A stretch of DNA of 64,000 nucleotides from Bacteroidota bacterium (GTDB taxonomy: Bacteria > Bacteroidota > Bacteroidia > NS11-12g > UBA955): assembly GCA_963169345.1 (NCBI GenBank), contig CAUJCT010000056.1, positions 1-64,000 of the forward strand, given 5' to 3'. Under the pieces are notes generated by a model that saw only the letters and a list, made by a program, of their open reading frames with translations, was not told the origin of the DNA and searched no databases. Shown piece by piece: positions 1 through 64,000 of this stretch (position 1 is its first letter; each line of letters begins with the position of its first letter). Position numbers and translations under genes: made by a program.

Positions 1-282
1 ACTCATAGAGAAAAAAGAAAGATAAGGCAATCCCTATTTCAGTTAATACCTTAAAGGTTTATTAGGATTTAGACTGCTCTTATCTCCCCTTCATTTTTAT
101 ATCAAATTTATTGATTTTTCAAACATACGAGGATTTAGGGGGAAGAGGAAATTTTATAGAAAATCGAGTACTGCGAAGTTTGAGTATTCAATTAAACCTA
201 TAGCTAATCTTTATGCAATTTTCAGTAATATTGTTACATATCTGTGCTTGTTTTCAATACTTACGAGTCATAATTTTCATCT
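1..282. other. Intergenic leader with no recognised gene
   Basis: AT-rich stretch before the PhzF-like gene. I see no open frame with family resemblance, no tRNA and no clear terminator. It probably holds the 3' flank of whatever lies to the left of the window and the promoter of the next gene, but no convincing -33/-7 pair could be picked out. Confidence 0.4.
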
Positions 283-1077
283 ATGAAATCTATACCCATT
301 TATCAAATTGATACCTTTACTAACCAACTTTTCTCGGGTAATCCTGCCGCAGTATGCATACTCAAGGAGTGGCTTCCCGAAACACTGATGCAATCTATTG
401 GTGCTGAAAACAACCTGGCTGAAACCGCGTTTATAGTGCCTAAGGAAGACAAATTCGAAATCAGATGGTTTACACCCACAGTTGAAGTGGACTTATGTGG
501 ACATGCCACTTTAGCTGCAGCTTATGTTCTCTTCAATGAATATGACTATCCCGATGAATTGATTCAATTTCATTCACACCGCAGTGGTCTTTTAAAAGTG
601 AAAAAAGATGGAGACACATTTTACCTTGATTTTCCATGCGACACACTCAAAAAAATAGAAGACAAAAACGAGATAATACAAGCTTGCACAGGCATTCTGC
701 CATTAGAAGTGTATAAAGGCAAAACAGATTACATGGCTGTTATTGAAAGTGAAGATGCATTACTACAAATGGAACCCAATCTTACTGCCATTTCGAAATT
801 AGATGCCAGGGGATTGATAGTAACTGCCAAAGGCACCAATGCAGACTTTGTATCCCGATTCTTTGCCCCACAATCAGGCATCAACGAAGATCCGGTCACC
901 GGTTCAGCACACACCAGCCTAATTCCCTATTGGTCAACCCGACTCCAAAAAACCCAACTCAGCGCCCAACAACTCTCACCCCGCGGCGGTCAACTCCACT
1001 GCACCTACAAGCACCACAGATGCCTAATTGGAGGTCAGGCCAGGTTGTATTTGAAGGGAGAGGTTTGGGTGGGGTAG
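283..1077 (+). CDS. PhzF family isomerase/epimerase
   Basis: 264-residue protein of the PhzF/diaminopimelate-epimerase fold family. Seen in the sequence: N-terminal 'YQIDTFTNQLFSGNPAAVC', 'NNLAETAFI' with the glutamate that is the family's catalytic acid (about residue 47), 'RWFTPTVEVDLCGHATLAAA' and, in the second half, 'EDPVTGSAHTSLIPYW', all PhzF signatures. Length is a little short of the usual 260-300 but both lobes are present. Members isomerise small substrates; the true substrate of such housekeeping paralogues is usually unknown, and no phenazine genes are nearby, so a role in phenazine synthesis is not implied. The start is an ATG at 283. It stands alone, with about 380 bases to the next gene. 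Confident for family, not for substrate. Confidence 0.9.
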   Translation: MKSIPIYQIDTFTNQLFSGNPAAVCILKEWLPETLMQSIGAENNLAETAFIVPKEDKFEIRWFTPTVEVDLCGHATLAAAYVLFNEYDYPDELIQFHSHRSGLLKVKKDGDTFYLDFPCDTLKKIEDKNEIIQACTGILPLEVYKGKTDYMAVIESEDALLQMEPNLTAISKLDARGLIVTAKGTNADFVSRFFAPQSGINEDPVTGSAHTSLIPYWSTRLQKTQLSAQQLSPRGGQLHCTYKHHRCLIGGQARLYLKGEVWVG

Positions 1078-1458
1078 AATGTAGTAAAGCGTAACACTTT
1101 AATGTCTTATTCATATTAGCAAAATTCTAGTTGAAATTTTTAAGATGCACCTGAATATCTTTTATTCAGTTCACCCAACATCCGCTATTCATTCTCATCA
1201 TTTAATAGCGAGTTCATTACAAGCATCAGATTGCTGGTCATAAATAAATAAGAGTGCGCTTTATCCAAAATGTAAATGAGGATAATGCAAAAAATTGGTG
1301 AGTGATTTTGGACCAGAAATCAGAATACAATATATGATGTGACGACCTGTTGGTCATTATAGGCGAAAATGAGACATTAAATTGTAGTGCCTAATCAGTA
1401 CCAATGTCTTTTATTTTTTCTGAGAGACGCTTATATTTGTCTGAAATTTAATTCCATT
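1078..1458. other. Intergenic region, probable promoter only
   Basis: About 380 bases with no recognisable gene. A TATATTTG motif at 1432-1439 fits the Bacteroidota -7 consensus TAnnTTTG and lies 19 bases before the lipoprotein ATG at 1459. I do not see a clear TTTG at the -33 position. An upstream in-frame GTG at 1387 would extend the lipoprotein but would bury its signal peptide. Confidence 0.4.
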
Positions 1459-1980
1459 ATGATATCAAAAACTAAAATCACAGGCGCTGTACTTTTTCTG
1501 TTCATGTCTTTCATGATCAATGCCTGTTCTAAGAAAGAATCCGGTAGTACAGGCGGTGGCAACAACTCCACACCTCAGGGCGATTACCTGAAGATCGGCG
1601 ACCTTACCTTTACTGGGGCAGCCAACATGAAAGTTACGGCAGGCTTTAAGGGCATCACACGCAAAACTGAACTGAAGATTTACACTGGTAATCCCCAGGA
1701 CACCTTCTTCGGTGTTGAACACGACACCGTGCTAATCAACCATCCCTGCAAATCCGGTTTAGGCGAAACCTTTAAGGACTCCACTGTTTACTTCTATTGC
1801 AGACTGGGCTTTGTACTGGGTTACCCGATACTAATGACAGTCCAGGACGGCAAGAAATATGGTTCCTACGTAGTTAAGACCGAAAACGGTAAACGCGTAA
1901 GTATCTTTAGCGGCATCATCCTTGAAGACATGAATACCAAGAAAAGGTATACCTGTGAAGGACGGATAACGTGGCCATAA
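1459..1980 (+). CDS. Putative small lipoprotein of unknown function
   Basis: 173-residue protein beginning at the ATG at 1459, chosen because it places a lysine-containing n-region, a hydrophobic stretch and a lipobox-like 'MINAC' (Cys about residue 23) right at the N-terminus; a longer GTG-started frame from 1387 would put 24 polar/mixed residues in front. After the cysteine comes a Ser/Gly/Asn-rich linker ('KKESGSTGGGNNST') and then a domain rich in beta-type residues with three cysteines. The lipobox is non-canonical (Asn at -2), as is common in Bacteroidota. I do not recognise the family. It is monocistronic and is followed by a good terminator at 2011-2036. Confidence 0.65.
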   Translation: MISKTKITGAVLFLFMSFMINACSKKESGSTGGGNNSTPQGDYLKIGDLTFTGAANMKVTAGFKGITRKTELKIYTGNPQDTFFGVEHDTVLINHPCKSGLGETFKDSTVYFYCRLGFVLGYPILMTVQDGKKYGSYVVKTENGKRVSIFSGIILEDMNTKKRYTCEGRITWP

Positions 1981-2010
1981 AAAAGAAATCAAATTAAAGA
2001 CCTTTCATTG

Positions 2011-2036
2011 AAAAGCCCGTTTGATCGGGCTTTTTT
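2011..2036 (+). terminator. Rho-independent terminator after the lipoprotein gene
   Basis: Nine-base inverted repeat AAAAGCCCG / CGGGCTTTT with a six-base loop, followed by a T run. It lies 30 bases after the lipoprotein stop and about 20 bases before the left end of the integrated element. Confidence 0.85.
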
Positions 2037-2053
2037 TGTTTGTAGGAAGTAAG

Positions 2054-2067
2054 GTAGTCCGTAGGGG
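2054..2067 (+). repeat. Left core direct repeat (putative attL)
   Basis: GTAGTCCGTAGGGG, identical to 24750-24763 and in the same orientation. Sequence of this kind (TAGTCCGTAGGGGAAT...) is typical of the complement of a tRNA 3' end, a common integration target; here the surrounding sequence no longer makes a whole tRNA. Confidence 0.6.
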
Positions 2068-2130
2068 TCGAAACCCCCTATGTTTCAACCTGTTGCGAGA
2101 CAAGGCTTGCCAAATTTTTTGATACCGTTC

Positions 2131-2151
2131 GGTATCAAACGGGTGCCAAAA
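2131..2151 (+). repeat. Left copy of 21-bp putative integrase arm site
   Basis: Begins GGTATCAAACGGGT and matches 24640-24660 at 19 of 21 bases in the same orientation. A second shared 12-mer (TATGAATAATCA) follows at 2185-2196 and 24662-24673. Both lie just inside the core repeats, where integrase or excisionase arm sites are expected. Confidence 0.55.
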
Positions 2152-2295
2152 TAATCATTTTGGTAGCAAATAATTATGATTCGTTATGAATAATCAGACA
2201 TAATTTTTCAAAAAATTTAAATTTTTTAATAAATCTTTTTGAATTGCATATTATGAGAATGAAATTGCGACTTTCTCTAATATCGATTAAATTTT

Positions 2296-3276
2296 ATGAT
2301 ATATAATGAAATTAGCAATTCTGATTTAGAAATGTTTCAGATTACTCTTAGTAATTTCAAAAAAATTGCTGAATCTGGGATTAATGAAAAGAATGAAAAA
2401 GAAATAATTAGGACTTTAGATTATTTCATACCATTTATTTCAAATTTAACTGCAAATTCAGTTTTCTCTAAATTACATAGAGTAACTATAAACAAAAGAG
2501 TAGTTGGAAAAAATCAAAGGATTTTTAAAATTTCAGAATTGAAATATCCCCCCTCATCATTGGTTACAAAATATGGAAGATGCAATATTAAAGGGCAGTC
2601 TATTTTTTATTCAGGATCTAACTGGTTAAACACAATGAATGAAATGAACCCTGAAAACGGAGATATGATTACCGAGTCTGTTTGGGAAGTAATAGACGAG
2701 CAACCTCTTAAATTTAGCCCCATTTTTAAAAATCAACCTAATATAATTAAGGATGGAATTCCTATCACAAATCTACTATCTCGGGAATATGATGAACTTT
2801 ATCAAAAAACATTTGGTGCTTACCCACCGAATTTAACAAAAAAAATTGACATGCTAATTCAATTCATTACTGATGAATTTACTCGGGAGGTTACAGACAA
2901 TCATTTTGATTATCTTTTTAGTGCTTATTTTTCAAATAAAATTTTCACTGAGTTAGAAGCAGGAACAATTGAAGCTATTCATTATCCAAGTGTAAAGGAA
3001 AAACTATCATTCAATAATTTAGCGATTAAAGCTGATGCATTTGATAAAAAATATAAATTGATTCAGGTAAGTGATAGTGTAGTTGTAAAAGATAAAAATC
3101 AAATTGGAGGATATATAACTCATGGGCTAGGTGAATGTGAACTATTTGAATTTGAAACAAATCAAGTTTTATGGGATTTGAGCAGCAGGAAAATAACCCA
3201 ACCTTTCGAAGTATTGAACAATTTGAAAGATAAGTATAAAATTGAATTAAATAACATTAATAATAGCTCTAATTAA
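2296..3276 (+). CDS. RES-domain protein (putative NAD-targeting toxin fold)
   Basis: 326 residues. The middle and C-terminal part carry RES-family features: an arginine segment 'VTKYGRCN' followed by 'GQSIFYSG..WLNTMNEMNP' (the conserved Arg and Glu), and later 'YLFSAYFSNKIF' and 'IEAIHYPSV' (the serine-containing part). RES proteins are ADP-ribosyltransferase-like; studied members degrade NAD+ and act as toxins. This one is about twice the length of the classic toxin (about 150-170 residues), with an extra N-terminal helical segment of about 60 residues. It is the first gene of the element and is very AT-rich. The downstream Xre gene lies 195 bases away with its own promoter, unlike the tight res-xre pairs. 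Family call is good; toxin activity is inferred. Confidence 0.7.
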   Translation: MIYNEISNSDLEMFQITLSNFKKIAESGINEKNEKEIIRTLDYFIPFISNLTANSVFSKLHRVTINKRVVGKNQRIFKISELKYPPSSLVTKYGRCNIKGQSIFYSGSNWLNTMNEMNPENGDMITESVWEVIDEQPLKFSPIFKNQPNIIKDGIPITNLLSREYDELYQKTFGAYPPNLTKKIDMLIQFITDEFTREVTDNHFDYLFSAYFSNKIFTELEAGTIEAIHYPSVKEKLSFNNLAIKADAFDKKYKLIQVSDSVVVKDKNQIGGYITHGLGECELFEFETNQVLWDLSSRKITQPFEVLNNLKDKYKIELNNINNSSN

Positions 3277-3377
3277 TTTTCATAAACTTATACAGCTTTT
3301 TAAGGGTTATGATACTATTTGTATTTCTAAATTTCAGTCCAAATTTAGTTTTCTATTATCAATGTGAATAAATTCTC

Positions 3378-3397
3378 AATTGGCATATTTGCCAATT
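3378..3397. promoter_or_regulatory. Inverted repeat, probable operator of the Xre gene
   Basis: Perfect inverted repeat AATTGGCA-TATT-TGCCAATT. It overlaps the -33 TTTG (3388-3391) of the promoter for the Xre gene, a good position for autorepression. A second palindrome, TTTGAATATTCAAA at 3416-3429, covers the end of the -7 element and the likely transcription start. Confidence 0.6.
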
Positions 3398-3419
3398 ATA
3401 ATTAAAATTACTACTTTTG
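3388..3419 (+). promoter_or_regulatory. Bacteroidota-type promoter for the Xre gene
   Basis: TTTG at 3388-3391, a 20-base spacer, then TACTTTTG at 3412-3419, matching the TTTG / TAnnTTTG consensus. Transcription would start near 3426, giving a leader of about 45 bases before the ATG at 3472. Confidence 0.6.
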
Positions 3420-3471
3420 AATATTCAAATTTTAAAAGTGACGGCATCACTATAAACACGGCATTAAATTT

Positions 3472-3903
3472 ATGACAAAAGTAAAATTTTTAGACAACTC
3501 AATTATTGAAGTAGTAGCCAAAGATGGCGAAGTCTTCACTTTAAAAGCACATCTTCCGGTTCATCCAAAAGATCAGGATCAAATCAAAACATTGCTTACT
3601 AAGTACTTTACCGAATGTTTTGAAGAAGACAAGTCAAGCATGGTGTATAGAGTATTATGTAAAATGTTTGGAATCTTTAGTTTTTCTTATCTAAACAGCG
3701 ATCGAAGTGCCGACCGTGAGCGTATTGGAGCCAGAATAAGACAAATCCGAGAACAAAAAGGTATAGAAGCTAAGCACCTTGCAATACTGAGTGGAATTGA
3801 CGCTGCTAATTTAAGTAGAATTGAACAGGGTAGATATTCAGTTGGCTTGGATGTTATTTCGAAAATAGGTGAAGCTCTTGGCTCTAGGGTTGATCTAATT
3901 TAG
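3472..3903 (+). CDS. Xre-family regulator with DUF2442-like N-terminus
   Basis: 143 residues in two parts. Residues 1-60 ('VKFLDNSIIEVVAKDGEVFTL...') resemble the small DUF2442 domain often found on antitoxin-like regulators. Residues about 85-143 are a helix-turn-helix of the HTH_3 type: 'IGARIRQIREQKGIEAKHLA' then 'SGIDAANLSRIEQGRYSVGL'. A strong promoter and two palindromes lie directly upstream, so autoregulation is likely. It could be the antitoxin or repressor for the RES gene just before it, but it lacks the DUF2384 domain of classical RES partners, so that pairing is uncertain. It could equally control the defence operon that starts 260 bases downstream. Confidence 0.75.
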   Translation: MTKVKFLDNSIIEVVAKDGEVFTLKAHLPVHPKDQDQIKTLLTKYFTECFEEDKSSMVYRVLCKMFGIFSFSYLNSDRSADRERIGARIRQIREQKGIEAKHLAILSGIDAANLSRIEQGRYSVGLDVISKIGEALGSRVDLI

Positions 3904-4163
3904 ACCAACTAATTTCAAATACCCAGTTCTATATAAATTCAGAATAATCTAATCTGGTTAATTGTTAGTCTATAAACTAAATGATAAATGCCAAATCGAT
4001 TATTTTGACTTTGTCTCGAAATTTGGAAAAATCCTGCTTTTTGCCGTAATTCCCGCAAATATTTGTAATTAATTATAAATAACTAAAACGAGTTATAGGG
4101 GAAACACTTATAACCCCGATATATTTGCACAACACATTGAAATCCAATAGGAAGAAATAGGCT
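3904..4163. promoter_or_regulatory. Upstream region of the defence operon
   Basis: 260 non-coding bases before hsdM. TATATTTG at 4120-4127 fits the -7 consensus and would start transcription near 4134, about 30 bases before the hsdM ATG; no good -33 TTTG is seen at the right distance. This is the only obvious promoter for the six genes that follow. Confidence 0.45.
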
Positions 4164-5732
4164 ATGGCTAAAATTAAAAAAGAAACAAAAGAAAAGAACA
4201 TTGAATTTACCCTATGGGAAGCTGCCAATAAACTAAGAGGTAGCGTTGAACCTTCAGAATACAAACATGTCGTCTTAAGTTTGATTTTTCTGAAATTTGC
4301 GAGCGATAAATTTGAAGACCATCGTGAAAAACTGATTTCTGAAGGCAAAGAAAAATACATAGAAATGCTTGAGTTTTACAACAAGGACAATGTGTTTTTT
4401 CTTCAAGAAATATCCCGTTGGAATTATATTATTAAAAAAGCAAAGCAAAGTGATATTGCTCTTATTGTAGATACAGCACTTCATACCATTGAAAAAGACA
4501 ACAAGTCCCTAAAGGGTGCTTTACCCGATAATTACTTTTCGCGATTAGGACTTGATGTAACAAAGCTCGCTTCACTTCTTGATACCATTAACGATATTGA
4601 CACTACCAAAGACCCGAAACAAGATCTGGTTGGCCGGGTTTATGAATATTTTCTCTCCAAATTTGCATTGGCTGAAGGCAAAGGGAAAGGCGAATTCTAT
4701 ACCCCTAAAAGTATAGTCAATCTCATTGCCGAAATGATTGAACCATACAAGGGTATTATCTATGACCCGGCCTGTGGTTCCGGTGGTATGTTTGTACAAT
4801 CCATTAAATTTATTGAAGCCCATAATGGCAATAAGAAAGAAATTTCTATTTACGGTCAGGAATACACCAATACCACTTATAAACTGGCCAAAATGAATCT
4901 GGCTATAAGAGGCATAGCCGGAAACCTTGGAGAAAAAGCCGCTGATACGTTTTTAGATGATCAACACAAAGACTTAAAAGCCGATTTCATTATGGCCAAT
5001 CCACCTTTTAACCAAAAAGACTGGAGAGGAGAAAACGAATTGATTGACGATCCTCGCTGGAGAGGCTATGAAGTACCTCCTAAGAGCAATGCAAATTATG
5101 GATGGATACTGAACATTGTAGCCAAGCTTTCTGAAAATGGTGTAGCCGGCTTTATTTTGGCTAATGGTGCATTAAGTGGTGGGGGTGAAGAATATAAGAT
5201 TCGAAGAAAGCTAATTGAAAATAACCTTGTGGAAGCAATCGCTATTTTGCCACAAAATATGTTCTACACAACTGGTATAAGTGTAACAATTTGGATAGTC
5301 AACAAAAACAAAAAAGCCCATAAACGAATCATTGGCGATGAACAACGCCAATACCGCAATCGTGAAAAAGAAATTTTGTTTCTGGATTTGCGGCAAATAG
5401 GCGAATCCTTTGAAAAGAAATATATTCAATTTAACGAAATTCATATTGCAGAAATAGCTAAAACATATCATAACTGGCAACAGGAAAACAACATGTATCG
5501 AGATATCCCTGAATATTGCTATTCTGCAACCCTTGAAGAAGTTTCAAAGAAAGATTTTTCACTTGTTCCTAGTAAATATATTGAGTTTGTAAATCGAGAC
5601 GAGAACATTGAGTTTGAAGAAAAAATGCGGAGACTTCAAATTGAGTTAACGGAGCTGTTAAAAAATGAAGCTCAAAGCAAAAATGAATTACTAACTGTGT
5701 TTAAAGAATTGGGTTATGAAATCAAATTATAG
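4164..5732 (+). CDS. hsdM: Type I restriction-modification methyltransferase subunit HsdM
   Basis: 522-residue N6-adenine DNA methylase, the normal size for HsdM. The N-terminal HsdM_N helical domain is clear ('LWEAANKLRGSVEPSEYKHV'), then 'GEFYTPKSIVNLI' and SAM-binding motif I 'DPACGSGGMF' (D201 to F210), and catalytic motif IV 'NPPF' at residues 279-282. With HsdS it methylates adenines in the bipartite target; with HsdS and HsdR it makes the restriction complex. First gene of a tightly packed operon; its last 17 bases overlap hsdS. All key motifs are intact, so activity is expected. Confidence 0.97.
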   Translation: MAKIKKETKEKNIEFTLWEAANKLRGSVEPSEYKHVVLSLIFLKFASDKFEDHREKLISEGKEKYIEMLEFYNKDNVFFLQEISRWNYIIKKAKQSDIALIVDTALHTIEKDNKSLKGALPDNYFSRLGLDVTKLASLLDTINDIDTTKDPKQDLVGRVYEYFLSKFALAEGKGKGEFYTPKSIVNLIAEMIEPYKGIIYDPACGSGGMFVQSIKFIEAHNGNKKEISIYGQEYTNTTYKLAKMNLAIRGIAGNLGEKAADTFLDDQHKDLKADFIMANPPFNQKDWRGENELIDDPRWRGYEVPPKSNANYGWILNIVAKLSENGVAGFILANGALSGGGEEYKIRRKLIENNLVEAIAILPQNMFYTTGISVTIWIVNKNKKAHKRIIGDEQRQYRNREKEILFLDLRQIGESFEKKYIQFNEIHIAEIAKTYHNWQQENNMYRDIPEYCYSATLEEVSKKDFSLVPSKYIEFVNRDENIEFEEKMRRLQIELTELLKNEAQSKNELLTVFKELGYEIKL

Positions 5733-6897
5733 CAAATTAGGGAATTATATTTGTGAGATTAATGAAAGAAATTCCAGCCTTTCAATTACGAAGTTGTTAG
5801 GTGTGAGTATGGAAAAAACATTTATTCCTTCAGTTGCTAATCTGAATGGAGTTGATATGTCAACTTACAAAGTATTAAGAAACATGCAATTAGCTTGTAA
5901 ATTAATGAGCGTTGGACGTGACGAAAAACTTCCAGTTGATTTGTATAAAGAAGAACAACCAGCATTGGTTTCCTCTGCTTACTATGTATTTGAACCAAAA
6001 GACAAAGAAGAGTTAATGCCTGAATATTTATTGCTGTGGCTCTGCCGAAAAGAAAATGATAGATATATTGGTTTCATAAGCGGTGGCGATGTGAGAGGTG
6101 GTATTTCTTGGGAAACATTTTGCAATCTTCCAATTAAAGTTCCTTCTATTCCAAAACAACGAGAAATAGTTACTGAATATAACATAATTCAAAATCGAAT
6201 AGCAATAAACCAAAAACTTATACAAAAACTGGAAGAAACAGCAATGTCGATTTACAGGGAGTGGTTTATAAAAGGAATTGATGAAGACAATTTACCTTCG
6301 GGGTGGAGCGTTGGTAAACTTGGAGATTTAGTTGATGTTATAAATGGGTATCCATTTAGTAGTGAAGATTTTTCTGAAACAGGCAATTTCCCAATCATTA
6401 AGATTACAAATATAACCGAACCTAACATTGATTTATCAACAACGCAATATTATCTAGGTAAAATTGAAAATAGGATGAAGAAATGTGTAGTAAACCAAAA
6501 CGATATATTGATTTCAATGACAGGTTCACATATGAACCAAATTAATTCTGCTGTTGGAAAAATTGGAAGATACGACTATGAGTTCTCTTCATTACTTAAT
6601 CAGAGAGTAGGTAAACTTAACCCAAAATTTCAATGTCAGGAGTTCGTATTCTTTACGATGCTGCAACAAAACATCAAAATGGAAATTTTAATGGCCGCAA
6701 CAGGAAGCGCAAATCAAGCCAATATTTCATCGGATACGATAAAAGGTATTGAAATAATCATACCCAATGAAACCATACTCGAATCATTTGAAAATATTGT
6801 TTTAAAAATAAGGAATGTAATATCTAACTATAATAAGGAAACTAGAAAGCTAAAAGAAATGAAAGATTTACTTCTTTCAAAGTTAGCAAAAAATTAA
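5716..6897 (+). CDS. hsdS: Type I restriction-modification specificity subunit HsdS
   Basis: 393 residues. Two target-recognition domains (about residues 1-150 and 190-360) are separated by a helical conserved region ('IPKQREIVTEYNIIQNRIAI' then 'QKLEETAMSIYREWF'), with a second helical region at the C-terminus ('NYNKETRKLKEMKDLLLSKL'). Each TRD reads one half of a split target and the helices set the spacer length. The second TRD opens with the usual 'LPSGWSVGKLGDLVDVINGYPF'-type motif, while the first is a different subtype, so the two halves probably have separate origins. It overlaps hsdM by 17 bases and is followed after 10 bases by the Gabija nuclease gene. The target sequence cannot be read from the protein. 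Confidence 0.95.
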   Translation: MKSNYSKLGNYICEINERNSSLSITKLLGVSMEKTFIPSVANLNGVDMSTYKVLRNMQLACKLMSVGRDEKLPVDLYKEEQPALVSSAYYVFEPKDKEELMPEYLLLWLCRKENDRYIGFISGGDVRGGISWETFCNLPIKVPSIPKQREIVTEYNIIQNRIAINQKLIQKLEETAMSIYREWFIKGIDEDNLPSGWSVGKLGDLVDVINGYPFSSEDFSETGNFPIIKITNITEPNIDLSTTQYYLGKIENRMKKCVVNQNDILISMTGSHMNQINSAVGKIGRYDYEFSSLLNQRVGKLNPKFQCQEFVFFTMLQQNIKMEILMAATGSANQANISSDTIKGIEIIIPNETILESFENIVLKIRNVISNYNKETRKLKEMKDLLLSKLAKN

Positions 6898-6907
6898 TAA
6901 ATAATTA

Positions 6908-8746
6908 ATGGGAATACAGCTAAAACAATTGAGAGTGCATGGATTCAGAGGATTAGATAATCTAGAAATTGATTTCGATCCTACAACCGTGTTAGTAGGC
7001 ACAAACAATGCAGGCAAAACTACGATACTAAAGTCTTTACAGCTTGGTCTTTCAAATTCATTTCAAATAACCGATGATGATTTTCACTTTACAGATACTT
7101 TAAATCGCAATAAAATTGTAATTGATATTTTGTTTATTAGTATTGATGATGAAGGAAGACAATTAGCCGAATTTGAAGATAAATGGGCAACAGTATTTAC
7201 AGTAGACCGTATAAGTATAGATTCAATGGGCAACCAGTTTCTTGCATTTAGAACAATTATTGAGGAAAATTTAATTAGAAAAACCTACAAGAAAAAACAA
7301 TTTTTAATCGACGAATGGGTTGAGTACTATAATGAATTCGATGGATTTTGGTATTTAAAAGATTTCAAAAATGAATTAAGTTTTTATATTGAAGAAATTC
7401 CATTTTTCTATTTAGATGCAAATAGAGATATTCTTGAAGATTTAAAAAACAAAACGTCGTTCTTGGGGAAAATCCTATCGTCAATTACCTACAACAAAGA
7501 AGACAAAGAATTAATTGAAAATCTCATCAAAGATTTAAATGAAAAAACTATAGATAAAAGTGAAATCCTAACGAACCTTGCTAGCACCTTGGAGGAGTTA
7601 GACACCGCCATGGATAATCCAAACAACACAGTGGACATTACACCTTTCACAAAGAAAATTAGAGATCTCAACAAAGGTGTAAAGATAAACTATTCACAAT
7701 TTTCAATGGAATATCATGGCATGGGAACTAGAAGTTGGTCGTCTTTATTAATTCTTAAGGCTTTTATTTTACAGAACAAAAAACTTGCTGATGCTGCCCT
7801 CGTTGCTTATCACCCTATAATCGCAATCGAAGAACCTGAGTCACATCTACACCCAAACGCACAAAAGAAGCTTTATTCGCAAATTAAAGCTATTGAAGGC
7901 CAGAAAATAGTTGCGACTCATTCAAGTTACATTGCAGGTAGTGCAAGATTGAAAGAAATAAGGAGTATAATAAAAGCTGACAACTCAACAAACGTTGGTA
8001 AAATAGTTGAATCTGATTTAAGCTCTGAAGAAATTAGAAAAATCCACCGACAGGTAATCAACACTAGAGGAGAGCTTTATTTTTCTAAAGTGATTATACT
8101 TTGTGAAGGAGAAACAGAGGAACAAGCATTACCCCTTTTGTTCAGAAAACACTTTAATAAAAGTATTATTGAGCTTGGAATAGATATAGTAGGCATTGAC
8201 GGCGGAGGCAATTATTATCCATTTATATACTTCGCACAGAAGCTAAACTTAAAGTGGTTTATTTTAAGTGATGGAGAAGCTAACATAATAAAAAAACTAA
8301 AGAAAGATATTAAGAAGTTATCTTCTCTAGAAGAGAATATTGATGACATTATCCTTCCCGAAAACATTGTTCATTTCGAAAATGAAAATGATTTTGAAAT
8401 GGATCTTATTACTAATGGGTTTATTGAAGAAATTGAAAATTGCCTAAAAGTCATCCTTAACATAGAAGATCTGGAAGAGCTAATCGCGAACAAAAATGGC
8501 ACATCAAAAGGACGTGTTAAAACTGAAAACATATGCAATACTTGTAACCAAAACATTTTTCAAGAACAAATGCGAGATTATAATGGAAATGAAGGCCATA
8601 AAAGAGCTTTGAATGATTTATTATCACAAAATAAAACCAAATACTCATTTCCATTATCAGAGTTAATATATGACTCTGACAAACCATTACCTCCAAAAAT
8701 TGTAGAACTCTTTGATAAAGTCAGTAATATTTTAAATCCTATTTGA
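6908..8746 (+). CDS. gajA: GajA-like OLD-family nuclease (Gabija component)
   Basis: 612-residue ATPase-TOPRIM protein of the OLD family. Walker A 'GTNNAGKTT' is at residues 31-39; an ABC-type signature-like 'GMGTRSWSSL' lies near residue 270; Walker B 'IAIEEPESHLHP' near 303-314; then a TOPRIM nuclease domain from about residue 390 with E400 in 'CEGETEEQALP', D455-G456-E457 in 'LSDGEAN', an acidic 'ENDFEMDL' and a late lysine in 'NKTKYSFPLSEL'. OLD nucleases next to a UvrD-like helicase (class 2) are the Gabija anti-phage system, in which nucleotide depletion is thought to release DNA cleavage. The usual DxD metal motif reads DGE here. One base separates it from gajB. It is inserted between hsdS and hsdR and is visibly more AT-rich than hsdM or hsdR. 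Confidence 0.88.
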   Translation: MGIQLKQLRVHGFRGLDNLEIDFDPTTVLVGTNNAGKTTILKSLQLGLSNSFQITDDDFHFTDTLNRNKIVIDILFISIDDEGRQLAEFEDKWATVFTVDRISIDSMGNQFLAFRTIIEENLIRKTYKKKQFLIDEWVEYYNEFDGFWYLKDFKNELSFYIEEIPFFYLDANRDILEDLKNKTSFLGKILSSITYNKEDKELIENLIKDLNEKTIDKSEILTNLASTLEELDTAMDNPNNTVDITPFTKKIRDLNKGVKINYSQFSMEYHGMGTRSWSSLLILKAFILQNKKLADAALVAYHPIIAIEEPESHLHPNAQKKLYSQIKAIEGQKIVATHSSYIAGSARLKEIRSIIKADNSTNVGKIVESDLSSEEIRKIHRQVINTRGELYFSKVIILCEGETEEQALPLLFRKHFNKSIIELGIDIVGIDGGGNYYPFIYFAQKLNLKWFILSDGEANIIKKLKKDIKKLSSLEENIDDIILPENIVHFENENDFEMDLITNGFIEEIENCLKVILNIEDLEELIANKNGTSKGRVKTENICNTCNQNIFQEQMRDYNGNEGHKRALNDLLSQNKTKYSFPLSELIYDSDKPLPPKIVELFDKVSNILNPI

Positions 8747-8747
8747 G

Positions 8748-10586
8748 ATGCAACAAATTAACTTATCAAAAAAACAGCAAGAAATAGTTGGATTAAATGA
8801 TGGGGCATTTCTTGTTTTAGCGAGTGCCGGTAGCGGAAAGACCAGAGTACTAACTGAAAGAATTAAAAGACTTTCAGAATCAACAAACGGAAAAATTTTA
8901 GCCATCACATTCACTAACAAAGCAGCTACAGAAATCAGAGAGCGTATAGGTACAAATGATAAAATAAAAAAAAACGTCTTCGTTGGCACTTTTCATAGCT
9001 TTTGCCAATCAATACTTGAACTTAGATTTAAACTTTTGGGTTATAACAAAATGCCACACATTTTTGAAGATGATGTAGACAGGATTGAATTAATAAAACA
9101 AGCCATCAAATCTGTGCCTTATTTTGATTCAATATATAATGAATTAGAGCCAAAGAAAAAAAACGAATATACTTATAACGCATTACAATTTATTTCAACA
9201 GTAAAAAGGGAAGTATTAACAGCCGAAGATTTAGTTGAAAATTCCGAAAACAACGAATTTCGATTTTTATATGAAACTTACCAAGACATTTTGAAATCTA
9301 ATAATGCAATTGACTTTGACGACATTATTAGATTAGTGTATGAGTTATTTACAAACAATGAATCTGTAGCTAATCTATATCGAAAATCTTATACATTTGT
9401 TTGTATTGATGAATGTCAGGATCTTAACAAGTTACAATATTTTCTCTTAAAATCACTTAGTGGGAACATCATTAAAAATATAATGATGGTTGGTGATCCT
9501 AATCAAGCTATCTACGGGTTTAACGGTTCTGCATCATCATTCATGCAAAAATATTTTGTTGAAGATTTTAAGGCGACTGAGTTTACCCTTGATGAGAACT
9601 ATAGGTGTTCAAAATCAATAATTAATGCATCAAACGTTATAATGGGACTTAACGTTGAAGCTGTAAATTATGTTATTCCTGGAATATTTGAAATATACCA
9701 GGCTTCGACGGAAAATAACGAAGCTCAATTTGTGATCAACAAAATAAAGGAACTTCTTAGCTTAAAATCGCATCAAGATATAGAAGGTGAAATCACTTTT
9801 GATAAAATATCTATACTTGGCAGAAATAAATTTGTTTTCAAACATATTGAGCTAATGCTCTCAAATGAGAACATCCCATTTTATTATAAGTCTGGAAACT
9901 CCGGAATTAAATTCAGCTCAGCTGCAATGAAAATATTCGACTTGTACTTTAGAGTAAAAATCAACCCATTAGACAAATTACACCAAAAGTACTTAGAAGA
10001 TATATTAAAAGTTAAGGATATCCATAATGAAACAGATTTGAATTCTTCGAAATTCCCAATTGCCTTAGACATAAAATCTATTATAGATGAAATATCAATT
10101 GACAATCTCCATTTAAAGATTGATCAACTAAAGAAAATATTTGAGAATGCTAAATTAGAAGATGACGAGAAAAAAATGACTCTTGATGAATTAAATGATT
10201 TTTCAAATCAACTTACTCAATATAAAATACACAACATTAAACCTACATTAGAAGGCTTTAAGTCTGCACTAGCACTTGGTCTAATGAACAATTCCCTAAA
10301 TAAGGAAACAGGTATTTGCTTAAGTACGGTACACACGATGAAAGGCCAAGAAAGTGAGATTGTTTTCTTACTTGGAATGGATGACGGTACTTTTCCAGAT
10401 TATAGAGCTATAAATAAAGGTGGAGAAGAGTTACAGCAAGAAAAAAACAACACTTATGTTGCGTTTACTAGAGCAAAGCGCTTCTTATTTGTCAGTTATC
10501 CAACAAAGCGCCTAATGCCTTGGGGAGATATTAAAACTAAAGCAATTTCGAGGTTTTTAAAACCTTTAATCTATGAAATTCACTGA
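8748..10586 (+). CDS. gajB: GajB-like UvrD-family helicase (Gabija component)
   Basis: 612-residue superfamily 1A helicase. Q-motif region at residues 1-12, Walker A 'ASAGSGKTRVL' at about 25-35, motif Ia 'ITFTNKAATEIRER', Walker B 'CIDECQDLN' near 219-227, motif III 'GDPNQAIYGFNG' near 249, motif IV 'LDENYRCSKSI', and late motifs 'STVHTMKGQESEIVFL' and 'YVAFTRAKRFLFV' near the C-terminus. All ATPase motifs look intact. It is longer than the founding GajB (494 residues, from memory). GajB assembles with the GajA tetramer in studied systems. The ATG follows the gajA stop by one base, and its last 14 bases overlap hsdR, so the three genes are translationally linked. Alternative reading: a generic PcrA/UvrD helicase, but its partner makes Gabija much more likely. 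Confidence 0.88.
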   Translation: MQQINLSKKQQEIVGLNDGAFLVLASAGSGKTRVLTERIKRLSESTNGKILAITFTNKAATEIRERIGTNDKIKKNVFVGTFHSFCQSILELRFKLLGYNKMPHIFEDDVDRIELIKQAIKSVPYFDSIYNELEPKKKNEYTYNALQFISTVKREVLTAEDLVENSENNEFRFLYETYQDILKSNNAIDFDDIIRLVYELFTNNESVANLYRKSYTFVCIDECQDLNKLQYFLLKSLSGNIIKNIMMVGDPNQAIYGFNGSASSFMQKYFVEDFKATEFTLDENYRCSKSIINASNVIMGLNVEAVNYVIPGIFEIYQASTENNEAQFVINKIKELLSLKSHQDIEGEITFDKISILGRNKFVFKHIELMLSNENIPFYYKSGNSGIKFSSAAMKIFDLYFRVKINPLDKLHQKYLEDILKVKDIHNETDLNSSKFPIALDIKSIIDEISIDNLHLKIDQLKKIFENAKLEDDEKKMTLDELNDFSNQLTQYKIHNIKPTLEGFKSALALGLMNNSLNKETGICLSTVHTMKGQESEIVFLLGMDDGTFPDYRAINKGGEELQQEKNNTYVAFTRAKRFLFVSYPTKRLMPWGDIKTKAISRFLKPLIYEIH

Positions 10587-13500
10587 AGAAAAATTAGAAC
10601 ATGCTTTTACAGAACTCCTCACCCTAGAGGGCTTTATTCATCAACTTGGTGAAGCAATAGCTCGTGTGCCTGATGAGGTTCTGATTGAGGAGGATCTTCG
10701 GGATTTTTTAAGTACCCAATACGAAGCTGATAACATTACCACAAATGAAATTAATTTAATCATCCTTCAACTAAAGAACTTCCCTTCTTCTGATTTATAT
10801 GAAAGCAATAAAACCATCAATAAAATGCTTTCTGATGGGTTCATTTTGAAAAGAGAAGACAGGAATCAGAAAGATATTTTTATTCAACTCATTGATTTTT
10901 CCGGATTAGAGAAGCAAAGAAAAGCGGATGATGATAGTTTAGTTAAATTAATTGCAGAAGAAGATAAAGTTGAAATAAAAGTCAATAATATTTATAAATT
11001 CGTAACCCAACTTGAGATTCAGGGTTCGGAGAAACGGATACCGGATGGCATAGTATATATCAATGGTCTGCCTCTGGTTGTATTTGAATTTAAAAGTGCT
11101 ATTCGAGAAGAAGCTACAGTCTTTGATGCATACAACCAATTAACAGTTCGTTACCGACGGGATATACCTGAACTATTTAAATACAATGCTTTTTGTGTAA
11201 TCAGCGATGGGGTTAATACCAAATCTGGCTCTTTCTTTGCACCTTATGAATTTTATTACGCCTGGAGAAGAGTAGCAGGACAAGCAAAGGATGTTGATGG
11301 CATTGACAGCATGTATACCTTGGTTCAAGGTATGTTCAACAAAGACCGTATCAGAGACATTGTTCGAAATTTCATTTATATACCAGACTCGTCCAAAAAG
11401 AATGAAAAAATCGTTTGTCGATATCCTCAATACTATGCTTCCAGAGCGCTTTACGAGCATATAAAAAATTCTCAAAAACCTAAAGGAGACGGAAAAGGTG
11501 GTACGTATTTCGGAGCGACCGGGTGCGGTAAAAGTTTTACCATGCTTTACCTAACCCGCTTGTTAATGCGAAGTGAACATTTCAATAATCCAACTATTGT
11601 ATTAATTACAGATCGCACCGACCTAGACGACCAGTTATCAGATCAATTCACCAATGCCAAAAATTTTATAGGTGACAATGCGGTTGTCAGTGTTGAAAGT
11701 CGTGCCCAGCTTCGAGAACTATTGCAAGGAAGGCAAAGTGGTGGGGTGTTTTTAACCACTATACACAAGTTTACCGAAGATACCAGGTTACTCAGCAAAC
11801 GAAATAACATTATTTGTATTTCTGATGAAGCTCACAGAAGCCAGGTGAACCTAGATCAGAAAATAAAGGTTACAGAAAAAGGAGTCAGCAAATCTTATGG
11901 TTTTGCCAAATATTTACATGATTCATTACCGGAAGCCACTTACGTTGGTTTTACAGGCACACCCATAGATGCGACTTTAGATGTATTCGGCAATGTAGTA
12001 GATGCCTATACCATGACAGAATCCGTTCATGATGAAATTACAGTAAGAATTGTGTATGAAGGTAGAGCGGCAAAAGTATTATTGAACAATGCCAAGCTTC
12101 AGGAAATTGAAGAATACTACAACCGATGCGCAGACGAAGGCAGCAATGAACAACAAATAGAAGAAAGCAAAAAAGCAATGGCGCAAATGAATGCCATTAT
12201 TGGAGATCCAGGTCGATTGAAAGACCTGGCAAATGATTTCGTTCAACATTACGAACAACGTGTTGAAGAGGGTTCTACCATTAAAGGTAAAGCCATGTTT
12301 GTTTGCAGCAACAGGGAAATCGCCTATGAATTTTATAAAAACGTATTGGAACTCCGCCCTGAATGGGGTGAAATCCGAGCGGCAGAACCTGGTTCTGAAT
12401 TATCTGAAAACGATTTGAAGGAAATTAAGCCAATGGAAAAAATCAAGTTGGTGATGACCAGAGGCAAAGACGACTCAAAAGATTTATACGATTTATTAGG
12501 CACATCAGAAGATAGAAAAGAATTTGACCGACAGTTTAAAAATGCTAAATCCAATTTTAAAATAGCCATTGTGGTCGATATGTGGTTGACCGGATTTGAT
12601 GTACCTTTCCTAGACACCATGTATCTTGACAAACCTGTAAAACGACACAATCTGATACAGACTATTTCTAGGGTAAACCGCAAATACGAAGGTAAAGAAA
12701 AAGGCTTGGTTGTCGATTATATCGGCATCAAAAAACAAATGAACATGGCGTTGGCACAATACAACAAGACCGACGGGCAGAATTTTGAAGAAATTAGCCA
12801 GTCCGTCGTTGTGGTAAAAGACCAGTTGGATTTATTGCATAAGTTGTTTCATACTTTTGATAGTTCTAAATATTACAACGGTTCGACTATAGAGCAACTG
12901 AATACACTTAACAAAGCCACAGAATTTGTTCAGCTCACCCTGGACATTGAGAAACGATTTACGTATATTGCCAAGCGTCTTAAAGCTGCTTATGACATTT
13001 GTGTAGGCAGTGACCAGTTTGTGCAACTTGAACGCGATCAGATTCATTTCTATTTGGCTGTTAAGAGTATCCTGTTTAAACTCACCAAGGGGACTGCACC
13101 GGATACCGCACAAATGAACGCCAGAGTGCGTAAAATGATTCAGGAAGCTATACAAAGCGAAGGCGTTGAAGAAATATTCAAACTAGGTGAAGACGAAACT
13201 GCCAAGATTGATATTTTCAACGAAGATTACCTAGCTAAAATTGACAAAATAAAACTTCCTAATACCAAAATCAAGCTGCTACAGAAACTATTGGCCAAAG
13301 CTATTGAAGACGTTCGTCGAATTAACCGTGTAATGGGCATAGACTTCTCTAGACGTATGCAGGCCATCATCAACAAATACAATGAAAGAGACGAAGCCGA
13401 TGTGCTGAGAAGTGAGGTATTGGAAGACTTTACAGATGAAATTATCAATCTTTACCATGCCCTTGTAAAAGAAAAAGATGCTTTCAAAGACATGGGAATT

Positions 13501-13785
13501 GATTTTGAAGAGAAAGCTTTCTACGACATTTTAAAATCATTAACCGTCAAATACGACTTCTCCTACCCTAACGATAGGTTAATTATGTTGGCAAAAAAGG
13601 TTAAAGAAGTGGTAGACGACAAAGCCAAATACACCGACTGGAGCAAGCGTGATGATATAAAGGCCGAGTTAAAGGTGGACTTAATCATTCTATTGGCAGA
13701 GAACGACTACCCTCCGGTGGATAGAGATGAGGTGTATAAGGAGATTTTCGAGCAGGCGGAGAATTTTAAGAAGTATAAAAGTTAG
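10573..13785 (+). CDS. hsdR: Type I restriction enzyme motor/nuclease subunit HsdR
   Basis: 1,070 residues, typical for HsdR. The N-terminal PD-(D/E)xK nuclease is visible: 'RIPDGIVYINGLPLVVFEFK' with the Asp near residue 157 and E-x-K near 172-174. The SF2 motor follows: Walker A 'GATGCGKSFTM' near 313-323, 'LITDRTDLDDQL' (motif Ia), 'ISDEAHRSQ' near 416-424, 'VGFTGTPI' (motif III), 'VDMWLTGFDVPFLDTMYLDK' (motif V) and 'LIQTISRVNR' (motif VI). The C-terminal helical part that docks to HsdM is present. It is the restriction partner of hsdM/hsdS 3.7 kb upstream, with gajA-gajB between. The start overlaps the gajB end by 14 bases. All catalytic residues look intact. Confidence 0.96.
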   Translation: MKFTEEKLEHAFTELLTLEGFIHQLGEAIARVPDEVLIEEDLRDFLSTQYEADNITTNEINLIILQLKNFPSSDLYESNKTINKMLSDGFILKREDRNQKDIFIQLIDFSGLEKQRKADDDSLVKLIAEEDKVEIKVNNIYKFVTQLEIQGSEKRIPDGIVYINGLPLVVFEFKSAIREEATVFDAYNQLTVRYRRDIPELFKYNAFCVISDGVNTKSGSFFAPYEFYYAWRRVAGQAKDVDGIDSMYTLVQGMFNKDRIRDIVRNFIYIPDSSKKNEKIVCRYPQYYASRALYEHIKNSQKPKGDGKGGTYFGATGCGKSFTMLYLTRLLMRSEHFNNPTIVLITDRTDLDDQLSDQFTNAKNFIGDNAVVSVESRAQLRELLQGRQSGGVFLTTIHKFTEDTRLLSKRNNIICISDEAHRSQVNLDQKIKVTEKGVSKSYGFAKYLHDSLPEATYVGFTGTPIDATLDVFGNVVDAYTMTESVHDEITVRIVYEGRAAKVLLNNAKLQEIEEYYNRCADEGSNEQQIEESKKAMAQMNAIIGDPGRLKDLANDFVQHYEQRVEEGSTIKGKAMFVCSNREIAYEFYKNVLELRPEWGEIRAAEPGSELSENDLKEIKPMEKIKLVMTRGKDDSKDLYDLLGTSEDRKEFDRQFKNAKSNFKIAIVVDMWLTGFDVPFLDTMYLDKPVKRHNLIQTISRVNRKYEGKEKGLVVDYIGIKKQMNMALAQYNKTDGQNFEEISQSVVVVKDQLDLLHKLFHTFDSSKYYNGSTIEQLNTLNKATEFVQLTLDIEKRFTYIAKRLKAAYDICVGSDQFVQLERDQIHFYLAVKSILFKLTKGTAPDTAQMNARVRKMIQEAIQSEGVEEIFKLGEDETAKIDIFNEDYLAKIDKIKLPNTKIKLLQKLLAKAIEDVRRINRVMGIDFSRRMQAIINKYNERDEADVLRSEVLEDFTDEIINLYHALVKEKDAFKDMGIDFEEKAFYDILKSLTVKYDFSYPNDRLIMLAKKVKEVVDDKAKYTDWSKRDDIKAELKVDLIILLAENDYPPVDRDEVYKEIFEQAENFKKYKS

Positions 13786-13788
13786 AAT

Positions 13789-14940
13789 ATGGGTTTAATT
13801 TACTTTTTTATTACTGCAATAATATTATTTCAATTTGTAATTGTGTATGCAATAGCAGAAGTTTACTTCTCATGTAAAAACACCGCTAAAAACACTCATA
13901 AAAGAGTAAATTCATTAAGTGAACGTGTTTTTATAATTATTGGACTATTTATTGCACTTGGCTTGTTGATTTTTTCAATTTATTCACCTGCTATTTTCAC
14001 CTCACAACTTGAAAATTCGTTGCAAAATAATATTGCATCTGAAGGGCAATTGGGTGATAAAATTGGGGGACTAATGAATCCTTTTATCTCAATGGCTGCC
14101 GTTATTGTAACTGGATTAGCATTTTATGCTCAGATAAAAGCCAATAAATTAGTACAAAATCAATTTAAAATTCAACAGTTTGAAGACCAATTTTATGAAA
14201 TGTTGGAAATTCATATTGAAACAGTTCGAAGTATGGATATTAGCAATACTATTACAGGAAAAAAATGTTTTACAAGAATGTTTAGCGAACTTAAATTAAT
14301 AGGCAAAGTTTGTGAACATTATTGGCCTGAAAATTCAAATAAAACAAATAAACAAACTGAAATTAGTGATGTAATGTATAAAATTTTCTTTTATGGTAAT
14401 GGGCATGCATCTGATAAACTAATAGATAAAATTAAATATAAGAAAATATTTGACTGTTTAAAAGTTATTGAGGAGTATTATAATAACAACTTAAATAAAA
14501 AAATCAATTACGTTACATTTAATATTTCCCAAATACTAAATAGCGAAGATTCATTTGAAATAGATTTACAGTATTATCCATTTGATGGACATGTTAATAG
14601 ATTAGGGACGTATTTTAGACATTTATTCTTATTGGTTACACATGTAGTTAATTCAGAAATTATTACTAGCAACGAAAAATACAAATACATTAAATTAATC
14701 CGCGCACAACTTTCAAATCATGAACAATTGATTATTTATTATAACAGTTTAGCATCCTTTGGAAAATCTTGGCACGATAAAAAATATTTCACCGAATTTA
14801 GATTAATAAAAAATTTACCGTTTGAATTGGCTGATTTTGGTTGTTCCCCAAAAGAGAAATTCAAAGACTATTTAAACAAAGAAGATTTAATGGTGAATTC
14901 TTTGGGTAAGCCGATTTTTGATGAATATGAAAAGTACTAA
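13789..14940 (+). CDS. Putative phage abortive infection protein (putAbiC-like), membrane-anchored
   Basis: 383 residues. The N-terminal 130 residues hold three predicted membrane segments (about 5-25, 48-70, 95-115), followed by a soluble domain starting 'QFEDQFYEMLEIHIETVRSM'. The C-terminal half has the conserved block 'HVNRLGTYFRHLFLLVTHVV' and 'YKYIKLIRAQLSNHEQLIIY', which matches what I recall of the putAbiC family (Pfam PF16872). Such proteins are linked to abortive infection; their biochemical activity is not established. It starts three bases after the hsdR stop and so is the last gene of the defence operon. The membrane anchor suggests that it acts at the cytoplasmic membrane. It converges with, and overlaps by four bases, the zinc-ribbon gene on the other strand. 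Confidence 0.75.
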   Translation: MGLIYFFITAIILFQFVIVYAIAEVYFSCKNTAKNTHKRVNSLSERVFIIIGLFIALGLLIFSIYSPAIFTSQLENSLQNNIASEGQLGDKIGGLMNPFISMAAVIVTGLAFYAQIKANKLVQNQFKIQQFEDQFYEMLEIHIETVRSMDISNTITGKKCFTRMFSELKLIGKVCEHYWPENSNKTNKQTEISDVMYKIFFYGNGHASDKLIDKIKYKKIFDCLKVIEEYYNNNLNKKINYVTFNISQILNSEDSFEIDLQYYPFDGHVNRLGTYFRHLFLLVTHVVNSEIITSNEKYKYIKLIRAQLSNHEQLIIYYNSLASFGKSWHDKKYFTEFRLIKNLPFELADFGCSPKEKFKDYLNKEDLMVNSLGKPIFDEYEKY

Positions 14941-15167
14941 TTGGTCAACTCTTCCAACTGCCTTTCACTATAGTCCCTCCAATTCCTTTTCCGGTCATTG
15001 TGCGCCATCACCCGGCAAGAATTTGAGCAATACCTTTGAATGGTTCTGTTTCGACTAATGAAGTCAGTGCCACACCATTGGCAAAGACAATCTCTCCCAC
15101 CTTTTGAATAAACCCTTTTGTTGTGCCTGGCGTTAAGCACCATTTGAAATACATCTAATAATTTCAT
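14937..15167 (-). CDS. Small zinc-ribbon protein, unknown function
   Basis: 76 residues with four cysteines in a zinc-binding pattern: 'CQWCGTDF' and, 13 residues on, 'YCSNSCR'. The rest is basic and hydrophilic. Small proteins of this make-up occur in mobile elements of Bacteroidota as DNA-binding or accessory factors, but I cannot name a function. It is the most downstream gene of the leftward replication-like group, separated from the primase-like gene by the 15206-15392 repeat array, and its end overlaps that of the putAbiC gene by four bases on the opposite strand. Confidence 0.6.
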   Translation of the reverse strand: MKLLDVFQMVLNARHNKRVYSKGGRDCLCQWCGTDFISRNRTIQRYCSNSCRVMAHNDRKRNWRDYSERQLEELTN

Positions 15168-15205
15168 TTTATACTATTAATTTGTTTCTTTTTAGTTTTG
15201 AAAAA

Positions 15206-15392
15206 CCGTCAATATTTACGTAAATAAAACCGTCAAAAAACGTTAATGAAAGCGTCAAAAAAGCGTTAATAAAACCGTCAATTTTAATGGAAACAGGTAG
15301 GAAAAATGAGGCTGAATTAACGACGATTAACGAGAAAAAACGTAAATTAACGTTAACATTAACGTTTTGACGTTTTTGACCTAAAACGTTAA
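15206..15392. repeat. Iteron-like array of CGTYAA hexamers
   Basis: Non-coding stretch. Seven rightward copies of a CGTCAA/CGTTAA/CGTAAA hexamer begin at 15207, 15219, 15231, 15241, 15253, 15264 and 15276, that is every 10-12 bases, about one helical turn. From 15317 on, mostly inverted copies (TTAACG) occur at 15317, 15327, 15347 and 15359, with AACGTTAA palindromes at 15349-15356 and 15385-15392. Such phased short repeats next to a primase-like gene look like initiator-binding iterons or a regulator array. Confidence 0.6.
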
Positions 15393-15425
15393 TTTTATTC
15401 AATGAAAAAATGCTGTTCAATTTCA

Positions 15426-16358
15426 TCACTTTCTCAATATAAAATCTACTAAATCGAATCCTTTAGATTTATCGACTTCTTCTTCGGTTCTTTTTTCGAT
15501 TAGATCACTTACCCAAATATTCAATGAGAGTTCTGCTCGAATGCTTTTGACTTTATCTGACCATATTCTATACCCTTCACCCAGATCCGGAAATAAAATA
15601 ACTTTCCTGCCCTTAAGCACTTTACATTTTTCAGTATTTAATCCCTGTGCAGATCCGGTTGCCAACCAAATATATTCAGGAAATAATGTGTAACATATTA
15701 CAGCGGTCTTCTCGCTCTCAACTATTGCCACCGGGATTCCAGGTTCAAATTTGAGTATATGCTCTCCAAAAAAGCATTGCTTCAGATTAAACTCCTTTTC
15801 CTGTTTAATTTCTTTATGCATCCAGGCAATATGACTAAAAGGTTCCTTAATCCGTTTACCGTTGAAGGGATTGTATAACATAATCTTGCCAGTGCGAATT
15901 TTCTGTTCGATATCGATTTGCCAAAAAACACAAGCTCCTGGCCATTTCTCGGAACTACCAATACGGTATCGTTCAAAAAGAATGTCTGCATATTCAATGC
16001 TGAAAATTTTAACCAGGTAATTGTAGAAATGATTTTTTGTCTTTGGTTTATCCATAGATTCAGATAAACTTAAATGATCGAAATAGCTTGTCGGTTTTTC
16101 AACCGGACAATATTTAAAAGGTACAATAGAATTTCTCATTGATATTTTTGAAGGATTTGCAATTAAATAGTCCTTGGGTTTGAAGTTGTAATTGCAATTA
16201 TTGATACGGTCGCAGATGCCTACTGCTTCATCCAAATAATCTAATGTTTCTCTGTCAATGTATAACGTTAATGTTTTTGCATGACCACACGAAGGGCAGC
16301 GAAATTTCTTTTTCCCTGACCTGTTGTCTAATATGTATTTTGAATTGTAAGTTGTCAT
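15426..16358 (-). CDS. DUF6371-type primase-like protein with zinc finger and TOPRIM
   Basis: 310 residues. An N-terminal zinc-finger-like segment 'FRCPSCGHAKTLTLYID' with further cysteines in 'GICDRINNCNY' resembles the CHC2-type finger of DNA primases; the C-terminal half has a TOPRIM-like core 'PVAIVESEKTAVICYTL' and 'KVILFPDLGEGY'. The combination fits the DUF6371 proteins common in mobile elements of Bacteroidota. The likely role is priming or helping replication of the excised element. It is preceded by the DUF3987 gene (216-base gap filled with repeats) and followed by the hexamer array. Start is the ATG at 16358. Activity is inferred, not shown by catalytic-residue analysis. Confidence 0.75.
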   Translation of the reverse strand: MTTYNSKYILDNRSGKKKFRCPSCGHAKTLTLYIDRETLDYLDEAVGICDRINNCNYNFKPKDYLIANPSKISMRNSIVPFKYCPVEKPTSYFDHLSLSESMDKPKTKNHFYNYLVKIFSIEYADILFERYRIGSSEKWPGACVFWQIDIEQKIRTGKIMLYNPFNGKRIKEPFSHIAWMHKEIKQEKEFNLKQCFFGEHILKFEPGIPVAIVESEKTAVICYTLFPEYIWLATGSAQGLNTEKCKVLKGRKVILFPDLGEGYRIWSDKVKSIRAELSLNIWVSDLIEKRTEEEVDKSKGFDLVDFILRK

Positions 16359-16574
16359 AGTATTCCGAAAAGTCCGAAAAGTTCAAAAAGTTTCTTGTGT
16401 TTGCCTGATTTCATTGGGTTTACTTAATTGTCTAGTTTGAAAAGTCATCAAAATCTTGCGAAAACTTAACATTGAAGTTTTCATAAGTTTTCATATAGTT
16501 TTCGGATTTTATTTTCACAAACTCATTGTGCCGCAATGGTTCTCGCCAACTTTTCGCACTTTTCGGAGTTTTTG
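16359..16574. repeat. Intergenic region with mirrored 20-bp repeat units
   Basis: The 20 bases at 16364-16383 (TCCGAAAAGTCCGAAAAGTT) recur inverted at 16548-16567 with one mismatch, so the region is bracketed by facing copies, each itself a tandem of CCGAAAAGT. In the middle three direct copies of AGTTTTC start at 16477, 16487 and 16498, again at helical spacing. This could be an origin or a control site for the primase-like gene. Confidence 0.55.
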
Positions 16575-18017
16575 CTACATCTTAATTTTCTTTTTAAATT
16601 GTCCATAAGAAGGTCGCATAAACAATTTGTCGTTTTTAATGAAAGCATCAAAAGATGTCTGTTTTACTCCAACCTTCAATGCAATACTTAACCCCTCTTT
16701 TCTTCTGAAGGTATCAGGCAAAGAGAGAAATAATTGCTTTTTCAAATCATCCAATTCATCCAGTTCCGGTGGATTCATTAAACTTTGAACTTTCAATGCA
16801 TGGTTCTTGAAATATTCTACCAGATCAATGGCTCGCACTACAGAAATTTCTTCAATTTCTTCAAGTGAACCTTCCCCACTCGCCCATCGCATCACTTGAA
16901 TGATAAGAGCAAATCGATACAAGTAAATTTCAAGCTTGCTATATAAGGACGCCAAATCGGTATTTTGACAATCATTCAGTATCTGGGATTTCAAGTTATA
17001 CCAATACACTACATGATTCAATGCATTTTCACTGAATTGCAATTCTCTCGGCAAGAGATTTCCCCATTCATCTGTATCGAGCGGCAATTCCAATATTCGG
17101 TTGATCAATTGCTGATAATCTGATTTTAGATAAGGATCTATATTCTGATTGTTCCACATGGGATATTCTATTTCACCAGGGTAGCAAAACAGAATTCGGT
17201 CTATGAATCCATTCTTTTGTTTTGCACCGGAAAACAAGTTCTTCAGTATTCCATCCTGAGTTGTTCCACCAACACATAAAAAAGGCGACTCAATGGATAT
17301 GGCTTCTCTCATACTTTTCCGGTCAATCAACAAAGATTTCCTGCTCCAGGTACTTAACCATACCTCCTGATCAGATCCACCACTGTACTTATTCATATTG
17401 CCTAACCATGTTGCAAGCTCATCCACCACAATACCTAAGCCTCTTGGATTTTCATTGTGTTTCTCGGCCATTGATTCAATGGTAAAATCCTGAAGTATGA
17501 AACGTTTACACTTCGGCAGAGGATTATCTGTAATGCCTTCCTTTTGCTTTTCCTCTTTAGTCAAAGCATTGATTCGTTCAAATTCACTCAATAACTTTTT
17601 ATAGTCTCTGAAGAATTCATTCTGTTTCATTCGCAGTGGTTCTAATGCAAAAGAAAACGGATGCGATTTATTTGTGCCGGGTCTACCGACAAGAGCCAAC
17701 CAGATTGGGCATTGTTCTATCCATCCTTCCTTTACTTTCAGTGACAAACTATTTCCAATAGCAACAGAAACGGCATATAATATTGAACTGGATATAAAAT
17801 CAACAGGGAATAATAATTTCTCATTTGTTTCCTTGATGATATGTCTATAAGCATTTGGAAATATTTCAACTGGAAACGCAACTGACTCATCTATTCTCAA
17901 TTCATTTAAACCAAATGAATTTGATTTTTCAGTATTGGCCATAGCAACTTTGAATGAATCATGAACACCGGCCATGAGTTCATCAAAAGGGATTTGTGTT
18001 TTTGGGGAATTCAACAT
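16575..18017 (-). CDS. DUF3987 family ATPase (replication-like)
   Basis: 480 residues. A P-loop 'VGRPGTNKSHPFSFAL' (near residue 110) and a Walker B-like 'GIVVDELATWLGNM' (near 200) mark a RecA/DnaB-type ATPase core as in the DUF3987 family, which is found in mobile elements beside primase-like genes; 'LCVGGTTQDGILKNLFSG' and 'NGFIDRILFCYP' are also typical. It probably acts as a helicase-like partner of the downstream DUF6371 primase-like protein. It is preceded by an AACGTT-rich stretch and the excisionase-like gene. Start is the ATG at 18017. Biochemical function is unproven for the family as far as I know. Confidence 0.8.
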   Translation of the reverse strand: MLNSPKTQIPFDELMAGVHDSFKVAMANTEKSNSFGLNELRIDESVAFPVEIFPNAYRHIIKETNEKLLFPVDFISSSILYAVSVAIGNSLSLKVKEGWIEQCPIWLALVGRPGTNKSHPFSFALEPLRMKQNEFFRDYKKLLSEFERINALTKEEKQKEGITDNPLPKCKRFILQDFTIESMAEKHNENPRGLGIVVDELATWLGNMNKYSGGSDQEVWLSTWSRKSLLIDRKSMREAISIESPFLCVGGTTQDGILKNLFSGAKQKNGFIDRILFCYPGEIEYPMWNNQNIDPYLKSDYQQLINRILELPLDTDEWGNLLPRELQFSENALNHVVYWYNLKSQILNDCQNTDLASLYSKLEIYLYRFALIIQVMRWASGEGSLEEIEEISVVRAIDLVEYFKNHALKVQSLMNPPELDELDDLKKQLFLSLPDTFRRKEGLSIALKVGVKQTSFDAFIKNDKLFMRPSYGQFKKKIKM

Positions 18018-18064
18018 TAAATTCTACATGATTTTTTGAAAAATGGCTTCAATTAAGCGTTGCA

Positions 18065-18147
18065 AACGTTTTGCGAAACGTTTTAACGTTAACATTAACG
18101 CTAAGAAAAACGTTTCTGAAACGTTTCGTGAAACGTTCCAGAACGTA
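18065..18147. repeat. Second iteron-like array, AACGTT palindromes
   Basis: Between the HTH gene and the DUF3987 gene. AACGTT occurs at 18065, 18077, 18085, 18109, 18120 and 18132, with variants at 18095 (TTAACG) and 18142 (AACGTA). Spacing is mostly 8-14 bases. It shares the AACGTTAA core with the array at 15206-15392, so one protein could bind both. Confidence 0.6.
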
Positions 18148-18160
18148 TTTTCAACCCAAT

Positions 18161-18403
18161 TTACCCTTGAAAGCCCCTTTCCTGAATTGATTGAATAACA
18201 GAAATGTGAATTCTAATCTGCCTGCCGACATTGGTTGTTTTAATCTGACCATTGTTGCGGTAACGATCGAAAGTGCTTCTGCTGATTCCCAGAATAGATT
18301 CTGTTTCTTTCACAGTGTACCATTCTTTTGTACCTGGAGCCATAACTGAATCGATTTTCTGTTCAATTCTTTTAAGCGCATTGAAGATTTCCTGATTTTC
18401 CAT
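18161..18403 (-). CDS. Helix-turn-helix excisionase-like protein
   Basis: 80 residues. After a helical N-terminus ('NALKRIEQKIDSV') comes a MerR-like/excisionase winged helix: 'EWYTVKETESILGISRSTFD' then 'YRNNGQIKTTNVGRQIRIHI'. This is the usual small HTH protein upstream of the DUF3987-primase pair in Bacteroidota elements; it is likely to act as excisionase or as an activator of the replication genes. It heads the leftward group and is divergent from the Xre regulator at 18546 across an 11-bp inverted repeat. Confidence 0.75.
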   Translation of the reverse strand: MENQEIFNALKRIEQKIDSVMAPGTKEWYTVKETESILGISRSTFDRYRNNGQIKTTNVGRQIRIHISVIQSIQERGFQG

Positions 18404-18462
18404 AAATTTTTAATAACTTTGCGTAAATATTTATAATGAATTAATGTTACTGCAAATTAAAT

Positions 18463-18495
18463 ATAGTTATTATTTTAAATTATCATAATAACTAT
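18463..18495. promoter_or_regulatory. 11-bp perfect inverted repeat between divergent regulators
   Basis: ATAGTTATTAT (18463-18473) and ATAATAACTAT (18485-18495), separated by 11 bases. It lies between the excisionase-like gene and the Xre gene, just upstream of the promoter of the latter. Probable operator for the Xre protein. Confidence 0.6.
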
Positions 18496-18497
18496 TT

Positions 18498-18526
18498 TTT
18501 GTAACCGAACAATTACATTATTTTTG
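18498..18526 (+). promoter_or_regulatory. Promoter of the element's Xre regulator
   Basis: TTTG at 18498-18501, 17-base spacer, TATTTTTG at 18519-18526 (TAnnTTTG). Start of transcription would be near 18533, 13 bases before the ATG at 18546. Confidence 0.5.
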
Positions 18527-18545
18527 TGGACAAGTAATAATTTTT

Positions 18546-19217
18546 ATGGACTTAAAAGAAAGAATATTAGACCTTTTGGAGAAAAGAAACCTAACAATAA
18601 AGCAGCTTGCAGAGAAAATTGGCATGTCTGAAACCGGGTTTCATTCTACGTTGAAAAATAATACATTCAAATTTGAAACCATTGTGAAAATATGTCAAAT
18701 TTTAGGTGTACATGTATCCTATTTTACTGACAAATTTGCTGGTGAGCCTATTAATTTTAACAATCCTATCAATGATATAGATGATGATATGTATGATCTT
18801 CCAAATCCGATTGATTCTTTATCCTATGAGAATTTCCTGAAGCAAATGACAATCTCATATGAATTAAATATAAAATCAGGTGGGCTTAAAATGACCCGAG
18901 CAATCGCTAATATACATGAGATATACCATTTTCTAGATGATTATTATAAGAAGTATTATCACAAATATGGAAAAGTAATGAATATGCATATTGAAAAGTC
19001 ACTTAAAGAAAATAAAAGTAAAACAGCCATTATGAAAGAACTACTTCCATTTTTAAATAAGCGACATAAAGACCCAATGATTAACCCTAAACCCATCTTT
19101 AAATTGGAAAAAGCAATGATTACTTTTTTTAAAGAAGTGAGTATAAATGTTCCTAAAGAAGATGAAGATTTACAGGAATCTATTCATGAGGTACAGGAAA
19201 TGCTAAATTTAAAATAG
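18546..19217 (+). CDS. Xre-family regulator, probable element repressor
   Basis: 223 residues. The N-terminal 65 residues are a Cro/C1-type HTH: 'ERILDLLEKRNLTIKQLAEK' followed by 'IGMSETGFHSTLKNN' and 'IVKICQILGVHVSYF'. The remaining 150 residues, largely helical and charged, are not recognised and could mediate oligomerisation or sense an inducer. It is the only rightward gene in this half of the element and diverges from the excisionase/DUF3987/primase group across the inverted repeat at 18463-18495, the classical layout of a lysogeny-type switch. Repressor function is inferred from HTH and layout. Confidence 0.75.
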   Translation: MDLKERILDLLEKRNLTIKQLAEKIGMSETGFHSTLKNNTFKFETIVKICQILGVHVSYFTDKFAGEPINFNNPINDIDDDMYDLPNPIDSLSYENFLKQMTISYELNIKSGGLKMTRAIANIHEIYHFLDDYYKKYYHKYGKVMNMHIEKSLKENKSKTAIMKELLPFLNKRHKDPMINPKPIFKLEKAMITFFKEVSINVPKEDEDLQESIHEVQEMLNLK

Positions 19218-19238
19218 TTTAATTGAGTCCGCATAAAT

Positions 19239-19466
19239 CTATTTAAATTCATTTTTATTTAAACCCTGCATTCTCACTGGGGCCAGTTCATGCCCGAACA
19301 TTAAAAGCAAATGATTCACCTTATCCATTTGAAGATTGGTTTTACCTTGCTCAACCTTCCTGATCACTGTTAAAGCAATACCTGATTTAATTGCGAACTG
19401 TTCTTGTGTAAGTCCAACCTCCTTGCGTTTTGCTTTTAGGAACTCAGATAAACTCTGGATTTTCAT
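19239..19466 (-). CDS. Orphan HipB-like HTH protein
   Basis: 75 residues, nearly all helix-turn-helix: 'LSEFLKAKRKEVGLTQEQFA' and 'SGIALTVIRKVEQGKTNLQ', ending with 'LLLMFGHELAPVRMQGLN', a C-terminus typical of HipB-like antitoxins. There is no hipA gene next to it; the next leftward gene (19618-19932) is upstream, and the gene downstream is on the other strand. Two 18-bp palindromes precede it, pointing to autoregulation. The hipA may have been lost, or the protein may regulate other element genes. Confidence 0.7.
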   Translation of the reverse strand: MKIQSLSEFLKAKRKEVGLTQEQFAIKSGIALTVIRKVEQGKTNLQMDKVNHLLLMFGHELAPVRMQGLNKNEFK

Positions 19467-19476
19467 TCTGCAAATT

Positions 19477-19534
19477 TATATGTTATTGCATATAAAATTG
19501 ACGTTTTAGCCATTTTTATATGTTTTTACGTATA
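19477..19534. promoter_or_regulatory. Twin 18-bp operators upstream of the HipB-like gene
   Basis: TATATG-N6-CATATA at 19477-19494 and TATATG-N6-CGTATA at 19517-19534, centres 40 bases apart (about four helical turns). Read leftward, a TAAATTTG -7-like motif (complement of 19471-19478) lies only five bases before the ATG at 19466, so the message could be leaderless. Confidence 0.5.
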
Positions 19535-19617
19535 ATATGAAATAGTTTAAACTTAATCTGACAGTAATGGATTATTATTGAATTGACTAAAAAACAAACA
19601 ATAACCCATTGTGCAGT

Positions 19618-19932
19618 TTATTCTAAACTTTTAATTTTTTCTTCAATTTTATCCAAGAAATCTCTTATTGCTGTATCAAAATACAACATTTTCGATAACT
19701 CATCCCAAGACTCCATTCCATACATATTTTCATTTTCTCCAAAATAAAGGTTATATATCTCAGGACTACTTTTTATATATTTTTTCACCAAGGATGATAT
19801 ACTATCCATTTCTCTTAAAGCCTCTTTTTGATTTTTAACTTTGCCATATTCATATTGTCTATAGTAATTATCATATTGATGGCGTTTATCCGATAAATAT
19901 TTAAATGTTTTTTCCCAATCTTGCTTACCCAT
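19618..19932 (-). CDS. Hypothetical protein, element cargo
   Basis: 104 residues, charged, rich in Tyr, Lys and Glu, mostly helical by eye, with no signal peptide, membrane segment or Cys motif. The start is 'MGKQDWEKTFKYLSDKRHQY' and the end 'DFLDKIEEKIKSLE'. I do not recognise the family. It stands alone with about 150-200 AT-rich bases on each side. A small helical cytosolic protein in a defence island could be an antitoxin, an immunity factor or a plain orphan. Confidence 0.5.
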   Translation of the reverse strand: MGKQDWEKTFKYLSDKRHQYDNYYRQYEYGKVKNQKEALREMDSISSLVKKYIKSSPEIYNLYFGENENMYGMESWDELSKMLYFDTAIRDFLDKIEEKIKSLE

Positions 19933-20129
19933 TTTACAAAATTCGTTAAAATAACAAAGACAACAAATAGGTCATAAGATTGGCATATTTTCTATATAAC
20001 TTTTTCAAGTTTAGCCTATTTACCTCCTATATATAATAATTTCATTATTATTAGGAATTCAGGAAGGACAATTTTCATAATTCAAAATTAAAAGTAAGCT
20101 GAATTCTAATTTGAATTTATAACTAATTG

Positions 20130-20666
20130 CTAATCTTCCAATTTGTTAGCAGTTTGAGTCAGGAATGAATTCCAAATTAAATTTTGCAATGTTTTAGTTT
20201 CATCCGGTTCAATATGAGTCATATATTCTTTAACCAATCTAAATTCATTCGGGCTACCATCAGACTGATATTTAAATACAATTTCATAATTCTTCTTTTG
20301 AAAATAAACAGCAAAATCATCTCTTAGTTCACCAATTCCAATTTGATCATTTGAAAGAATAAATGTAAAGTTTACTGCAATTGGTGGAGTAATATTTTCT
20401 AAATCACCTGAAAATCTCATGTAACTATTTATATCAGTAATCAAATGATCGTTTATTTGATCACATGTTATATTACATTGAACTGTCTGATGAAAAGTTT
20501 TTTCCTTTAGATAGGATAGAAATCCTAATATTACATCAAATCCTCTTGCAAATTCAGAAACAGCTTCAGTTGAAAATGTCGACGATTCAATTGGAGAAAT
20601 TTTTTGAGCAGCCTTTAATCTTAACTCATTAAACTTTCTTATTCCTTCTTCTTCAATATTTTCCAT
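20130..20666 (-). CDS. Hypothetical protein paired with a Fic gene
   Basis: 178 residues with no recognised domain. The N-terminal 60 residues look helical ('RKFNELRLKAAQKI', 'VSEFARGFDVILGFLSYL'); the middle is beta-rich ('PPIAVNFTFILSNDQIGIGE' and 'YEIVFKYQSDG'). No signal peptide. It begins five bases after the end of the Fic gene at 20672-21802 on the same strand, so the two are almost certainly co-transcribed. It may be the partner, target or antitoxin of that Fic protein, but nothing in the sequence proves it. Confidence 0.6.
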   Translation of the reverse strand: MENIEEEGIRKFNELRLKAAQKISPIESSTFSTEAVSEFARGFDVILGFLSYLKEKTFHQTVQCNITCDQINDHLITDINSYMRFSGDLENITPPIAVNFTFILSNDQIGIGELRDDFAVYFQKKNYEIVFKYQSDGSPNEFRLVKEYMTHIEPDETKTLQNLIWNSFLTQTANKLED

Positions 20667-20671
20667 ATCGC

Positions 20672-21802
20672 TTATGGTTTTATTGTAAGAGCATAATTTA
20701 TTGACTGGATTATTCCTTTTCCGATAAACACCGTAATTGGAATAATATCTCCTTTATCAGCACTCCGAATAGCTGTTAAATAATCTGGCCTATTCCTTAA
20801 ATCAGAAATAGGGGGAGGTATATTAAAACTCAATAAAATTAAGCTTGAAATCACTCTCGCAAGCCTTCCATTACCATCTAAAAATGGATGAATCTTAACT
20901 AGATTATAATGAAATATTGAACATATAAAAAGAGGGTGAAGCTTATTATTTGAGATTTCTAAATTGTACCAATTAATTAGAGAATTAAGTTCATACTCAA
21001 TGTCTGAAACTTTTGAAAATGAAGGATTTATTGTGCTTGAATTTTCTCCAATCACTACATTCTGTTCTCGAAAACTGCCTCCATTTTTAATTATTAGTCT
21101 GTGAATTTCTTTTAATAATTCAATGTTTAGATTTTTCTCAATAATAAATGTATCTACAAGTAACTTAGCAATTTTACTTTTTTCAAAAAGTAATTTATTA
21201 TTTTTTATTTTAATATTTTGATTAACTAACCCTGATAAAAGAATTGGTTTTGTTACGCCAATATTGAATTCATCTGAAAATTGTTCATTGTCAAGTGACC
21301 AATCTAACCTGAAATTGGGTATTAGTTTTAATAACTCCTGAATTGAATAGTTTAAATTATAAAATATTTTCTTTCCTCTATCCACTTCTATAATAATTTC
21401 ATCAATGGTGTTTGTTGAATTATATCCTGTTAAAATTTCAATACATTCATTCTCTAGTAAATTTAAATTTTTCAATTCAATTAAAATCTCCCAATTTTTA
21501 GATTCATGGTTATTAATAAAAATTGCTTCATCCTCAATAGAAAACAATTTATTTATTTCTAGGACAGGTTGTCTATGATACGGACTAATATAGGCCCCAA
21601 AAACAAATAATTCTTCAGAAGAAAATTGCACACTTTCATTATTATCCTTACAGGTAAATTTAATATGCAATTCTGCTCCAAATAATCTATTTGACCAATT
21701 GCCATCATCAGTAATAAAGACTATTTTATTAATATACAATAATGGTTTGACAATTCCTTTTTGTGTCCAATTTAGTGCGCTTGGCTCAAGTTTTATAATC
21801 AT
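20672..21802 (-). CDS. Fic-family protein with unknown N-terminal domain
   Basis: 376 residues. The Fic core is in the C-terminal third: 'HPFLDGNGRLARVISSLIL' near residue 304, matching HPFx(D/E)GNGRxxR, with the upstream 'GGSFREQNVVIGE' flap segment. Fic enzymes transfer AMP or related groups from nucleotides to protein hydroxyls. The N-terminal 180 residues are beta-rich and not recognised, and I see no (S/T)xxxE(G/N) inhibitory helix, so any inhibition may come in trans, possibly from the 178-residue protein encoded five bases downstream. All core catalytic residues are present. Confidence 0.85.
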   Translation of the reverse strand: MIIKLEPSALNWTQKGIVKPLLYINKIVFITDDGNWSNRLFGAELHIKFTCKDNNESVQFSSEELFVFGAYISPYHRQPVLEINKLFSIEDEAIFINNHESKNWEILIELKNLNLLENECIEILTGYNSTNTIDEIIIEVDRGKKIFYNLNYSIQELLKLIPNFRLDWSLDNEQFSDEFNIGVTKPILLSGLVNQNIKIKNNKLLFEKSKIAKLLVDTFIIEKNLNIELLKEIHRLIIKNGGSFREQNVVIGENSSTINPSFSKVSDIEYELNSLINWYNLEISNNKLHPLFICSIFHYNLVKIHPFLDGNGRLARVISSLILLSFNIPPPISDLRNRPDYLTAIRSADKGDIIPITVFIGKGIIQSINYALTIKP

Positions 21803-21900
21803 TACTAATTCGTTTTAATTTCTTAAATAATTCGTTAGATATATTTGAAAAGTTTAAAAGCAAAAATACTTTAAATATAACAATTTTAATTTTAACAATT

Positions 21901-21995
21901 CTAATCCACTTTCTTCAACTCCGCTTCCGTCATTTTATCCAATAAGTGCATCTAACTTCTTGAAGTATTATTATTAATGTTTCGTGCCCTTTATT
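21901..21995 (-). pseudogene. Remnant of a tyrosine integrase C-terminus
   Basis: Read leftward this non-coding stretch gives 'NNNTSRS*MHLLDKMTEAEL' then 'KKVD*'. The intact integrase at 23447-24634 ends 'INTTRSYIHLSEKMKEAEL' then 'KKVDWSY'. The in-frame TAG (21952-21954) falls exactly at the catalytic tyrosine. This is a decayed tail of a second, related integrase and shows that another element was once joined here. Confidence 0.75.
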
Positions 21996-22005
21996 ATCCC
22001 CTTCA

Positions 22006-23304
22006 TTAAACTTTGTTTTTTCTAAGTATTTCATTAAAATACTTTGATTTTATAAAGTTTTGCTTTTTCATATTTACTTGAATTATTTCTAAAAATCCCA
22101 TATCAACCAATGCCTTAAGATCTTGCCTTGCAGTAAAATTTGACACATTAAATCTGGATTCAATTTCTTTAATATTTAAAATTCTTTCTGAATCCTCATG
22201 CATTAATTTTAGGATTTGCGCCATTCTATCATTCACACCCGGTATTTTCATAAACTTAGCTGCTTGAAATACTTCTTTCTGTTTCCTTGAAATATATTCT
22301 TTCAAAGCTTCGAATGACTTTTCCATAGTCTTTATATGATAAGTTAAAAAATAGCTTAAATCATTTTCATCGATTTCTGTATACTGATACGCTCTTTCAT
22401 ATTGAGATTTAGTATCTTTAATTATCCTTGAAATTGATAAATACTCAGTTAACCAATAATTACATTTTAACATATACCAATAAAAAATAGCTCTAGCAGT
22501 TCTACCATTTCCATCTGTGAATGGATGTATCCAACCTATCATAAAGTGAATTATACATCCTTTAACTATTGGATGTATAAATTCCTCTCTATCATTATTA
22601 AAGAAATCACACAAATCCTCAATTAGTGTTGTTAATTCTGAGTAGTCTGGAGGCGTATGTACAATCTCACTATTTGTATGATTTACAACAAAAACCTCGT
22701 TATTATCTCTGAATTTGCCCTCTTCTGTCTTATCATCTAATGTATCTTTTGATATTAATTTATGAACTTCTAAAATTCTTTGAGGAGTAATTGCTTCATG
22801 TTTATGACTAACAATATGTTTCATTGTGATATAGTTATTCATTATCATTTGTTCAGACTTATTCCTTGGTTTTTTCTCTTGCTGAATCATTTCTTTAGCC
22901 TTCTTTCTGGTAGTATTTGCTCCTTCCATTTGACTACTAGAAATTGCTTCCTCCATTATAGAACTAATTATAAACTTAGTTTTATCTGTTTCCGCAATTC
23001 CTATATTACTTCCTAAAGTTCCTCCAATATGCATATCAAATAAATGCAATGCTCTTTGAATATAGTCGGTTATTATATACTTAAATTCATATTTTCCGAA
23101 TTTTACCTTTTTACTTCTGAGATATCTATGTAATTTTATTGCACTCCATAATTCCTCAGGTGTGCATTCTTTAGCTTTATATTTTATCTTATCCCAATAA
23201 AGATATTCATCTTGGATTTTTTTTAGTAGACCATCGCTTTGCAATCTTACCATTCTTGGTATGGTTTTTTCATCCTCAAAATATTTAGGCGCTTTTTCTA
23301 TCAT
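22006..23304 (-). CDS. Fic-family protein with Fic_N and winged-helix C-terminus
   Basis: 432 residues. An N-terminal Fic_N-type helical region carries 'SSSQMEGANTTRKKAKEMI', which contains the class II inhibitory pattern SxxxEG (about residues 124-129). The Fic motif is 'HPFTDGNGRTARAIFYWY' near residue 260. The C-terminal 80 residues form a winged helix ('RILNIKEIESRFNVSNFTAR' and 'QDLKALVDMGFLEI'). Class II Fic proteins are self-inhibited AMP-transferases; the HTH suggests a DNA-linked or autoregulatory role. It is a different subtype from the Fic protein at 20672. It is preceded by the integrase terminator at 23339-23373. Confidence 0.9.
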   Translation of the reverse strand: MIEKAPKYFEDEKTIPRMVRLQSDGLLKKIQDEYLYWDKIKYKAKECTPEELWSAIKLHRYLRSKKVKFGKYEFKYIITDYIQRALHLFDMHIGGTLGSNIGIAETDKTKFIISSIMEEAISSSQMEGANTTRKKAKEMIQQEKKPRNKSEQMIMNNYITMKHIVSHKHEAITPQRILEVHKLISKDTLDDKTEEGKFRDNNEVFVVNHTNSEIVHTPPDYSELTTLIEDLCDFFNNDREEFIHPIVKGCIIHFMIGWIHPFTDGNGRTARAIFYWYMLKCNYWLTEYLSISRIIKDTKSQYERAYQYTEIDENDLSYFLTYHIKTMEKSFEALKEYISRKQKEVFQAAKFMKIPGVNDRMAQILKLMHEDSERILNIKEIESRFNVSNFTARQDLKALVDMGFLEIIQVNMKKQNFIKSKYFNEILRKNKV

Positions 23305-23338
23305 TTAATTTAACATTCCTCTACTGCAACAATAAATA

Positions 23339-23373
23339 AAAAATGCGAGATTATTTCAAAATCTCGCATTTTT
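23339..23373 (-). terminator. Terminator after the integrase gene
   Basis: Fourteen-base perfect inverted repeat AAAAATGCGAGATT / AATCTCGCATTTTT with a seven-base loop. Because the stem ends in A/T runs on both sides it can work in both directions. It lies between the integrase stop and the Fic gene start. Confidence 0.85.
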
Positions 23374-23446
23374 GCGCATTTTTGTTAATAGCAATTATTG
23401 ATTAATGTCTGATTATCAGATATTTTTAAAATTTGAAGGGATTCAC

Positions 23447-24634
23447 TCAATAACTCCAATCTACCTTCTTTAATTCCGCTTCCTTCATTTTTTCAGACAA
23501 GTGAATATAACTCCTGGTCGTATTGATATCACTATGCTGCGCCATTTCCTGAAGCACAGGAATACTTACTTTGCCCACCATAAAAGTAATAAAAGTGTGT
23601 CGGGCAATATGTGAAGTTAATTTTTCATCTATATGAGCCATTTCTGCAAGCGTTTTCAAGTTTCTATTATAGGGCTGCAAACTCATTTTAAAAGGGCAGA
23701 TACTCAAAACATCTTTGTATTTGGCTATGATCATTTCCGGTTTGCTTAATCCAGCTTCATTTTTAAAGAATAAGGCAAGGTTCTCCTGTTTGTGCTTTTT
23801 GGTTTTTTGTGATACTAAATCCAAATAAATTCCATCCTTTTTAAATTTGACCGTCTTATCCGATATCTGTATGATGTCACTGAAGCGCAATCCGGTATAA
23901 ACTGAGAATAAAAACATATCTCTGGATCTGGCCAAACCCATATTACCGTCTTTAATCATTAACTCTTCTAATTTTCGGATATCATCTATGGTTAAGCAAT
24001 GCTTCTCGGTCTTTTTACCCTTCAGTTTAAAATCATCGTAGGGATTACTGTGTTTTTCCATCAATCCTTTGCGAATCGCTTCATTGATGGTTCTTCTGAG
24101 ATACTTGTGATACTTTACTATAGTATTAGCGTGCAATTTATGTCGAACAAAGTATCTGTTCAACGCCTCAACATTGGTATAATTTAAATCGGTGAAGTAT
24201 TTAATACCTTTAAAACTGATTAAATGGTTTAAGGCAGAACGGTAATTCTTTTTAGTGTTGGGCGTAAAACTCGGATTGTCCTTGAATTCGTTTTCAAAGA
24301 ATTCAAGAAAACTGGTATGCCCGGATTCGCTAGCTAAAAAAGTTCTATAAAAATCCAATGGAACTGTGATACCTTTTTGATACTGTTTGGTTTCATACTC
24401 CAGAAAATCGTCGGTCATTTTCTTTAATGCCTTATTCAATTCGAAGGCATTAGAATGTTTCTCTGTAATCAGTCTCTTTTTTTCGTTCCATTGATTAGGG
24501 AACACCTTAATGCCTGTAGAAACCCAAATTCTGTCACCTCCTTTGCGGTAACATTCAATTTGTAGTAATCCGGCTTTGGTAGCTGAGGCTAATTTTTTGC
24601 GGTCATAGATGAGTTTAAAATTTGCAATATTCAT
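23447..24634 (-). CDS. int: Tyrosine recombinase, element integrase
   Basis: 395 residues. N-terminal arm-binding region typical of Bacteroidota integrases ('ECYRKGGDRIWVSTGIKVFP' then 'NQWNEKKRLI'), a SAM-like core-binding domain (about 105-200) and the catalytic domain with Arg in 'YTGLRFSDI' (near 250), His-x-x-Arg in 'HIARHTF' (near 342-345), His in 'MAQHSDINTT' and the nucleophile in 'RSYIHL' (near 375). All five catalytic positions are present. It lies at the right edge of the element with repeated motifs (24640-24660, 24662-24673) directly upstream, so it most likely integrates and excises the 22.7-kb island. ATG at 24634. Confidence 0.95.
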   Translation of the reverse strand: MNIANFKLIYDRKKLASATKAGLLQIECYRKGGDRIWVSTGIKVFPNQWNEKKRLITEKHSNAFELNKALKKMTDDFLEYETKQYQKGITVPLDFYRTFLASESGHTSFLEFFENEFKDNPSFTPNTKKNYRSALNHLISFKGIKYFTDLNYTNVEALNRYFVRHKLHANTIVKYHKYLRRTINEAIRKGLMEKHSNPYDDFKLKGKKTEKHCLTIDDIRKLEELMIKDGNMGLARSRDMFLFSVYTGLRFSDIIQISDKTVKFKKDGIYLDLVSQKTKKHKQENLALFFKNEAGLSKPEMIIAKYKDVLSICPFKMSLQPYNRNLKTLAEMAHIDEKLTSHIARHTFITFMVGKVSIPVLQEMAQHSDINTTRSYIHLSEKMKEAELKKVDWSY

Positions 24635-24639
24635 AAAAG

Positions 24640-24660
24640 GGTATCAAACGGGTATCAAAA
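24640..24660 (+). repeat. Right copy of 21-bp putative integrase arm site
   Basis: Matches 2131-2151 at 19 of 21 bases, same orientation; the 12-mer TATGAATAATCA follows at 24662-24673. It lies immediately upstream of the integrase start, so integrase binding here could also autoregulate int. Confidence 0.55.
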
Positions 24661-24701
24661 ATATGAATAATCAAGCATATTTAAAAATAGTCAGGAAACA
24701 A

Positions 24702-24726
24702 AAAACCCCTGAAAATCAGGGGTTTT
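24702..24726. terminator. Strong hairpin inside the right end of the element
   Basis: Eleven-base perfect stem AAAACCCCTGA / TCAGGGGTTTT with an AAA loop, usable as a terminator in either direction. It sits between the integrase promoter region and the right core repeat and may insulate the element from the chromosome. Confidence 0.75.
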
Positions 24727-24749
24727 AAGTAATAATGATTAGTTATTTA

Positions 24750-24763
24750 GTAGTCCGTAGGGG
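24750..24763 (+). repeat. Right core direct repeat (putative attR)
   Basis: GTAGTCCGTAGGGG, identical to 2054-2067. The two bases after it (AA) extend the resemblance to the complement of a tRNA 3' end, then similarity stops. Confidence 0.6.
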
Positions 24764-24863
24764 AATAGGACTCCCAATGAAACACAAATACTTTTACTTC
24801 AATTAAACCGAAATATCAATAGACTTTTATTGAAACTATACTTAATTTTAATGGATAGCACTT

Positions 24864-25290
24864 AAAACTTTTTAAATGGAAACCGTATGTCTTGAATCAT
24901 TTTAATTCCTGATACCCTAGCAGGGTGATTTGGATTAAAAAAAATATTCTCCTCTTACCCTTATCCGATTTTTAAACCAAAAATCCAAGGGCTGTTTACT
25001 GAAACTACTCCTATTTTTTATATAAGATGGTAAAAACTTTTTAAATGGAAAATGTAAATCTTGAATTATTTTAATTCCTGATACCCTAGCAGGGTATTTT
25101 GGATTAAAAAAAATATTTTCCTCTTACCCTTATCCCATTTTTAAACGAAAAATCCAAGGGATGTTTACTGAAACTACTCCTATTTTTTATAGAAGATGGT
25201 AAAAACTTTTTAAATGGAATTTTTAAATCTTGAATTATTTTAATTCCAGACACTCTAGCAGGGTATTTTAAATTAAAAAAACTCTCCTCC
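24864..25290. repeat. 169-bp tandem repeat, two full copies and one partial
   Basis: Copies start at 24864, 25033 and 25202, each with AAAACTTTTTAAATGGA, exactly 169 bases apart. Each carries an inverted repeat ACCCTAGCAGGGT (24914-24926, 25083-25095; third copy ACTCTAGCAGGGT at 25252-25264). The third copy fades at about 25290. No open frame runs through it. The rest of 24764-25345 holds no recognised gene. A TATATTTG -7-like motif at 25304-25311 probably serves the gene at 25346. Confidence 0.85.
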
Positions 25291-25345
25291 CCTCCTCTTA
25301 TTGTATATTTGTTCTTAAAAATCTATACACCTGCCCCCCAAACTT

Positions 25346-25882
25346 ATGAAACTACTACTTGCTTTGCTCACTCTTGGAATTGTTATCTCCTCTAATACCT
25401 GCTGTTCTCAACATGCCGACACTGTCTTCATCCACTATACCGCTCACGACAATGATTCTATTTATCATAAAGTAGATACTTCCATTTTTGAATCCTTTAT
25501 GCATAGAAATCTGCTCATTGGAACTACTATTCTCACCGAAACTCGCAATCAACAATATGCTAAAGGCTATGGTCTATGGCTGAATAAAGTGGAGAAAAGT
25601 AATTGCCCTAAAACAAGAGGTGAGCCTAAAAATCAAAATTCTATCAACTCAATCATTCAAACCGATACCAGTATGATTATTGATGTCAGTTTTACCGCGA
25701 ATTGTTGCCAAGATTTTCTTTGTGATATTGGTATTGGTAGTGGAGATACTCTTAATCTTATCACTATTGCCTATGGCACCAACTGCGCGTGCACCTGCTG
25801 TTATGGCATCACATTTTATCTGGATAAAGTATTAGACTCTGAATTTAGAAAAGTGAAGGGTGTGAAATTAGTGAATGAGTAA
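25346..25882 (+). CDS. Cys-rich exported protein of unknown function
   Basis: 178 residues with an N-terminal signal peptide ('MKLLLALLTLGIVISSNTCC'); the cysteines at its end could be a lipobox-like site ('SNTCC') though the context is weak. The mature part contains paired cysteines late in the sequence ('NCCQDFLC' and 'TNCACTCCYGITFYL'), a dense arrangement suited to metal binding or disulphides. I do not recognise a characterised family. It follows the 169-bp tandem repeats and is about 100 bases before the HipBA-like pair. Confidence 0.6.
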   Translation: MKLLLALLTLGIVISSNTCCSQHADTVFIHYTAHDNDSIYHKVDTSIFESFMHRNLLIGTTILTETRNQQYAKGYGLWLNKVEKSNCPKTRGEPKNQNSINSIIQTDTSMIIDVSFTANCCQDFLCDIGIGSGDTLNLITIAYGTNCACTCCYGITFYLDKVLDSEFRKVKGVKLVNE

Positions 25883-25970
25883 TACCTCGGATGAGCCTAT
25901 AGTTGTTAAATTGAATAATAAATCTCAAATTACATATTTTACTATGCATTTTTAATACTTTTATTTATAT

Positions 25971-25990
25971 TTGCATATTATTTTATGCAA
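25971..25990. promoter_or_regulatory. Operator-like palindrome over the hipB start codon
   Basis: TTGCATA-TTATTT-TATGCAA, a perfect 7-bp inverted repeat whose right arm contains the ATG at 25985. It overlaps TATATTTG (25966-25973), a -7-like element. Binding there would block both initiation steps; HipB proteins are known to repress their own operon through palindromes. Confidence 0.6.
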
Positions 25991-26251
25991 TTTGAAACAA
26001 CTGAAATAAAAGATGTCAAAATGCGAATTGCTGTCCTGTGCAGAACATTGCGCAAAAGTAGAGGTATTTCAAGGGTGGAGCTGGCTGAACAGCTTGCTGT
26101 GTCCAGAATTACAATTCAAAATATTGAAACGGGTAAAAATGTGACCCTTGATACTTTGCTAAAAGTTTTACAATATTTTGATTTACTCGAAAAATATTTG
26201 TTGTTTATAGATGAGGAAATCCAAAATAACAGCTACAAGTCACTGTATTAA
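25985..26251 (+). CDS. hipB: HipB-like antitoxin/regulator
   Basis: 88 residues with a Cro/C1-type HTH: 'LCRTLRKSRGISRVELAEQL' and 'AVSRITIQNIETGKNVTLD'. A second possible start is the ATG at 26021 (residue 13), which would leave the whole palindrome at 25971-25990 in the leader; the HTH begins just after it, so either start is possible. It is followed after two bases by the HipA-like kinase gene, the standard hipBA order. HipB neutralises HipA and represses the operon. Confidence 0.85.
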   Translation: MQFETTEIKDVKMRIAVLCRTLRKSRGISRVELAEQLAVSRITIQNIETGKNVTLDTLLKVLQYFDLLEKYLLFIDEEIQNNSYKSLY

Positions 26252-26253
26252 CT

Positions 26254-27519
26254 ATGTCTAAAAATCAAGTTCTGGAAGTACATTGTTTAGGCCTTGAAAT
26301 CGGGCGACTGAGTATGGATGAAGATGCTCATAAATCCTTTTTTCAATACAATCCGGAGTTTCTTAAATCGGGTGAACATCCTCAACTTTTTCCTCTCATT
26401 TTTAAACGTATTCCTCAGACGCAGGTCTTTAGTCAATTTTTTAACGACAGCTTCAGAGGTCTTCCGTCTATGATTGCCGATTCTCTTCCTGATGCCTTTG
26501 GGAATACTGTTTTTAAAACCTGGCTGGAATCGAAAAATAAAGACATGAAATATATCTCACCGCTCGAACAACTGGCTTATGTTGCTAATCGCGGTATGGG
26601 TGCGCTCGAATATCAACCGGCCAAGTCATTGCCTGATTCAAAACAAATTGAATTCCAGGAAATAGTTGAAGTTCTAAAACTGGTTCTTCAAAATAAGTCG
26701 AATGCAAAGGGCACTAAACTCAACTCTAAAGCTTTATTGAACATCTTTAAAATAGGTAGTTCTGCAGGTGGACTGCGACCTAAAATCCTCATTTCTGAAC
26801 ACAAAAAAAATGCCTCCATTATTCCAGGAGATCTGGCTATTGACAACAAATACAATCACTATCTCGTAAAACTTAATCTTGAAGATAATTTACTTTTTCC
26901 AAAGGAGCTGATTGAATTTTCATACTACCAGACAGCCATTCAGTGTGGCATTACAATGATGTCTTCGAAATTGATAGACTCTAAACATTTTGCAACACAA
27001 CGCTTTGACAGACAAAACGGAAAGAAAATACATACCTTATCTGCAAGTGGTATCAGTGGCTGGGACTACAAAGACCCTGAAATTTCATCTTATGAGCAAC
27101 TTTTCAAACTGGCGTCTTATCTTAAAATTCCTTATATTGAAATTGAAGAGTTGTATCGTCGAATGATTTTTAATCTTGTGTTTTGCAACCATGATGACCA
27201 CCTAAAGAATCATGCTTTTGTTTATGATGAAAAACAATCAGCCTGGCATTTGTCTCCAGCTTATGACATCACGTATTCTCTCAATCCTGAACTTAATTTT
27301 ACTCAAATATCCAGAGCGCTTTCAATAAACGAAAAACGAATCCATATAATGCTTAAAGATGTATTGAGTATTGCTGAAACCTATACAATAAAAAAAGCTA
27401 AAAGAATAATTGAAGAAATTCAAGATTCCATAGTTGTTTGGGAAAAAAACGCCATGGAAATTGATATAAAAAAATCGAGCATTAAAGCTCTAAAAAAAGG
27501 TTTTAAAAGATTATTATAA
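26254..27519 (+). CDS. hipA: HipA-like serine/threonine kinase toxin
   Basis: 421 residues, close to the usual 410-440. N-terminal HipA subdomain ('FRGLPSMIADSLPDAFGNTV'), the 'GSSAGGLRPKILIS' loop equivalent to the family's Gly-rich/ARPK segment, 'HYLVKLNL' with the ATP-site lysine, catalytic loop 'NHDDHLKNHAFVYD' and metal-binding 'LSPAYDITYS'. HipA kinases phosphorylate targets such as tRNA synthetases and cause growth arrest; the target of this member is unknown. All kinase motifs look intact. It converges with the isoaspartyl peptidase gene with only 11 bases between the stops. Confidence 0.9.
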   Translation: MSKNQVLEVHCLGLEIGRLSMDEDAHKSFFQYNPEFLKSGEHPQLFPLIFKRIPQTQVFSQFFNDSFRGLPSMIADSLPDAFGNTVFKTWLESKNKDMKYISPLEQLAYVANRGMGALEYQPAKSLPDSKQIEFQEIVEVLKLVLQNKSNAKGTKLNSKALLNIFKIGSSAGGLRPKILISEHKKNASIIPGDLAIDNKYNHYLVKLNLEDNLLFPKELIEFSYYQTAIQCGITMMSSKLIDSKHFATQRFDRQNGKKIHTLSASGISGWDYKDPEISSYEQLFKLASYLKIPYIEIEELYRRMIFNLVFCNHDDHLKNHAFVYDEKQSAWHLSPAYDITYSLNPELNFTQISRALSINEKRIHIMLKDVLSIAETYTIKKAKRIIEEIQDSIVVWEKNAMEIDIKKSSIKALKKGFKRLL

Positions 27520-27530
27520 CAGGAAACCCC

Positions 27531-28457
27531 TCACCCCTTATAAATCTCCACTCGCATCTCCTCTCCTTCTCTTACTTTGGCCCTGTACATGCCGCTGCTG
27601 TTGAATGGCATTTCGATATGGCCGTTTTTGTCGACTGCTACAAGTCCGCCCTCGCCGCCTATTTTGACAAGTTTATCCATGACTACTTGCTCGCAGGCTT
27701 TTTGAAGGGTTAAGCCTTTGTATTCCATCAGGCAGCTGATATCGTAGGCAACCACGGCTTTGATGAAGAGTTCGCCGTGACCGGTGCAGGAAATGGCACA
27801 TGTGGCATCATTGGCGTAGGTTCCCGCTCCAATGATAGGTGAGTCGCCGACACGACCAAATTTTTTGTTGGTCATTCCTCCTGTTGAAGTGGCTGCTGCC
27901 AAATGTCCATCTTTATCTCTGGCAACTGCTCCTACTGTTCCCATTTTGCGGTTGGATGCCAGGGTATGGTCAAGCTGAAATTCATCTGTATCGCGAATTG
28001 CCAGCCATTGCTGATAGCGAAAATCGGTGTGGAAGTATTCTGGTTTCTCGAATTCGATGTGCTGCAGACGGGCAAATTTTTCGGCTCCTTTTCCTGCCAT
28101 CATCACATGTTCAGATTGCTCCATGACGCAACGTGCCAATAGAATAGGATTTTTGACCAGTTGCACTCCGCATACTGCACCTGCTTTTAAATCTGAGCCA
28201 CTCATAAGGGATGCATCTAATTCGTGCTCCCCGACGCTGTTAAAGACCGCTCCTCGCCCTGCATTGTACAAGGGACAATTTTCGAGTTCAATAACTGCAG
28301 CTGTCACGGCATCCAGACTGCTACCGCCGTTTTTGAGAATGTCTTCACCAGCTTTTAAAGCTGCGGCAAGACCTTCCCTGTAGGCGACTTCCATATCAGG
28401 AGACATTTTGTCTCTGTCAATGGTTCCTGCGCCTCCATGAATTGCTAATGCATACAT
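27531..28457 (-). CDS. iaaA: Isoaspartyl peptidase / plant-type L-asparaginase
   Basis: 308-residue Ntn-hydrolase of the asparaginase 2 family. 'AIHGGAGTI' at the N-terminus, the autocleavage site and nucleophile in 'MGTVGAVARD' (Thr near residue 173), and 'VGDSPIIGAGTYA' plus 'CTGHGEL' of the substrate site are all present. The proenzyme self-cleaves before the Thr to give alpha and beta chains and removes isoaspartyl residues from peptides. No signal peptide is seen, so it should be cytoplasmic. It is downstream of the pyruvate dehydrogenase E2 gene on the same strand (50-base gap); a functional link is not implied. Confidence 0.93.
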   Translation of the reverse strand: MYALAIHGGAGTIDRDKMSPDMEVAYREGLAAALKAGEDILKNGGSSLDAVTAAVIELENCPLYNAGRGAVFNSVGEHELDASLMSGSDLKAGAVCGVQLVKNPILLARCVMEQSEHVMMAGKGAEKFARLQHIEFEKPEYFHTDFRYQQWLAIRDTDEFQLDHTLASNRKMGTVGAVARDKDGHLAAATSTGGMTNKKFGRVGDSPIIGAGTYANDATCAISCTGHGELFIKAVVAYDISCLMEYKGLTLQKACEQVVMDKLVKIGGEGGLVAVDKNGHIEMPFNSSGMYRAKVREGEEMRVEIYKG

Positions 28458-28507
28458 AATGGGGTTGATTTAAATGGTGTGTTCTCAGGTCAATACCCGA
28501 GTGCAGC

Positions 28508-29740
28508 TTAAACCAGCATCTTGACAGGTTCCTCGAGCAACTCTTTCAGCGTATTGAGGAATTTGGAGCCTACAACTCCATCCACTACTCTGTGGTCGCA
28601 ACTCAGGGTCACTTTCATGACATTGGTCTTGGCTATCTGCCCGTTCACAATTCCGACGGTTTCCTTAACACCACCTACTGCTAAAATACAGGCATCCGGT
28701 GGGTTGATAATGGCAGTGAACTCTTCTATACCAAACATACCGAGGTTAGAGATGGTAAATGTATTACCGGTCCAATCGGCAGGTTGTAATTTTTTGGCTT
28801 TGGCTTTTGCATTATAGGTCTTCACTTCAGCACTAATCGCTGACAGTGATTTCTGATCTGCAAAACGCACTACTGGCACCAATAATCCATCTTCAACAGC
28901 CATTGCTACTCCAATATGGATATGGTGATTGAAACGGATTTTAGTACCCAGCCAGCTGGCATTTACCCACGGATGTTTCTTAAGGGCAATTGCAGAGGCT
29001 TTAACAATCATATCATTGACAGACACTTTAACTTCGCCTGAAGCATTCATGGCAGCGCGTGCCTCCAATGCTTTGTCCATGTTGATTTCCATGGTTAGAT
29101 AGAAGTGAGGCGCTGTAAATTTACTTTCAGCTAAACGAGATGCTATGGTTTTACGCATCTGCGAAACATTGATTTCTTCAAAGCTTTCTACTCCGGCTAC
29201 ATAAGATGTATGAGAAGCACCATTAACAGATGCTGATGAACCTTTGAAGTTTTCAATGTCACTTTTTATGATTCTGCCGTTTTCGCCTGAACCGGCAACA
29301 GCAGCTATATCAATGCCTTTTTCAGCAGCTAATTTCTTTGCAAGTGGAGACGCTTTAACTCTTCCATCACCATTGCTAACAGGAGCTGATACAGGTGCAG
29401 ATACTGCCGGCGTGGCAACTGCTGCAGGCTGTTCTTGTTTGGCTGTTTCAGCTGCTTTTGGTGCAGAACCTGAACCAGACAATAAGCCAGAATAATCTTC
29501 ACCTTCTTTACCAACTATTGCTATAACTGCATCCACAGCTGCGGCATCTCCTTCACTAATTGCGAAATGAAGAATGGTGCCTTTTTCGTAGTTTTCGAGG
29601 TCCATAGTGGCTTTATCTGTCTCAACTTCAGCCAGGATATCACCGGATTTGATGGTATCTCCAACCTTGAAGTTCCATTTTCTCACAACCCCTTCGGTCA
29701 TGGTATCACTCATTTTGGGCATTTTTATCGCTACAGCCAT
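28508..29740 (-). CDS. pdhC: Dihydrolipoamide acetyltransferase, pyruvate dehydrogenase E2
   Basis: 410 residues. One lipoyl domain (1-80) with the lipoylation site in 'EVETDKATMDLENY', an Ala/Pro-rich linker, a peripheral subunit-binding domain ('VKASPLAKKLAAEKGID' and 'SGENGRIIKSDI'), and the trimeric catalytic domain with 'DHRVVDGVVGSKFL' (active-site His and Asp) near the C-terminus. It moves acetyl groups from E1 to CoA in the pyruvate dehydrogenase complex. E1 and E3 genes are not adjacent; the pdhC name assumes pyruvate rather than branched-chain specificity, supported by the 'GMFGIEEFTAIINPPDACIL' type motif. Confidence 0.93.
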   Translation of the reverse strand: MAVAIKMPKMSDTMTEGVVRKWNFKVGDTIKSGDILAEVETDKATMDLENYEKGTILHFAISEGDAAAVDAVIAIVGKEGEDYSGLLSGSGSAPKAAETAKQEQPAAVATPAVSAPVSAPVSNGDGRVKASPLAKKLAAEKGIDIAAVAGSGENGRIIKSDIENFKGSSASVNGASHTSYVAGVESFEEINVSQMRKTIASRLAESKFTAPHFYLTMEINMDKALEARAAMNASGEVKVSVNDMIVKASAIALKKHPWVNASWLGTKIRFNHHIHIGVAMAVEDGLLVPVVRFADQKSLSAISAEVKTYNAKAKAKKLQPADWTGNTFTISNLGMFGIEEFTAIINPPDACILAVGGVKETVGIVNGQIAKTNVMKVTLSCDHRVVDGVVGSKFLNTLKELLEEPVKMLV

Positions 29741-29970
29741 ACTGTGGTTTCTAAATTAATGTGCAAACCTAATAATAAACTAGGATATTAGCAAGGAGAG
29801 GGAAATGGGAGAAATGATTGCTGTCCGGCAAAAGAAAGAAAACTCTTTCAGCACAGTGAATACAGGCATTGAATACAACAAATTCTGCTTCGAAACCGAA
29901 ACTCGAAGCAAAATACTGAAGCCTTCTCTGTTCTCCGGCAAACCGTTAATTTTTAATAAGCTGAATCTGC

Positions 29971-30180
29971 TTATTTGCTGGCGCTATCTTTGGCAGCTGC
30001 TTCCTGAGCTTCTCTTATCGAATCCTGACGCATCATTTCTTCAACAACTTTCTCGTCTTCAGATTTTTGAACACTAATGGAGCTGTCTCTTTCTTTTTCT
30101 TCCTGTGCTTCTGTTTTACCACTGTTGTTACAAGATACTGCCAATATGGCTAAAGCTGAAATTAATAATAACTTTTTCAT
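29971..30180 (-). CDS. Small lipoprotein
   Basis: 69 residues: 'MKKLLLISALAILAVSC' is a signal peptide with lipobox AVSC (Cys 17), followed by a short, highly charged tail rich in Glu, Lys, Asp and Ser, likely helical or disordered. The mature part is only about 50 residues, so it is probably a small periplasmic or outer-membrane-linked lipoprotein. No family recognised. Confidence rests on the textbook signal peptide. Confidence 0.65.
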   Translation of the reverse strand: MKKLLLISALAILAVSCNNSGKTEAQEEKERDSSISVQKSEDEKVVEEMMRQDSIREAQEAAAKDSASK

Positions 30181-30534
30181 TAAAACTGTCTGATTTTTGA
30201 ATTACAAATAAAGGGAAAAAAGAGGAAATGCTGAAAAGCTAAATTGCTGAAAAGCTGAATTGATTCGCCGCTGAAATGCTGAAAGGCTAAATGGCTTCGC
30301 CGCTGAATTGCTGAATTGATTCGCGGTGAATTGCTGAAAGGCTGATGGGCTGAATTGTATTCCTGAGGTAGTATTCAGTGGTATCTGCCTTATTCTGTGT
30401 TTATATTTTGCGTAAGCAAAGGTCGCGTCAATATATAAAATCCTGTGTGATCAGCGTGTTCCGCCCAATACTGCGTGTTAATAAGGTCAAATCAATTAAA
30501 ACACCATAAGGCTAGTTTTCATTTTAATCCAGAT
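30181..30534. repeat. Intergenic region with degenerate GCTGAA repeats
   Basis: From about 30226 to 30358 the sequence is built from degenerate tandem units of GCTGAAAGGCTAAATG / GCTGAATTGATTCGCC type: GCTGAA-like words recur about every 8-16 bases. The remainder up to the YraN gene end has no recognised gene. A short TTTGC-GTAA-GCAAA hairpin near 30407-30420 is too weak to call a terminator. Confidence 0.6.
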
Positions 30535-30924
30535 TCAAACAATAATCTCAGATAACCCCAGGTTGTCCGGAAAAAAAGCATCCTGAATATGCATGACTAT
30601 TTCTTTGTCGGGCTCTATGATAATGGCAATAATATCATACCTGACTTCCAAATCGTCTCTGCCTAAATCTTCAATATAATATTCAGCAGCTTCTGCCATC
30701 ATCATCATTTTCTTTCTATCCACAAAATACTCGGGTTTGCCAAAATAATCAGTACCTCGGGTTTTTACTTCCACAAATACCAGCATATTGCTGTCCTTTG
30801 CAATTATATCAACTTCCAGTTTATGTTTGCGCCAGTTACGTTCCAGTATTTCTATTCCAACATCATTTAAATACTGAGTTGCCAATTGTTCACCTCTTTC
30901 TCCTAATTCATTGTGCTCTGCCAT
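30535..30924 (-). CDS. YraN family (UPF0102) nuclease-like protein
   Basis: 129 residues, full length for the family. 'ELGERGEQLATQYLNDVGIE' and 'ILERNWR...EVDIIAKD...LVFVEVKTR' give the PD-(D/E)xK-type core (Asp, Glu-x-Lys) typical of UPF0102. Molecular role is not settled; a Holliday-junction-resolvase-like fold is predicted for the family. It is divergent from xseA with about 220 bases between the starts. Confidence 0.93.
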   Translation of the reverse strand: MAEHNELGERGEQLATQYLNDVGIEILERNWRKHKLEVDIIAKDSNMLVFVEVKTRGTDYFGKPEYFVDRKKMMMMAEAAEYYIEDLGRDDLEVRYDIIAIIIEPDKEIVMHIQDAFFPDNLGLSEIIV

Positions 30925-31141
30925 GCTGTAAAATTGACTCTACTCAACATCATAAAGAAGTACTTTTTAACAAACTGCCCAAACCATTTAATAACTTGCC
31001 CTTTTTGATGATTAATTTCCATTTAATTCATCTCAATTTTACTCCCTCACGCATTTAACACAAAAAAATAAAAATATTGTAACAAAAATGTGTACATAAA
31101 ACACCGAAAGTTCCCTTTATTTGCTAAAAACATCCCCAACT

Positions 31142-32617
31142 ATGTCTTTTTTGGTCCAGAACAAACACATCTATACGCTGCAAGATATTGCTTCAGAAAT
31201 AAAAGATGTTCTGGATACGCAGTTTGAGCGCAGTTTCTGGGTTAAAACAGAAATCAACAAACTCAATCACTACACCTATTCCGGACATGCATATCCAGAA
31301 CTGGTAGATAAACACAACGGCAAAATAGTTGCACAAATGCGCTCTTTGATTTGGAAAAATGATTTCGACAGAATCAATCTCAATTTTCTGAGAACTGTCA
31401 AAGAACCTCTGAAAGATGGCATCAAGGTGCTGATGCTTTGCACTATCACATTTGACGCAGTTTATGGCCTTTCGCTCAGAATTCACGATATTGATCCTTC
31501 ATTTTCTCTTGGTGATCTTGAGCTTGAAAAAAAACAAAGCATAGAAAAATTACAGGCTGAAGGCTTATTTGATAAAAACAAATCCATTCCAATTCCATTA
31601 TTGCCCAAAAGAATTGCCATCATTTCAGTTGAAACAAGTAAAGGATTTGTAGATTTCACTCAGGTTATTCAGGGAAATGAATGGGGATATGATTTTTTTA
31701 CCATGCTTTTCCCTGCCATTCTGCAAGGTGATTCTGCAATAAAAGATATACAATATCAACTTAACCGAATTAAGAAAGTCAAGAAACATTTTGATGTAGT
31801 TGCCATTATCAGAGGCGGCGGCGGAGATGTTGGATTATCCTGTTATAATGATTATTCATTGGCAAAAGCAATCACTGAATTTCCACTTCCGGTATTGTCG
31901 GGTATAGGACATGCAACAAATGAAACAGTGGTTGAGATGGTTACCTGCAAAAATGCTATTACACCAACAAAACTGGCCGAATTTCTCATTCAACAATTTC
32001 ACAATTTTTCAGTTCCTGTCTTAGATGCTCAAAAGTTTGTAAAACAATACAGCCAGGCTTTATTTTCTACATTAAATCAAAGTATTTCACAAAACTCAAG
32101 AGTCATTAATATGCTGGTCAGTACTGCAATTGCTCAAAACCAAAAACTTCTCAGTCAATCCGCACATCAACTCAACAGTGTTACGATGTCTCATATCAAT
32201 GAGCAGTTAATGGGACTTAATGGTGACGTTCAGAGTTTTCAATATTTGTCCAATGCATTTCTCAAAGCGCAGAAAAGCCAGATACACAGTTTCAGCCCTG
32301 TACTCAAAAAATCTGCAGAAAAAGTAGTTTTTGATTTAAAGGTACAAATTGCAAGAGACAGTGGCGAACGATTCACAGACTCTGTTGAAGAACACTTAAA
32401 AAACCATCAGAATATATTACAACAAAGTGAGCAATTAGTAAAAATGGCTGATCCTGTCAATATATTGAAAAGAGGATTTAGCATTACACGAATCAATGGT
32501 CATTCTGTCAACCATGTTGACCAGTTAAGTCTGGGCGACACTATTGAAACGGAATTTTATCAGGGTAAAACCAAAAGCACAATTAATACTATAAATTTAA
32601 AAAAGGAAGATGAGTAA
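31142..32617 (+). CDS. xseA: Exonuclease VII large subunit
   Basis: About 491 residues from the ATG at 31142; a TTG at 31121 in the same frame would add seven residues but the ATG matches the usual start just before the OB-fold ('YTLQDIASEIKDVLDTQFER'). OB-fold (about 10-105), then the exonuclease domain with 'LPKRIAIISVETSKGFVDFT', 'DVVAIIRGGGGDVGLSCYND' and 'LPVLSGIGHATNETVVEMV', a long coiled-coil-prone region and the C-terminal 'NILKRGFSITRINGH'. Degrades single-stranded DNA with XseB. Its end overlaps xseB by eight bases. Confidence 0.95.
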   Translation: MSFLVQNKHIYTLQDIASEIKDVLDTQFERSFWVKTEINKLNHYTYSGHAYPELVDKHNGKIVAQMRSLIWKNDFDRINLNFLRTVKEPLKDGIKVLMLCTITFDAVYGLSLRIHDIDPSFSLGDLELEKKQSIEKLQAEGLFDKNKSIPIPLLPKRIAIISVETSKGFVDFTQVIQGNEWGYDFFTMLFPAILQGDSAIKDIQYQLNRIKKVKKHFDVVAIIRGGGGDVGLSCYNDYSLAKAITEFPLPVLSGIGHATNETVVEMVTCKNAITPTKLAEFLIQQFHNFSVPVLDAQKFVKQYSQALFSTLNQSISQNSRVINMLVSTAIAQNQKLLSQSAHQLNSVTMSHINEQLMGLNGDVQSFQYLSNAFLKAQKSQIHSFSPVLKKSAEKVVFDLKVQIARDSGERFTDSVEEHLKNHQNILQQSEQLVKMADPVNILKRGFSITRINGHSVNHVDQLSLGDTIETEFYQGKTKSTINTINLKKEDE

Positions 32618-32807
32618 ACAACCTAATTACAAAGAGGCATACGAAGAATTACAAACCATCATTGCAGATATTGAAGATGGACAAATCAGTGTAGATGAAT
32701 TATCGGAAAAAGTAAAGAGAGCAGCATTGCTGATAAAAATTTGTAAACAAAAGCTGCATTCTACTGAAGAAGATGTCAATAAAATATTAAAAGAACTCGA
32801 AGAATAA
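32610..32807 (+). CDS. xseB: Exonuclease VII small subunit
   Basis: 65 residues, normal for XseB, with the conserved 'YKEAYEELQTIIADIEDGQI' and 'VDELSEKVKRAALLIKICKQ' helices. It overlaps xseA by eight bases, giving coupled expression, and its stop shares a base with the ATG of the next gene (TAATG). Confidence 0.95.
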   Translation: MSKQPNYKEAYEELQTIIADIEDGQISVDELSEKVKRAALLIKICKQKLHSTEEDVNKILKELEE

Positions 32808-33352
32808 TGTTACGATTACCTATACCAAGATATCTGACAGAAACGCTTGTGATGAATTGCGATGACCACAACGAATTCAGTGTAGTTGGACATATTGAAT
32901 GTACATGCGGCAATAAAACCCTTCAGGTACATTTTGTTGGAGATGAAGATGAGAATGGCAGTATAATAACCGTGAAAGAAACTGAAATTAATGAATTTGG
33001 ACCGGGTGAAACTGACTATGTATTGCAGGTAGTTGCGGAATGCCCAAAATGTCAAAACCGCATCATGGTATTCGACAGGCGCACACATGGATGGGATGGT
33101 TATATCAGAGATCAAAGTCAAATAAAAGATATCAGTTCTTTGAGTGAAATCAGACATTGCCCGAAGTGTCAGGCTACAGACCATTTAATTGAAGTTGAAA
33201 TCAGTAATACGGGAATTGAAGATTTTAAAATCAATGCAGATGACAAGCCAGTCGAAGATTGGACAGAAGGATTTGAATGGATAATAGTGAATCTCGAATG
33301 CTGCAGTTGCGGCCACAGGGATGATGGTTGGATTGATTTGGAATGTATGTAA
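32807..33352 (+). CDS. Zinc-ribbon-like hypothetical protein
   Basis: 181 residues with repeated cysteine pairs: 'CTCGNK' near residue 31, 'CPKCQNR' near 83, 'CPKCQAT' near 119 and 'CCSCGHRDDGW' near the C-terminus, suggesting one or two zinc ribbons. Acidic overall, no signal peptide. I do not recognise the family. The start overlaps the xseB stop by one base and the VIT-type gene follows within 10 bases, so it is in the middle of an operon. Confidence 0.7.
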   Translation: MLRLPIPRYLTETLVMNCDDHNEFSVVGHIECTCGNKTLQVHFVGDEDENGSIITVKETEINEFGPGETDYVLQVVAECPKCQNRIMVFDRRTHGWDGYIRDQSQIKDISSLSEIRHCPKCQATDHLIEVEISNTGIEDFKINADDKPVEDWTEGFEWIIVNLECCSCGHRDDGWIDLECM

Positions 33353-33360
33353 TCTTCGAC

Positions 33361-34461
33361 ATGACCAGTTTAAAAAATATACAAACAGAAGTAGATGCTT
33401 CATTTCTTTATGACCTGCTCGCTAAATCTGAGCAAGACCCGCATGTTGCAGACGTTTTCAGACAAATGAGTGAAATCGAACATGAACATGCTACTTTGTT
33501 CATGAAGAAAAATGGTATGGATTTATCAAAAATGCCAGGCCCTTCTTTCAGAGCTAAAACACTTAAAAAAATTGGTCAATTATTTGGCAATGATTATATA
33601 CTTGGTGTTTTACTGGATACCGAAAAGAGTATTAGCAATTCCATAGGTGCTGCGCGCAAACTTACTAAAACTGAAACATCCATTTCTGACACCGCTCACG
33701 TTACAATTCTAAAAAATATACTCAATCATTCCAAAACTGTGTCTGGTACAAGCCTTGCCAGATTTGAAAAAAGACATCGTTCCGTCGGTGGCAATGCACT
33801 CAGAGCTGCTGTTCTGGGAGGTAACGATGGACTAGTATCCAACTTTAGTCTGGTTATGGGTATTGCAGGTGCCAGCAGCGGTCAATCTGAAGTCCTTCTG
33901 GCTGGAATGGCAGGTTTACTGGCCGGTGCATTATCTATGTCACTAGGTGAGTGGATTTCAGTGAAAAGTTCACAGGAACTGTACGAAAATCAAATGGCTT
34001 TGGAAATGGAAGAACTGGAACACAATCCTGAAGGTGAACAAAAAGAACTGGCTTTAATCTACATTTCAAAAGGTATTCCTGAAGAACAGGCCAATCAAAT
34101 GGCTGCAGAAATCATGCGTGACAAATCCAAGGCACATGATGTATTAATCAAAGAAGAATTAGGAATCAATGCTGAAGAACTTCAGGGTTCTGCTATGGAA
34201 GCTGCTTTAACTTCATTCTTCTTATTTGCCATTGGCGCAATCATTCCGGTTATTCCGTTTTTCTTTTCAGGTGGCATTCAAGCTGTATTGCTTAGTGCCG
34301 GTTTAAGTGCAATAGGTTTATTCATCATTGGTGCAGCGATTACATTGTTCACCGGAAAATCTGTTTGGTTTTCAGGCATGCGTCAGGTTCTGTTTGGATT
34401 AGCTGCTGCAGCAATAACGTATGGCATAGGTAGATTGATTGGAGTTTCTGTATTGGGATGA
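33361..34461 (+). CDS. VIT1/CCC1-family metal transporter with ferritin-like N-terminus
   Basis: About 366 residues from the ATG at 33361; an in-frame ATG at 33343 adds six residues and overlaps the previous gene by 10 bases. Residues 1-130 look like a rubrerythrin/ferritin-like four-helix domain with 'EIEHEHATLFMKK' (Glu/His metal ligands). The rest is a VIT1/CCC1 membrane domain: 'AAVLGGNDGLVSNFSLVMGI', 'GALSMSLGEWISVKSSQELY' and about five membrane segments. Such proteins move Fe2+ or Mn2+ out of the cytoplasm or into storage. Substrate is not certain. It overlaps the next gene through ATGA. Confidence 0.9.
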   Translation: MTSLKNIQTEVDASFLYDLLAKSEQDPHVADVFRQMSEIEHEHATLFMKKNGMDLSKMPGPSFRAKTLKKIGQLFGNDYILGVLLDTEKSISNSIGAARKLTKTETSISDTAHVTILKNILNHSKTVSGTSLARFEKRHRSVGGNALRAAVLGGNDGLVSNFSLVMGIAGASSGQSEVLLAGMAGLLAGALSMSLGEWISVKSSQELYENQMALEMEELEHNPEGEQKELALIYISKGIPEEQANQMAAEIMRDKSKAHDVLIKEELGINAEELQGSAMEAALTSFFLFAIGAIIPVIPFFFSGGIQAVLLSAGLSAIGLFIIGAAITLFTGKSVWFSGMRQVLFGLAAAAITYGIGRLIGVSVLG

Positions 34462-35036
34462 TCCACAACTTTAATATTGAATTAGACCCTTTGAAAGGCC
34501 CTGTTTCTGCAGCGTTTGTAAATCAGAACTGCATTGACCTTCAAAGTGCATTCGATTATATACGCCATTTGCCTTATGGCAGAAATTCAGATAAGTCAAA
34601 TTTGTTGACTATATTTCAAGAGCAAAAAGGAACTTGCAGCACTAAACACGCTGCATTAAAACAAATGCTGGATGAGCAGGAATTTAAAGGGTTCGAATTG
34701 GTACTCGGTATTTTCAAAATGGATGAAACTTATCATGAAGGTGTTGGTGCACTTCTCAAAAATTATCACTTAAATTATATTCCTGAAGCACATAACTATT
34801 TGAAATTTCATGGCGAGATCATGGATTGTACCAGTATTACATCTACCCCTGACCAGTTTCAAAACAAACTCATGTTTGAAGAATATATTAGGCATGACCA
34901 AATCAATACATACAAGATTGAACTACATAAAAAATTTCTGTCCTTGTGGCTGGAAAGTGAAAAAAATAAAATCCCTTATACCCTTGAAGATATCTGGCAA
35001 ATTCGTGAAGCCTGTATTTCTGTTCTGAGTCAATGA
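34458..35036 (+). CDS. Transglutaminase-like hypothetical protein
   Basis: 192 residues. A Cys-His-Asp order typical of the transglutaminase-like fold is visible: Cys in 'KGTCSTKHAALKQML' (near 61), His in 'PEAHNYLKFHG' (near 113) and Asp in 'IMDCTS' (near 124). No signal peptide. Function unknown; the triad is my reading and needs structural comparison. It starts at the ATGA overlap with the VIT-type gene, the last gene of the xseA operon. Confidence 0.65.
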   Translation: MIHNFNIELDPLKGPVSAAFVNQNCIDLQSAFDYIRHLPYGRNSDKSNLLTIFQEQKGTCSTKHAALKQMLDEQEFKGFELVLGIFKMDETYHEGVGALLKNYHLNYIPEAHNYLKFHGEIMDCTSITSTPDQFQNKLMFEEYIRHDQINTYKIELHKKFLSLWLESEKNKIPYTLEDIWQIREACISVLSQ

Positions 35037-35159
35037 GCAATTGAAAAAACATGCTAGTATTTGGAATCTTACTATTAAACAACTAAAAGCAGTAGATTAT
35101 TAAAATTTAAGTACTTAAGGTCCATCAATGATTTTCTATGTTTGTATCTAAATTTTATC

Positions 35160-35696
35160 ATGCTCAATAAAGACACATACTACTATATCGATGGTCTTCA
35201 GTCAGAGAGACTATATACTCGCTTTTTAACTCTTGAGGATATTTCTCAATGGTCTGCTTTTTTTGACAGTAAAATCGCAACAGAATTTACAAAGGATTTT
35301 GGCCCAATAACTTCAGAAGAAAAAGGTAAAATCTGGATTGAAAAACAATTGAATCGATACGCTGAAAACAGATATGGATTGCAGGCTATTATACTTAAAT
35401 CGAATGGAAAACTCATTGGTCAGTGCGGTCTGCTGCATCAGATTGTCAATGGTAAAGATGAGCTGGAAGTTGGCTATCATTTTTTACCTGAGTACTGGGG
35501 TAATTCGTATGCTCCAGAAGCTGCTAAAACTTTTATGGAATTTGCCAAAACTCACAACTTGTCCGATTCAATCACTTCACTGATTGCTATCAACAATTTG
35601 AGATCACAGAGAGTAGCCGAAAAAAATGGCCTTCAAAGGGAACCTCAGACTACCTGGATGGACAAAGAAATTTATGTATACAGAAAAGCCTTTTAA
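35160..35696 (+). CDS. GNAT acetyltransferase of the RimJ/RimL type
   Basis: 178 residues from the ATG at 35160; a TTG at 35142 would give six more. 'SERLYTRFLTLEDISQWSAF' at the start, 'LIGQCGLLHQ' and 'ELEVGYHFLPEYWGNSYAPE' (acetyl-CoA binding region), then 'SLIAINNLRSQRVAEKNGLQ' are standard for GNAT enzymes acting on protein N-termini or small amines. Substrate unknown. Convergent with the giant repeat-protein gene, 31 bases apart. Confidence 0.9.
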   Translation: MLNKDTYYYIDGLQSERLYTRFLTLEDISQWSAFFDSKIATEFTKDFGPITSEEKGKIWIEKQLNRYAENRYGLQAIILKSNGKLIGQCGLLHQIVNGKDELEVGYHFLPEYWGNSYAPEAAKTFMEFAKTHNLSDSITSLIAINNLRSQRVAEKNGLQREPQTTWMDKEIYVYRKAF

Positions 35697-35727
35697 GTAC
35701 ACTAAACCAGCTTTAAACTAATTTATT

Positions 35728-38700
35728 CTATCGCAATACTGTCACTTCACCTTTGATGTAATGTATTCTTCCTTTATTGTCTTTTATCTGTACTAAATAT
35801 AAGTAAACACCATCCTGAACCATTTCACCTTGATACATTCCATCCCAGGATGTGAAATTTTTAACATCTAAAAGTTTTTCACCCCAGCGGTTAAATATCT
35901 GACAATTGATCCATACAATACCTAAACCTTCAATAGCAAATACATCATTATGTCCATCATCATTAGGAGAAAAAACTGAAGGAATATGATAAACAAATAA
36001 ATCAAGAACATTTAATAAGCCACTGCTGCTGTCAGTACAATTGTTATTGTCTTTAACAAATAACACAATCTTATAGCTACCAGGTTGCTTATAATTGTGA
36101 ATAGGATCTGTTAATGCTGACGAATCGTTATCCCCAAAATTCCAGTTCCATTTAACAATATTGCCCTTACTTCTGTCAATAAATTGAGCACTTGGGTCGC
36201 TCATATATAATTTGTCAGGACTAAAATCAAAATCTGCTACAGGAGGTTGATAAACTGTAATTGTATCTTTCAAATTCTGGACACAAAAAAACGAATTTTC
36301 AACCCTTAATTTAACCTCATATAAGCCACTTAACAGAATCACACTATCTTTTGGATTTGAATACTTCACAGAATTGATTTCCCATTCTATCTTGTCTTCA
36401 ATTTCTGTACTGAAGATGACTTTTAAAGGAGAACAACCATTCTCAGGTTGAAGTGTAATAGTATTATTCGGGGCTTTATTAACTGTCACAAAAACTGTAT
36501 CAGCTTCTGCACAATTATTCGAATTAACAATCGAATAAATAATTCTGTTTGACCCAATATTGGCTTTGTCAGGCATGAAATCACCATTTAATGATATATA
36601 TGCTTCCGACTTAAATGTACCGCCATTTTCAGCTACATTAATTTTTGCAGCTGATGCATTTTGACAGAAGGGACCTAAAGGCAATATCTGTGCATCCGGT
36701 TTCTTTAAAACAGATATTGTTATACTGTCAATATTGGAACACAGGTTAGCATCTGTATACTTGTATTTCACCTTATGAGCCCCAACTTTAGCTATCGATG
36801 GATAAAAGAGTCCATTGGAATCTACATAGGTTTGTTCTATGAATTTTCCACCAGTATTGATAAGTGCTGAAAGTTGTTGTGCCGATATATTTTCACAAAA
36901 AGGACCGGCACTTTTTATACTGGCATCTGGTAGGTCAAATACTCTGATTTTTACAGAGTCTCTGTTTGAACATCCCAATGAATTCGTATAATCATAATAG
37001 ACAGTTGATAAGCCAATATTTGCTGTTGCCGGATCAAAATCACCGCTGCCTGTCACGTAAACGCCTCCCGAATATGTACCCCCTGGATATGAATTATGTT
37101 GCAATAACTGAATTCCTGCGTTCTTACAGAATGGTCCGGCTGCTGCAATTTTCGCTGATGGAATGCTGTCAACTCTAATTGTGATAGAATCCGTATTCGT
37201 ACATGAACGTGAATCCGTAAAGGTATAATACACTTTATGAGTGCCTACTCCTGCTGTCAGAGGATTGAACGAACCACTGGAGTTGATGTAAGAACCTCCT
37301 GAATAGGTGCCTCCGGAATTAGATGCATGTTGAATGGTTTTCAATCCGGCGTTCTTACAGAATGGTCCGGCTGGCGCAATCTTAGCAGATGGTATGCTGT
37401 CAACTCTGATAGTTATAGAATCTGTGTTCGTACATGATCTTGAATCAGTGAAGGTATAATAAATCTTGTTATTGCCTATGCTTGCATTAGCTGGATTAAA
37501 TGAGCCACTGGAAGTAATGTATGAACCTCCTGAATACGTACCGCCAGCATTTGATGCGTGTTGAATCGTTTTCAATCCAGCGTTTTTACAAAATGGTCCG
37601 GCTGCTGCAATCTTAGCAGATGGTATACTATCCACTCTAACTGTGATGGAATCAGTATTCGTACATGAACGTGAATCTGTGAAGGTGTAGTACACTTTAT
37701 GAGTGCCCACTCCTGCTGTTAAAGGATTAAATGAGCCACCTGAATTGATATATGAACCACCTGAATAGGTACCTCCAGAATTCGATGCATGTTGAATTGT
37801 TTTCAGTCCCGCATTTTTACAGAATGGTCCAGCTGGCGCAATTTTAGCTGATGGAATGCTATCCACTCTAATAGTGATGGAATCCGTATTCGTACAAGAA
37901 CGTGAATCTGTGAATGTGTAGTATACTTTATGCGTACCTACTCCTGCAGTTAAAGGATTAAATGAACCACTTGAATTGATGTATGATCCTCCTGAATAGA
38001 TGCCGCCGGAATTAGATGCATGTTGAATGGTTTTCAATCCGGCGTTCTTACAGAATGGTCCTGCTGGCGCAATTTTAGCTGATGGAATGCTGTCAACTCT
38101 GACTGTAATAGAATCTGTATTCGAACATGATCTTGAATCTGTGAATGTGTAGTATACTTTATGCGTACCCACTCCAGCAGTTAAAGGATTGAACGAACCA
38201 CTAGAATTGATGTATGAGCCACCTGAATAAGTACCTCCTGAATTTGATGCGTGTTGAATCGTTTTCAATCCAGCGTTTTTACAGAATGGTCCGGCTGCTG
38301 CAATCTTAGCAGATGGTATGCTATCCACTCTCACTGTGATGGAATCCGTGTTCGTACATGATCTTGAATCTGTGAAGGTATAGTATACTTTATGTGTTCC
38401 AACTCCTGCTGTCAATGGATTGAACGAACCACTGGAGTTGATGTATGTACCTCCTGAATAAGTACCACCAGCATTGGATGCATGTTGTATTGTTTTTAAT
38501 CCTGCATTTTTACAGAACGGACCGGCTGCTGCAATTTTAGCAGATGGAATGCTATCCACTCTAATAGTGATGGAATCCGTATTCGTACAAGAACGTGAAT
38601 CTGTGAAAGTATAATATACTTTATGCGTACCAACTCCAGCAGTCAATGGATTGAACGAACCACCTGAATTAATATATGAACCACCTGAATATGTTCCTCC

Positions 38701-41700
38701 GGAATTAGATGCATGTTGAATGGTTTTCAATCCGGCGTTCTTACAGAATGGTCCTGCTGCTGCGATTTTAGCGGATGGTATGCTATCAACTCTAACTGTG
38801 ATGGAATCTGTGTTCGTACATGATCTGGAATCAGTGAAGGTGTAATAAATCTTGTTATTACCGATGCTTGCAATAGATGGATTGAATGAACCACTGGAAG
38901 TAATGTAAGAACCTCCAGAATAAGTTCCACCTGCATTTGATGCGTGTTGAATGGTTTTCAGTCCGGCATTCTTACAGAAAGGACCAGATGGTGCAATCTT
39001 AGCAGATGGTATGCTATCTACTCTAACTGTGATGGAATCTGTGTTCGTACATGAACGTGAATCTGTAAAGGTATAGTACACTTTATGAGTGCCTACTCCA
39101 GCAGTTAATGGATTGAATGAACCACTTGAGTTGATGTATGAGCCTCCTGAATACGTACCTCCGGAATTAGATGCATGTTGTATGGTCTTTAATCCAGCAT
39201 TCATACAGAATGGTCCAGATGGTGCAATCTTAGCAGATGGTATGCTGTCAACTCTGACTGTAATCGAATCCGTATTCGTACAAGAACGTGAATCAGTAAA
39301 TGTGTAATACACTTTATGAGTGCCCACTCCTGCTGTTAAAGGATTGAACGAACCACTTGAATTGATGTATGAGCCTCCTGAATAGGTGCCTCCTGAATTA
39401 GATGCATGTTGAATGGTTTTCAATCCTGCGTTCTTACAGAATGGTCCTGCTGCTGCGATTTTAGCAGATGGAATGCTGTCAACTCTGATAGTTATAGAAT
39501 CTGTGTTCGTACATGACCTGGAATCAGTGAAGGTATAATAAATTTTATTATTGCCTATGCTTGCATTAGCTGGATTGAACGAACCACCTGAATTGATGTA
39601 AGAGCCTCCGGAATATGTTCCACCGGCATTGGATGCATGTTGAATGGTTTTCAGTCCAGCGTTTTTGCAGAATGGTCCAGCTGGCGCAATTTTAGCGGAT
39701 GGTATGCTGTCAACTCTCACTGTGATGGAATCAGTATTCGTACATGAACGTGAATCTGTAAAGGTATAATACACTTTATGTATACCAACTCCTGCTGTCA
39801 GAGGATTAAATGAGCCACTTGAGTTGATGTATGAACCTCCTGAATAAGTTCCTCCAGAATTAGATGCATGTTGAATCGTTTTCAATCCAGCGTTCTTACA
39901 GAATGGTCCAGCTGGTGTTATCTTAGCAGATGGTATACTATCGACTCTAACTATGATGGAATCTGTGTTAGTACAAGAACGTGAATCTGTAAAGGTATAA
40001 TACACTTTATGTGTACCAACTCCTGCTGTTAAAGGATTGAACGAACCACTGGAAGTAATGTATGACCCCCCTGAATAAGTACCTCCGGAATTAGATGCAT
40101 GTTGAATCGTTTTCAGTCCTGCGTTTTTACAGAAAGGACCAGATGCTGCAATTTTTGCAGATGGTATACTGTCCACTCTAACTGTTATTGAATCCGTATT
40201 CGTACACGATCTGGAATCAGTGAAGGTGTAATAAATTTTGTTATTGCCTATGCTTGCATTAGCTGGATTGAATGAACCACTGGAAGTAATGTAAGAACCT
40301 CCTGAATAAGTACCGCCTGAATTTGATGCATGTTGAATCGTTTTCAATCCAGCATTTTTACAGAATGGTCCGGCTGCAGCTATTTTAGCAGATGGTATGC
40401 TATCCACTCTAACTGTGATGGAATCTGTGTTTGTACATGAACGTGAATCTGTAAAGGTATAATACACTTTATGTGTGCCCACTCCAGCAGTTAATGGATT
40501 GAATGAACCACCTGAATTGATGTAAGAACCTCCGGAATAAGTTCCACCTGCATTTGATGCGTGTTGAATCATTTTCATTCCGGCGTTTTTGCAGAATGGT
40601 CCTGCTGGCGCAATTTTAGCAGATGGAATGCTGTCAACTCTAATTGTGATGGAATCCGTATTCGTACATGAACGTGAATCTGTAAATGTATAATACACTT
40701 TATGTGTGCCCACTCCTGCAGTTAATGGATTGAATGAACCACTTGAATTGATGTAAGCGCCTCCTGAATATGTTCCGCCAGCATTGGATGCATGTTGAAT
40801 GGTTTTCAATCCGGCGTTCTTACAGAATGGTCCAACTGCAGCTATTTTAGCAGATGGAATGCTGTCAACTCTGATAGTTATAGAATCTGTGTTCGTACAT
40901 GATCTTGAATCAGTGAAGGTATAATAAATTTTATTATTGCCTATGCTTGCATTAGCTGGATTAAATGAGCCACTGGAAGTAATGTATGAGCCACCTGAAT
41001 AAGTACCTCCTGAATTTGATGCGTGTTGAATCGTTTTCAATCCAGCGTTCTTACAGAATGGTCCGGCTGCTGCAATTTTAGCAGATGGTATGCTATCTAC
41101 TCTAACTGTGATGGAATCCGTGTTCGTACATGAACGTGAATCTGTGAAGGTGTAGTACACTTTATGCGTACCTACTCCAGCAGTTAAAGGATTGAACGAA
41201 CCACTTGAATTGATATAAGAACCTCCTGAATAAGTTCCTCCAGAATTAGATGCATGTTGAATGGTTTTAAGTCCGGCGTTCTTACAGAATGGTCCAGCTG
41301 GTGTTATCTTAGCAGATGGTATACTATCGACTCTAACTATGATGGAATCTGTGTTAGTACAAGAACGTGAATCAGTAAATGTATAATACACTTTATGAGT
41401 ACCCACTCCAGCAGTCAGAGGATTAAACGACCCACTAGAATTGACATAAGAGCCGCCTGAATAAGTTCCACCTGCATTGGATGCGTGTTGAATCGTTTTC
41501 ATTCCGGCGTTTTTGCAGAATGGTCCTGCTGGCGCAATTTTAGCAGATGGTATACTATCTATAACAACTGAAATGGAATCAAATCCTACACAATAAAGTC
41601 CATTTGTTCTAAAATACACTTTGTTCACTCCAATATTACACTTTGATGGATCAAGAGTACCTAAAGAATCAACATAAGGACCTCCGTAAAAATAACCATC

Positions 41701-44700
41701 TTTATAATTGACTTTGAGTTGAACAGGTGCACTGTTTTTACAAAGGTTCTGAATAGTTGTAATTTGAATATCCGGAATTGAATCTACAAAGAAATTGGTT
41801 GTATCCTTATATATACAATTAAAACTATCCCTGGCTTGTCTAAATACGAAATTAGATCCTAATCCTGCATTTTTAACTTTTACCAAACCTGAACTATCTA
41901 CTGCAGAATTTCCATAAAAGAATCCTTTCTTAACAATTGCCTGAATTCTGAATGTATCCAATAAGGCACATACTCTGTATATTGGCAACAACAAGCTATC
42001 GTATGTTTTAATTCTGTTAACAGCAATAGTATCGAAATTACTTAAACAACCATATTTATCTTTGGCTCTAACAAAATACGAACCTGATGAATTTATCTTC
42101 TTAAATGAACTGGTAGAGTTATCATTCCAGACATAAGTGTAAGTCCTTTGAGAAGGCGGAGTGATGATTGAATGCGTTTTACTGCGGGTAATATAAAAAT
42201 TCCTAACCTTGTGTATGTTCTGATAAGAATAATTGCTGGACAACACACCTGCATGATTCCCGGGTGCTGTACGCGTAACATTATCAAAATAGGTATCGAT
42301 AAGCTTGTTATCTAAATAAAATTCAAATCTCTTGTTATTGTATCTTACTCTTAATGACCGCCAGCCTGAATTGGATAAACGTGTATTTAAATTGATTACT
42401 TTTAACTGAGATCCTCCCCAATACAACTGAATTCTGTTGGTATTAAGATATTCATCATAAAAGATGGAATAACCTCCGGAAGTATAAAAATTATAATTGG
42501 AAGGTTCTTGCGAGTTAAACAGATACATGGCGCTCCAGGTACCTTCATATCCATCGTTGTTTATGATATCAAACTCTGCACTTATATCAAAAGAATCTGT
42601 AATCTTTAAATTGGTTAGTGTATAGTCAATTGCACCAAATTCCGAACTTATTTCTTTTGTCAGCAAACTATATTTCAATGATGGAATATAAGAAGCTGAA
42701 GAAATCAATTTTCCAGTGAAACTTGTAGTGCCATCCATCGGTTCATAGACTATAAAAGGATTTGTATAACTTATTGTTGGACGCAATGTCAGTGAATCAT
42801 TGTGGCAGAAACTAGTATCCTGTCCCAGACTCAATTTAGGTATTGGATTAACCTGTACATATACACTGTCTTTATAGTCACAGGCGCTTCTCAACTTCAG
42901 AGTCAAATTGTCAAAATAGGCATCTGTACTGGTATTGGAGCCTCTGTTTAATACAAAAAGGCGAACTTTAACTTTCCTGGTATAACGGGGAACACTTCTG
43001 TTATGGGTAAATTTCTCCCATACATTAAGATTATTGATATATCCGCTATTGAAGGTGGCCAGTAAATTATTATTTTTATCATAGTATTCAACTGCGTATG
43101 CTATCTGATCACTGATGTCCTCTATGCGCGTTTTATACCATCCGGTAAATCCAATTTTTGCAATTCCGGAATCAATCTCTACTGAGTCTTTTGCGATATT
43201 TACAATCTGAAATAATTCTGCTTCACCTGAAGTAATTGCAGAATAAAAAAAGTATGTACTATCGTAGGCAACACTTGAACCCTGGTACCAGGTTCCTGTT
43301 TGGGCAGTCCATCCATTTGAAGTTAAATTCTGTTCAGCATTGGCATTCCTCAACAAATTTGGTCTGTCCCGCATTCTGTAGGTATATATGCCTGTTCGGT
43401 TGACTTTAATACTATCAGCAAAAGAACCCGTATTCCAATAACCACTTGAATGAGAATATACAGCTTTTAACCAAACACTTTGTCCTTCACAAAGCATAGT
43501 GTCACTGTTCTTCACTTCGAGCTTAGGAGAATAAGGTACTGTGACATATAATTCCATTGAGTCTTTTGTTTTCCTCGCATTGGCAAAAACCAACAACTTA
43601 ACTTTATAAGTTTTGGCTATATCAGCACTTGGATAAGTAAAGCTCGGATTGAGGGAAGCAGATGTCATTTTATTGTATCCAAAGTCCCACAAATAAGTTA
43701 TTGAATCACCTCTCGAAGAAGTATTGATAAATTCAATGCTATTTTCAGGACATGCTACATTGTAATAAAATGCGGCATTGGGTTGAAATATATCCACCGG
43801 TACACATGTTGAATCTGTGTTCTTTTTGGCTTCAACACTTAAATCTATTGTTCCTGTTGCTGATTCAGGTGTTATGACTTGTACATAATAAGTGCCCTTT
43901 TTAATACAATCTATTGTAAATGTAGTTTGTGAATTAGTGTTACATGGTGCAGCAGTTAAATTCTGACAATTGCCATAATAAGTTCTGTATCTTATTTCAG
44001 CAGGCTTAACACTTGTATTCTCAACTAGTTTAAACTCCAGATCCACTTTATCATTTCCTTTAAAATCTACTTTAAACCAGGTGCTCTTATACCCTTTTGG
44101 ACCAAACAGACAACCCATATCACTTCCATCTTCTCCATAGTCTGTTCCAATTGTTTTACAATGTACCAATCCGGTTGTGGTCACTTTTTCTAAAGTATCA
44201 ATTTCAATATCCAATGCATTGCTGCAATAATCTCCTCTGTGATAATCCAGATACATCACAGGCTGCAAATAATCCAAACAGGTTTGCGTATATCCATGAC
44301 AGGTTGGATTGAAATACAAATAATACCATCCGGGTTGAACACAAGCATATGATGTATATCCAAACTTTGAGGAAGATGTCTGAGACATAGTTACTAAACT
44401 CAATCCGTTTATTGAATCACCCGGTATAGTTTCTCTGAACAGACGCAATCCATTGACCCCATAAGATGAAAATCCGGGAAAATACCCTGAGTTATAAGTT
44501 AGCAATGCATTAGCAAACAAGTAACCGCTGGTATCTACCTTTATTTTATACCATACCGATTTACCACAATTGTATCCATAATATTTGTAATCAGCCGCAT
44601 CAACATTTGCATCTCCCATGTAATTACGCTCACCAACATATATCTGCCCGGCAACCAAGGTATTATTCTTTTGTACATTGACATTATTTTGTTGTATTTC

Positions 44701-47700
44701 AAGCATGAGATCATTCAGGTATACTATTGGATAACTACTAGGATTAGGCACATATACTCTGTATGAAATTTTTCTTGTATTAGATGGGACATTAAATGTT
44801 GTTCCCAAAACATACCATTGATTGGCCGTTACATTGGCAGCACCAGTGGATGAAGTGGAAATCAGATTGCCTGTTGAGTCGTAAAATAAAACTCTGAAAT
44901 CAACACCATTTGTACCACTTAAAGTCACATTCGACATGTAATTGCCTCCGAGTTTTAATTTGGCATTGCCCGCTTTTACAGCTTGTTCATAGTTCTTTAA
45001 ATCTATGTCCTGTTGTATATAGGGATTGCTCGTGTAATAACCATACATCATAAATGAATATGCATTAATAGTTGGAGCAGATGCAGTAGTGTTTAAAACA
45101 TAAGCATTGTTTATCCATCCTGTAGAGCCATACAAACCTGTTGGATTATATAATAAATTTGAAACTGTTTTTTGAGGAAACCTTGAAGCATTGCTGTAAT
45201 GATTGGAAAAGGTCGGAATTACTTTAGCTTTTGTTGTATCATACTTCACAGATAAACTGACATGGTGATTAAAATTAAAAGGCATATCACCATAATAATT
45301 ATTTACTTCTACTAATACATAGTAACGTCGTCTTGGGTTATTATCACAAATAGGAATATCTATTGTCGCCGTTAAAGCACTTGGATAATAACAATAACCC
45401 GAAATATCGTCCCTGGTTAAATACGTTAATCCATCTGCCAAAGTTGAATCTACACCGCCGTTTTTCCTTAATGAATCATAAGGAATATTGCCATCGACAT
45501 TTGAAACATAAACAGAATACCGAAGATGGGTAGTGACAGAATTGAAATTTTGAGAAAGAGTATTTAACTTAAAATTTAATTTCCCCGGGCCTTGGTGCGT
45601 AAATGTATACCAGATATTTCGTCGTGGTCCGTAATAGGCCATTGAATAATTTTGATTACCTATCTTATAGTAACTCGAATCGTATGGATTTAAACTTCCG
45701 GCACTGTCAATATACCTGTAAACATAAGGGTTGTAATAGGCATAACATACCGAATAAGTCGGATCCGAAGGCCATGCTCCGGTTCTGCAACTTAAAACAT
45801 CCTGTGAAGCCGGTAATAAACTGTCAATTGGGTTGACATCTCCAATTTTTCCATTATGCCAGGCACTATCTCCGGGAATTGCTCCAAAGTCATAAGCATT
45901 CTTTGCAAAATCAAATCTCGATTTCATCACACTATCCATGAAAATAGTTGGTGTAATGGTTGTTGAATATTGATAAGTTCTATTGATAAAATAGACCAAA
46001 GTGTATTCGCCTGGCTGCAATGAGCAATATTCTAAAAGGTGAGGATAGTAATTACAATTCTGAATAGGTGAAATTGAGTCTATTACCTTTGGATTTTTTC
46101 TGATGTTGGCCTTGTATAACTGAACTTTGTAATTATTGGCTCCGGAAACATTCGACTGAATAAAAGTCCATGAAGGCTTTGAAACTTTAAATGTATAATA
46201 AACAACATTAGTAGCAATGTTATAACAGATCTTTGACTTTGGAAAATCAATAAATGGGGTATCAAAATCACATTGGAAATACTCAGTTGGCAATACGAAT
46301 TTTGCCATTCTCTGAGGTAAACTTTTTACAGAACTATAATTAGCTGCATAAGACAATGGCTTATTTGCATTTACAAGGCTATCGACATTTGCTGCTTTCG
46401 CGGGGCTATTGTATTTCGGAAGTATTACATTGATTTTTCTGAAACTTAAATTTATCCTGTGAGGAAAAATATTTTGATAATATAATCTATAAGTATGATC
46501 ACCTCTTCTCGAAGAATCAAATCCAAGATTGTAATTATTGGAAACCATAATGGTATACCAACCTGGCTGCAATGGCTTGCAATCTGTAGTTGATCGAGAA
46601 TAGGATTGATTGCTGCATGTCCAGTCTCCTGAATTGTTGTACTTCCTTAAACTGCTCTTACCATTTCTTATATCACCCGTAAACAGACTCCATGTAGCGC
46701 CACCGTAAACATGACTATAATAGTCAATACCTATTGTTGCTACTGCCACCGAATCCATATAAAAAACGTGATAAGTGTTTCTCTTACCACAAAACACGCC
46801 ATCTATTGTATCTGGATTTTCCCTGCATGTAAAAGTATCCAATTGACCATAATAAGTGCCGGTATTGCCAAATTTGCCAAGATTTTCAGCTCTTGCATAG
46901 GTGCTGAATTTCGTCTTAGGGCTATAGTAATACATTGCAGGCTGTTCTTCATCAGAAATCGAATTCTGATCAAAATATGAAACCAAAGTATACTCTCCGG
47001 GTTCTACACAATAAGAAGCAGATGAAGTAGTTTTGCCAAAACAATTTGTATAAGGTCTCAGATTCTTCAATGTATCAGGATAAGAACTGTACATTTTATT
47101 ATCCCGAAGTTTTAAAGCATTGCCCTTATATAACCTATGATCTGTCACATAAACTCCTGTATATTTTGTCCTTAAATTAGTGATATAGATAGCCCCGCTG
47201 TCTTGCACACCATCTTTATTACCATCACCAACTTTGAAAACCCTGTACATAGCTTTTTTGAAGTTGGTGTCGCAATACGACTCAGGCATAATGGTATTCA
47301 TACATGTCACTGTATCTTTTCCCATCACCAAATACTGATTATTAGTTAATGGTGATAGAGTATCTGCTTTTACATTTACAGTATCTGCCCATTTTTTGCC
47401 ATATAATGAAAATCTGCTAACTGTAGGTAATTTAAATCTGTTGAGCTGGAGTATATAGTCGCGTCCTAAATGAGCATTTCCATAACAACCTGAATTGACT
47501 TTATAAACCGAATCTATACCTAAAACCTGAATTAAATATTCGCCCTTATCAAGACACATAAAGGTATTTCCATAATACCCTTTACCCGTAAAAACCAAAC
47601 TCGAACTGCTGACATCATTGCAGTTTCCGGTTGCGGTATCCTTGAAAATTCTGAAACCATATTCCGTATACAATTGAGAATTCCCATTACCTGGATAAGC

Positions 47701-48960
47701 CACTGTTACCGTCAAACCGGATTGTTCAGGAATAGTCAGTCGATACCAGTTTGCCATGTTATATCTGTATCCATACAGATTGACCCCAGTAGATGGATTG
47801 GCGCTGCCACAATTGTTATATGACATTTTTGAACGACATGAAAATCCATCATTGTAGGATGCATACCCTAAAAATGTACCAAAATTGTACGAACTGGCCG
47901 TTAATGGTTTGTAATTGTTTGTTATATCATAAGCTGAAGTGGCATCTGTCAGAGTAAGCCTGACAACTCTTTGCTCATCCTTGTGAAACAATAACTGTAT
48001 GGTATAAGTGGCACCCGAATCAAAATAACAATCCTTATAAATGCTCATGGCCCCATAATACGAATAACATCGGTTTCCTGAACTAAAATCTGTAAATCCG
48101 GAATCCATCAATGTTAAATTGCCATTGTTTCTGCAATCACCTTTATAAATTCGATAAGCCATTGTATCCGAACCGGATAAATAATAACTGACCCCTTCTA
48201 TCGAAATACGGGCAGCATCCGAATTATCAAAAGCCTTAAAAACGAACCATGCACTCTGAGTAAATCTATTAAAATGATTAGACCCTAAAGCATAAAAATA
48301 TTCAGAACTATCCTGTATGGTATAGCACCCCAGTTCAAAATCTTTATAGGTCGATTTGTATCCAGGATAACCAATAATATTATTACTAAATAAAAAGGCA
48401 CTGTCTTTTGCATCGTATTTGGCATCGCTGACACCTAAATTCTGATAAGGGTAAGATGTAGTAATTTCAAGGTAAATTTTACCCATTGCCCTGGCTTTGG
48501 CACTCACCTGTACCAAATACCAGCCTGGCTCCATGCATGGGTGAAATGAACTTCCGAACTGATTAAGTGTTGTAATTTTTGCAGCAGTTGCAGCTGATGA
48601 ACCCGGTAAGCAGGAATTGCTGAAAAAAGTTGTGAATCCACAATCTCTTACACCAATAAAATTGGCATTTTGCTTAAGCTCTATATTAACGCCTCTTCTT
48701 GCAGGTAAATAAAACTTGAACCAGATGGTTTTTTTGTCGTTACCAGCAGAAATCAAACTGCTATGAAAAAATTCACTGATTTGTATATCAGCACTATCGA
48801 TATTGATAGAATCTGATAAAAAAGAACCAAGCTCAAAGTTGCCTTTGCCTAAAGTTACAGATAAAGCTTTGTGACAAGAGTCATTTACTGGTTTTACAGC
48901 AAAACCTGAATGAGGTATTGCCAAAAACACTATTAACCAAATTAACAGTTTCTTTGCCAT
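35728..48960 (-). CDS. Giant T9SS-secreted repeat protein with CHU_C domain
   Basis: About 4,410 residues, starting at the ATG at 48960 (a TTG six bases earlier is also in frame). Signal peptide 'KKLLIWLIVFLAIPHSGFA'. Residues about 25-1700: a chain of beta-sandwich units, each ending in motifs such as 'CMEPGWYLVQV', 'CVEPGEYTLVSYF', 'LQPGWYTIMVS', like pre-peptidase C-terminal domains. A PKD-like domain near 1720-1800 ('YLWDFGYNK'), a LamG/lectin-like domain near 2070-2230, then 19 near-identical 77-residue repeats (about 2467-3930), three or four diverged copies, a PKD near 4240-4315 ('WNWNFGDNDSS') and a C-terminal CHU_C/type B sorting domain ('IPSVFSPNDDGHNDVF', 'IFNRWGEKLLD', 'DGVYLYLVQIKD'). 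It is exported through the type IX system to the surface and is probably an adhesin. Confidence 0.92.
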   Translation of the reverse strand: MAKKLLIWLIVFLAIPHSGFAVKPVNDSCHKALSVTLGKGNFELGSFLSDSINIDSADIQISEFFHSSLISAGNDKKTIWFKFYLPARRGVNIELKQNANFIGVRDCGFTTFFSNSCLPGSSAATAAKITTLNQFGSSFHPCMEPGWYLVQVSAKARAMGKIYLEITTSYPYQNLGVSDAKYDAKDSAFLFSNNIIGYPGYKSTYKDFELGCYTIQDSSEYFYALGSNHFNRFTQSAWFVFKAFDNSDAARISIEGVSYYLSGSDTMAYRIYKGDCRNNGNLTLMDSGFTDFSSGNRCYSYYGAMSIYKDCYFDSGATYTIQLLFHKDEQRVVRLTLTDATSAYDITNNYKPLTASSYNFGTFLGYASYNDGFSCRSKMSYNNCGSANPSTGVNLYGYRYNMANWYRLTIPEQSGLTVTVAYPGNGNSQLYTEYGFRIFKDTATGNCNDVSSSSLVFTGKGYYGNTFMCLDKGEYLIQVLGIDSVYKVNSGCYGNAHLGRDYILQLNRFKLPTVSRFSLYGKKWADTVNVKADTLSPLTNNQYLVMGKDTVTCMNTIMPESYCDTNFKKAMYRVFKVGDGNKDGVQDSGAIYITNLRTKYTGVYVTDHRLYKGNALKLRDNKMYSSYPDTLKNLRPYTNCFGKTTSSASYCVEPGEYTLVSYFDQNSISDEEQPAMYYYSPKTKFSTYARAENLGKFGNTGTYYGQLDTFTCRENPDTIDGVFCGKRNTYHVFYMDSVAVATIGIDYYSHVYGGATWSLFTGDIRNGKSSLRKYNNSGDWTCSNQSYSRSTTDCKPLQPGWYTIMVSNNYNLGFDSSRRGDHTYRLYYQNIFPHRINLSFRKINVILPKYNSPAKAANVDSLVNANKPLSYAANYSSVKSLPQRMAKFVLPTEYFQCDFDTPFIDFPKSKICYNIATNVVYYTFKVSKPSWTFIQSNVSGANNYKVQLYKANIRKNPKVIDSISPIQNCNYYPHLLEYCSLQPGEYTLVYFINRTYQYSTTITPTIFMDSVMKSRFDFAKNAYDFGAIPGDSAWHNGKIGDVNPIDSLLPASQDVLSCRTGAWPSDPTYSVCYAYYNPYVYRYIDSAGSLNPYDSSYYKIGNQNYSMAYYGPRRNIWYTFTHQGPGKLNFKLNTLSQNFNSVTTHLRYSVYVSNVDGNIPYDSLRKNGGVDSTLADGLTYLTRDDISGYCYYPSALTATIDIPICDNNPRRRYYVLVEVNNYYGDMPFNFNHHVSLSVKYDTTKAKVIPTFSNHYSNASRFPQKTVSNLLYNPTGLYGSTGWINNAYVLNTTASAPTINAYSFMMYGYYTSNPYIQQDIDLKNYEQAVKAGNAKLKLGGNYMSNVTLSGTNGVDFRVLFYDSTGNLISTSSTGAANVTANQWYVLGTTFNVPSNTRKISYRVYVPNPSSYPIVYLNDLMLEIQQNNVNVQKNNTLVAGQIYVGERNYMGDANVDAADYKYYGYNCGKSVWYKIKVDTSGYLFANALLTYNSGYFPGFSSYGVNGLRLFRETIPGDSINGLSLVTMSQTSSSKFGYTSYACVQPGWYYLYFNPTCHGYTQTCLDYLQPVMYLDYHRGDYCSNALDIEIDTLEKVTTTGLVHCKTIGTDYGEDGSDMGCLFGPKGYKSTWFKVDFKGNDKVDLEFKLVENTSVKPAEIRYRTYYGNCQNLTAAPCNTNSQTTFTIDCIKKGTYYVQVITPESATGTIDLSVEAKKNTDSTCVPVDIFQPNAAFYYNVACPENSIEFINTSSRGDSITYLWDFGYNKMTSASLNPSFTYPSADIAKTYKVKLLVFANARKTKDSMELYVTVPYSPKLEVKNSDTMLCEGQSVWLKAVYSHSSGYWNTGSFADSIKVNRTGIYTYRMRDRPNLLRNANAEQNLTSNGWTAQTGTWYQGSSVAYDSTYFFYSAITSGEAELFQIVNIAKDSVEIDSGIAKIGFTGWYKTRIEDISDQIAYAVEYYDKNNNLLATFNSGYINNLNVWEKFTHNRSVPRYTRKVKVRLFVLNRGSNTSTDAYFDNLTLKLRSACDYKDSVYVQVNPIPKLSLGQDTSFCHNDSLTLRPTISYTNPFIVYEPMDGTTSFTGKLISSASYIPSLKYSLLTKEISSEFGAIDYTLTNLKITDSFDISAEFDIINNDGYEGTWSAMYLFNSQEPSNYNFYTSGGYSIFYDEYLNTNRIQLYWGGSQLKVINLNTRLSNSGWRSLRVRYNNKRFEFYLDNKLIDTYFDNVTRTAPGNHAGVLSSNYSYQNIHKVRNFYITRSKTHSIITPPSQRTYTYVWNDNSTSSFKKINSSGSYFVRAKDKYGCLSNFDTIAVNRIKTYDSLLLPIYRVCALLDTFRIQAIVKKGFFYGNSAVDSSGLVKVKNAGLGSNFVFRQARDSFNCIYKDTTNFFVDSIPDIQITTIQNLCKNSAPVQLKVNYKDGYFYGGPYVDSLGTLDPSKCNIGVNKVYFRTNGLYCVGFDSISVVIDSIPSAKIAPAGPFCKNAGMKTIQHASNAGGTYSGGSYVNSSGSFNPLTAGVGTHKVYYTFTDSRSCTNTDSIIVRVDSIPSAKITPAGPFCKNAGLKTIQHASNSGGTYSGGSYINSSGSFNPLTAGVGTHKVYYTFTDSRSCTNTDSITVRVDSIPSAKIAAAGPFCKNAGLKTIQHASNSGGTYSGGSYITSSGSFNPANASIGNNKIYYTFTDSRSCTNTDSITIRVDSIPSAKIAAVGPFCKNAGLKTIQHASNAGGTYSGGAYINSSGSFNPLTAGVGTHKVYYTFTDSRSCTNTDSITIRVDSIPSAKIAPAGPFCKNAGMKMIQHASNAGGTYSGGSYINSGGSFNPLTAGVGTHKVYYTFTDSRSCTNTDSITVRVDSIPSAKIAAAGPFCKNAGLKTIQHASNSGGTYSGGSYITSSGSFNPANASIGNNKIYYTFTDSRSCTNTDSITVRVDSIPSAKIAASGPFCKNAGLKTIQHASNSGGTYSGGSYITSSGSFNPLTAGVGTHKVYYTFTDSRSCTNTDSIIVRVDSIPSAKITPAGPFCKNAGLKTIQHASNSGGTYSGGSYINSSGSFNPLTAGVGIHKVYYTFTDSRSCTNTDSITVRVDSIPSAKIAPAGPFCKNAGLKTIQHASNAGGTYSGGSYINSGGSFNPANASIGNNKIYYTFTDSRSCTNTDSITIRVDSIPSAKIAAAGPFCKNAGLKTIQHASNSGGTYSGGSYINSSGSFNPLTAGVGTHKVYYTFTDSRSCTNTDSITVRVDSIPSAKIAPSGPFCMNAGLKTIQHASNSGGTYSGGSYINSSGSFNPLTAGVGTHKVYYTFTDSRSCTNTDSITVRVDSIPSAKIAPSGPFCKNAGLKTIQHASNAGGTYSGGSYITSSGSFNPSIASIGNNKIYYTFTDSRSCTNTDSITVRVDSIPSAKIAAAGPFCKNAGLKTIQHASNSGGTYSGGSYINSGGSFNPLTAGVGTHKVYYTFTDSRSCTNTDSITIRVDSIPSAKIAAAGPFCKNAGLKTIQHASNAGGTYSGGTYINSSGSFNPLTAGVGTHKVYYTFTDSRSCTNTDSITVRVDSIPSAKIAAAGPFCKNAGLKTIQHASNSGGTYSGGSYINSSGSFNPLTAGVGTHKVYYTFTDSRSCSNTDSITVRVDSIPSAKIAPAGPFCKNAGLKTIQHASNSGGIYSGGSYINSSGSFNPLTAGVGTHKVYYTFTDSRSCTNTDSITIRVDSIPSAKIAPAGPFCKNAGLKTIQHASNSGGTYSGGSYINSGGSFNPLTAGVGTHKVYYTFTDSRSCTNTDSITVRVDSIPSAKIAAAGPFCKNAGLKTIQHASNAGGTYSGGSYITSSGSFNPANASIGNNKIYYTFTDSRSCTNTDSITIRVDSIPSAKIAPAGPFCKNAGLKTIQHASNSGGTYSGGSYINSSGSFNPLTAGVGTHKVYYTFTDSRSCTNTDSITIRVDSIPSAKIAAAGPFCKNAGIQLLQHNSYPGGTYSGGVYVTGSGDFDPATANIGLSTVYYDYTNSLGCSNRDSVKIRVFDLPDASIKSAGPFCENISAQQLSALINTGGKFIEQTYVDSNGLFYPSIAKVGAHKVKYKYTDANLCSNIDSITISVLKKPDAQILPLGPFCQNASAAKINVAENGGTFKSEAYISLNGDFMPDKANIGSNRIIYSIVNSNNCAEADTVFVTVNKAPNNTITLQPENGCSPLKVIFSTEIEDKIEWEINSVKYSNPKDSVILLSGLYEVKLRVENSFFCVQNLKDTITVYQPPVADFDFSPDKLYMSDPSAQFIDRSKGNIVKWNWNFGDNDSSALTDPIHNYKQPGSYKIVLFVKDNNNCTDSSSGLLNVLDLFVYHIPSVFSPNDDGHNDVFAIEGLGIVWINCQIFNRWGEKLLDVKNFTSWDGMYQGEMVQDGVYLYLVQIKDNKGRIHYIKGEVTVLR
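37171..41559 (-). repeat. Nineteen 231-bp tandem repeats inside the giant gene
   Basis: Unit of 231 bp (77 residues), reading 'SIPSAKIAPAGPFCKNAGLK' onward, with paired cysteines ('GPFCKNAG' and 'SRSCTNTD'). Nineteen near-identical units; diverged units continue on both sides (one before, three after). Two versions of the middle exist: 'FNPLTAGVGTHK' (A) and 'FNPANASIGNNK' (B). In protein order B is at units 3, 6, 9, 12 and 18. Boundaries are approximate to a few bases. Confidence 0.9.
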
Positions 48961-49284
48961 AATCAATTTACAAAATTGTCAGCCGGAAATCGAACCTGGT
49001 AAGTGTGTTTCATAGTTCTAACACCATCCTGACAAAGGAGATCTATATTTTTTTTGCAACAGCAAGATTAGTTAATAATTGTTAATCATCAAATTGTTTT
49101 CATTAAATTTCTGTTATTTCTAAGCAGGTAAATTGCACATGTCCCTGATTTACTGAACTTTATTGAAAATGCTGTTTGGATGGTTGAAACAGTGCTTTTT
49201 GCTTTTAAACGGTAAAATAAAACAACCTGTCAGGTTGCAATATTTGAATGCAATATGCTTATTTACAAATACTTAGATGCTTAA

Positions 49285-49312
49285 AATTGAACCTGACAGG
49301 TTCAATTTTTTG
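49285..49312 (+). repeat. 23-bp palindrome with AACCTGACAGGTT core and T-run
   Basis: Perfect inverted repeat with a single central base: arms AATTGAACCTG / CAGGTTCAATT around A (49285-49307), then TTTTT. A shorter copy of the core (AACCTGTCAGGTT) is at 49224-49236. It could act as a rightward terminator; the core also looks like a dispersed intergenic repeat of this phylum. Confidence 0.6.
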
Positions 49313-49326
49313 GTTCTAACTCATCA

Positions 49327-49358
49327 AAAAAAAATCCCAAACTTCTCAGCCGGGATTT
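49327..49358 (-). terminator. Terminator of ftsZ and the dcw cluster
   Basis: Read leftward: AAATCCC, 13-base loop, GGGATTT, then a T-run (A-run at 49327-49334 on the plus strand). It lies 26 bases after the ftsZ stop. Confidence 0.8.
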
Positions 49359-49383
49359 CCTTTATCTAATTATTTAAATCTGG

Positions 49384-50736
49384 TTAATCTACATTGTCAT
49401 GTAAGTACTTATTGCCGTTGTCTTTGAAGCGTATGCCCTTATTGTCTTTGTCCTCTTCAAGAGATATCTTTGAAATCTCAACACCCGGCTGAGGCTCATC
49501 GAACACTACATTGTGTCTTTTGTATGCAGGAACATCCAAATCATTTAAACCAACTTTTGTTTTATGTTCGTTAACTGGAACTTGAGGTTTTCGGCCTGAA
49601 AAAACATATTCCTCAAATGTTTGTTGTACCTGAGGTTTTATTGGCTCAGCAGGCGTTTCTTCCAAACTCAGTTTAATTGGTTCAAGACTTTCGAAATCTA
49701 TTTCAATAACGCCTTCTTCCTCCTGAATGGTTGGTTTTTCCTCAACAATTGCAGCTTGAACTTGTTTCAAGCCTAAGTCGAACCCTGTTGCTACCACAGT
49801 AATTGCCAATTCTTTATCTAAAGCCTCATTATAAGTTAGACCATGTTTCAAATTCGCATTTAGTCCCGCTTCATTCTGGAAGTAAGTCAGAATAGCATCA
49901 ATTTCATTGGCATAAGGTTCCTCTTTACCAAATGAAATATTGAGCAAAATATGTTGAGCACCTTCAATGCTGTTTTCATCCAGCAAAGGAGATTCCAAAG
50001 CCAGTTTTGAAGCTGTCAAAGCTCTATCATCACCGATAGCCACACCAGTTCCCATTATGGCTCTGCCGCTGCCTTCAAGAGCTGTTTTAACATCCCTGAA
50101 ATCGACGTTTAAGAAACCATCCACTGTGATAATTTCGGCGATACCTTTAGCTGCAGTAAAGAGAACATCATCAGCTTTACCTAATGCTTCTCTGATACGA
50201 AGATTAGAAAACATCTGTAAAATGCGTTCATTGCTAATAACAAGCATTGCATCCACATGAGGTTTTAAATCTTCAATACCTTTTTCTGCTTTATTTGCTT
50301 TAGCCGGACCTTCATTTTTGAATGGTCTGGTTACAATACCAACTGTTAAAATACCCATCTGTTTAGCCTTCTGAGCTATAACAGGAGCAGCACCGGTACC
50401 GGTACCACCACCCATTCCTGCAGTGATGAACAGCATTTTGGTATTGTGCTTTAAAGCCTCTTCTATCTGACTGATACTTTCCTGCGCACAACGCTTACCG
50501 AATTCTGGGTCACCACCGGCACCCAGACCTTCGGTAAGGTTGCTACCCAATTGTATCTTATTAGGCACAGGACTTCTTTCCAAGTGCTGTGCATCGGTAT
50601 TACATAGATAAAAATCTACCCCAACTATGCCTTTCTGGAACATGTAGTTGACCGCGTTGCTTCCGCCGCCTCCTACACCCATCACTTTGATGATGGAGGA
50701 TTGTTCCCTGGGTAATTCCACTTTAAAATAATTCAT
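49384..50736 (-). CDS. ftsZ: Cell division GTPase FtsZ
   Basis: 450 residues. GTP-binding 'VGGGGSNAVNYM' near residue 22, the tubulin signature 'GMGGGTGTGAAPVIA' near 110, and synergy-loop region residues are present. Forms the division ring. After the globular domain (to about 320) comes a 90-residue acidic linker, a FtsA-binding-like motif 'DLDVPAYKRHNV', and then about 40 more residues ending 'NKYLHDNVD'. In most bacteria the PAY/PAF motif is at the very end; the extra tail is, as I recall, normal for Bacteroidota. Last gene of the cluster, 20 bases after ftsA. Confidence 0.98.
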   Translation of the reverse strand: MNYFKVELPREQSSIIKVMGVGGGGSNAVNYMFQKGIVGVDFYLCNTDAQHLERSPVPNKIQLGSNLTEGLGAGGDPEFGKRCAQESISQIEEALKHNTKMLFITAGMGGGTGTGAAPVIAQKAKQMGILTVGIVTRPFKNEGPAKANKAEKGIEDLKPHVDAMLVISNERILQMFSNLRIREALGKADDVLFTAAKGIAEIITVDGFLNVDFRDVKTALEGSGRAIMGTGVAIGDDRALTASKLALESPLLDENSIEGAQHILLNISFGKEEPYANEIDAILTYFQNEAGLNANLKHGLTYNEALDKELAITVVATGFDLGLKQVQAAIVEEKPTIQEEEGVIEIDFESLEPIKLSLEETPAEPIKPQVQQTFEEYVFSGRKPQVPVNEHKTKVGLNDLDVPAYKRHNVVFDEPQPGVEISKISLEEDKDNKGIRFKDNGNKYLHDNVD

Positions 50737-50756
50737 AACTTGTTTTTTTGGAATAG

Positions 50757-52052
50757 TTATTTGAAGTCATCCATTGCCTGGTCATCGTCAATCCAGCGTT
50801 TAAAGCTGCCGAAAAACCCTTTTATAAATCCACTTCCTTCTTCACTTTGAACCTTTTCCTTTTTCACTTGCTTATAGCTGTTGTTGTCTGTCTGAGACGG
50901 AGCCATATCCTCAAATCCTTTTAACACTAATCCGATACAAGTTGCGTACATTGGACTTCTAACTTCATCTACCAAACCTTTTCCCAAATGCGGATCAGGC
51001 ATTCCTATTTTAACTTCACAGCCCAAAATGTACTCTACCAGATTGCCTAAATCCTTCAATTGCGCTCCCCCTCCTGTCAATACAACACCAAGATTCAACT
51101 TATCTGCATATCCTGATAATTTAATTTCATCATACACCATCATCACAATCTCTTTCATACGGGCGTGAATCACGTGTGCCAGATTGCGCTCCATTATCTG
51201 TTTGGCTTTTCTGTCACCAATTCCCGGAACAGTGATCATCACATTGCTTCTGGTACCTTCGACGATTGCATGACCATATTTTGTTTTGATGAGCTCGGCT
51301 TGCTTAGGCAAAATACCGAATGCTTCTACAATATCCGAAGTGATAACTTCACCGCCAAAAGGAATGACGGCAGTATGTCTTATTTTACCATCATAAAAAA
51401 TGGCAAGATCAGTTGTTCCACCACCGATATCCACTATGGCTATACCTGTCTGCAATTCTTCTTCGGTCAATACCGCGTATGCAGAAGCAATTGGTTCCAC
51501 AATCACATCAGAAGCTGTCAAACCTGCATTTTCAACACACTTAACTATAGTTTTGGCAGCACTTACTCTACCTGTCACGATATGGTATTTGCATTCCAGT
51601 TTTGTACCCGGCATACCCTCAGGTTCTTTGGTTGTAAACCTTGCATCGATTGTATACTCCTGAGGTACTGCATGTAAAATTTTAGAACCTGGTTCTACAG
51701 CAGTTCTGTATTGCTCGCGGTTCATTTCCTGAAGTTCGGTTTTGGTAATTTCTGCTTCAGAATTTTCGCGAATACGCACACCATTTTGCTGGAAACTTTT
51801 GATGTGTTCTCCAGCGATACCTACGTGAACTGCATTGATCTCGACATTAGAAATTTTCGAAGCCTGACTGATAGCCCCTTTTATGGCATCAACAGTTTTA
51901 GCAATATTGGTGACTTCACCACGCATAACACCACCCAGAGAAGGTTGTGAACCTACGCCCAGAATATTGATTTTTCCATTTTCATTTCTCTGACCAACAA
52001 TTGCGCAAACTTTTGTTGTTCCAATATCGAGTCCTACTATGAGTTTTGACAT
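50757..52052 (-). CDS. ftsA: Cell division protein FtsA
   Basis: 431 residues, actin-like ATPase. Phosphate-1 motif 'VGLDIGTTKVCAIVG' at the N-terminus, the 1C subdomain, 'AIVDIGGGTTDLAIFYDG' (phosphate-2) and 'GVVLTGGGAQLKDL' (adenosine motif) are clear. The C-terminus carries 'SGFIKGFFGSFKRWIDDD', a plausible amphipathic membrane-targeting helix. It tethers FtsZ to the membrane. Sits between ftsQ and ftsZ, 15 and 20 bases from them. Confidence 0.97.
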   Translation of the reverse strand: MSKLIVGLDIGTTKVCAIVGQRNENGKINILGVGSQPSLGGVMRGEVTNIAKTVDAIKGAISQASKISNVEINAVHVGIAGEHIKSFQQNGVRIRENSEAEITKTELQEMNREQYRTAVEPGSKILHAVPQEYTIDARFTTKEPEGMPGTKLECKYHIVTGRVSAAKTIVKCVENAGLTASDVIVEPIASAYAVLTEEELQTGIAIVDIGGGTTDLAIFYDGKIRHTAVIPFGGEVITSDIVEAFGILPKQAELIKTKYGHAIVEGTRSNVMITVPGIGDRKAKQIMERNLAHVIHARMKEIVMMVYDEIKLSGYADKLNLGVVLTGGGAQLKDLGNLVEYILGCEVKIGMPDPHLGKGLVDEVRSPMYATCIGLVLKGFEDMAPSQTDNNSYKQVKKEKVQSEEGSGFIKGFFGSFKRWIDDDQAMDDFK

Positions 52053-52067
52053 ATAATTTTTTCTTTT

Positions 52068-52916
52068 TTAATTTGTGTTGGTTGGAGCAGATACTGGCGG
52101 AACAACAGGTGCAGGTGGTACATAATCTCTTCTTTCTGCAACAATTTGCGAATCATACTTCAGATTTATCTTTGAGTATGCATCCCATCCAATCTTGTTT
52201 AAGCCTTGTAAATAGAAGGTTTTCAAACGTTCAAATTTACCTTCCAGATTCTCTGCCGAACCAAATACAATACTATGATTTCCTACCTTAGGAATCAAAA
52301 GAATGTCCATATAATTATCTACATATATCTGTTCAATTTGCGAATGCCAGAACGCATCTTCTGCACAAAAATTTGCAATGGCCAAAAGGTCACGTAACAA
52401 TTGCGACTGCACACCGGTCGAATCTGTTAGTGTTTCCGCGATATTGCCGCTTGCTATCAATACTCTCGGACTGAAGGATATATGCATGGGCATCTTGTAT
52501 CCACTTTTTGCTACATAGTAACTTTGCAGTTGTGAATTAATGATTCGAAGCACCGGACTTCTCTGTATGACCTTGACAATTAATTTTCCGGATAAATCCA
52601 ACGAAACATCTGCACTTTCTATGAATGGATAGGATTCCAAACTTCTTTCCATTTCGTCTATATTGATTGATTCCCGTGATTCACCAATCAAGTTTCTTTC
52701 CACATCTTCCCCTTTTAGTATTTCTATTACTTTCAAACTATCAAGAAATGACAGCAACTCTCTGGGCTCGATTGAAATATCAACTCCTGATACTCTCAAC
52801 TGATTTTCCTTGCCATTTATCGCCAACAACGCACCCGTCAGGAACACCCCTATGATGACCCACAAAGCTATATTCCACTTTTTGTTGTACTTAAGAAACT
52901 CTATCAGCTTTCTCAT
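52068..52916 (-). CDS. ftsQ: Cell division protein FtsQ/DivIB
   Basis: 282 residues: short cytoplasmic N-terminus, one membrane helix ('WNIALWVIIGVFLTGALLAI', 14-33), then a periplasmic part with a weak POTRA-like segment ('ESYPFIESADVSLDLSGKLI') and 'VKVIQRSPVLRIIN'. The tail is Pro-rich ('PPAPVVPPVSAPTNTN'). Sequence similarity is low, as usual for FtsQ, but position between murC and ftsA and topology support it. The start overlaps the murC end by 26 bases. Confidence 0.88.
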   Translation of the reverse strand: MRKLIEFLKYNKKWNIALWVIIGVFLTGALLAINGKENQLRVSGVDISIEPRELLSFLDSLKVIEILKGEDVERNLIGESRESINIDEMERSLESYPFIESADVSLDLSGKLIVKVIQRSPVLRIINSQLQSYYVAKSGYKMPMHISFSPRVLIASGNIAETLTDSTGVQSQLLRDLLAIANFCAEDAFWHSQIEQIYVDNYMDILLIPKVGNHSIVFGSAENLEGKFERLKTFYLQGLNKIGWDAYSKINLKYDSQIVAERRDYVPPAPVVPPVSAPTNTN

Positions 52917-54279
52917 AAATGGTTCGTATAGGTTTCACCAGTTGATCGATGTTACCTGCCCCTAAAATCAACAATAACCTTTCAGGAGTTTCTTCCAGTT
53001 TTCTCAATATATTTTCTTTAGATATCAACAAAGGATTTCTTTCCATCTTCAAAGCGAGAAACTCCGCATTAATTCCTTCTATTGGTAACTCCCTTGCAGG
53101 ATAAATATCCATCAGCCAGCATTCATCCAGTAAATCGAGTGACTTTGCGAATTCATCTGCAAAATCACGCGTCCTGCTGTATAAATGTGGTTGAAATATG
53201 CCGGTCATTTTTGTATTGGGATACAACTCTCTGACGGATGTTATAAATGCTTTCAACTCTGTTGGATGATGCGCATAATCGTCGATAACAACATACTCTG
53301 AACTGTTATAGACATATTCAAACCTGCGCTTCACACCGCTAAAGGTTGCACATGCTGCAATAATAAATTTGACAGGTAAACTAAGATGCAAACTGACCGT
53401 TATTGCTGCAGTTGCATTCTCGACATTGTGAAATCCCGGCAAAGCATTCCGTACTTCAATTGCGTAATCCTTATGTCTGTAATTAAAACAAAACTGATGA
53501 TTATTTATTTTAACATCCGAGTACCTTGCTCCTGCCTCTGCTGTTTTGCCATAAGTCACTAACTGCTGCTCTGTATTTAAATCCAGCAAATCATTTATTA
53601 CAGCTAAACCACCTGACTTTATTCTGTCAACAAACTCTTGAAATGAACGTTTAACTTCGTCTGGCTCTCCATAAATATCCAAATGGTCGGCATCTGTTGA
53701 AGTGACTATAGCAATATCAGGACTGAGATGCAAAAATGATCTGTCAAATTCATCCGCCTCAACTACCATAATCTGCTTTTCAAACAAAGCAATCCCATCG
53801 GTTTTATGAAAATAATTACTATTAAAGTTGGTGCTTACACCGCCTAAGAATGCTGTAAAATTAATCCCGCACTCGTTAAGCAAATGTGCAATCATGGTGC
53901 TTGTAGTTGTTTTACCATGCGTTCCGGCAACCGCAATAGTATAGGCATTCGACGATATCATACCCAGGACTTCTGCTCGCTTGAATAATCTTATCTCATG
54001 ATCTATAAAGTACCTGAATTCTATATTGTCTTTTGGTATTGCCGGTGTGTATATAACAAGACTTCTGTGACCATTCTTTACATTATCAGGAATGGCATCC
54101 AGACTTTCGAAATAGTGAATATTAAATCCCTCTTCCTCCAGCTGAATGGTAAAATCGTTTCTGGTTTTATCGTATCCGTGTACTTCAATTCCAATAGCTT
54201 TGAAGTATCTGGCAATAGCACTCATACCTATGCCTCCGATACCCAGAAAATAAGCGGTTTTGATGTCTTTGATATTCAT
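52891..54279 (-). CDS. murC: UDP-N-acetylmuramate--L-alanine ligase MurC
   Basis: 462 residues. Nucleotide-binding 'GIGGIGMSAIARYF' at the N-terminus, ATP-binding 'VAGTHGKTTTSTMIAHLL' near residue 120, 'EADEFDRSFLHLSPD' and 'DDYAHHPTELKA' in the ligase domains. Adds the first L-alanine of the stem peptide. The start shares ATGA with the murG stop, showing translational coupling. Confidence 0.97.
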   Translation of the reverse strand: MNIKDIKTAYFLGIGGIGMSAIARYFKAIGIEVHGYDKTRNDFTIQLEEEGFNIHYFESLDAIPDNVKNGHRSLVIYTPAIPKDNIEFRYFIDHEIRLFKRAEVLGMISSNAYTIAVAGTHGKTTTSTMIAHLLNECGINFTAFLGGVSTNFNSNYFHKTDGIALFEKQIMVVEADEFDRSFLHLSPDIAIVTSTDADHLDIYGEPDEVKRSFQEFVDRIKSGGLAVINDLLDLNTEQQLVTYGKTAEAGARYSDVKINNHQFCFNYRHKDYAIEVRNALPGFHNVENATAAITVSLHLSLPVKFIIAACATFSGVKRRFEYVYNSSEYVVIDDYAHHPTELKAFITSVRELYPNTKMTGIFQPHLYSRTRDFADEFAKSLDLLDECWLMDIYPARELPIEGINAEFLALKMERNPLLISKENILRKLEETPERLLLILGAGNIDQLVKPIRTIYEKADRVS

Positions 54280-55355
54280 AGTGCTGTTTCAATTGTATTA
54301 ACGATTTCCTTCAAAGCATTCGGTCTTGCCAAACTTCCTATCTTTTCCCCTAAAGCTTTGAGAGAATTCTTATTGTTTAATATTTCGACAACTTTATTGA
54401 CCAATGTTGTTGCAGCCTCACTATCTTTAATTAAAACTGCTGCATCTTTTTCAGTTAATGCCAGTGCATTTTTTGTTTGATGATCTTCGGATACATTTGG
54501 CGAAGGCACTAGAATGCTAGGTTTACCCAATAAACAAAGTTCACTTACTGAAATTGCCCCTGCCCTCGATACGACTAAATCCGCAGCGGCATAAGCAGTT
54601 TTCATATCGTAAATAAATTCACTTGCTTTCATCCCTTCCAGGTTCTTAACATCAGCTTTGAAATTTTTACCTGTTTGCCATAACAACTGAATACCTGAAG
54701 CATGTAAAACATCTAGTCCGTTCTGAATACTGTTATTAATGGTTCTGGCGCCTAAACTACCACCTATAACCAACAGCAGTGGTTGATCAGGTCTGTATCC
54801 CAAACTCTCTTTAGCAGTTTGTATTGAAATATTAAGTGCCTCTTTAATTTCAGAACGAACCGGATTTCCTGTTATGACCAGTTTATTCTTTGGAAAAAAT
54901 CTTTCCATTCCTTCATAAGCAACACAAATCTTTTTTACTCTTTTTCCCAATATTTTGTTGGTTAAACCAGCATAAGAATTTTGTTCCTGAATCACAGTTG
55001 GAATACCAGAAACTGAAGCAGCATAAAGCACAGCCGAACTGGCATATCCACCAACACCTACCACCATCTGAGGTTTAAAATCTTTGATAATTGTCCTTGC
55101 CATCCATATACTCCTTATCAGTTTAAAAGGCACAAGCAGATTTGTCAAAGTTAAACGTCTTTGAATACCAGCAATGGGTAATCCAATAATTTTATAACCA
55201 GCCATTGGAACTTTCTCCATTTCCATTCTGCCAAGAGCTCCAATAAACAAAATATCGGCTTTAGGATTCCGAAGTTTAATTTCATTAGCAATTGCTATAG
55301 CAGGAAAAATATGACCGCCGGTTCCACCACCTGATATGATAACCCGTTCAAGCAT
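54276..55355 (-). CDS. murG: Lipid II synthase MurG (GlcNAc transferase)
   Basis: 359 residues from the ATG at 55355 ('MLERVIISGGGTGGHIFPA'), chosen over a TTG at 55403 that would add 16 residues and overlap ftsW much more deeply. The Gly-rich 'GGGTGGH' motif, 'VGVGGYASSAVLYAA', 'IQEQNSYAGLTNKIL' and the UDP-binding 'SRAGAISVSELCLLGKPSIL' are all present. Converts lipid I to lipid II at the inner face of the membrane. Overlaps ftsW by eight bases. Confidence 0.96.
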   Translation of the reverse strand: MLERVIISGGGTGGHIFPAIAIANEIKLRNPKADILFIGALGRMEMEKVPMAGYKIIGLPIAGIQRRLTLTNLLVPFKLIRSIWMARTIIKDFKPQMVVGVGGYASSAVLYAASVSGIPTVIQEQNSYAGLTNKILGKRVKKICVAYEGMERFFPKNKLVITGNPVRSEIKEALNISIQTAKESLGYRPDQPLLLVIGGSLGARTINNSIQNGLDVLHASGIQLLWQTGKNFKADVKNLEGMKASEFIYDMKTAYAAADLVVSRAGAISVSELCLLGKPSILVPSPNVSEDHQTKNALALTEKDAAVLIKDSEAATTLVNKVVEILNNKNSLKALGEKIGSLARPNALKEIVNTIETAL

Positions 55356-56520
55356 TGGCCACCTCCTGATTTGTTGTTGCCAGTCCTTCCTGCTGTTCTT
55401 CAACTGCTCTGCTCACACTTAGCAATACACCGAAAGCAGCACTTGTAAAAATGATGCTGGTTCCACCCATACTGATTAATGGTAATGTTAAACCAGTCAG
55501 AGGAAATACATTGGTTGCAACAGCCATGTGAATGAATGCCTGTAACACCAAACTAAAAGCCAATCCCATTGCCAGCAATGCTCCAAAAGCTTTCGGACTT
55601 TTTAAAACAATTCGGATGGATCTGTATAAAATCAATAGATATAAAAATATGACCGTAAGACCGCCAAACAGCAATCCATACTCTTCAATGATAACAGCAA
55701 AAATAAAGTCAGAATAAGAGTGAGGCAGATAAGCACTTTGCTCACCTTTACCGGGGCCCTTTCCTGTTAATCCTCCACTGGCTATTGCAATTTTAGCCTG
55801 AACAGTCTGGAAGACTTCTTCATTGCTGTCTTTATGCATAAAATTTTCTATACGCGCTTTCCATGTAGAAGCTCTACCCGGCAGCATACTATCAGGTGAT
55901 TTAAGTAAAATGGCAAGCCCCAATACAGCAACAAGTCCAAATGACCCAGCCAACAAAGCCAAATGGCGCAAACGGGCATTACCAATAAACAACAACATAC
56001 CGCAAGTAAAAAACAATACCAGAGATGTACTTAAATTTTCGGGCATAATCAACACACAGATTACACAGATGTAGGCAAGAATTACAAGGAACCCTTTTAT
56101 AGAATTCATCTCCTCCTGCTTTTTAGACAGGTAGCGTGCAATAAACATTATGAGTGCGAACTTCGCAAAGTCACTACTCTGGAATGAAATTCCAAAAATA
56201 GTAATGGTTCTTTTGGCGTCGTTGATGTCGTTACCAAAAAACAAGGTAGCAATCAGCAGCGGTACGGCAATAACAACAGCCAGTTGAGAAATTCTTGAGA
56301 AATACTTGTAATCGAGAAGGTGAAAAAAATACATAAGGAAGAAACCACCGAACAAGAACAACATGTGTTTAAACAGAAAATATTCGGTATTCCCTTCCTG
56401 AGTTTTAAAAGCAAGAGAACCGGTAGCGCTGTATACAGACATCATACCCAGAAGGGAAAGCACAAATACGGCGAACCAGATATAAGGGTCGCCTCTGAAT
56501 TTTAATCTTCCGAGTTGCAT
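55348..56520 (-). CDS. ftsW: SEDS-family peptidoglycan polymerase FtsW
   Basis: 390 residues with about ten membrane segments. 'DFAKFALIMFIARYLS', 'GKGPGKGEQSAYLPHSYSDF' (SEDS extracellular loop) and 'LPLISMGGTSIIFTSAAFGV' near the C-terminus are conserved SEDS features. Works with FtsI in septal glycan synthesis. 49 bases after murD, one of the few gaps in the cluster. Confidence 0.95.
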   Translation of the reverse strand: MQLGRLKFRGDPYIWFAVFVLSLLGMMSVYSATGSLAFKTQEGNTEYFLFKHMLFLFGGFFLMYFFHLLDYKYFSRISQLAVVIAVPLLIATLFFGNDINDAKRTITIFGISFQSSDFAKFALIMFIARYLSKKQEEMNSIKGFLVILAYICVICVLIMPENLSTSLVLFFTCGMLLFIGNARLRHLALLAGSFGLVAVLGLAILLKSPDSMLPGRASTWKARIENFMHKDSNEEVFQTVQAKIAIASGGLTGKGPGKGEQSAYLPHSYSDFIFAVIIEEYGLLFGGLTVIFLYLLILYRSIRIVLKSPKAFGALLAMGLAFSLVLQAFIHMAVATNVFPLTGLTLPLISMGGTSIIFTSAAFGVLLSVSRAVEEQQEGLATTNQEVANA

Positions 56521-56569
56521 AGGGCGTTCATGTTTACTGCCTTAATAAACTTCAAGCGCTGTCAGCTCA

Positions 56570-57922
56570 TTATAAGTTCTTGACTGCTGCTTTATATTGC
56601 CATCCTCTGTCTTCATAGTTGGCAAATAAATCAAAACTCGCACAAGCTGGTGAAAGCAAAACAACATCGCCTTTGTTGGCAAAACGCTTTGCAACCTGAA
56701 CAGCTTCTTCGGCACTGCTGGTATTGATCATTAAATCAACCTCCTTGCCAAATGCGGAGTGAATTTTATTGTTATCTACTCCCAGGCAAACAATTACTTT
56801 TACTTTCTCTTTTACCAGAGGAAGTAAAGCTGAATAATCATTGCCTTTGTCTACACCACCGACTATCCAGACAACAGGTTTGTCCATACTTTCGAGTGCA
56901 TACCAGGTTGAGTTGACATTAGTAGCCTTGCTGTCGTTGATGTAATCTACACCGCCGACAGTTGCGACATATTCCAGTCTGTGTTCGACATTCTGGAAGT
57001 TGATCAGGCTTTCGCGAATGACTTCCTTCCGAATGTTCAATGCATTTGCTGCAATAGCCGCTGCCATGCTGTTGTAGCAGTTGTGGATGCCTTTTAAGGC
57101 AAAATCGTTGATAAACATAGTGAGCTGATTGGTTGAGTTTGTTGATGTATTGTCAATTAAGTTAAATTCTTTGTCCAGTACGTAGGCCCCTTTATCCAGT
57201 TTCTTTCCATAAGAAAAAGGTAATTTCTCGGCTTCTACTTTGTGCGTTGCCATATTTTTGACACTGATTTCATCATCTGCACAATAGATGAAAAAATCAT
57301 CCTTATCCTGATTCATGGCAATTCTGAATTTCGAATCAATGTAATTCTGAAATTCATACTCATATCTGTCCAGATGGTCAGGTGTGATATTGCATAAAAT
57401 GGCTATATGTGGCTTAAATGTATAAGTGTTGTCCAATTGAAATGAACTCAGTTCAAGGACGTAATAATCGTAATCATTCTGTGCTACCTGTAATGCGTAA
57501 CTTTTTCCGATATTTCCTCCCAGTCCAACATTAAAACCTGCATTCTGCAGAATGTGGTAACAGAGCATAGTTGTAGTTGTTTTACCGTTAGTGCCTGTAA
57601 TTCCAACATGTCTTGCATTGGTGTATCGGGATGCAAACTCAATTTCTGAGATAATAGGTATACCTTTCTCTTTTGCTTTTTTTATGATATCAACCTTATC
57701 TGGTATCCCCGGACTTTTAATGATTTCATCTGCATTTAAAATAAGCGATTCTGTGTGTTGTCCATGCTCGTATGGCACTTTCAAACCATCCAATTCGTCC
57801 ATGTACTTCTGCTTAACCTTTCCGCTATCAGATACAAAAACTTCAAACCCGTGCTTTAAGGCCAGGACTGCACATCCTGTTCCACTTTCTCCTGCTCCTA
57901 ATATGACAATTCTTTTGCTCAA
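56570..57922 (-). CDS. murD: UDP-MurNAc-L-alanine--D-glutamate ligase MurD
   Basis: 450 residues, starting at a TTG (57922) because there is no in-frame ATG nearby and the N-terminal 'SKRIVILGAGESGTGCAVLA' is complete. ATP-binding '[19 protein letters not shown]', 'LELSSFQLD' and 'INDSKATNVNSTWYALES' match MurD. Adds D-glutamate to UDP-MurNAc-L-Ala. It follows mraY after six bases. Confidence 0.96.
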   Translation of the reverse strand: MSKRIVILGAGESGTGCAVLALKHGFEVFVSDSGKVKQKYMDELDGLKVPYEHGQHTESLILNADEIIKSPGIPDKVDIIKKAKEKGIPIISEIEFASRYTNARHVGITGTNGKTTTTMLCYHILQNAGFNVGLGGNIGKSYALQVAQNDYDYYVLELSSFQLDNTYTFKPHIAILCNITPDHLDRYEYEFQNYIDSKFRIAMNQDKDDFFIYCADDEISVKNMATHKVEAEKLPFSYGKKLDKGAYVLDKEFNLIDNTSTNSTNQLTMFINDFALKGIHNCYNSMAAAIAANALNIRKEVIRESLINFQNVEHRLEYVATVGGVDYINDSKATNVNSTWYALESMDKPVVWIVGGVDKGNDYSALLPLVKEKVKVIVCLGVDNNKIHSAFGKEVDLMINTSSAEEAVQVAKRFANKGDVVLLSPACASFDLFANYEDRGWQYKAAVKNL

Positions 57923-57928
57923 CTCTTT

Positions 57929-59182
57929 TTATCTAAGTTTTAATGTTATAAATGATACCACTGCCAGGATGATGCCTATAATCCAAAATCTGGTGACAAT
58001 CTTCGCCTCATGAAATCCTTTCTTCTGGTAGTGATGATGTATTGGAGACATCAGAAATATCCTTCGTCCCTCTCCATATTTTTTCTTGGTGTATTTGAAA
58101 TAGGTAACCTGAATCATAACGCTCAGATTTTCTACTAAAAATACGCCACAGAGAATTGGAATTAATAGCTCCTTGCGAACAATAATTGCTAATGCAGCAA
58201 TCACACCACCCAGCATAAGACTTCCAGTATCTCCCATAAATACCTGTGCCGGATAACTGTTGTACCACAAGAAACCGATACAAGCTCCCATAAATGCTCC
58301 GGCAAAAACAAACAACTCTCCGAGATATGGGATGTACATAATGTTGAGATATTTTGCTATCAGAATGTTACCTGACACAAATGCAAAAAGACCCAATGTT
58401 GTCCCAATAATTGCCGATGTTCCCGCTGCCAATCCATCAATTCCATCTGTAATATTGGCGCCGTTAGAAACTGCTGTAACCAGAAAAATAACAACAAGAG
58501 TAAAGATGACCCAACCCCATTTTTCATCCAGTCCCAACATTCTGGTGATGCTGTTGTAATCAAATTCTGAAAACTTGAAAAATGGTATGGTCGTTTTCAG
58601 ATTCTTTTCATTAACTGCAAAATACTTCTGACCCTGAATCATCTTAACTGTCATCTTCGTAGTATCCATTTGATAAACTTTCACATCGCGCTCACTGTAG
58701 TGTTTTGTAACAACTACTGCTTTATTAAAATACAAAGTCAATCCAACCACCAGCCCAACAAAAATCTGACCCATGATTTTGAACTTACCGGATAATCCTG
58801 CCTTGTCTTTTTTAAATACCTTAATATAATCATCCACAAAGCCGATTAATCCCGTCAAGACAGTAACAGCTATCATCAAAAGCACATATACATTGTTAAG
58901 CCTGGAGAGTAACAAAGTTGGTATTAAAATTGCACCAAGCATAATTAAACCACCCATTGTAGGAGTCCCTTTTTTAGCCTCTTCACCTTGTAATCCTAAA
59001 TCTCTGATGGTCTCAGAAACCTGCAATCTGTGCAAGGCATTGATGAGTCGCTTACCATAAACAGCAGAAATAGTTAGTGACAGAATGACTGCCAGACCAG
59101 TTCTGAAAGTCAGGTACGTCCATACACCGAATCCGGCGATGTCGTAGTGTTGATCCAAGTATGAAAACAGATGGTATAGCAT
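57929..59182 (-). CDS. mraY: Phospho-MurNAc-pentapeptide translocase MraY
   Basis: 417 residues, multi-pass membrane protein. '[20 protein letters not shown]', '[17 protein letters not shown]' (catalytic aspartates), '[20 protein letters not shown]' and '[18 protein letters not shown]' are diagnostic, and '[14 protein letters not shown]' near the C-terminus. Longer than E. coli MraY owing to an extra extracytoplasmic segment around residues 170-215, common in Bacteroidota as far as I recall. Makes lipid I. Confidence 0.97.
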
Positions 59183-59189
59183 GTCTGTC

Positions 59190-60650
59190 TTAAATGTCTT
59201 TAAATATTTCCAATAAAATTATTCTATCGTCAAATGGATGTTTAACACCCTTAATCTCCTGGTATGTTTCATGGCCTTTGCCTGCAATCAAAATGATGTC
59301 TTTTGGCTGACTCATTAAAACGGCTGCTCTTATCGCCTCTTTTCTATCTGTTATCTTCAAAACCTTTTTATATCCTGCAGCATCAATTCCTGACATCATT
59401 TCTGCAAGTATTGTTTCAGGCTCTTCATCTCTTGGATTATCACTGGTTAATATCACTTTATCACTTTTTCTGCATGCGACATTTGCCATCACCGGTCGCT
59501 TCTCCTTATCTCTGTTACCACCACATCCTACAACTGTAACAAGTTGTTCATTTGTACTCCTGATATCATTTATGGTTGATAAAACATTCTCAAGGGCATC
59601 GGGTGTATGAGCATAATCAACTACACCAATGATTCCTTTAGAACTTCTGTATACTTCGAATCTGCCATTGACTCCTTTCTGCTTTGACAAATGCATAAGA
59701 ATGTCTTGTCTGTCTACCTCAAGTAGGAAGGCGACAGAGTATACTGCCAATAAGTTATATGCATTAAACTTGCCTATTAAATTGAACCACACTTCATCCT
59801 GATCAATCTTCAACAACAGACCTTCAAAATCACATTCCATGATCTTACAGGTAAAATCTGCAGCTGTTTTTAATGCGTAGCTGTATCTGGATGCTTTCGT
59901 GTTTTGAAGCAGCACCATACCATTGCGATCGTCTTTATTTACTAAGGCAAACGCTTCATGAGGCAAATTGTCAAAAAACAATTTTTTAGCTTTGATGTAG
60001 TTGTCGAATGTGCCGTGATAATCGAGGTGATCATGAGTAATATTGGTGAATACAGCTCCATCAAAATGCAAACCGTTGATGCGGCCTTGCACAACAGCAT
60101 GTGAACTCACTTCCATGAAACAATACGAACAATCAGCCTCAGCCATCTCAGCCATCAACGCATTTAAACGAATTGGGTCAGGTGTTGTATGCGAGCTCGA
60201 ATACACCTTTCCGGCAATTCTATAGTCAACTGTACTGACCAATCCACACGTATTTCCCAAATCGCTAAACAGATTAAAAAGCATTGTGGCAGTAGTCGTC
60301 TTACCATTTGTGCCAGTAATTCCGATTAGTTTAAATTTGGAAGAAGGCTCATCATAAAAAGCTGATGCAAAAAAACCAACACTTTGCTGTACATCATCCA
60401 CTTCGACAAATGTGACGTGTTCAGGCATTTCATCCGGCAGACTTGAACAAACAATAACGGATGCCCCCTTAGAGATCACATCAGGTATAAATTGATGCGC
60501 ATCCACACTGCTGCCTTTAACAGCAAAGAACATGGTACCTTCTCCAACTTTTCTGGAATCGAGCTCGAGAGATACAACCTCCCTGTCTGGCTTTCCGTGA
60601 ACTGCCAGTATACCTTTATATGTCGATATGTTTACTAAATTCTTGCTCAA
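59190..60650 (-). CDS. murE: UDP-MurNAc-tripeptide synthetase MurE (meso-DAP type)
   Basis: 486 residues, starting at a TTG at 60650 that overlaps the ftsI stop as TTGA. ATP-binding '[18 protein letters not shown]', '[12 protein letters not shown]' and '[17 protein letters not shown]' are present, and the specificity motif 'SDNPRDEEP' (DNPR) marks a meso-diaminopimelate-adding enzyme rather than an L-lysine type. So the cell wall is expected to be meso-DAP-based. Confidence 0.97.
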
Positions 60651-62752
60651 GGCGATAATTTAATATATATGTTTCCGCTTCTGTTTCTTATAGCTGTGCC
60701 AGGTGGTAACGACTGGTATTGCACCGAACCGTATCCCTCCACTATTACCTTCAGACCTCGATTTTCGAGTAAGTAAATGGCATCCCTCAATCCCATTCCT
60801 CTGACATCAGGAACGAGGTTAACATCTGTTTGTAACTCCTTCAAATCAATTGAACTGACATCTCCTGATGTTTTCACCCATTCGGATTCAGCTTCTCCGG
60901 TAATAAAATGACTGCTAATGCTTAAATGATTCAGCACATATTTGATATCCTCTCTGCTGCCATTCTTGACCTTTGGCATGGCTGGTTTATCTACTTTCTT
61001 CAGAGGTTTATGAAGATGAATATTGGTGCTGTAAACTTTATCCGCTATTTCTTTAAAAACCGGACCGGCTACCGAGCCTCCGTAATAAACACCATTTGCA
61101 GGAGCATTCACAACAACAATACAGGTGTACTGAGGATTATCTGCCGGGAAATAACCAACAAACGAAGCTTTGTGTGAGCTCTTGTCATATCTGCCGTTTG
61201 AAATAATTTGTGCTGTGCCTGTCTTACCAGCAACTTTATAAGCCAGACCTTTGAGATTTGTTGCGGTTCCGCGTTCAACAACACCCTCCAATAACAATCT
61301 CAGTTGTTTTAATGTAGCATCACTGCAAACCTTTGGATTGATAATTTCGGTTGAACAGGCTTTAACTGTTTTGCCAAACTCTTTAATTTCTTTCACCAGA
61401 TATGGCTTGACCATTACACCATTATTGGCAATCGCATTGTAAATCGAAAGTATCTGAAGTGAACTTAATTCCATTTCATATCCTATACTCATAAATGGAA
61501 GAGAAGTACCGCTCCATGCTCTGTCCTTACTATTGCGAATGCGAGGGTGTCGGGTGGTTCTAATATCAAAAGAAAAAGAAGAATTTAAACCAAGATTATA
61601 TGCATATTTCAAAAATTGTTCAGGCTTATCTTTGTAATATTTATTAATAGATTTAGCAATACCAACGTTACTTGAATGCTCAAAAATGTATTGTAATGTA
61701 GCATGCTTGTATGGCGATTCATGCGCATCTACCATTGGTAATGGCCCAAATGTAGTCCTTCCCCATTCTATATCAACAGAGTCGGTTAACTTCATATATT
61801 TATCTTCAAGCAATGCCATTGCACTCACAAGTTTGAATGTGCTTCCCGGATCGGAAAACTCGTTGACTGCATAATTTTCTGCTTCAATACAAGTATTGTC
61901 GGGTAATCTTTTAAGATTCGCTATAGCTTTGATTGCACCGGTTTTCACTTCCATCAGAATGGCACAACCATGATCCGCATTATTGTTAATTAAAGATTGT
62001 TTCAGTGCATTTTCAGCAACGTCCTGAATATTGATATCTAAAGTTGTATATAAATCCAGTCCATTTCTGGAAGCCATTTCTTCACTGTTGTCAACAGGTC
62101 GCCAAACGCCACCTTTTACTCTGCGCTCTAATCTTTTTCCCATGGCACCCGATAGCAAAGAATCATAAGTTCCTTCCAAACCAATTTTCACATTGGCTTC
62201 ACGGTTGACGTAACCAATTGAACGTGCCGCAAGTGTACCAAATGGAATCTCTCTTTTGAAATTTTCAATCTTAATAAAACCACCTTTGTATTTGCCCAAC
62301 TTGAAAATAGGCCAGTTCTCCATTTGTTTGACGATGTGATAATCGACATCTCGCTTTAACAGTAAATACCTGTCTCCTCTGCTTCTGGCAGCAACAAGAT
62401 AATTGCGCCATTCAGAAGCAGTTTTATCTGTAAATACCGAAGCGAAATACCATGAAAGGCTATCAATATTTGCGTTGAAAAACTCGTTGGTTACAGTTTC
62501 AACTCTGGTATCCATTCGCAACTCATATCGAGGTATACTTGTAGCAAGTAAACTGCCATCATCAGCATAAATATTACCTCTCGAAGCCTGAATAACTCTC
62601 CATTTAGTACTTTGTTCCATGCTAATGGACATGTACTTTTCTTTTTGGTTAAACTGAAGGTCAACTATTTGCCAGATGATTCTAATACCTAATGCAAAAA
62701 TCATCAGAAATGCAATCCAGGAACGCAGCAATATGGCTTTCTTTAAATTCAC
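60647..62752 (-). CDS. ftsI: Penicillin-binding protein FtsI (PBP3-type) with PASTA domain
   Basis: 701 residues from a GTG (62752) that overlaps the ftsL stop as GTGA. One N-terminal membrane helix ('SWIAFLMIFALGIRIIWQIV'), a dimerisation domain, then the transpeptidase with 'DPGSTFKLVSAM' (SxxK serine), 'EHSSNVGIAKS' (SxN) and 'VAGKTGTAQIIS' (KTG). The C-terminal 60 residues are a PASTA domain ('VPDVRGMGLRDAIYLLENRG'), absent from E. coli FtsI but found in this phylum and in Gram-positives. Cross-links septal peptidoglycan with FtsW. Confidence 0.96.
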   Translation of the reverse strand: MNLKKAILLRSWIAFLMIFALGIRIIWQIVDLQFNQKEKYMSISMEQSTKWRVIQASRGNIYADDGSLLATSIPRYELRMDTRVETVTNEFFNANIDSLSWYFASVFTDKTASEWRNYLVAARSRGDRYLLLKRDVDYHIVKQMENWPIFKLGKYKGGFIKIENFKREIPFGTLAARSIGYVNREANVKIGLEGTYDSLLSGAMGKRLERRVKGGVWRPVDNSEEMASRNGLDLYTTLDINIQDVAENALKQSLINNNADHGCAILMEVKTGAIKAIANLKRLPDNTCIEAENYAVNEFSDPGSTFKLVSAMALLEDKYMKLTDSVDIEWGRTTFGPLPMVDAHESPYKHATLQYIFEHSSNVGIAKSINKYYKDKPEQFLKYAYNLGLNSSFSFDIRTTRHPRIRNSKDRAWSGTSLPFMSIGYEMELSSLQILSIYNAIANNGVMVKPYLVKEIKEFGKTVKACSTEIINPKVCSDATLKQLRLLLEGVVERGTATNLKGLAYKVAGKTGTAQIISNGRYDKSSHKASFVGYFPADNPQYTCIVVVNAPANGVYYGGSVAGPVFKEIADKVYSTNIHLHKPLKKVDKPAMPKVKNGSREDIKYVLNHLSISSHFITGEAESEWVKTSGDVSSIDLKELQTDVNLVPDVRGMGLRDAIYLLENRGLKVIVEGYGSVQYQSLPPGTAIRNRSGNIYIKLSP

Positions 62753-63141
62753 TTATTGCCCTCCTTTTCTATAATGTTTGGTGGTGTGCGCAATTCTTTA
62801 ACACCTTCTGCTTCGAGTCTGTGCGCCACTTCACTCTGATTGCTCCTTTTCATCAGATAACTTTTAGCACTGATATATTCTGAGCGTAGTTCATTTAACT
62901 CCTTGCTCAAGTCATCCTTTTCTTTTAAACTTTTAACATGAAAATGTGATAGAGAGATATAGACAGTCATAACCGCAACTCCCATAATCAACGGGGGCAT
63001 CAGCTTAGACAAGCCATCTTTAGAAATAAAGAAAGTGAAGTCACCTGCCTTTTTAAGCACTTCATCAGCCTGAGCTATTTTATCAGCTCCTTCTGTTTCT
63101 TTAATCTCTTTTGTCTGTATGTTCTCTCTGAACTTGTTCAA
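62749..63141 (-). CDS. ftsL: FtsL-like division protein
   Basis: 130 residues from a TTG at 63141 that overlaps the rsmH stop as TTGA. Charged cytoplasmic N-terminus, one membrane helix ('PPLIMGVAVMTVYISLSHFH', about residues 55-75) and a coiled-coil-prone periplasmic part ('SLKEKDDLSKELNELRSEYI'). Low sequence conservation, but topology and position between rsmH and ftsI are those of FtsL, which bridges FtsQ/DivIC to FtsW-FtsI. Confidence 0.82.
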   Translation of the reverse strand: MNKFRENIQTKEIKETEGADKIAQADEVLKKAGDFTFFISKDGLSKLMPPLIMGVAVMTVYISLSHFHVKSLKEKDDLSKELNELRSEYISAKSYLMKRSNQSEVAHRLEAEGVKELRTPPNIIEKEGNK

Positions 63142-64000
63142 ATTTTTTCTGCTATTCTCAGTTTGGCACTTCTTGCCCTTTTATTTGTCTCAATTTCTTC
63201 AGCGGTTGGTACTATAGGTTTCTTAGTTACAGCGCGCATTTTCAAATCGGTTCTTCCGTATAAATCTTTTTTGAGTTCCCCATTAATATTTCCGGTTTGA
63301 ATAAAGTTTTTAACCAATCTGTCTTCAAGTGAATGGTAACTCATCACCACTAATCTGCCACCGGGAGCCAGTAAATCTGTAACATTCTCCAACAAGGCTT
63401 CCAGTGCTTTTAATTCCTGATTGACTTCAATTCTTAATGCCTGAAAAACCTGCGACAGATATTTGCTTTCTTCTTTTGCCGGTATACAAATGCGGATGGC
63501 ATCTTTAAAATCTTCAATAGTGGTAATAGGCTTAGTCTTTCTTTGTTCCAGTATGGTCTGAACAAGTTTGTAAGCATTTTTAACTTCACCGTATTGATTG
63601 AAGATTCTCAATAATTCCTTTTCAGAATAAATATTCAGCACATCGCTTGCTTTAATGCCCGAACCTTGATCCATACGCATATCGAGGTCACCACCAAGCC
63701 TGTGAGCGAATCCTTTCTCAGCTTTATTAATTTGATAAGAGGAGATGCCCAGATCTGCTAAAATTCCATCTACAGGAACTGCTTTTAAATACTCTAAGAA
63801 CTGACGGATATACTTGAAGTTGTGATTGATAAAAACCAATCGTGGATCATCCGGTAAGTTTTGAACTGCATCTGAATCCTGATCAAATGCATACAATTTA
63901 CCTTCATCTCCGAGATGCTTCAGTATTTCTTTTGAATGTCCCCCTCCCCCGAAAGTAACGTCGACATAAATCCCATCCTTCTTAATCGCAAGGCCTTCGA
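63138..64000 (-). CDS. rsmH: 16S rRNA m4C1402 methyltransferase RsmH, N-terminus cut by window
   Basis: The frame continues past the window end: upstream of a TTG at 63896 it still encodes 'KKDGIYVDVTFGGGGHSKEI', the SAM-binding start of RsmH, so the gene is partial here and the TTG is not its start. Further signs: 'FAHRLGGDLDMRMDQ' and 'VMSYHSLEDRLVKNF', plus the ending 'KRARSAKLRIAEKI'. Methylates C1402 of 16S rRNA. First visible gene of the dcw cluster; mraZ would be expected just outside. Confidence 0.95.
   Translation of the reverse strand, partial: EGLAIKKDGIYVDVTFGGGGHSKEILKHLGDEGKLYAFDQDSDAVQNLPDDPRLVFINHNFKYIRQFLEYLKAVPVDGILADLGISSYQINKAEKGFAHRLGGDLDMRMDQGSGIKASDVLNIYSEKELLRIFNQYGEVKNAYKLVQTILEQRKTKPITTIEDFKDAIRICIPAKEESKYLSQVFQALRIEVNQELKALEALLENVTDLLAPGGRLVVMSYHSLEDRLVKNFIQTGNINGELKKDLYGRTDLKMRAVTKKPIVPTAEEIETNKRARSAKLRIAEKI

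Follow-up and report, generated by a model that had tools for sequence, protein, structure and literature searches.

In the RptR-RMS-DarTG2-M48 island of enteropathogenic E. coli (EPEC), described in 2025, DarTG2 lies exactly between hsdS and hsdR of a type I restriction-modification (RM) system; the authors regard the site as a potential recombination hotspot and mention four genomes in which a different gene pair occupies it (PMC12255303). In EcoprrI, the gene of the effector PrrC likewise lies within a type I RM locus, and PrrC is kept latent by the RM enzyme until it is freed by the phage peptide Stp (PMC12707154). A 2026 survey presents OLD-TOPRIM modules as back-up effectors of BREX and cites an OLD/ABC-ATPase classification paper as describing such operons (PMC12839542), and an earlier published remark on OLD-UvrD pairs in RM loci may exist. 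Here we analyse a 64-kb stretch of DNA from a Bacteroidota bacterium (the window), in which a Gabija pair lies inside a type I RM operon. The best explanation, to which we give a probability of roughly 0.7, is that the hsdS-hsdR interval of a type I RM chassis serves as an exchangeable slot, open to various second-line anti-phage systems and occupied here by Gabija.

A type I RM operon enclosing Gabija

Six genes follow one another on the plus strand in the order hsdM, hsdS, gajA, gajB, hsdR and putAbiC, with spacings of -17, +10, +1, -14 and +3 bases; the ORF coordinates and the Pfam, PADLOC and NCBIfam identities bear out the preliminary description of this arrangement. All three genes of a type I RM system are present by the same three resources. 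The methyltransferase subunit HsdM (4164..5732, 522 aa) matches PF02384 (N6_Mtase, E 6e-103) and HsdM_N (E 8e-24), the specificity subunit HsdS (5716..6897, 393 aa) matches PF01420 (Methylase_S, E 2e-24) in two stretches as well as PADLOC Specificity_I, and the restriction subunit HsdR (10573..13785, 1070 aa) scores above the NCBIfam cut-off for TIGR00348 and reaches 1253 bits with PADLOC REase_I. Between hsdS and hsdR, gajA (6908..8746) encodes an OLD ATPase-TOPRIM nuclease of 612 aa with AAA_15 and OLD-like_TOPRIM (E 2e-14) domains and a full-length match to PADLOC PDLC00067 (E 4e-203). After a 1-base gap, gajB (8748..10586) encodes a UvrD-like SF1 helicase, also of 612 aa (PADLOC PDLC00132, E 3e-218), which completes the domain content of Gabija. 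This layout, in which RM genes flank another defence system that shares their strand and has operon-like spacing, is that of an effector island embedded in an RM locus, and it supports the placing of Gabija within the layout of the RM transcription unit. At the thresholds used, the genome holds one Gabija and one copy of this HsdR.

The gene behind hsdR (13789..14940, 383 aa) carries a putAbiC domain (PF16872, E 4e-20, 72.7 bits with the cut-off at 22) and matches the PADLOC AbiC model weakly (E 3e-5, 21.5 bits). In no other locus examined does a putAbiC gene stand behind hsdR, where relatives have genes of other families or genes that match none. Judged by this comparison, putAbiC is a variable gene outside the recurrent unit, and its proposed role as a conserved third layer of defence is not borne out.

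The single promoter-like site said to precede the operon is weaker than claimed. The element TATATTTG at 4120 has no -33 box at the usual spacing, and both sigma-70-like sites (56 seen, 54.7 expected from shuffles) and Bacteroidetes-type promoter patterns (5 seen, 4.1 expected) occur at chance level. Internal promoters, sought by the same two scans, also appear in chance numbers that decide nothing. From the spacing of the genes, we infer that gajAB are transcribed together with hsdM/S and hsdR. The overlap of gajB with hsdR had been taken as a further sign of one unit; the overlap exists, but it looks derived. Relative to the related locus L022, 6 bp are missing at the joint, and gajB has thereby lost its own stop and now ends in four codons taken from the hsdR start (...LIYEIH, then the stop); the -14 overlap therefore looks like a local variant.

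The whole operon is probably carried by a 22.7-kb integrative element, as suggested by a 14-mer found twice and an integrase-like gene. The 14-mer, GTAGTCCGTAGGGG, occurs exactly twice in the 3.63-Mb genome, at 2054..2067 and 24750..24763 on the plus strand, and the two copies are the probable left and right attachment repeats. A tyrosine-recombinase-like integrase, read from its translation, is encoded at 23447..24634 on the minus strand. ARAGORN found no tRNA that would support the element, and no empty site was found; in the genus relatives, the flanks near the element ends could not be aligned.

Recurrence of the arrangement and turnover of slot contents

A GajA alignment searched against one genome per species yielded 80 loci, whose ORFs were labelled by profiles grown from the window proteins. 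In this set and the loci of the HsdR lineage (see below), 17 loci have Gabija between hsdS and hsdR: the window, L011, L012, L017, L020, L021, L022, L024, L032, L047, L054, L060, L061, L062, L065, L095 and L159. The order is visible only in part in L011, L021, L024, L032 and L065, which end at contig ends, and L020, L060, L095, L159 and L032 hold additional genes in the interval beside gajAB. The order hsdM-hsdS-gajA-gajB-hsdR, frequently with 4-bp overlaps, is found in Bacteroidota, Pseudomonadota, Planctomycetota, Acidobacteriota, Cyanobacteriota and Verrucomicrobiota and in a Methanophagales archaeon. Among loci with both RM and gajAB, the pair lies inside the interval on the same strand in these 17, inside but inverted in one (L085), and close to the RM operon yet outside the interval in two (L028, L086). 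The preliminary description had named absence of the order hsdMS-OLD-UvrD-hsdR from other genomes as the finding that would count against it, and the order is present. Because it recurs in 17 loci, and because the in-slot label changes at least nine times on the GajA tree, Gabija at the RM locus is, on this comparative evidence, more than a chance neighbour. Many GajA occur away from type I RM loci. Nesting of Gabija in BREX is seen as well, as pglX-gajAB-pglZ in L063 and L071 and as PglXI-gajAB-BrxH in L015, and in L056 BrxH lies behind gajAB. Plasmids carry 15 GajA relatives at 33-40% identity.

HsdR searches over the phylum, the class and one order provided RM loci of the same lineage (HsdR 59-79% identical), and the content of their hsdS-hsdR interval differs almost everywhere. 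Gabija fills the slot in the window, L020, L022, L032 and L159. Elsewhere, with some assignments based on profiles built for this analysis, the cargo includes HamA-HamB (Hachiman) in L169 and HamB alone in L140, Shedu in L138 and, by such a profile, L134, PrrC/RloC-like AAA_13 proteins in L150 and L170, Tmn in L156, a KAP/PifA-like protein in L165, SIR2-HerA in L153 and HerA in L139. Thoeris-type TIR proteins occur in L131 and L168, SIR2/STALD in L158, an OLD with TOPRIM in L130, GmrSD in L136, AbiEii in L155, HipA_C in L132, a RelA/SpoT-like protein in L133, Schlafen/AlbA in L032 and a SMODS nucleotidyltransferase in L166. The slots bounded on both sides range from -4 to 8,176 bp, and 4/32 are empty (L135, L142, L160, L161). 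Cargo lies nearly always on the operon strand and is tightly packed. Some cargo ORFs, such as those of 687 aa in L130 and 541 aa in L151, match no family in Pfam or PADLOC, and the slot is a place to seek unknown defence genes.

Slot content changes much faster than the chassis, as comparison of close relatives shows. In L152, L153, L154, L155 and L160, hsdR is 87-92% identical in DNA in the compared pairs, yet the cargo is different or missing; a homologous first slot gene is common to L152, L154 and L155. Where chassis with different cargo are aligned pairwise by blastn, identity breaks off close to the hsdS 3′ end and picks up again, in most pairs, 0-2 bases from the hsdR start (6193 against 6195 in L152/L153, exactly at 13672 in L161/L162 and exactly at 10573 in the window and L150). 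These alignments show the borders of the slot to be the hsdS 3′ end on the left and the hsdR start codon on the right. On the tree of HsdR, Gabija occupies five rows and takes five changes, the maximum, and a single clade of Gabija-bearing HsdRs is rejected (AU p 2.6e-47). The narrower groupings of the window with L020 and L022 (p 0.077) and of L032 with L159 (p 0.065) are not rejected, so the few Gabija loci within each could share one acquisition. Dedicated co-evolution of RM and Gabija as a general rule is ruled out by the cargo turnover and the AU test.

Relics of hsdR heads inside the slots

The first 27 bases of hsdR recur inside the slots in 11 copies at nine loci, one of the copies at the 85% threshold. 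The copies belong to decayed stretches of 27-119 bp between cargo modules, most of which begin no more than 7 bp after a cargo gene or overlap its stop. A profile search agrees, its in-slot matches starting at model position 1, while twelve windows from inside hsdR gave no copies in 134 kb of slot, and no relics were found on the minus strand of the slots. At least two relics are frame-broken or contain a stop, so the relics are not kept as coding sequence. The sequences behind them differ, share no common end and mostly run into the start of the next cargo, and a mobile-element end at this position was rejected.

Some loci can be arranged as states before and after an insertion. L154 represents the state before (hsdS, a gene of 188 aa, hsdR), and L155 and L152 the state after, with a homologous first gene, a relic, additional cargo and hsdR. 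The same holds for Gabija, with gajB directly against hsdR in the window and L022 and with gajB, a relic, more cargo and hsdR in L032 and L159. The newcomer cargo of L159 is shown by comparison with L153 to have come with its own hsdR head: the relic is 94% like the hsdR head of L153, the first 87 bases of L159 hsdR have no alignment to the L153 lineage, and the body of the gene aligns at 85-90%. In L166, copies of the hsdS 3′ tail adjoin a relic. Taken together, these sequences show that new cargo repeatedly entered directly before hsdR and left the old hsdR head behind as a relic of 27-119 bp.

Competing readings and known systems

Our reading should accordingly be phrased in terms of an RM chassis with an exchangeable slot, and no longer as the composite RM-Gabija-AbiC system first proposed. 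Cargo may be swapped mainly via homologous recombination between chassis alleles, in hsdS and hsdR. Stacking would involve a donor fragment of cargo plus hsdR head that joins into the 5′ end of the resident hsdR; the analysis identified neither such a fragment nor an enzyme for the exchange. A stronger version, to which we give even odds, is that the hsdR start codon is a directional capture site: modules would enter with a short piece of hsdR head serving as homology arm, relics would be left behind, the slot would record the order of acquisition, and Gabija, Hachiman, Shedu, Tmn and PrrC/RloC-like proteins would act from the RM promoter as second layers that can replace one another. In function, RM would be the first layer, and GajAB, co-transcribed with hsdM/S and hsdR, would act as an independent DNA-sensing nuclease-helicase that catches phages escaping or blocking RM. 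Co-transcription would then provide dosage and joint transfer, not an obligatory protein partnership.

Passive hitch-hiking is the rival we take most seriously, and we still consider it unlikely. On this view, a mobile defence island would simply tolerate insertions at the hsdS-hsdR joint, each system would protect independently, and position would have no function. The wide variety of unrelated cargo, the inverted gajAB of L085 and the probable integrative element around the operon all suit it; gajAB lie inside the interval far more often than beside it, however, and cargo keeps to the operon strand and is tightly packed, neither of which proves function. A dedicated coupling is less probable again. 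Under it, GajAB would be a functional component of this RM and would respond to anti-restriction proteins or to HsdR-made DNA ends, with putAbiC as a third layer. The close spacing and the overlap speak for such a coupling, as do the recurrence of hsdMS-gajAB-hsdR in distant phyla and the PrrC precedent (PMC12707154). On the GajA tree, the six sequences from this chassis group as a single clade, and in our sample this Gabija type occurs only in these slots, a pattern also compatible with some specialisation to this RM. Against this, the same chassis is also found empty or with any of a dozen other systems, Gabija-bearing rows are dispersed over the HsdR tree, no other examined locus has putAbiC, the overlap is a local 6-bp variant, and many GajA occur apart from type I RM. 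The earlier view that Gabija belongs specifically to this RM is not supported. Least probable is that the interval delays HsdR after hsdM and hsdS, giving methylation a lead over cutting in a cell newly entered by the operon, with cargo as filler. The position of hsdM and hsdS before the slot and hsdR after it in the lineage examined, and slots of up to 8.2 kb, agree with such timing, but the close chassis L142 and L161 have empty slots with a 4-bp hsdS/hsdR overlap, and the cargo consists of recognisable defence genes rather than filler.

With the exchangeable slot, the general statement that defence genes cluster becomes a concrete architecture open to testing, in which a single RM chassis has a single slot for many second-line systems and keeps physical traces of their installation. 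If position or co-expression matters, swapped cargo on the same chassis offers a natural experiment to learn which systems perform well when placed behind type I restriction. A literature search, with most subscription journals outside it, found no paper on Gabija in an hsdS-hsdR slot, on cargo turnover in one chassis or on hsdR-head relics.

The pair resembles Gabija in its domains, in gene order and in matching the PADLOC models over the full length. It is not a close sequence relative of the solved GajA/GajB complexes: GajA has no phmmer match to solved GajA chains at E 1e-5, and the match of GajB to solved GajB is limited to the N-terminal 75 residues or so (E about 1e-13). GajB is also longer (612 aa, compared with about 494 for the solved chains), and its better match is to PcrA/UvrD. 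By these comparisons, the distance is divergence within a broad family and not a defining feature. Unlike the solved systems, gajAB of the window lie within a type I RM operon. The nesting of a Gabija-like module in a methylation-based defence operon is shared with BREX that carries OLD-TOPRIM effectors, as in L063, L071 and L015, although the core is hsdMSR here and BREX there. The analogy with PrrC that had been drawn is apt, because in L150 and L170, which belong to the same RM lineage, PrrC/RloC-like AAA_13 proteins occupy this slot; unlike PrrC, GajAB have no known link to RM inhibition. The EPEC island offers the same position, with a second defence system between hsdS and hsdR of a type I RM. 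Its cargo is the DarTG2 toxin-antitoxin, accompanied by the RptR regulator and an M48 peptidase, whereas the window has Gabija and no identified RptR. Beyond that island, the loci compared here show cargo turnover within one chassis and the hsdR heads left behind.

A probable integrative element around the operon

The stretch of the window at 2054-24763, which includes the operon, is probably an integrative element. A 14-bp direct repeat bounds this region, with one copy per end, and is found nowhere else in the genome. Internal to it, a second 14-mer is common to both ends (2131 and 24640), G+C is low across the region, and an integrase-like gene (23447-24634, minus strand) lies at the right end.

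Upstream of hsdM, and on the same strand, positions 2296-3903 carry a 326-aa ORF and an HTH gene. The ORF lacks a family match and looks RES-like; together with the HTH gene it may constitute a toxin-antitoxin pair or, alternatively, an operon regulator. Elsewhere in the window, a predicted surface protein of 4412 aa (35728-48966) contains more than 20 near-identical repeats of ~80 residues each.

Variation in the slot and in HsdR

Some comparison loci carry slot cargo proteins that have no match in Pfam or PADLOC, namely a 687-aa protein in L130 (9304-11364) and a 541-aa protein in L151 (7282-8907). Judged by position, both are candidate unknown defence genes. The slot is empty in the chassis of L142, L160 and L161, where hsdS and hsdR overlap by 4 bp or lie 3 bp apart, and these could serve experiments as natural controls without cargo.

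In L159 (11991-15872), HsdR contains an in-frame insertion of ~220 residues, and the reading frame is open throughout. Within it, residues 729-812 match PF01797, a Y1 transposase domain of the IS200-like type (E = 7e-8). This is either a fusion of HsdR with a transposase or a recent insertion.

Gabija in other modification systems

In an archaeal type I RM locus (L085, 4419-17041), gajAB is inverted and placed between hsdS and hsdR, and YhcG-like and GmrSD genes are also present. In L025 (1956-13080), Gabija has a type IIG restriction-methylase on one side and a TOTE primase-helicase on the other; this is a further case of Gabija nested in a modification system.
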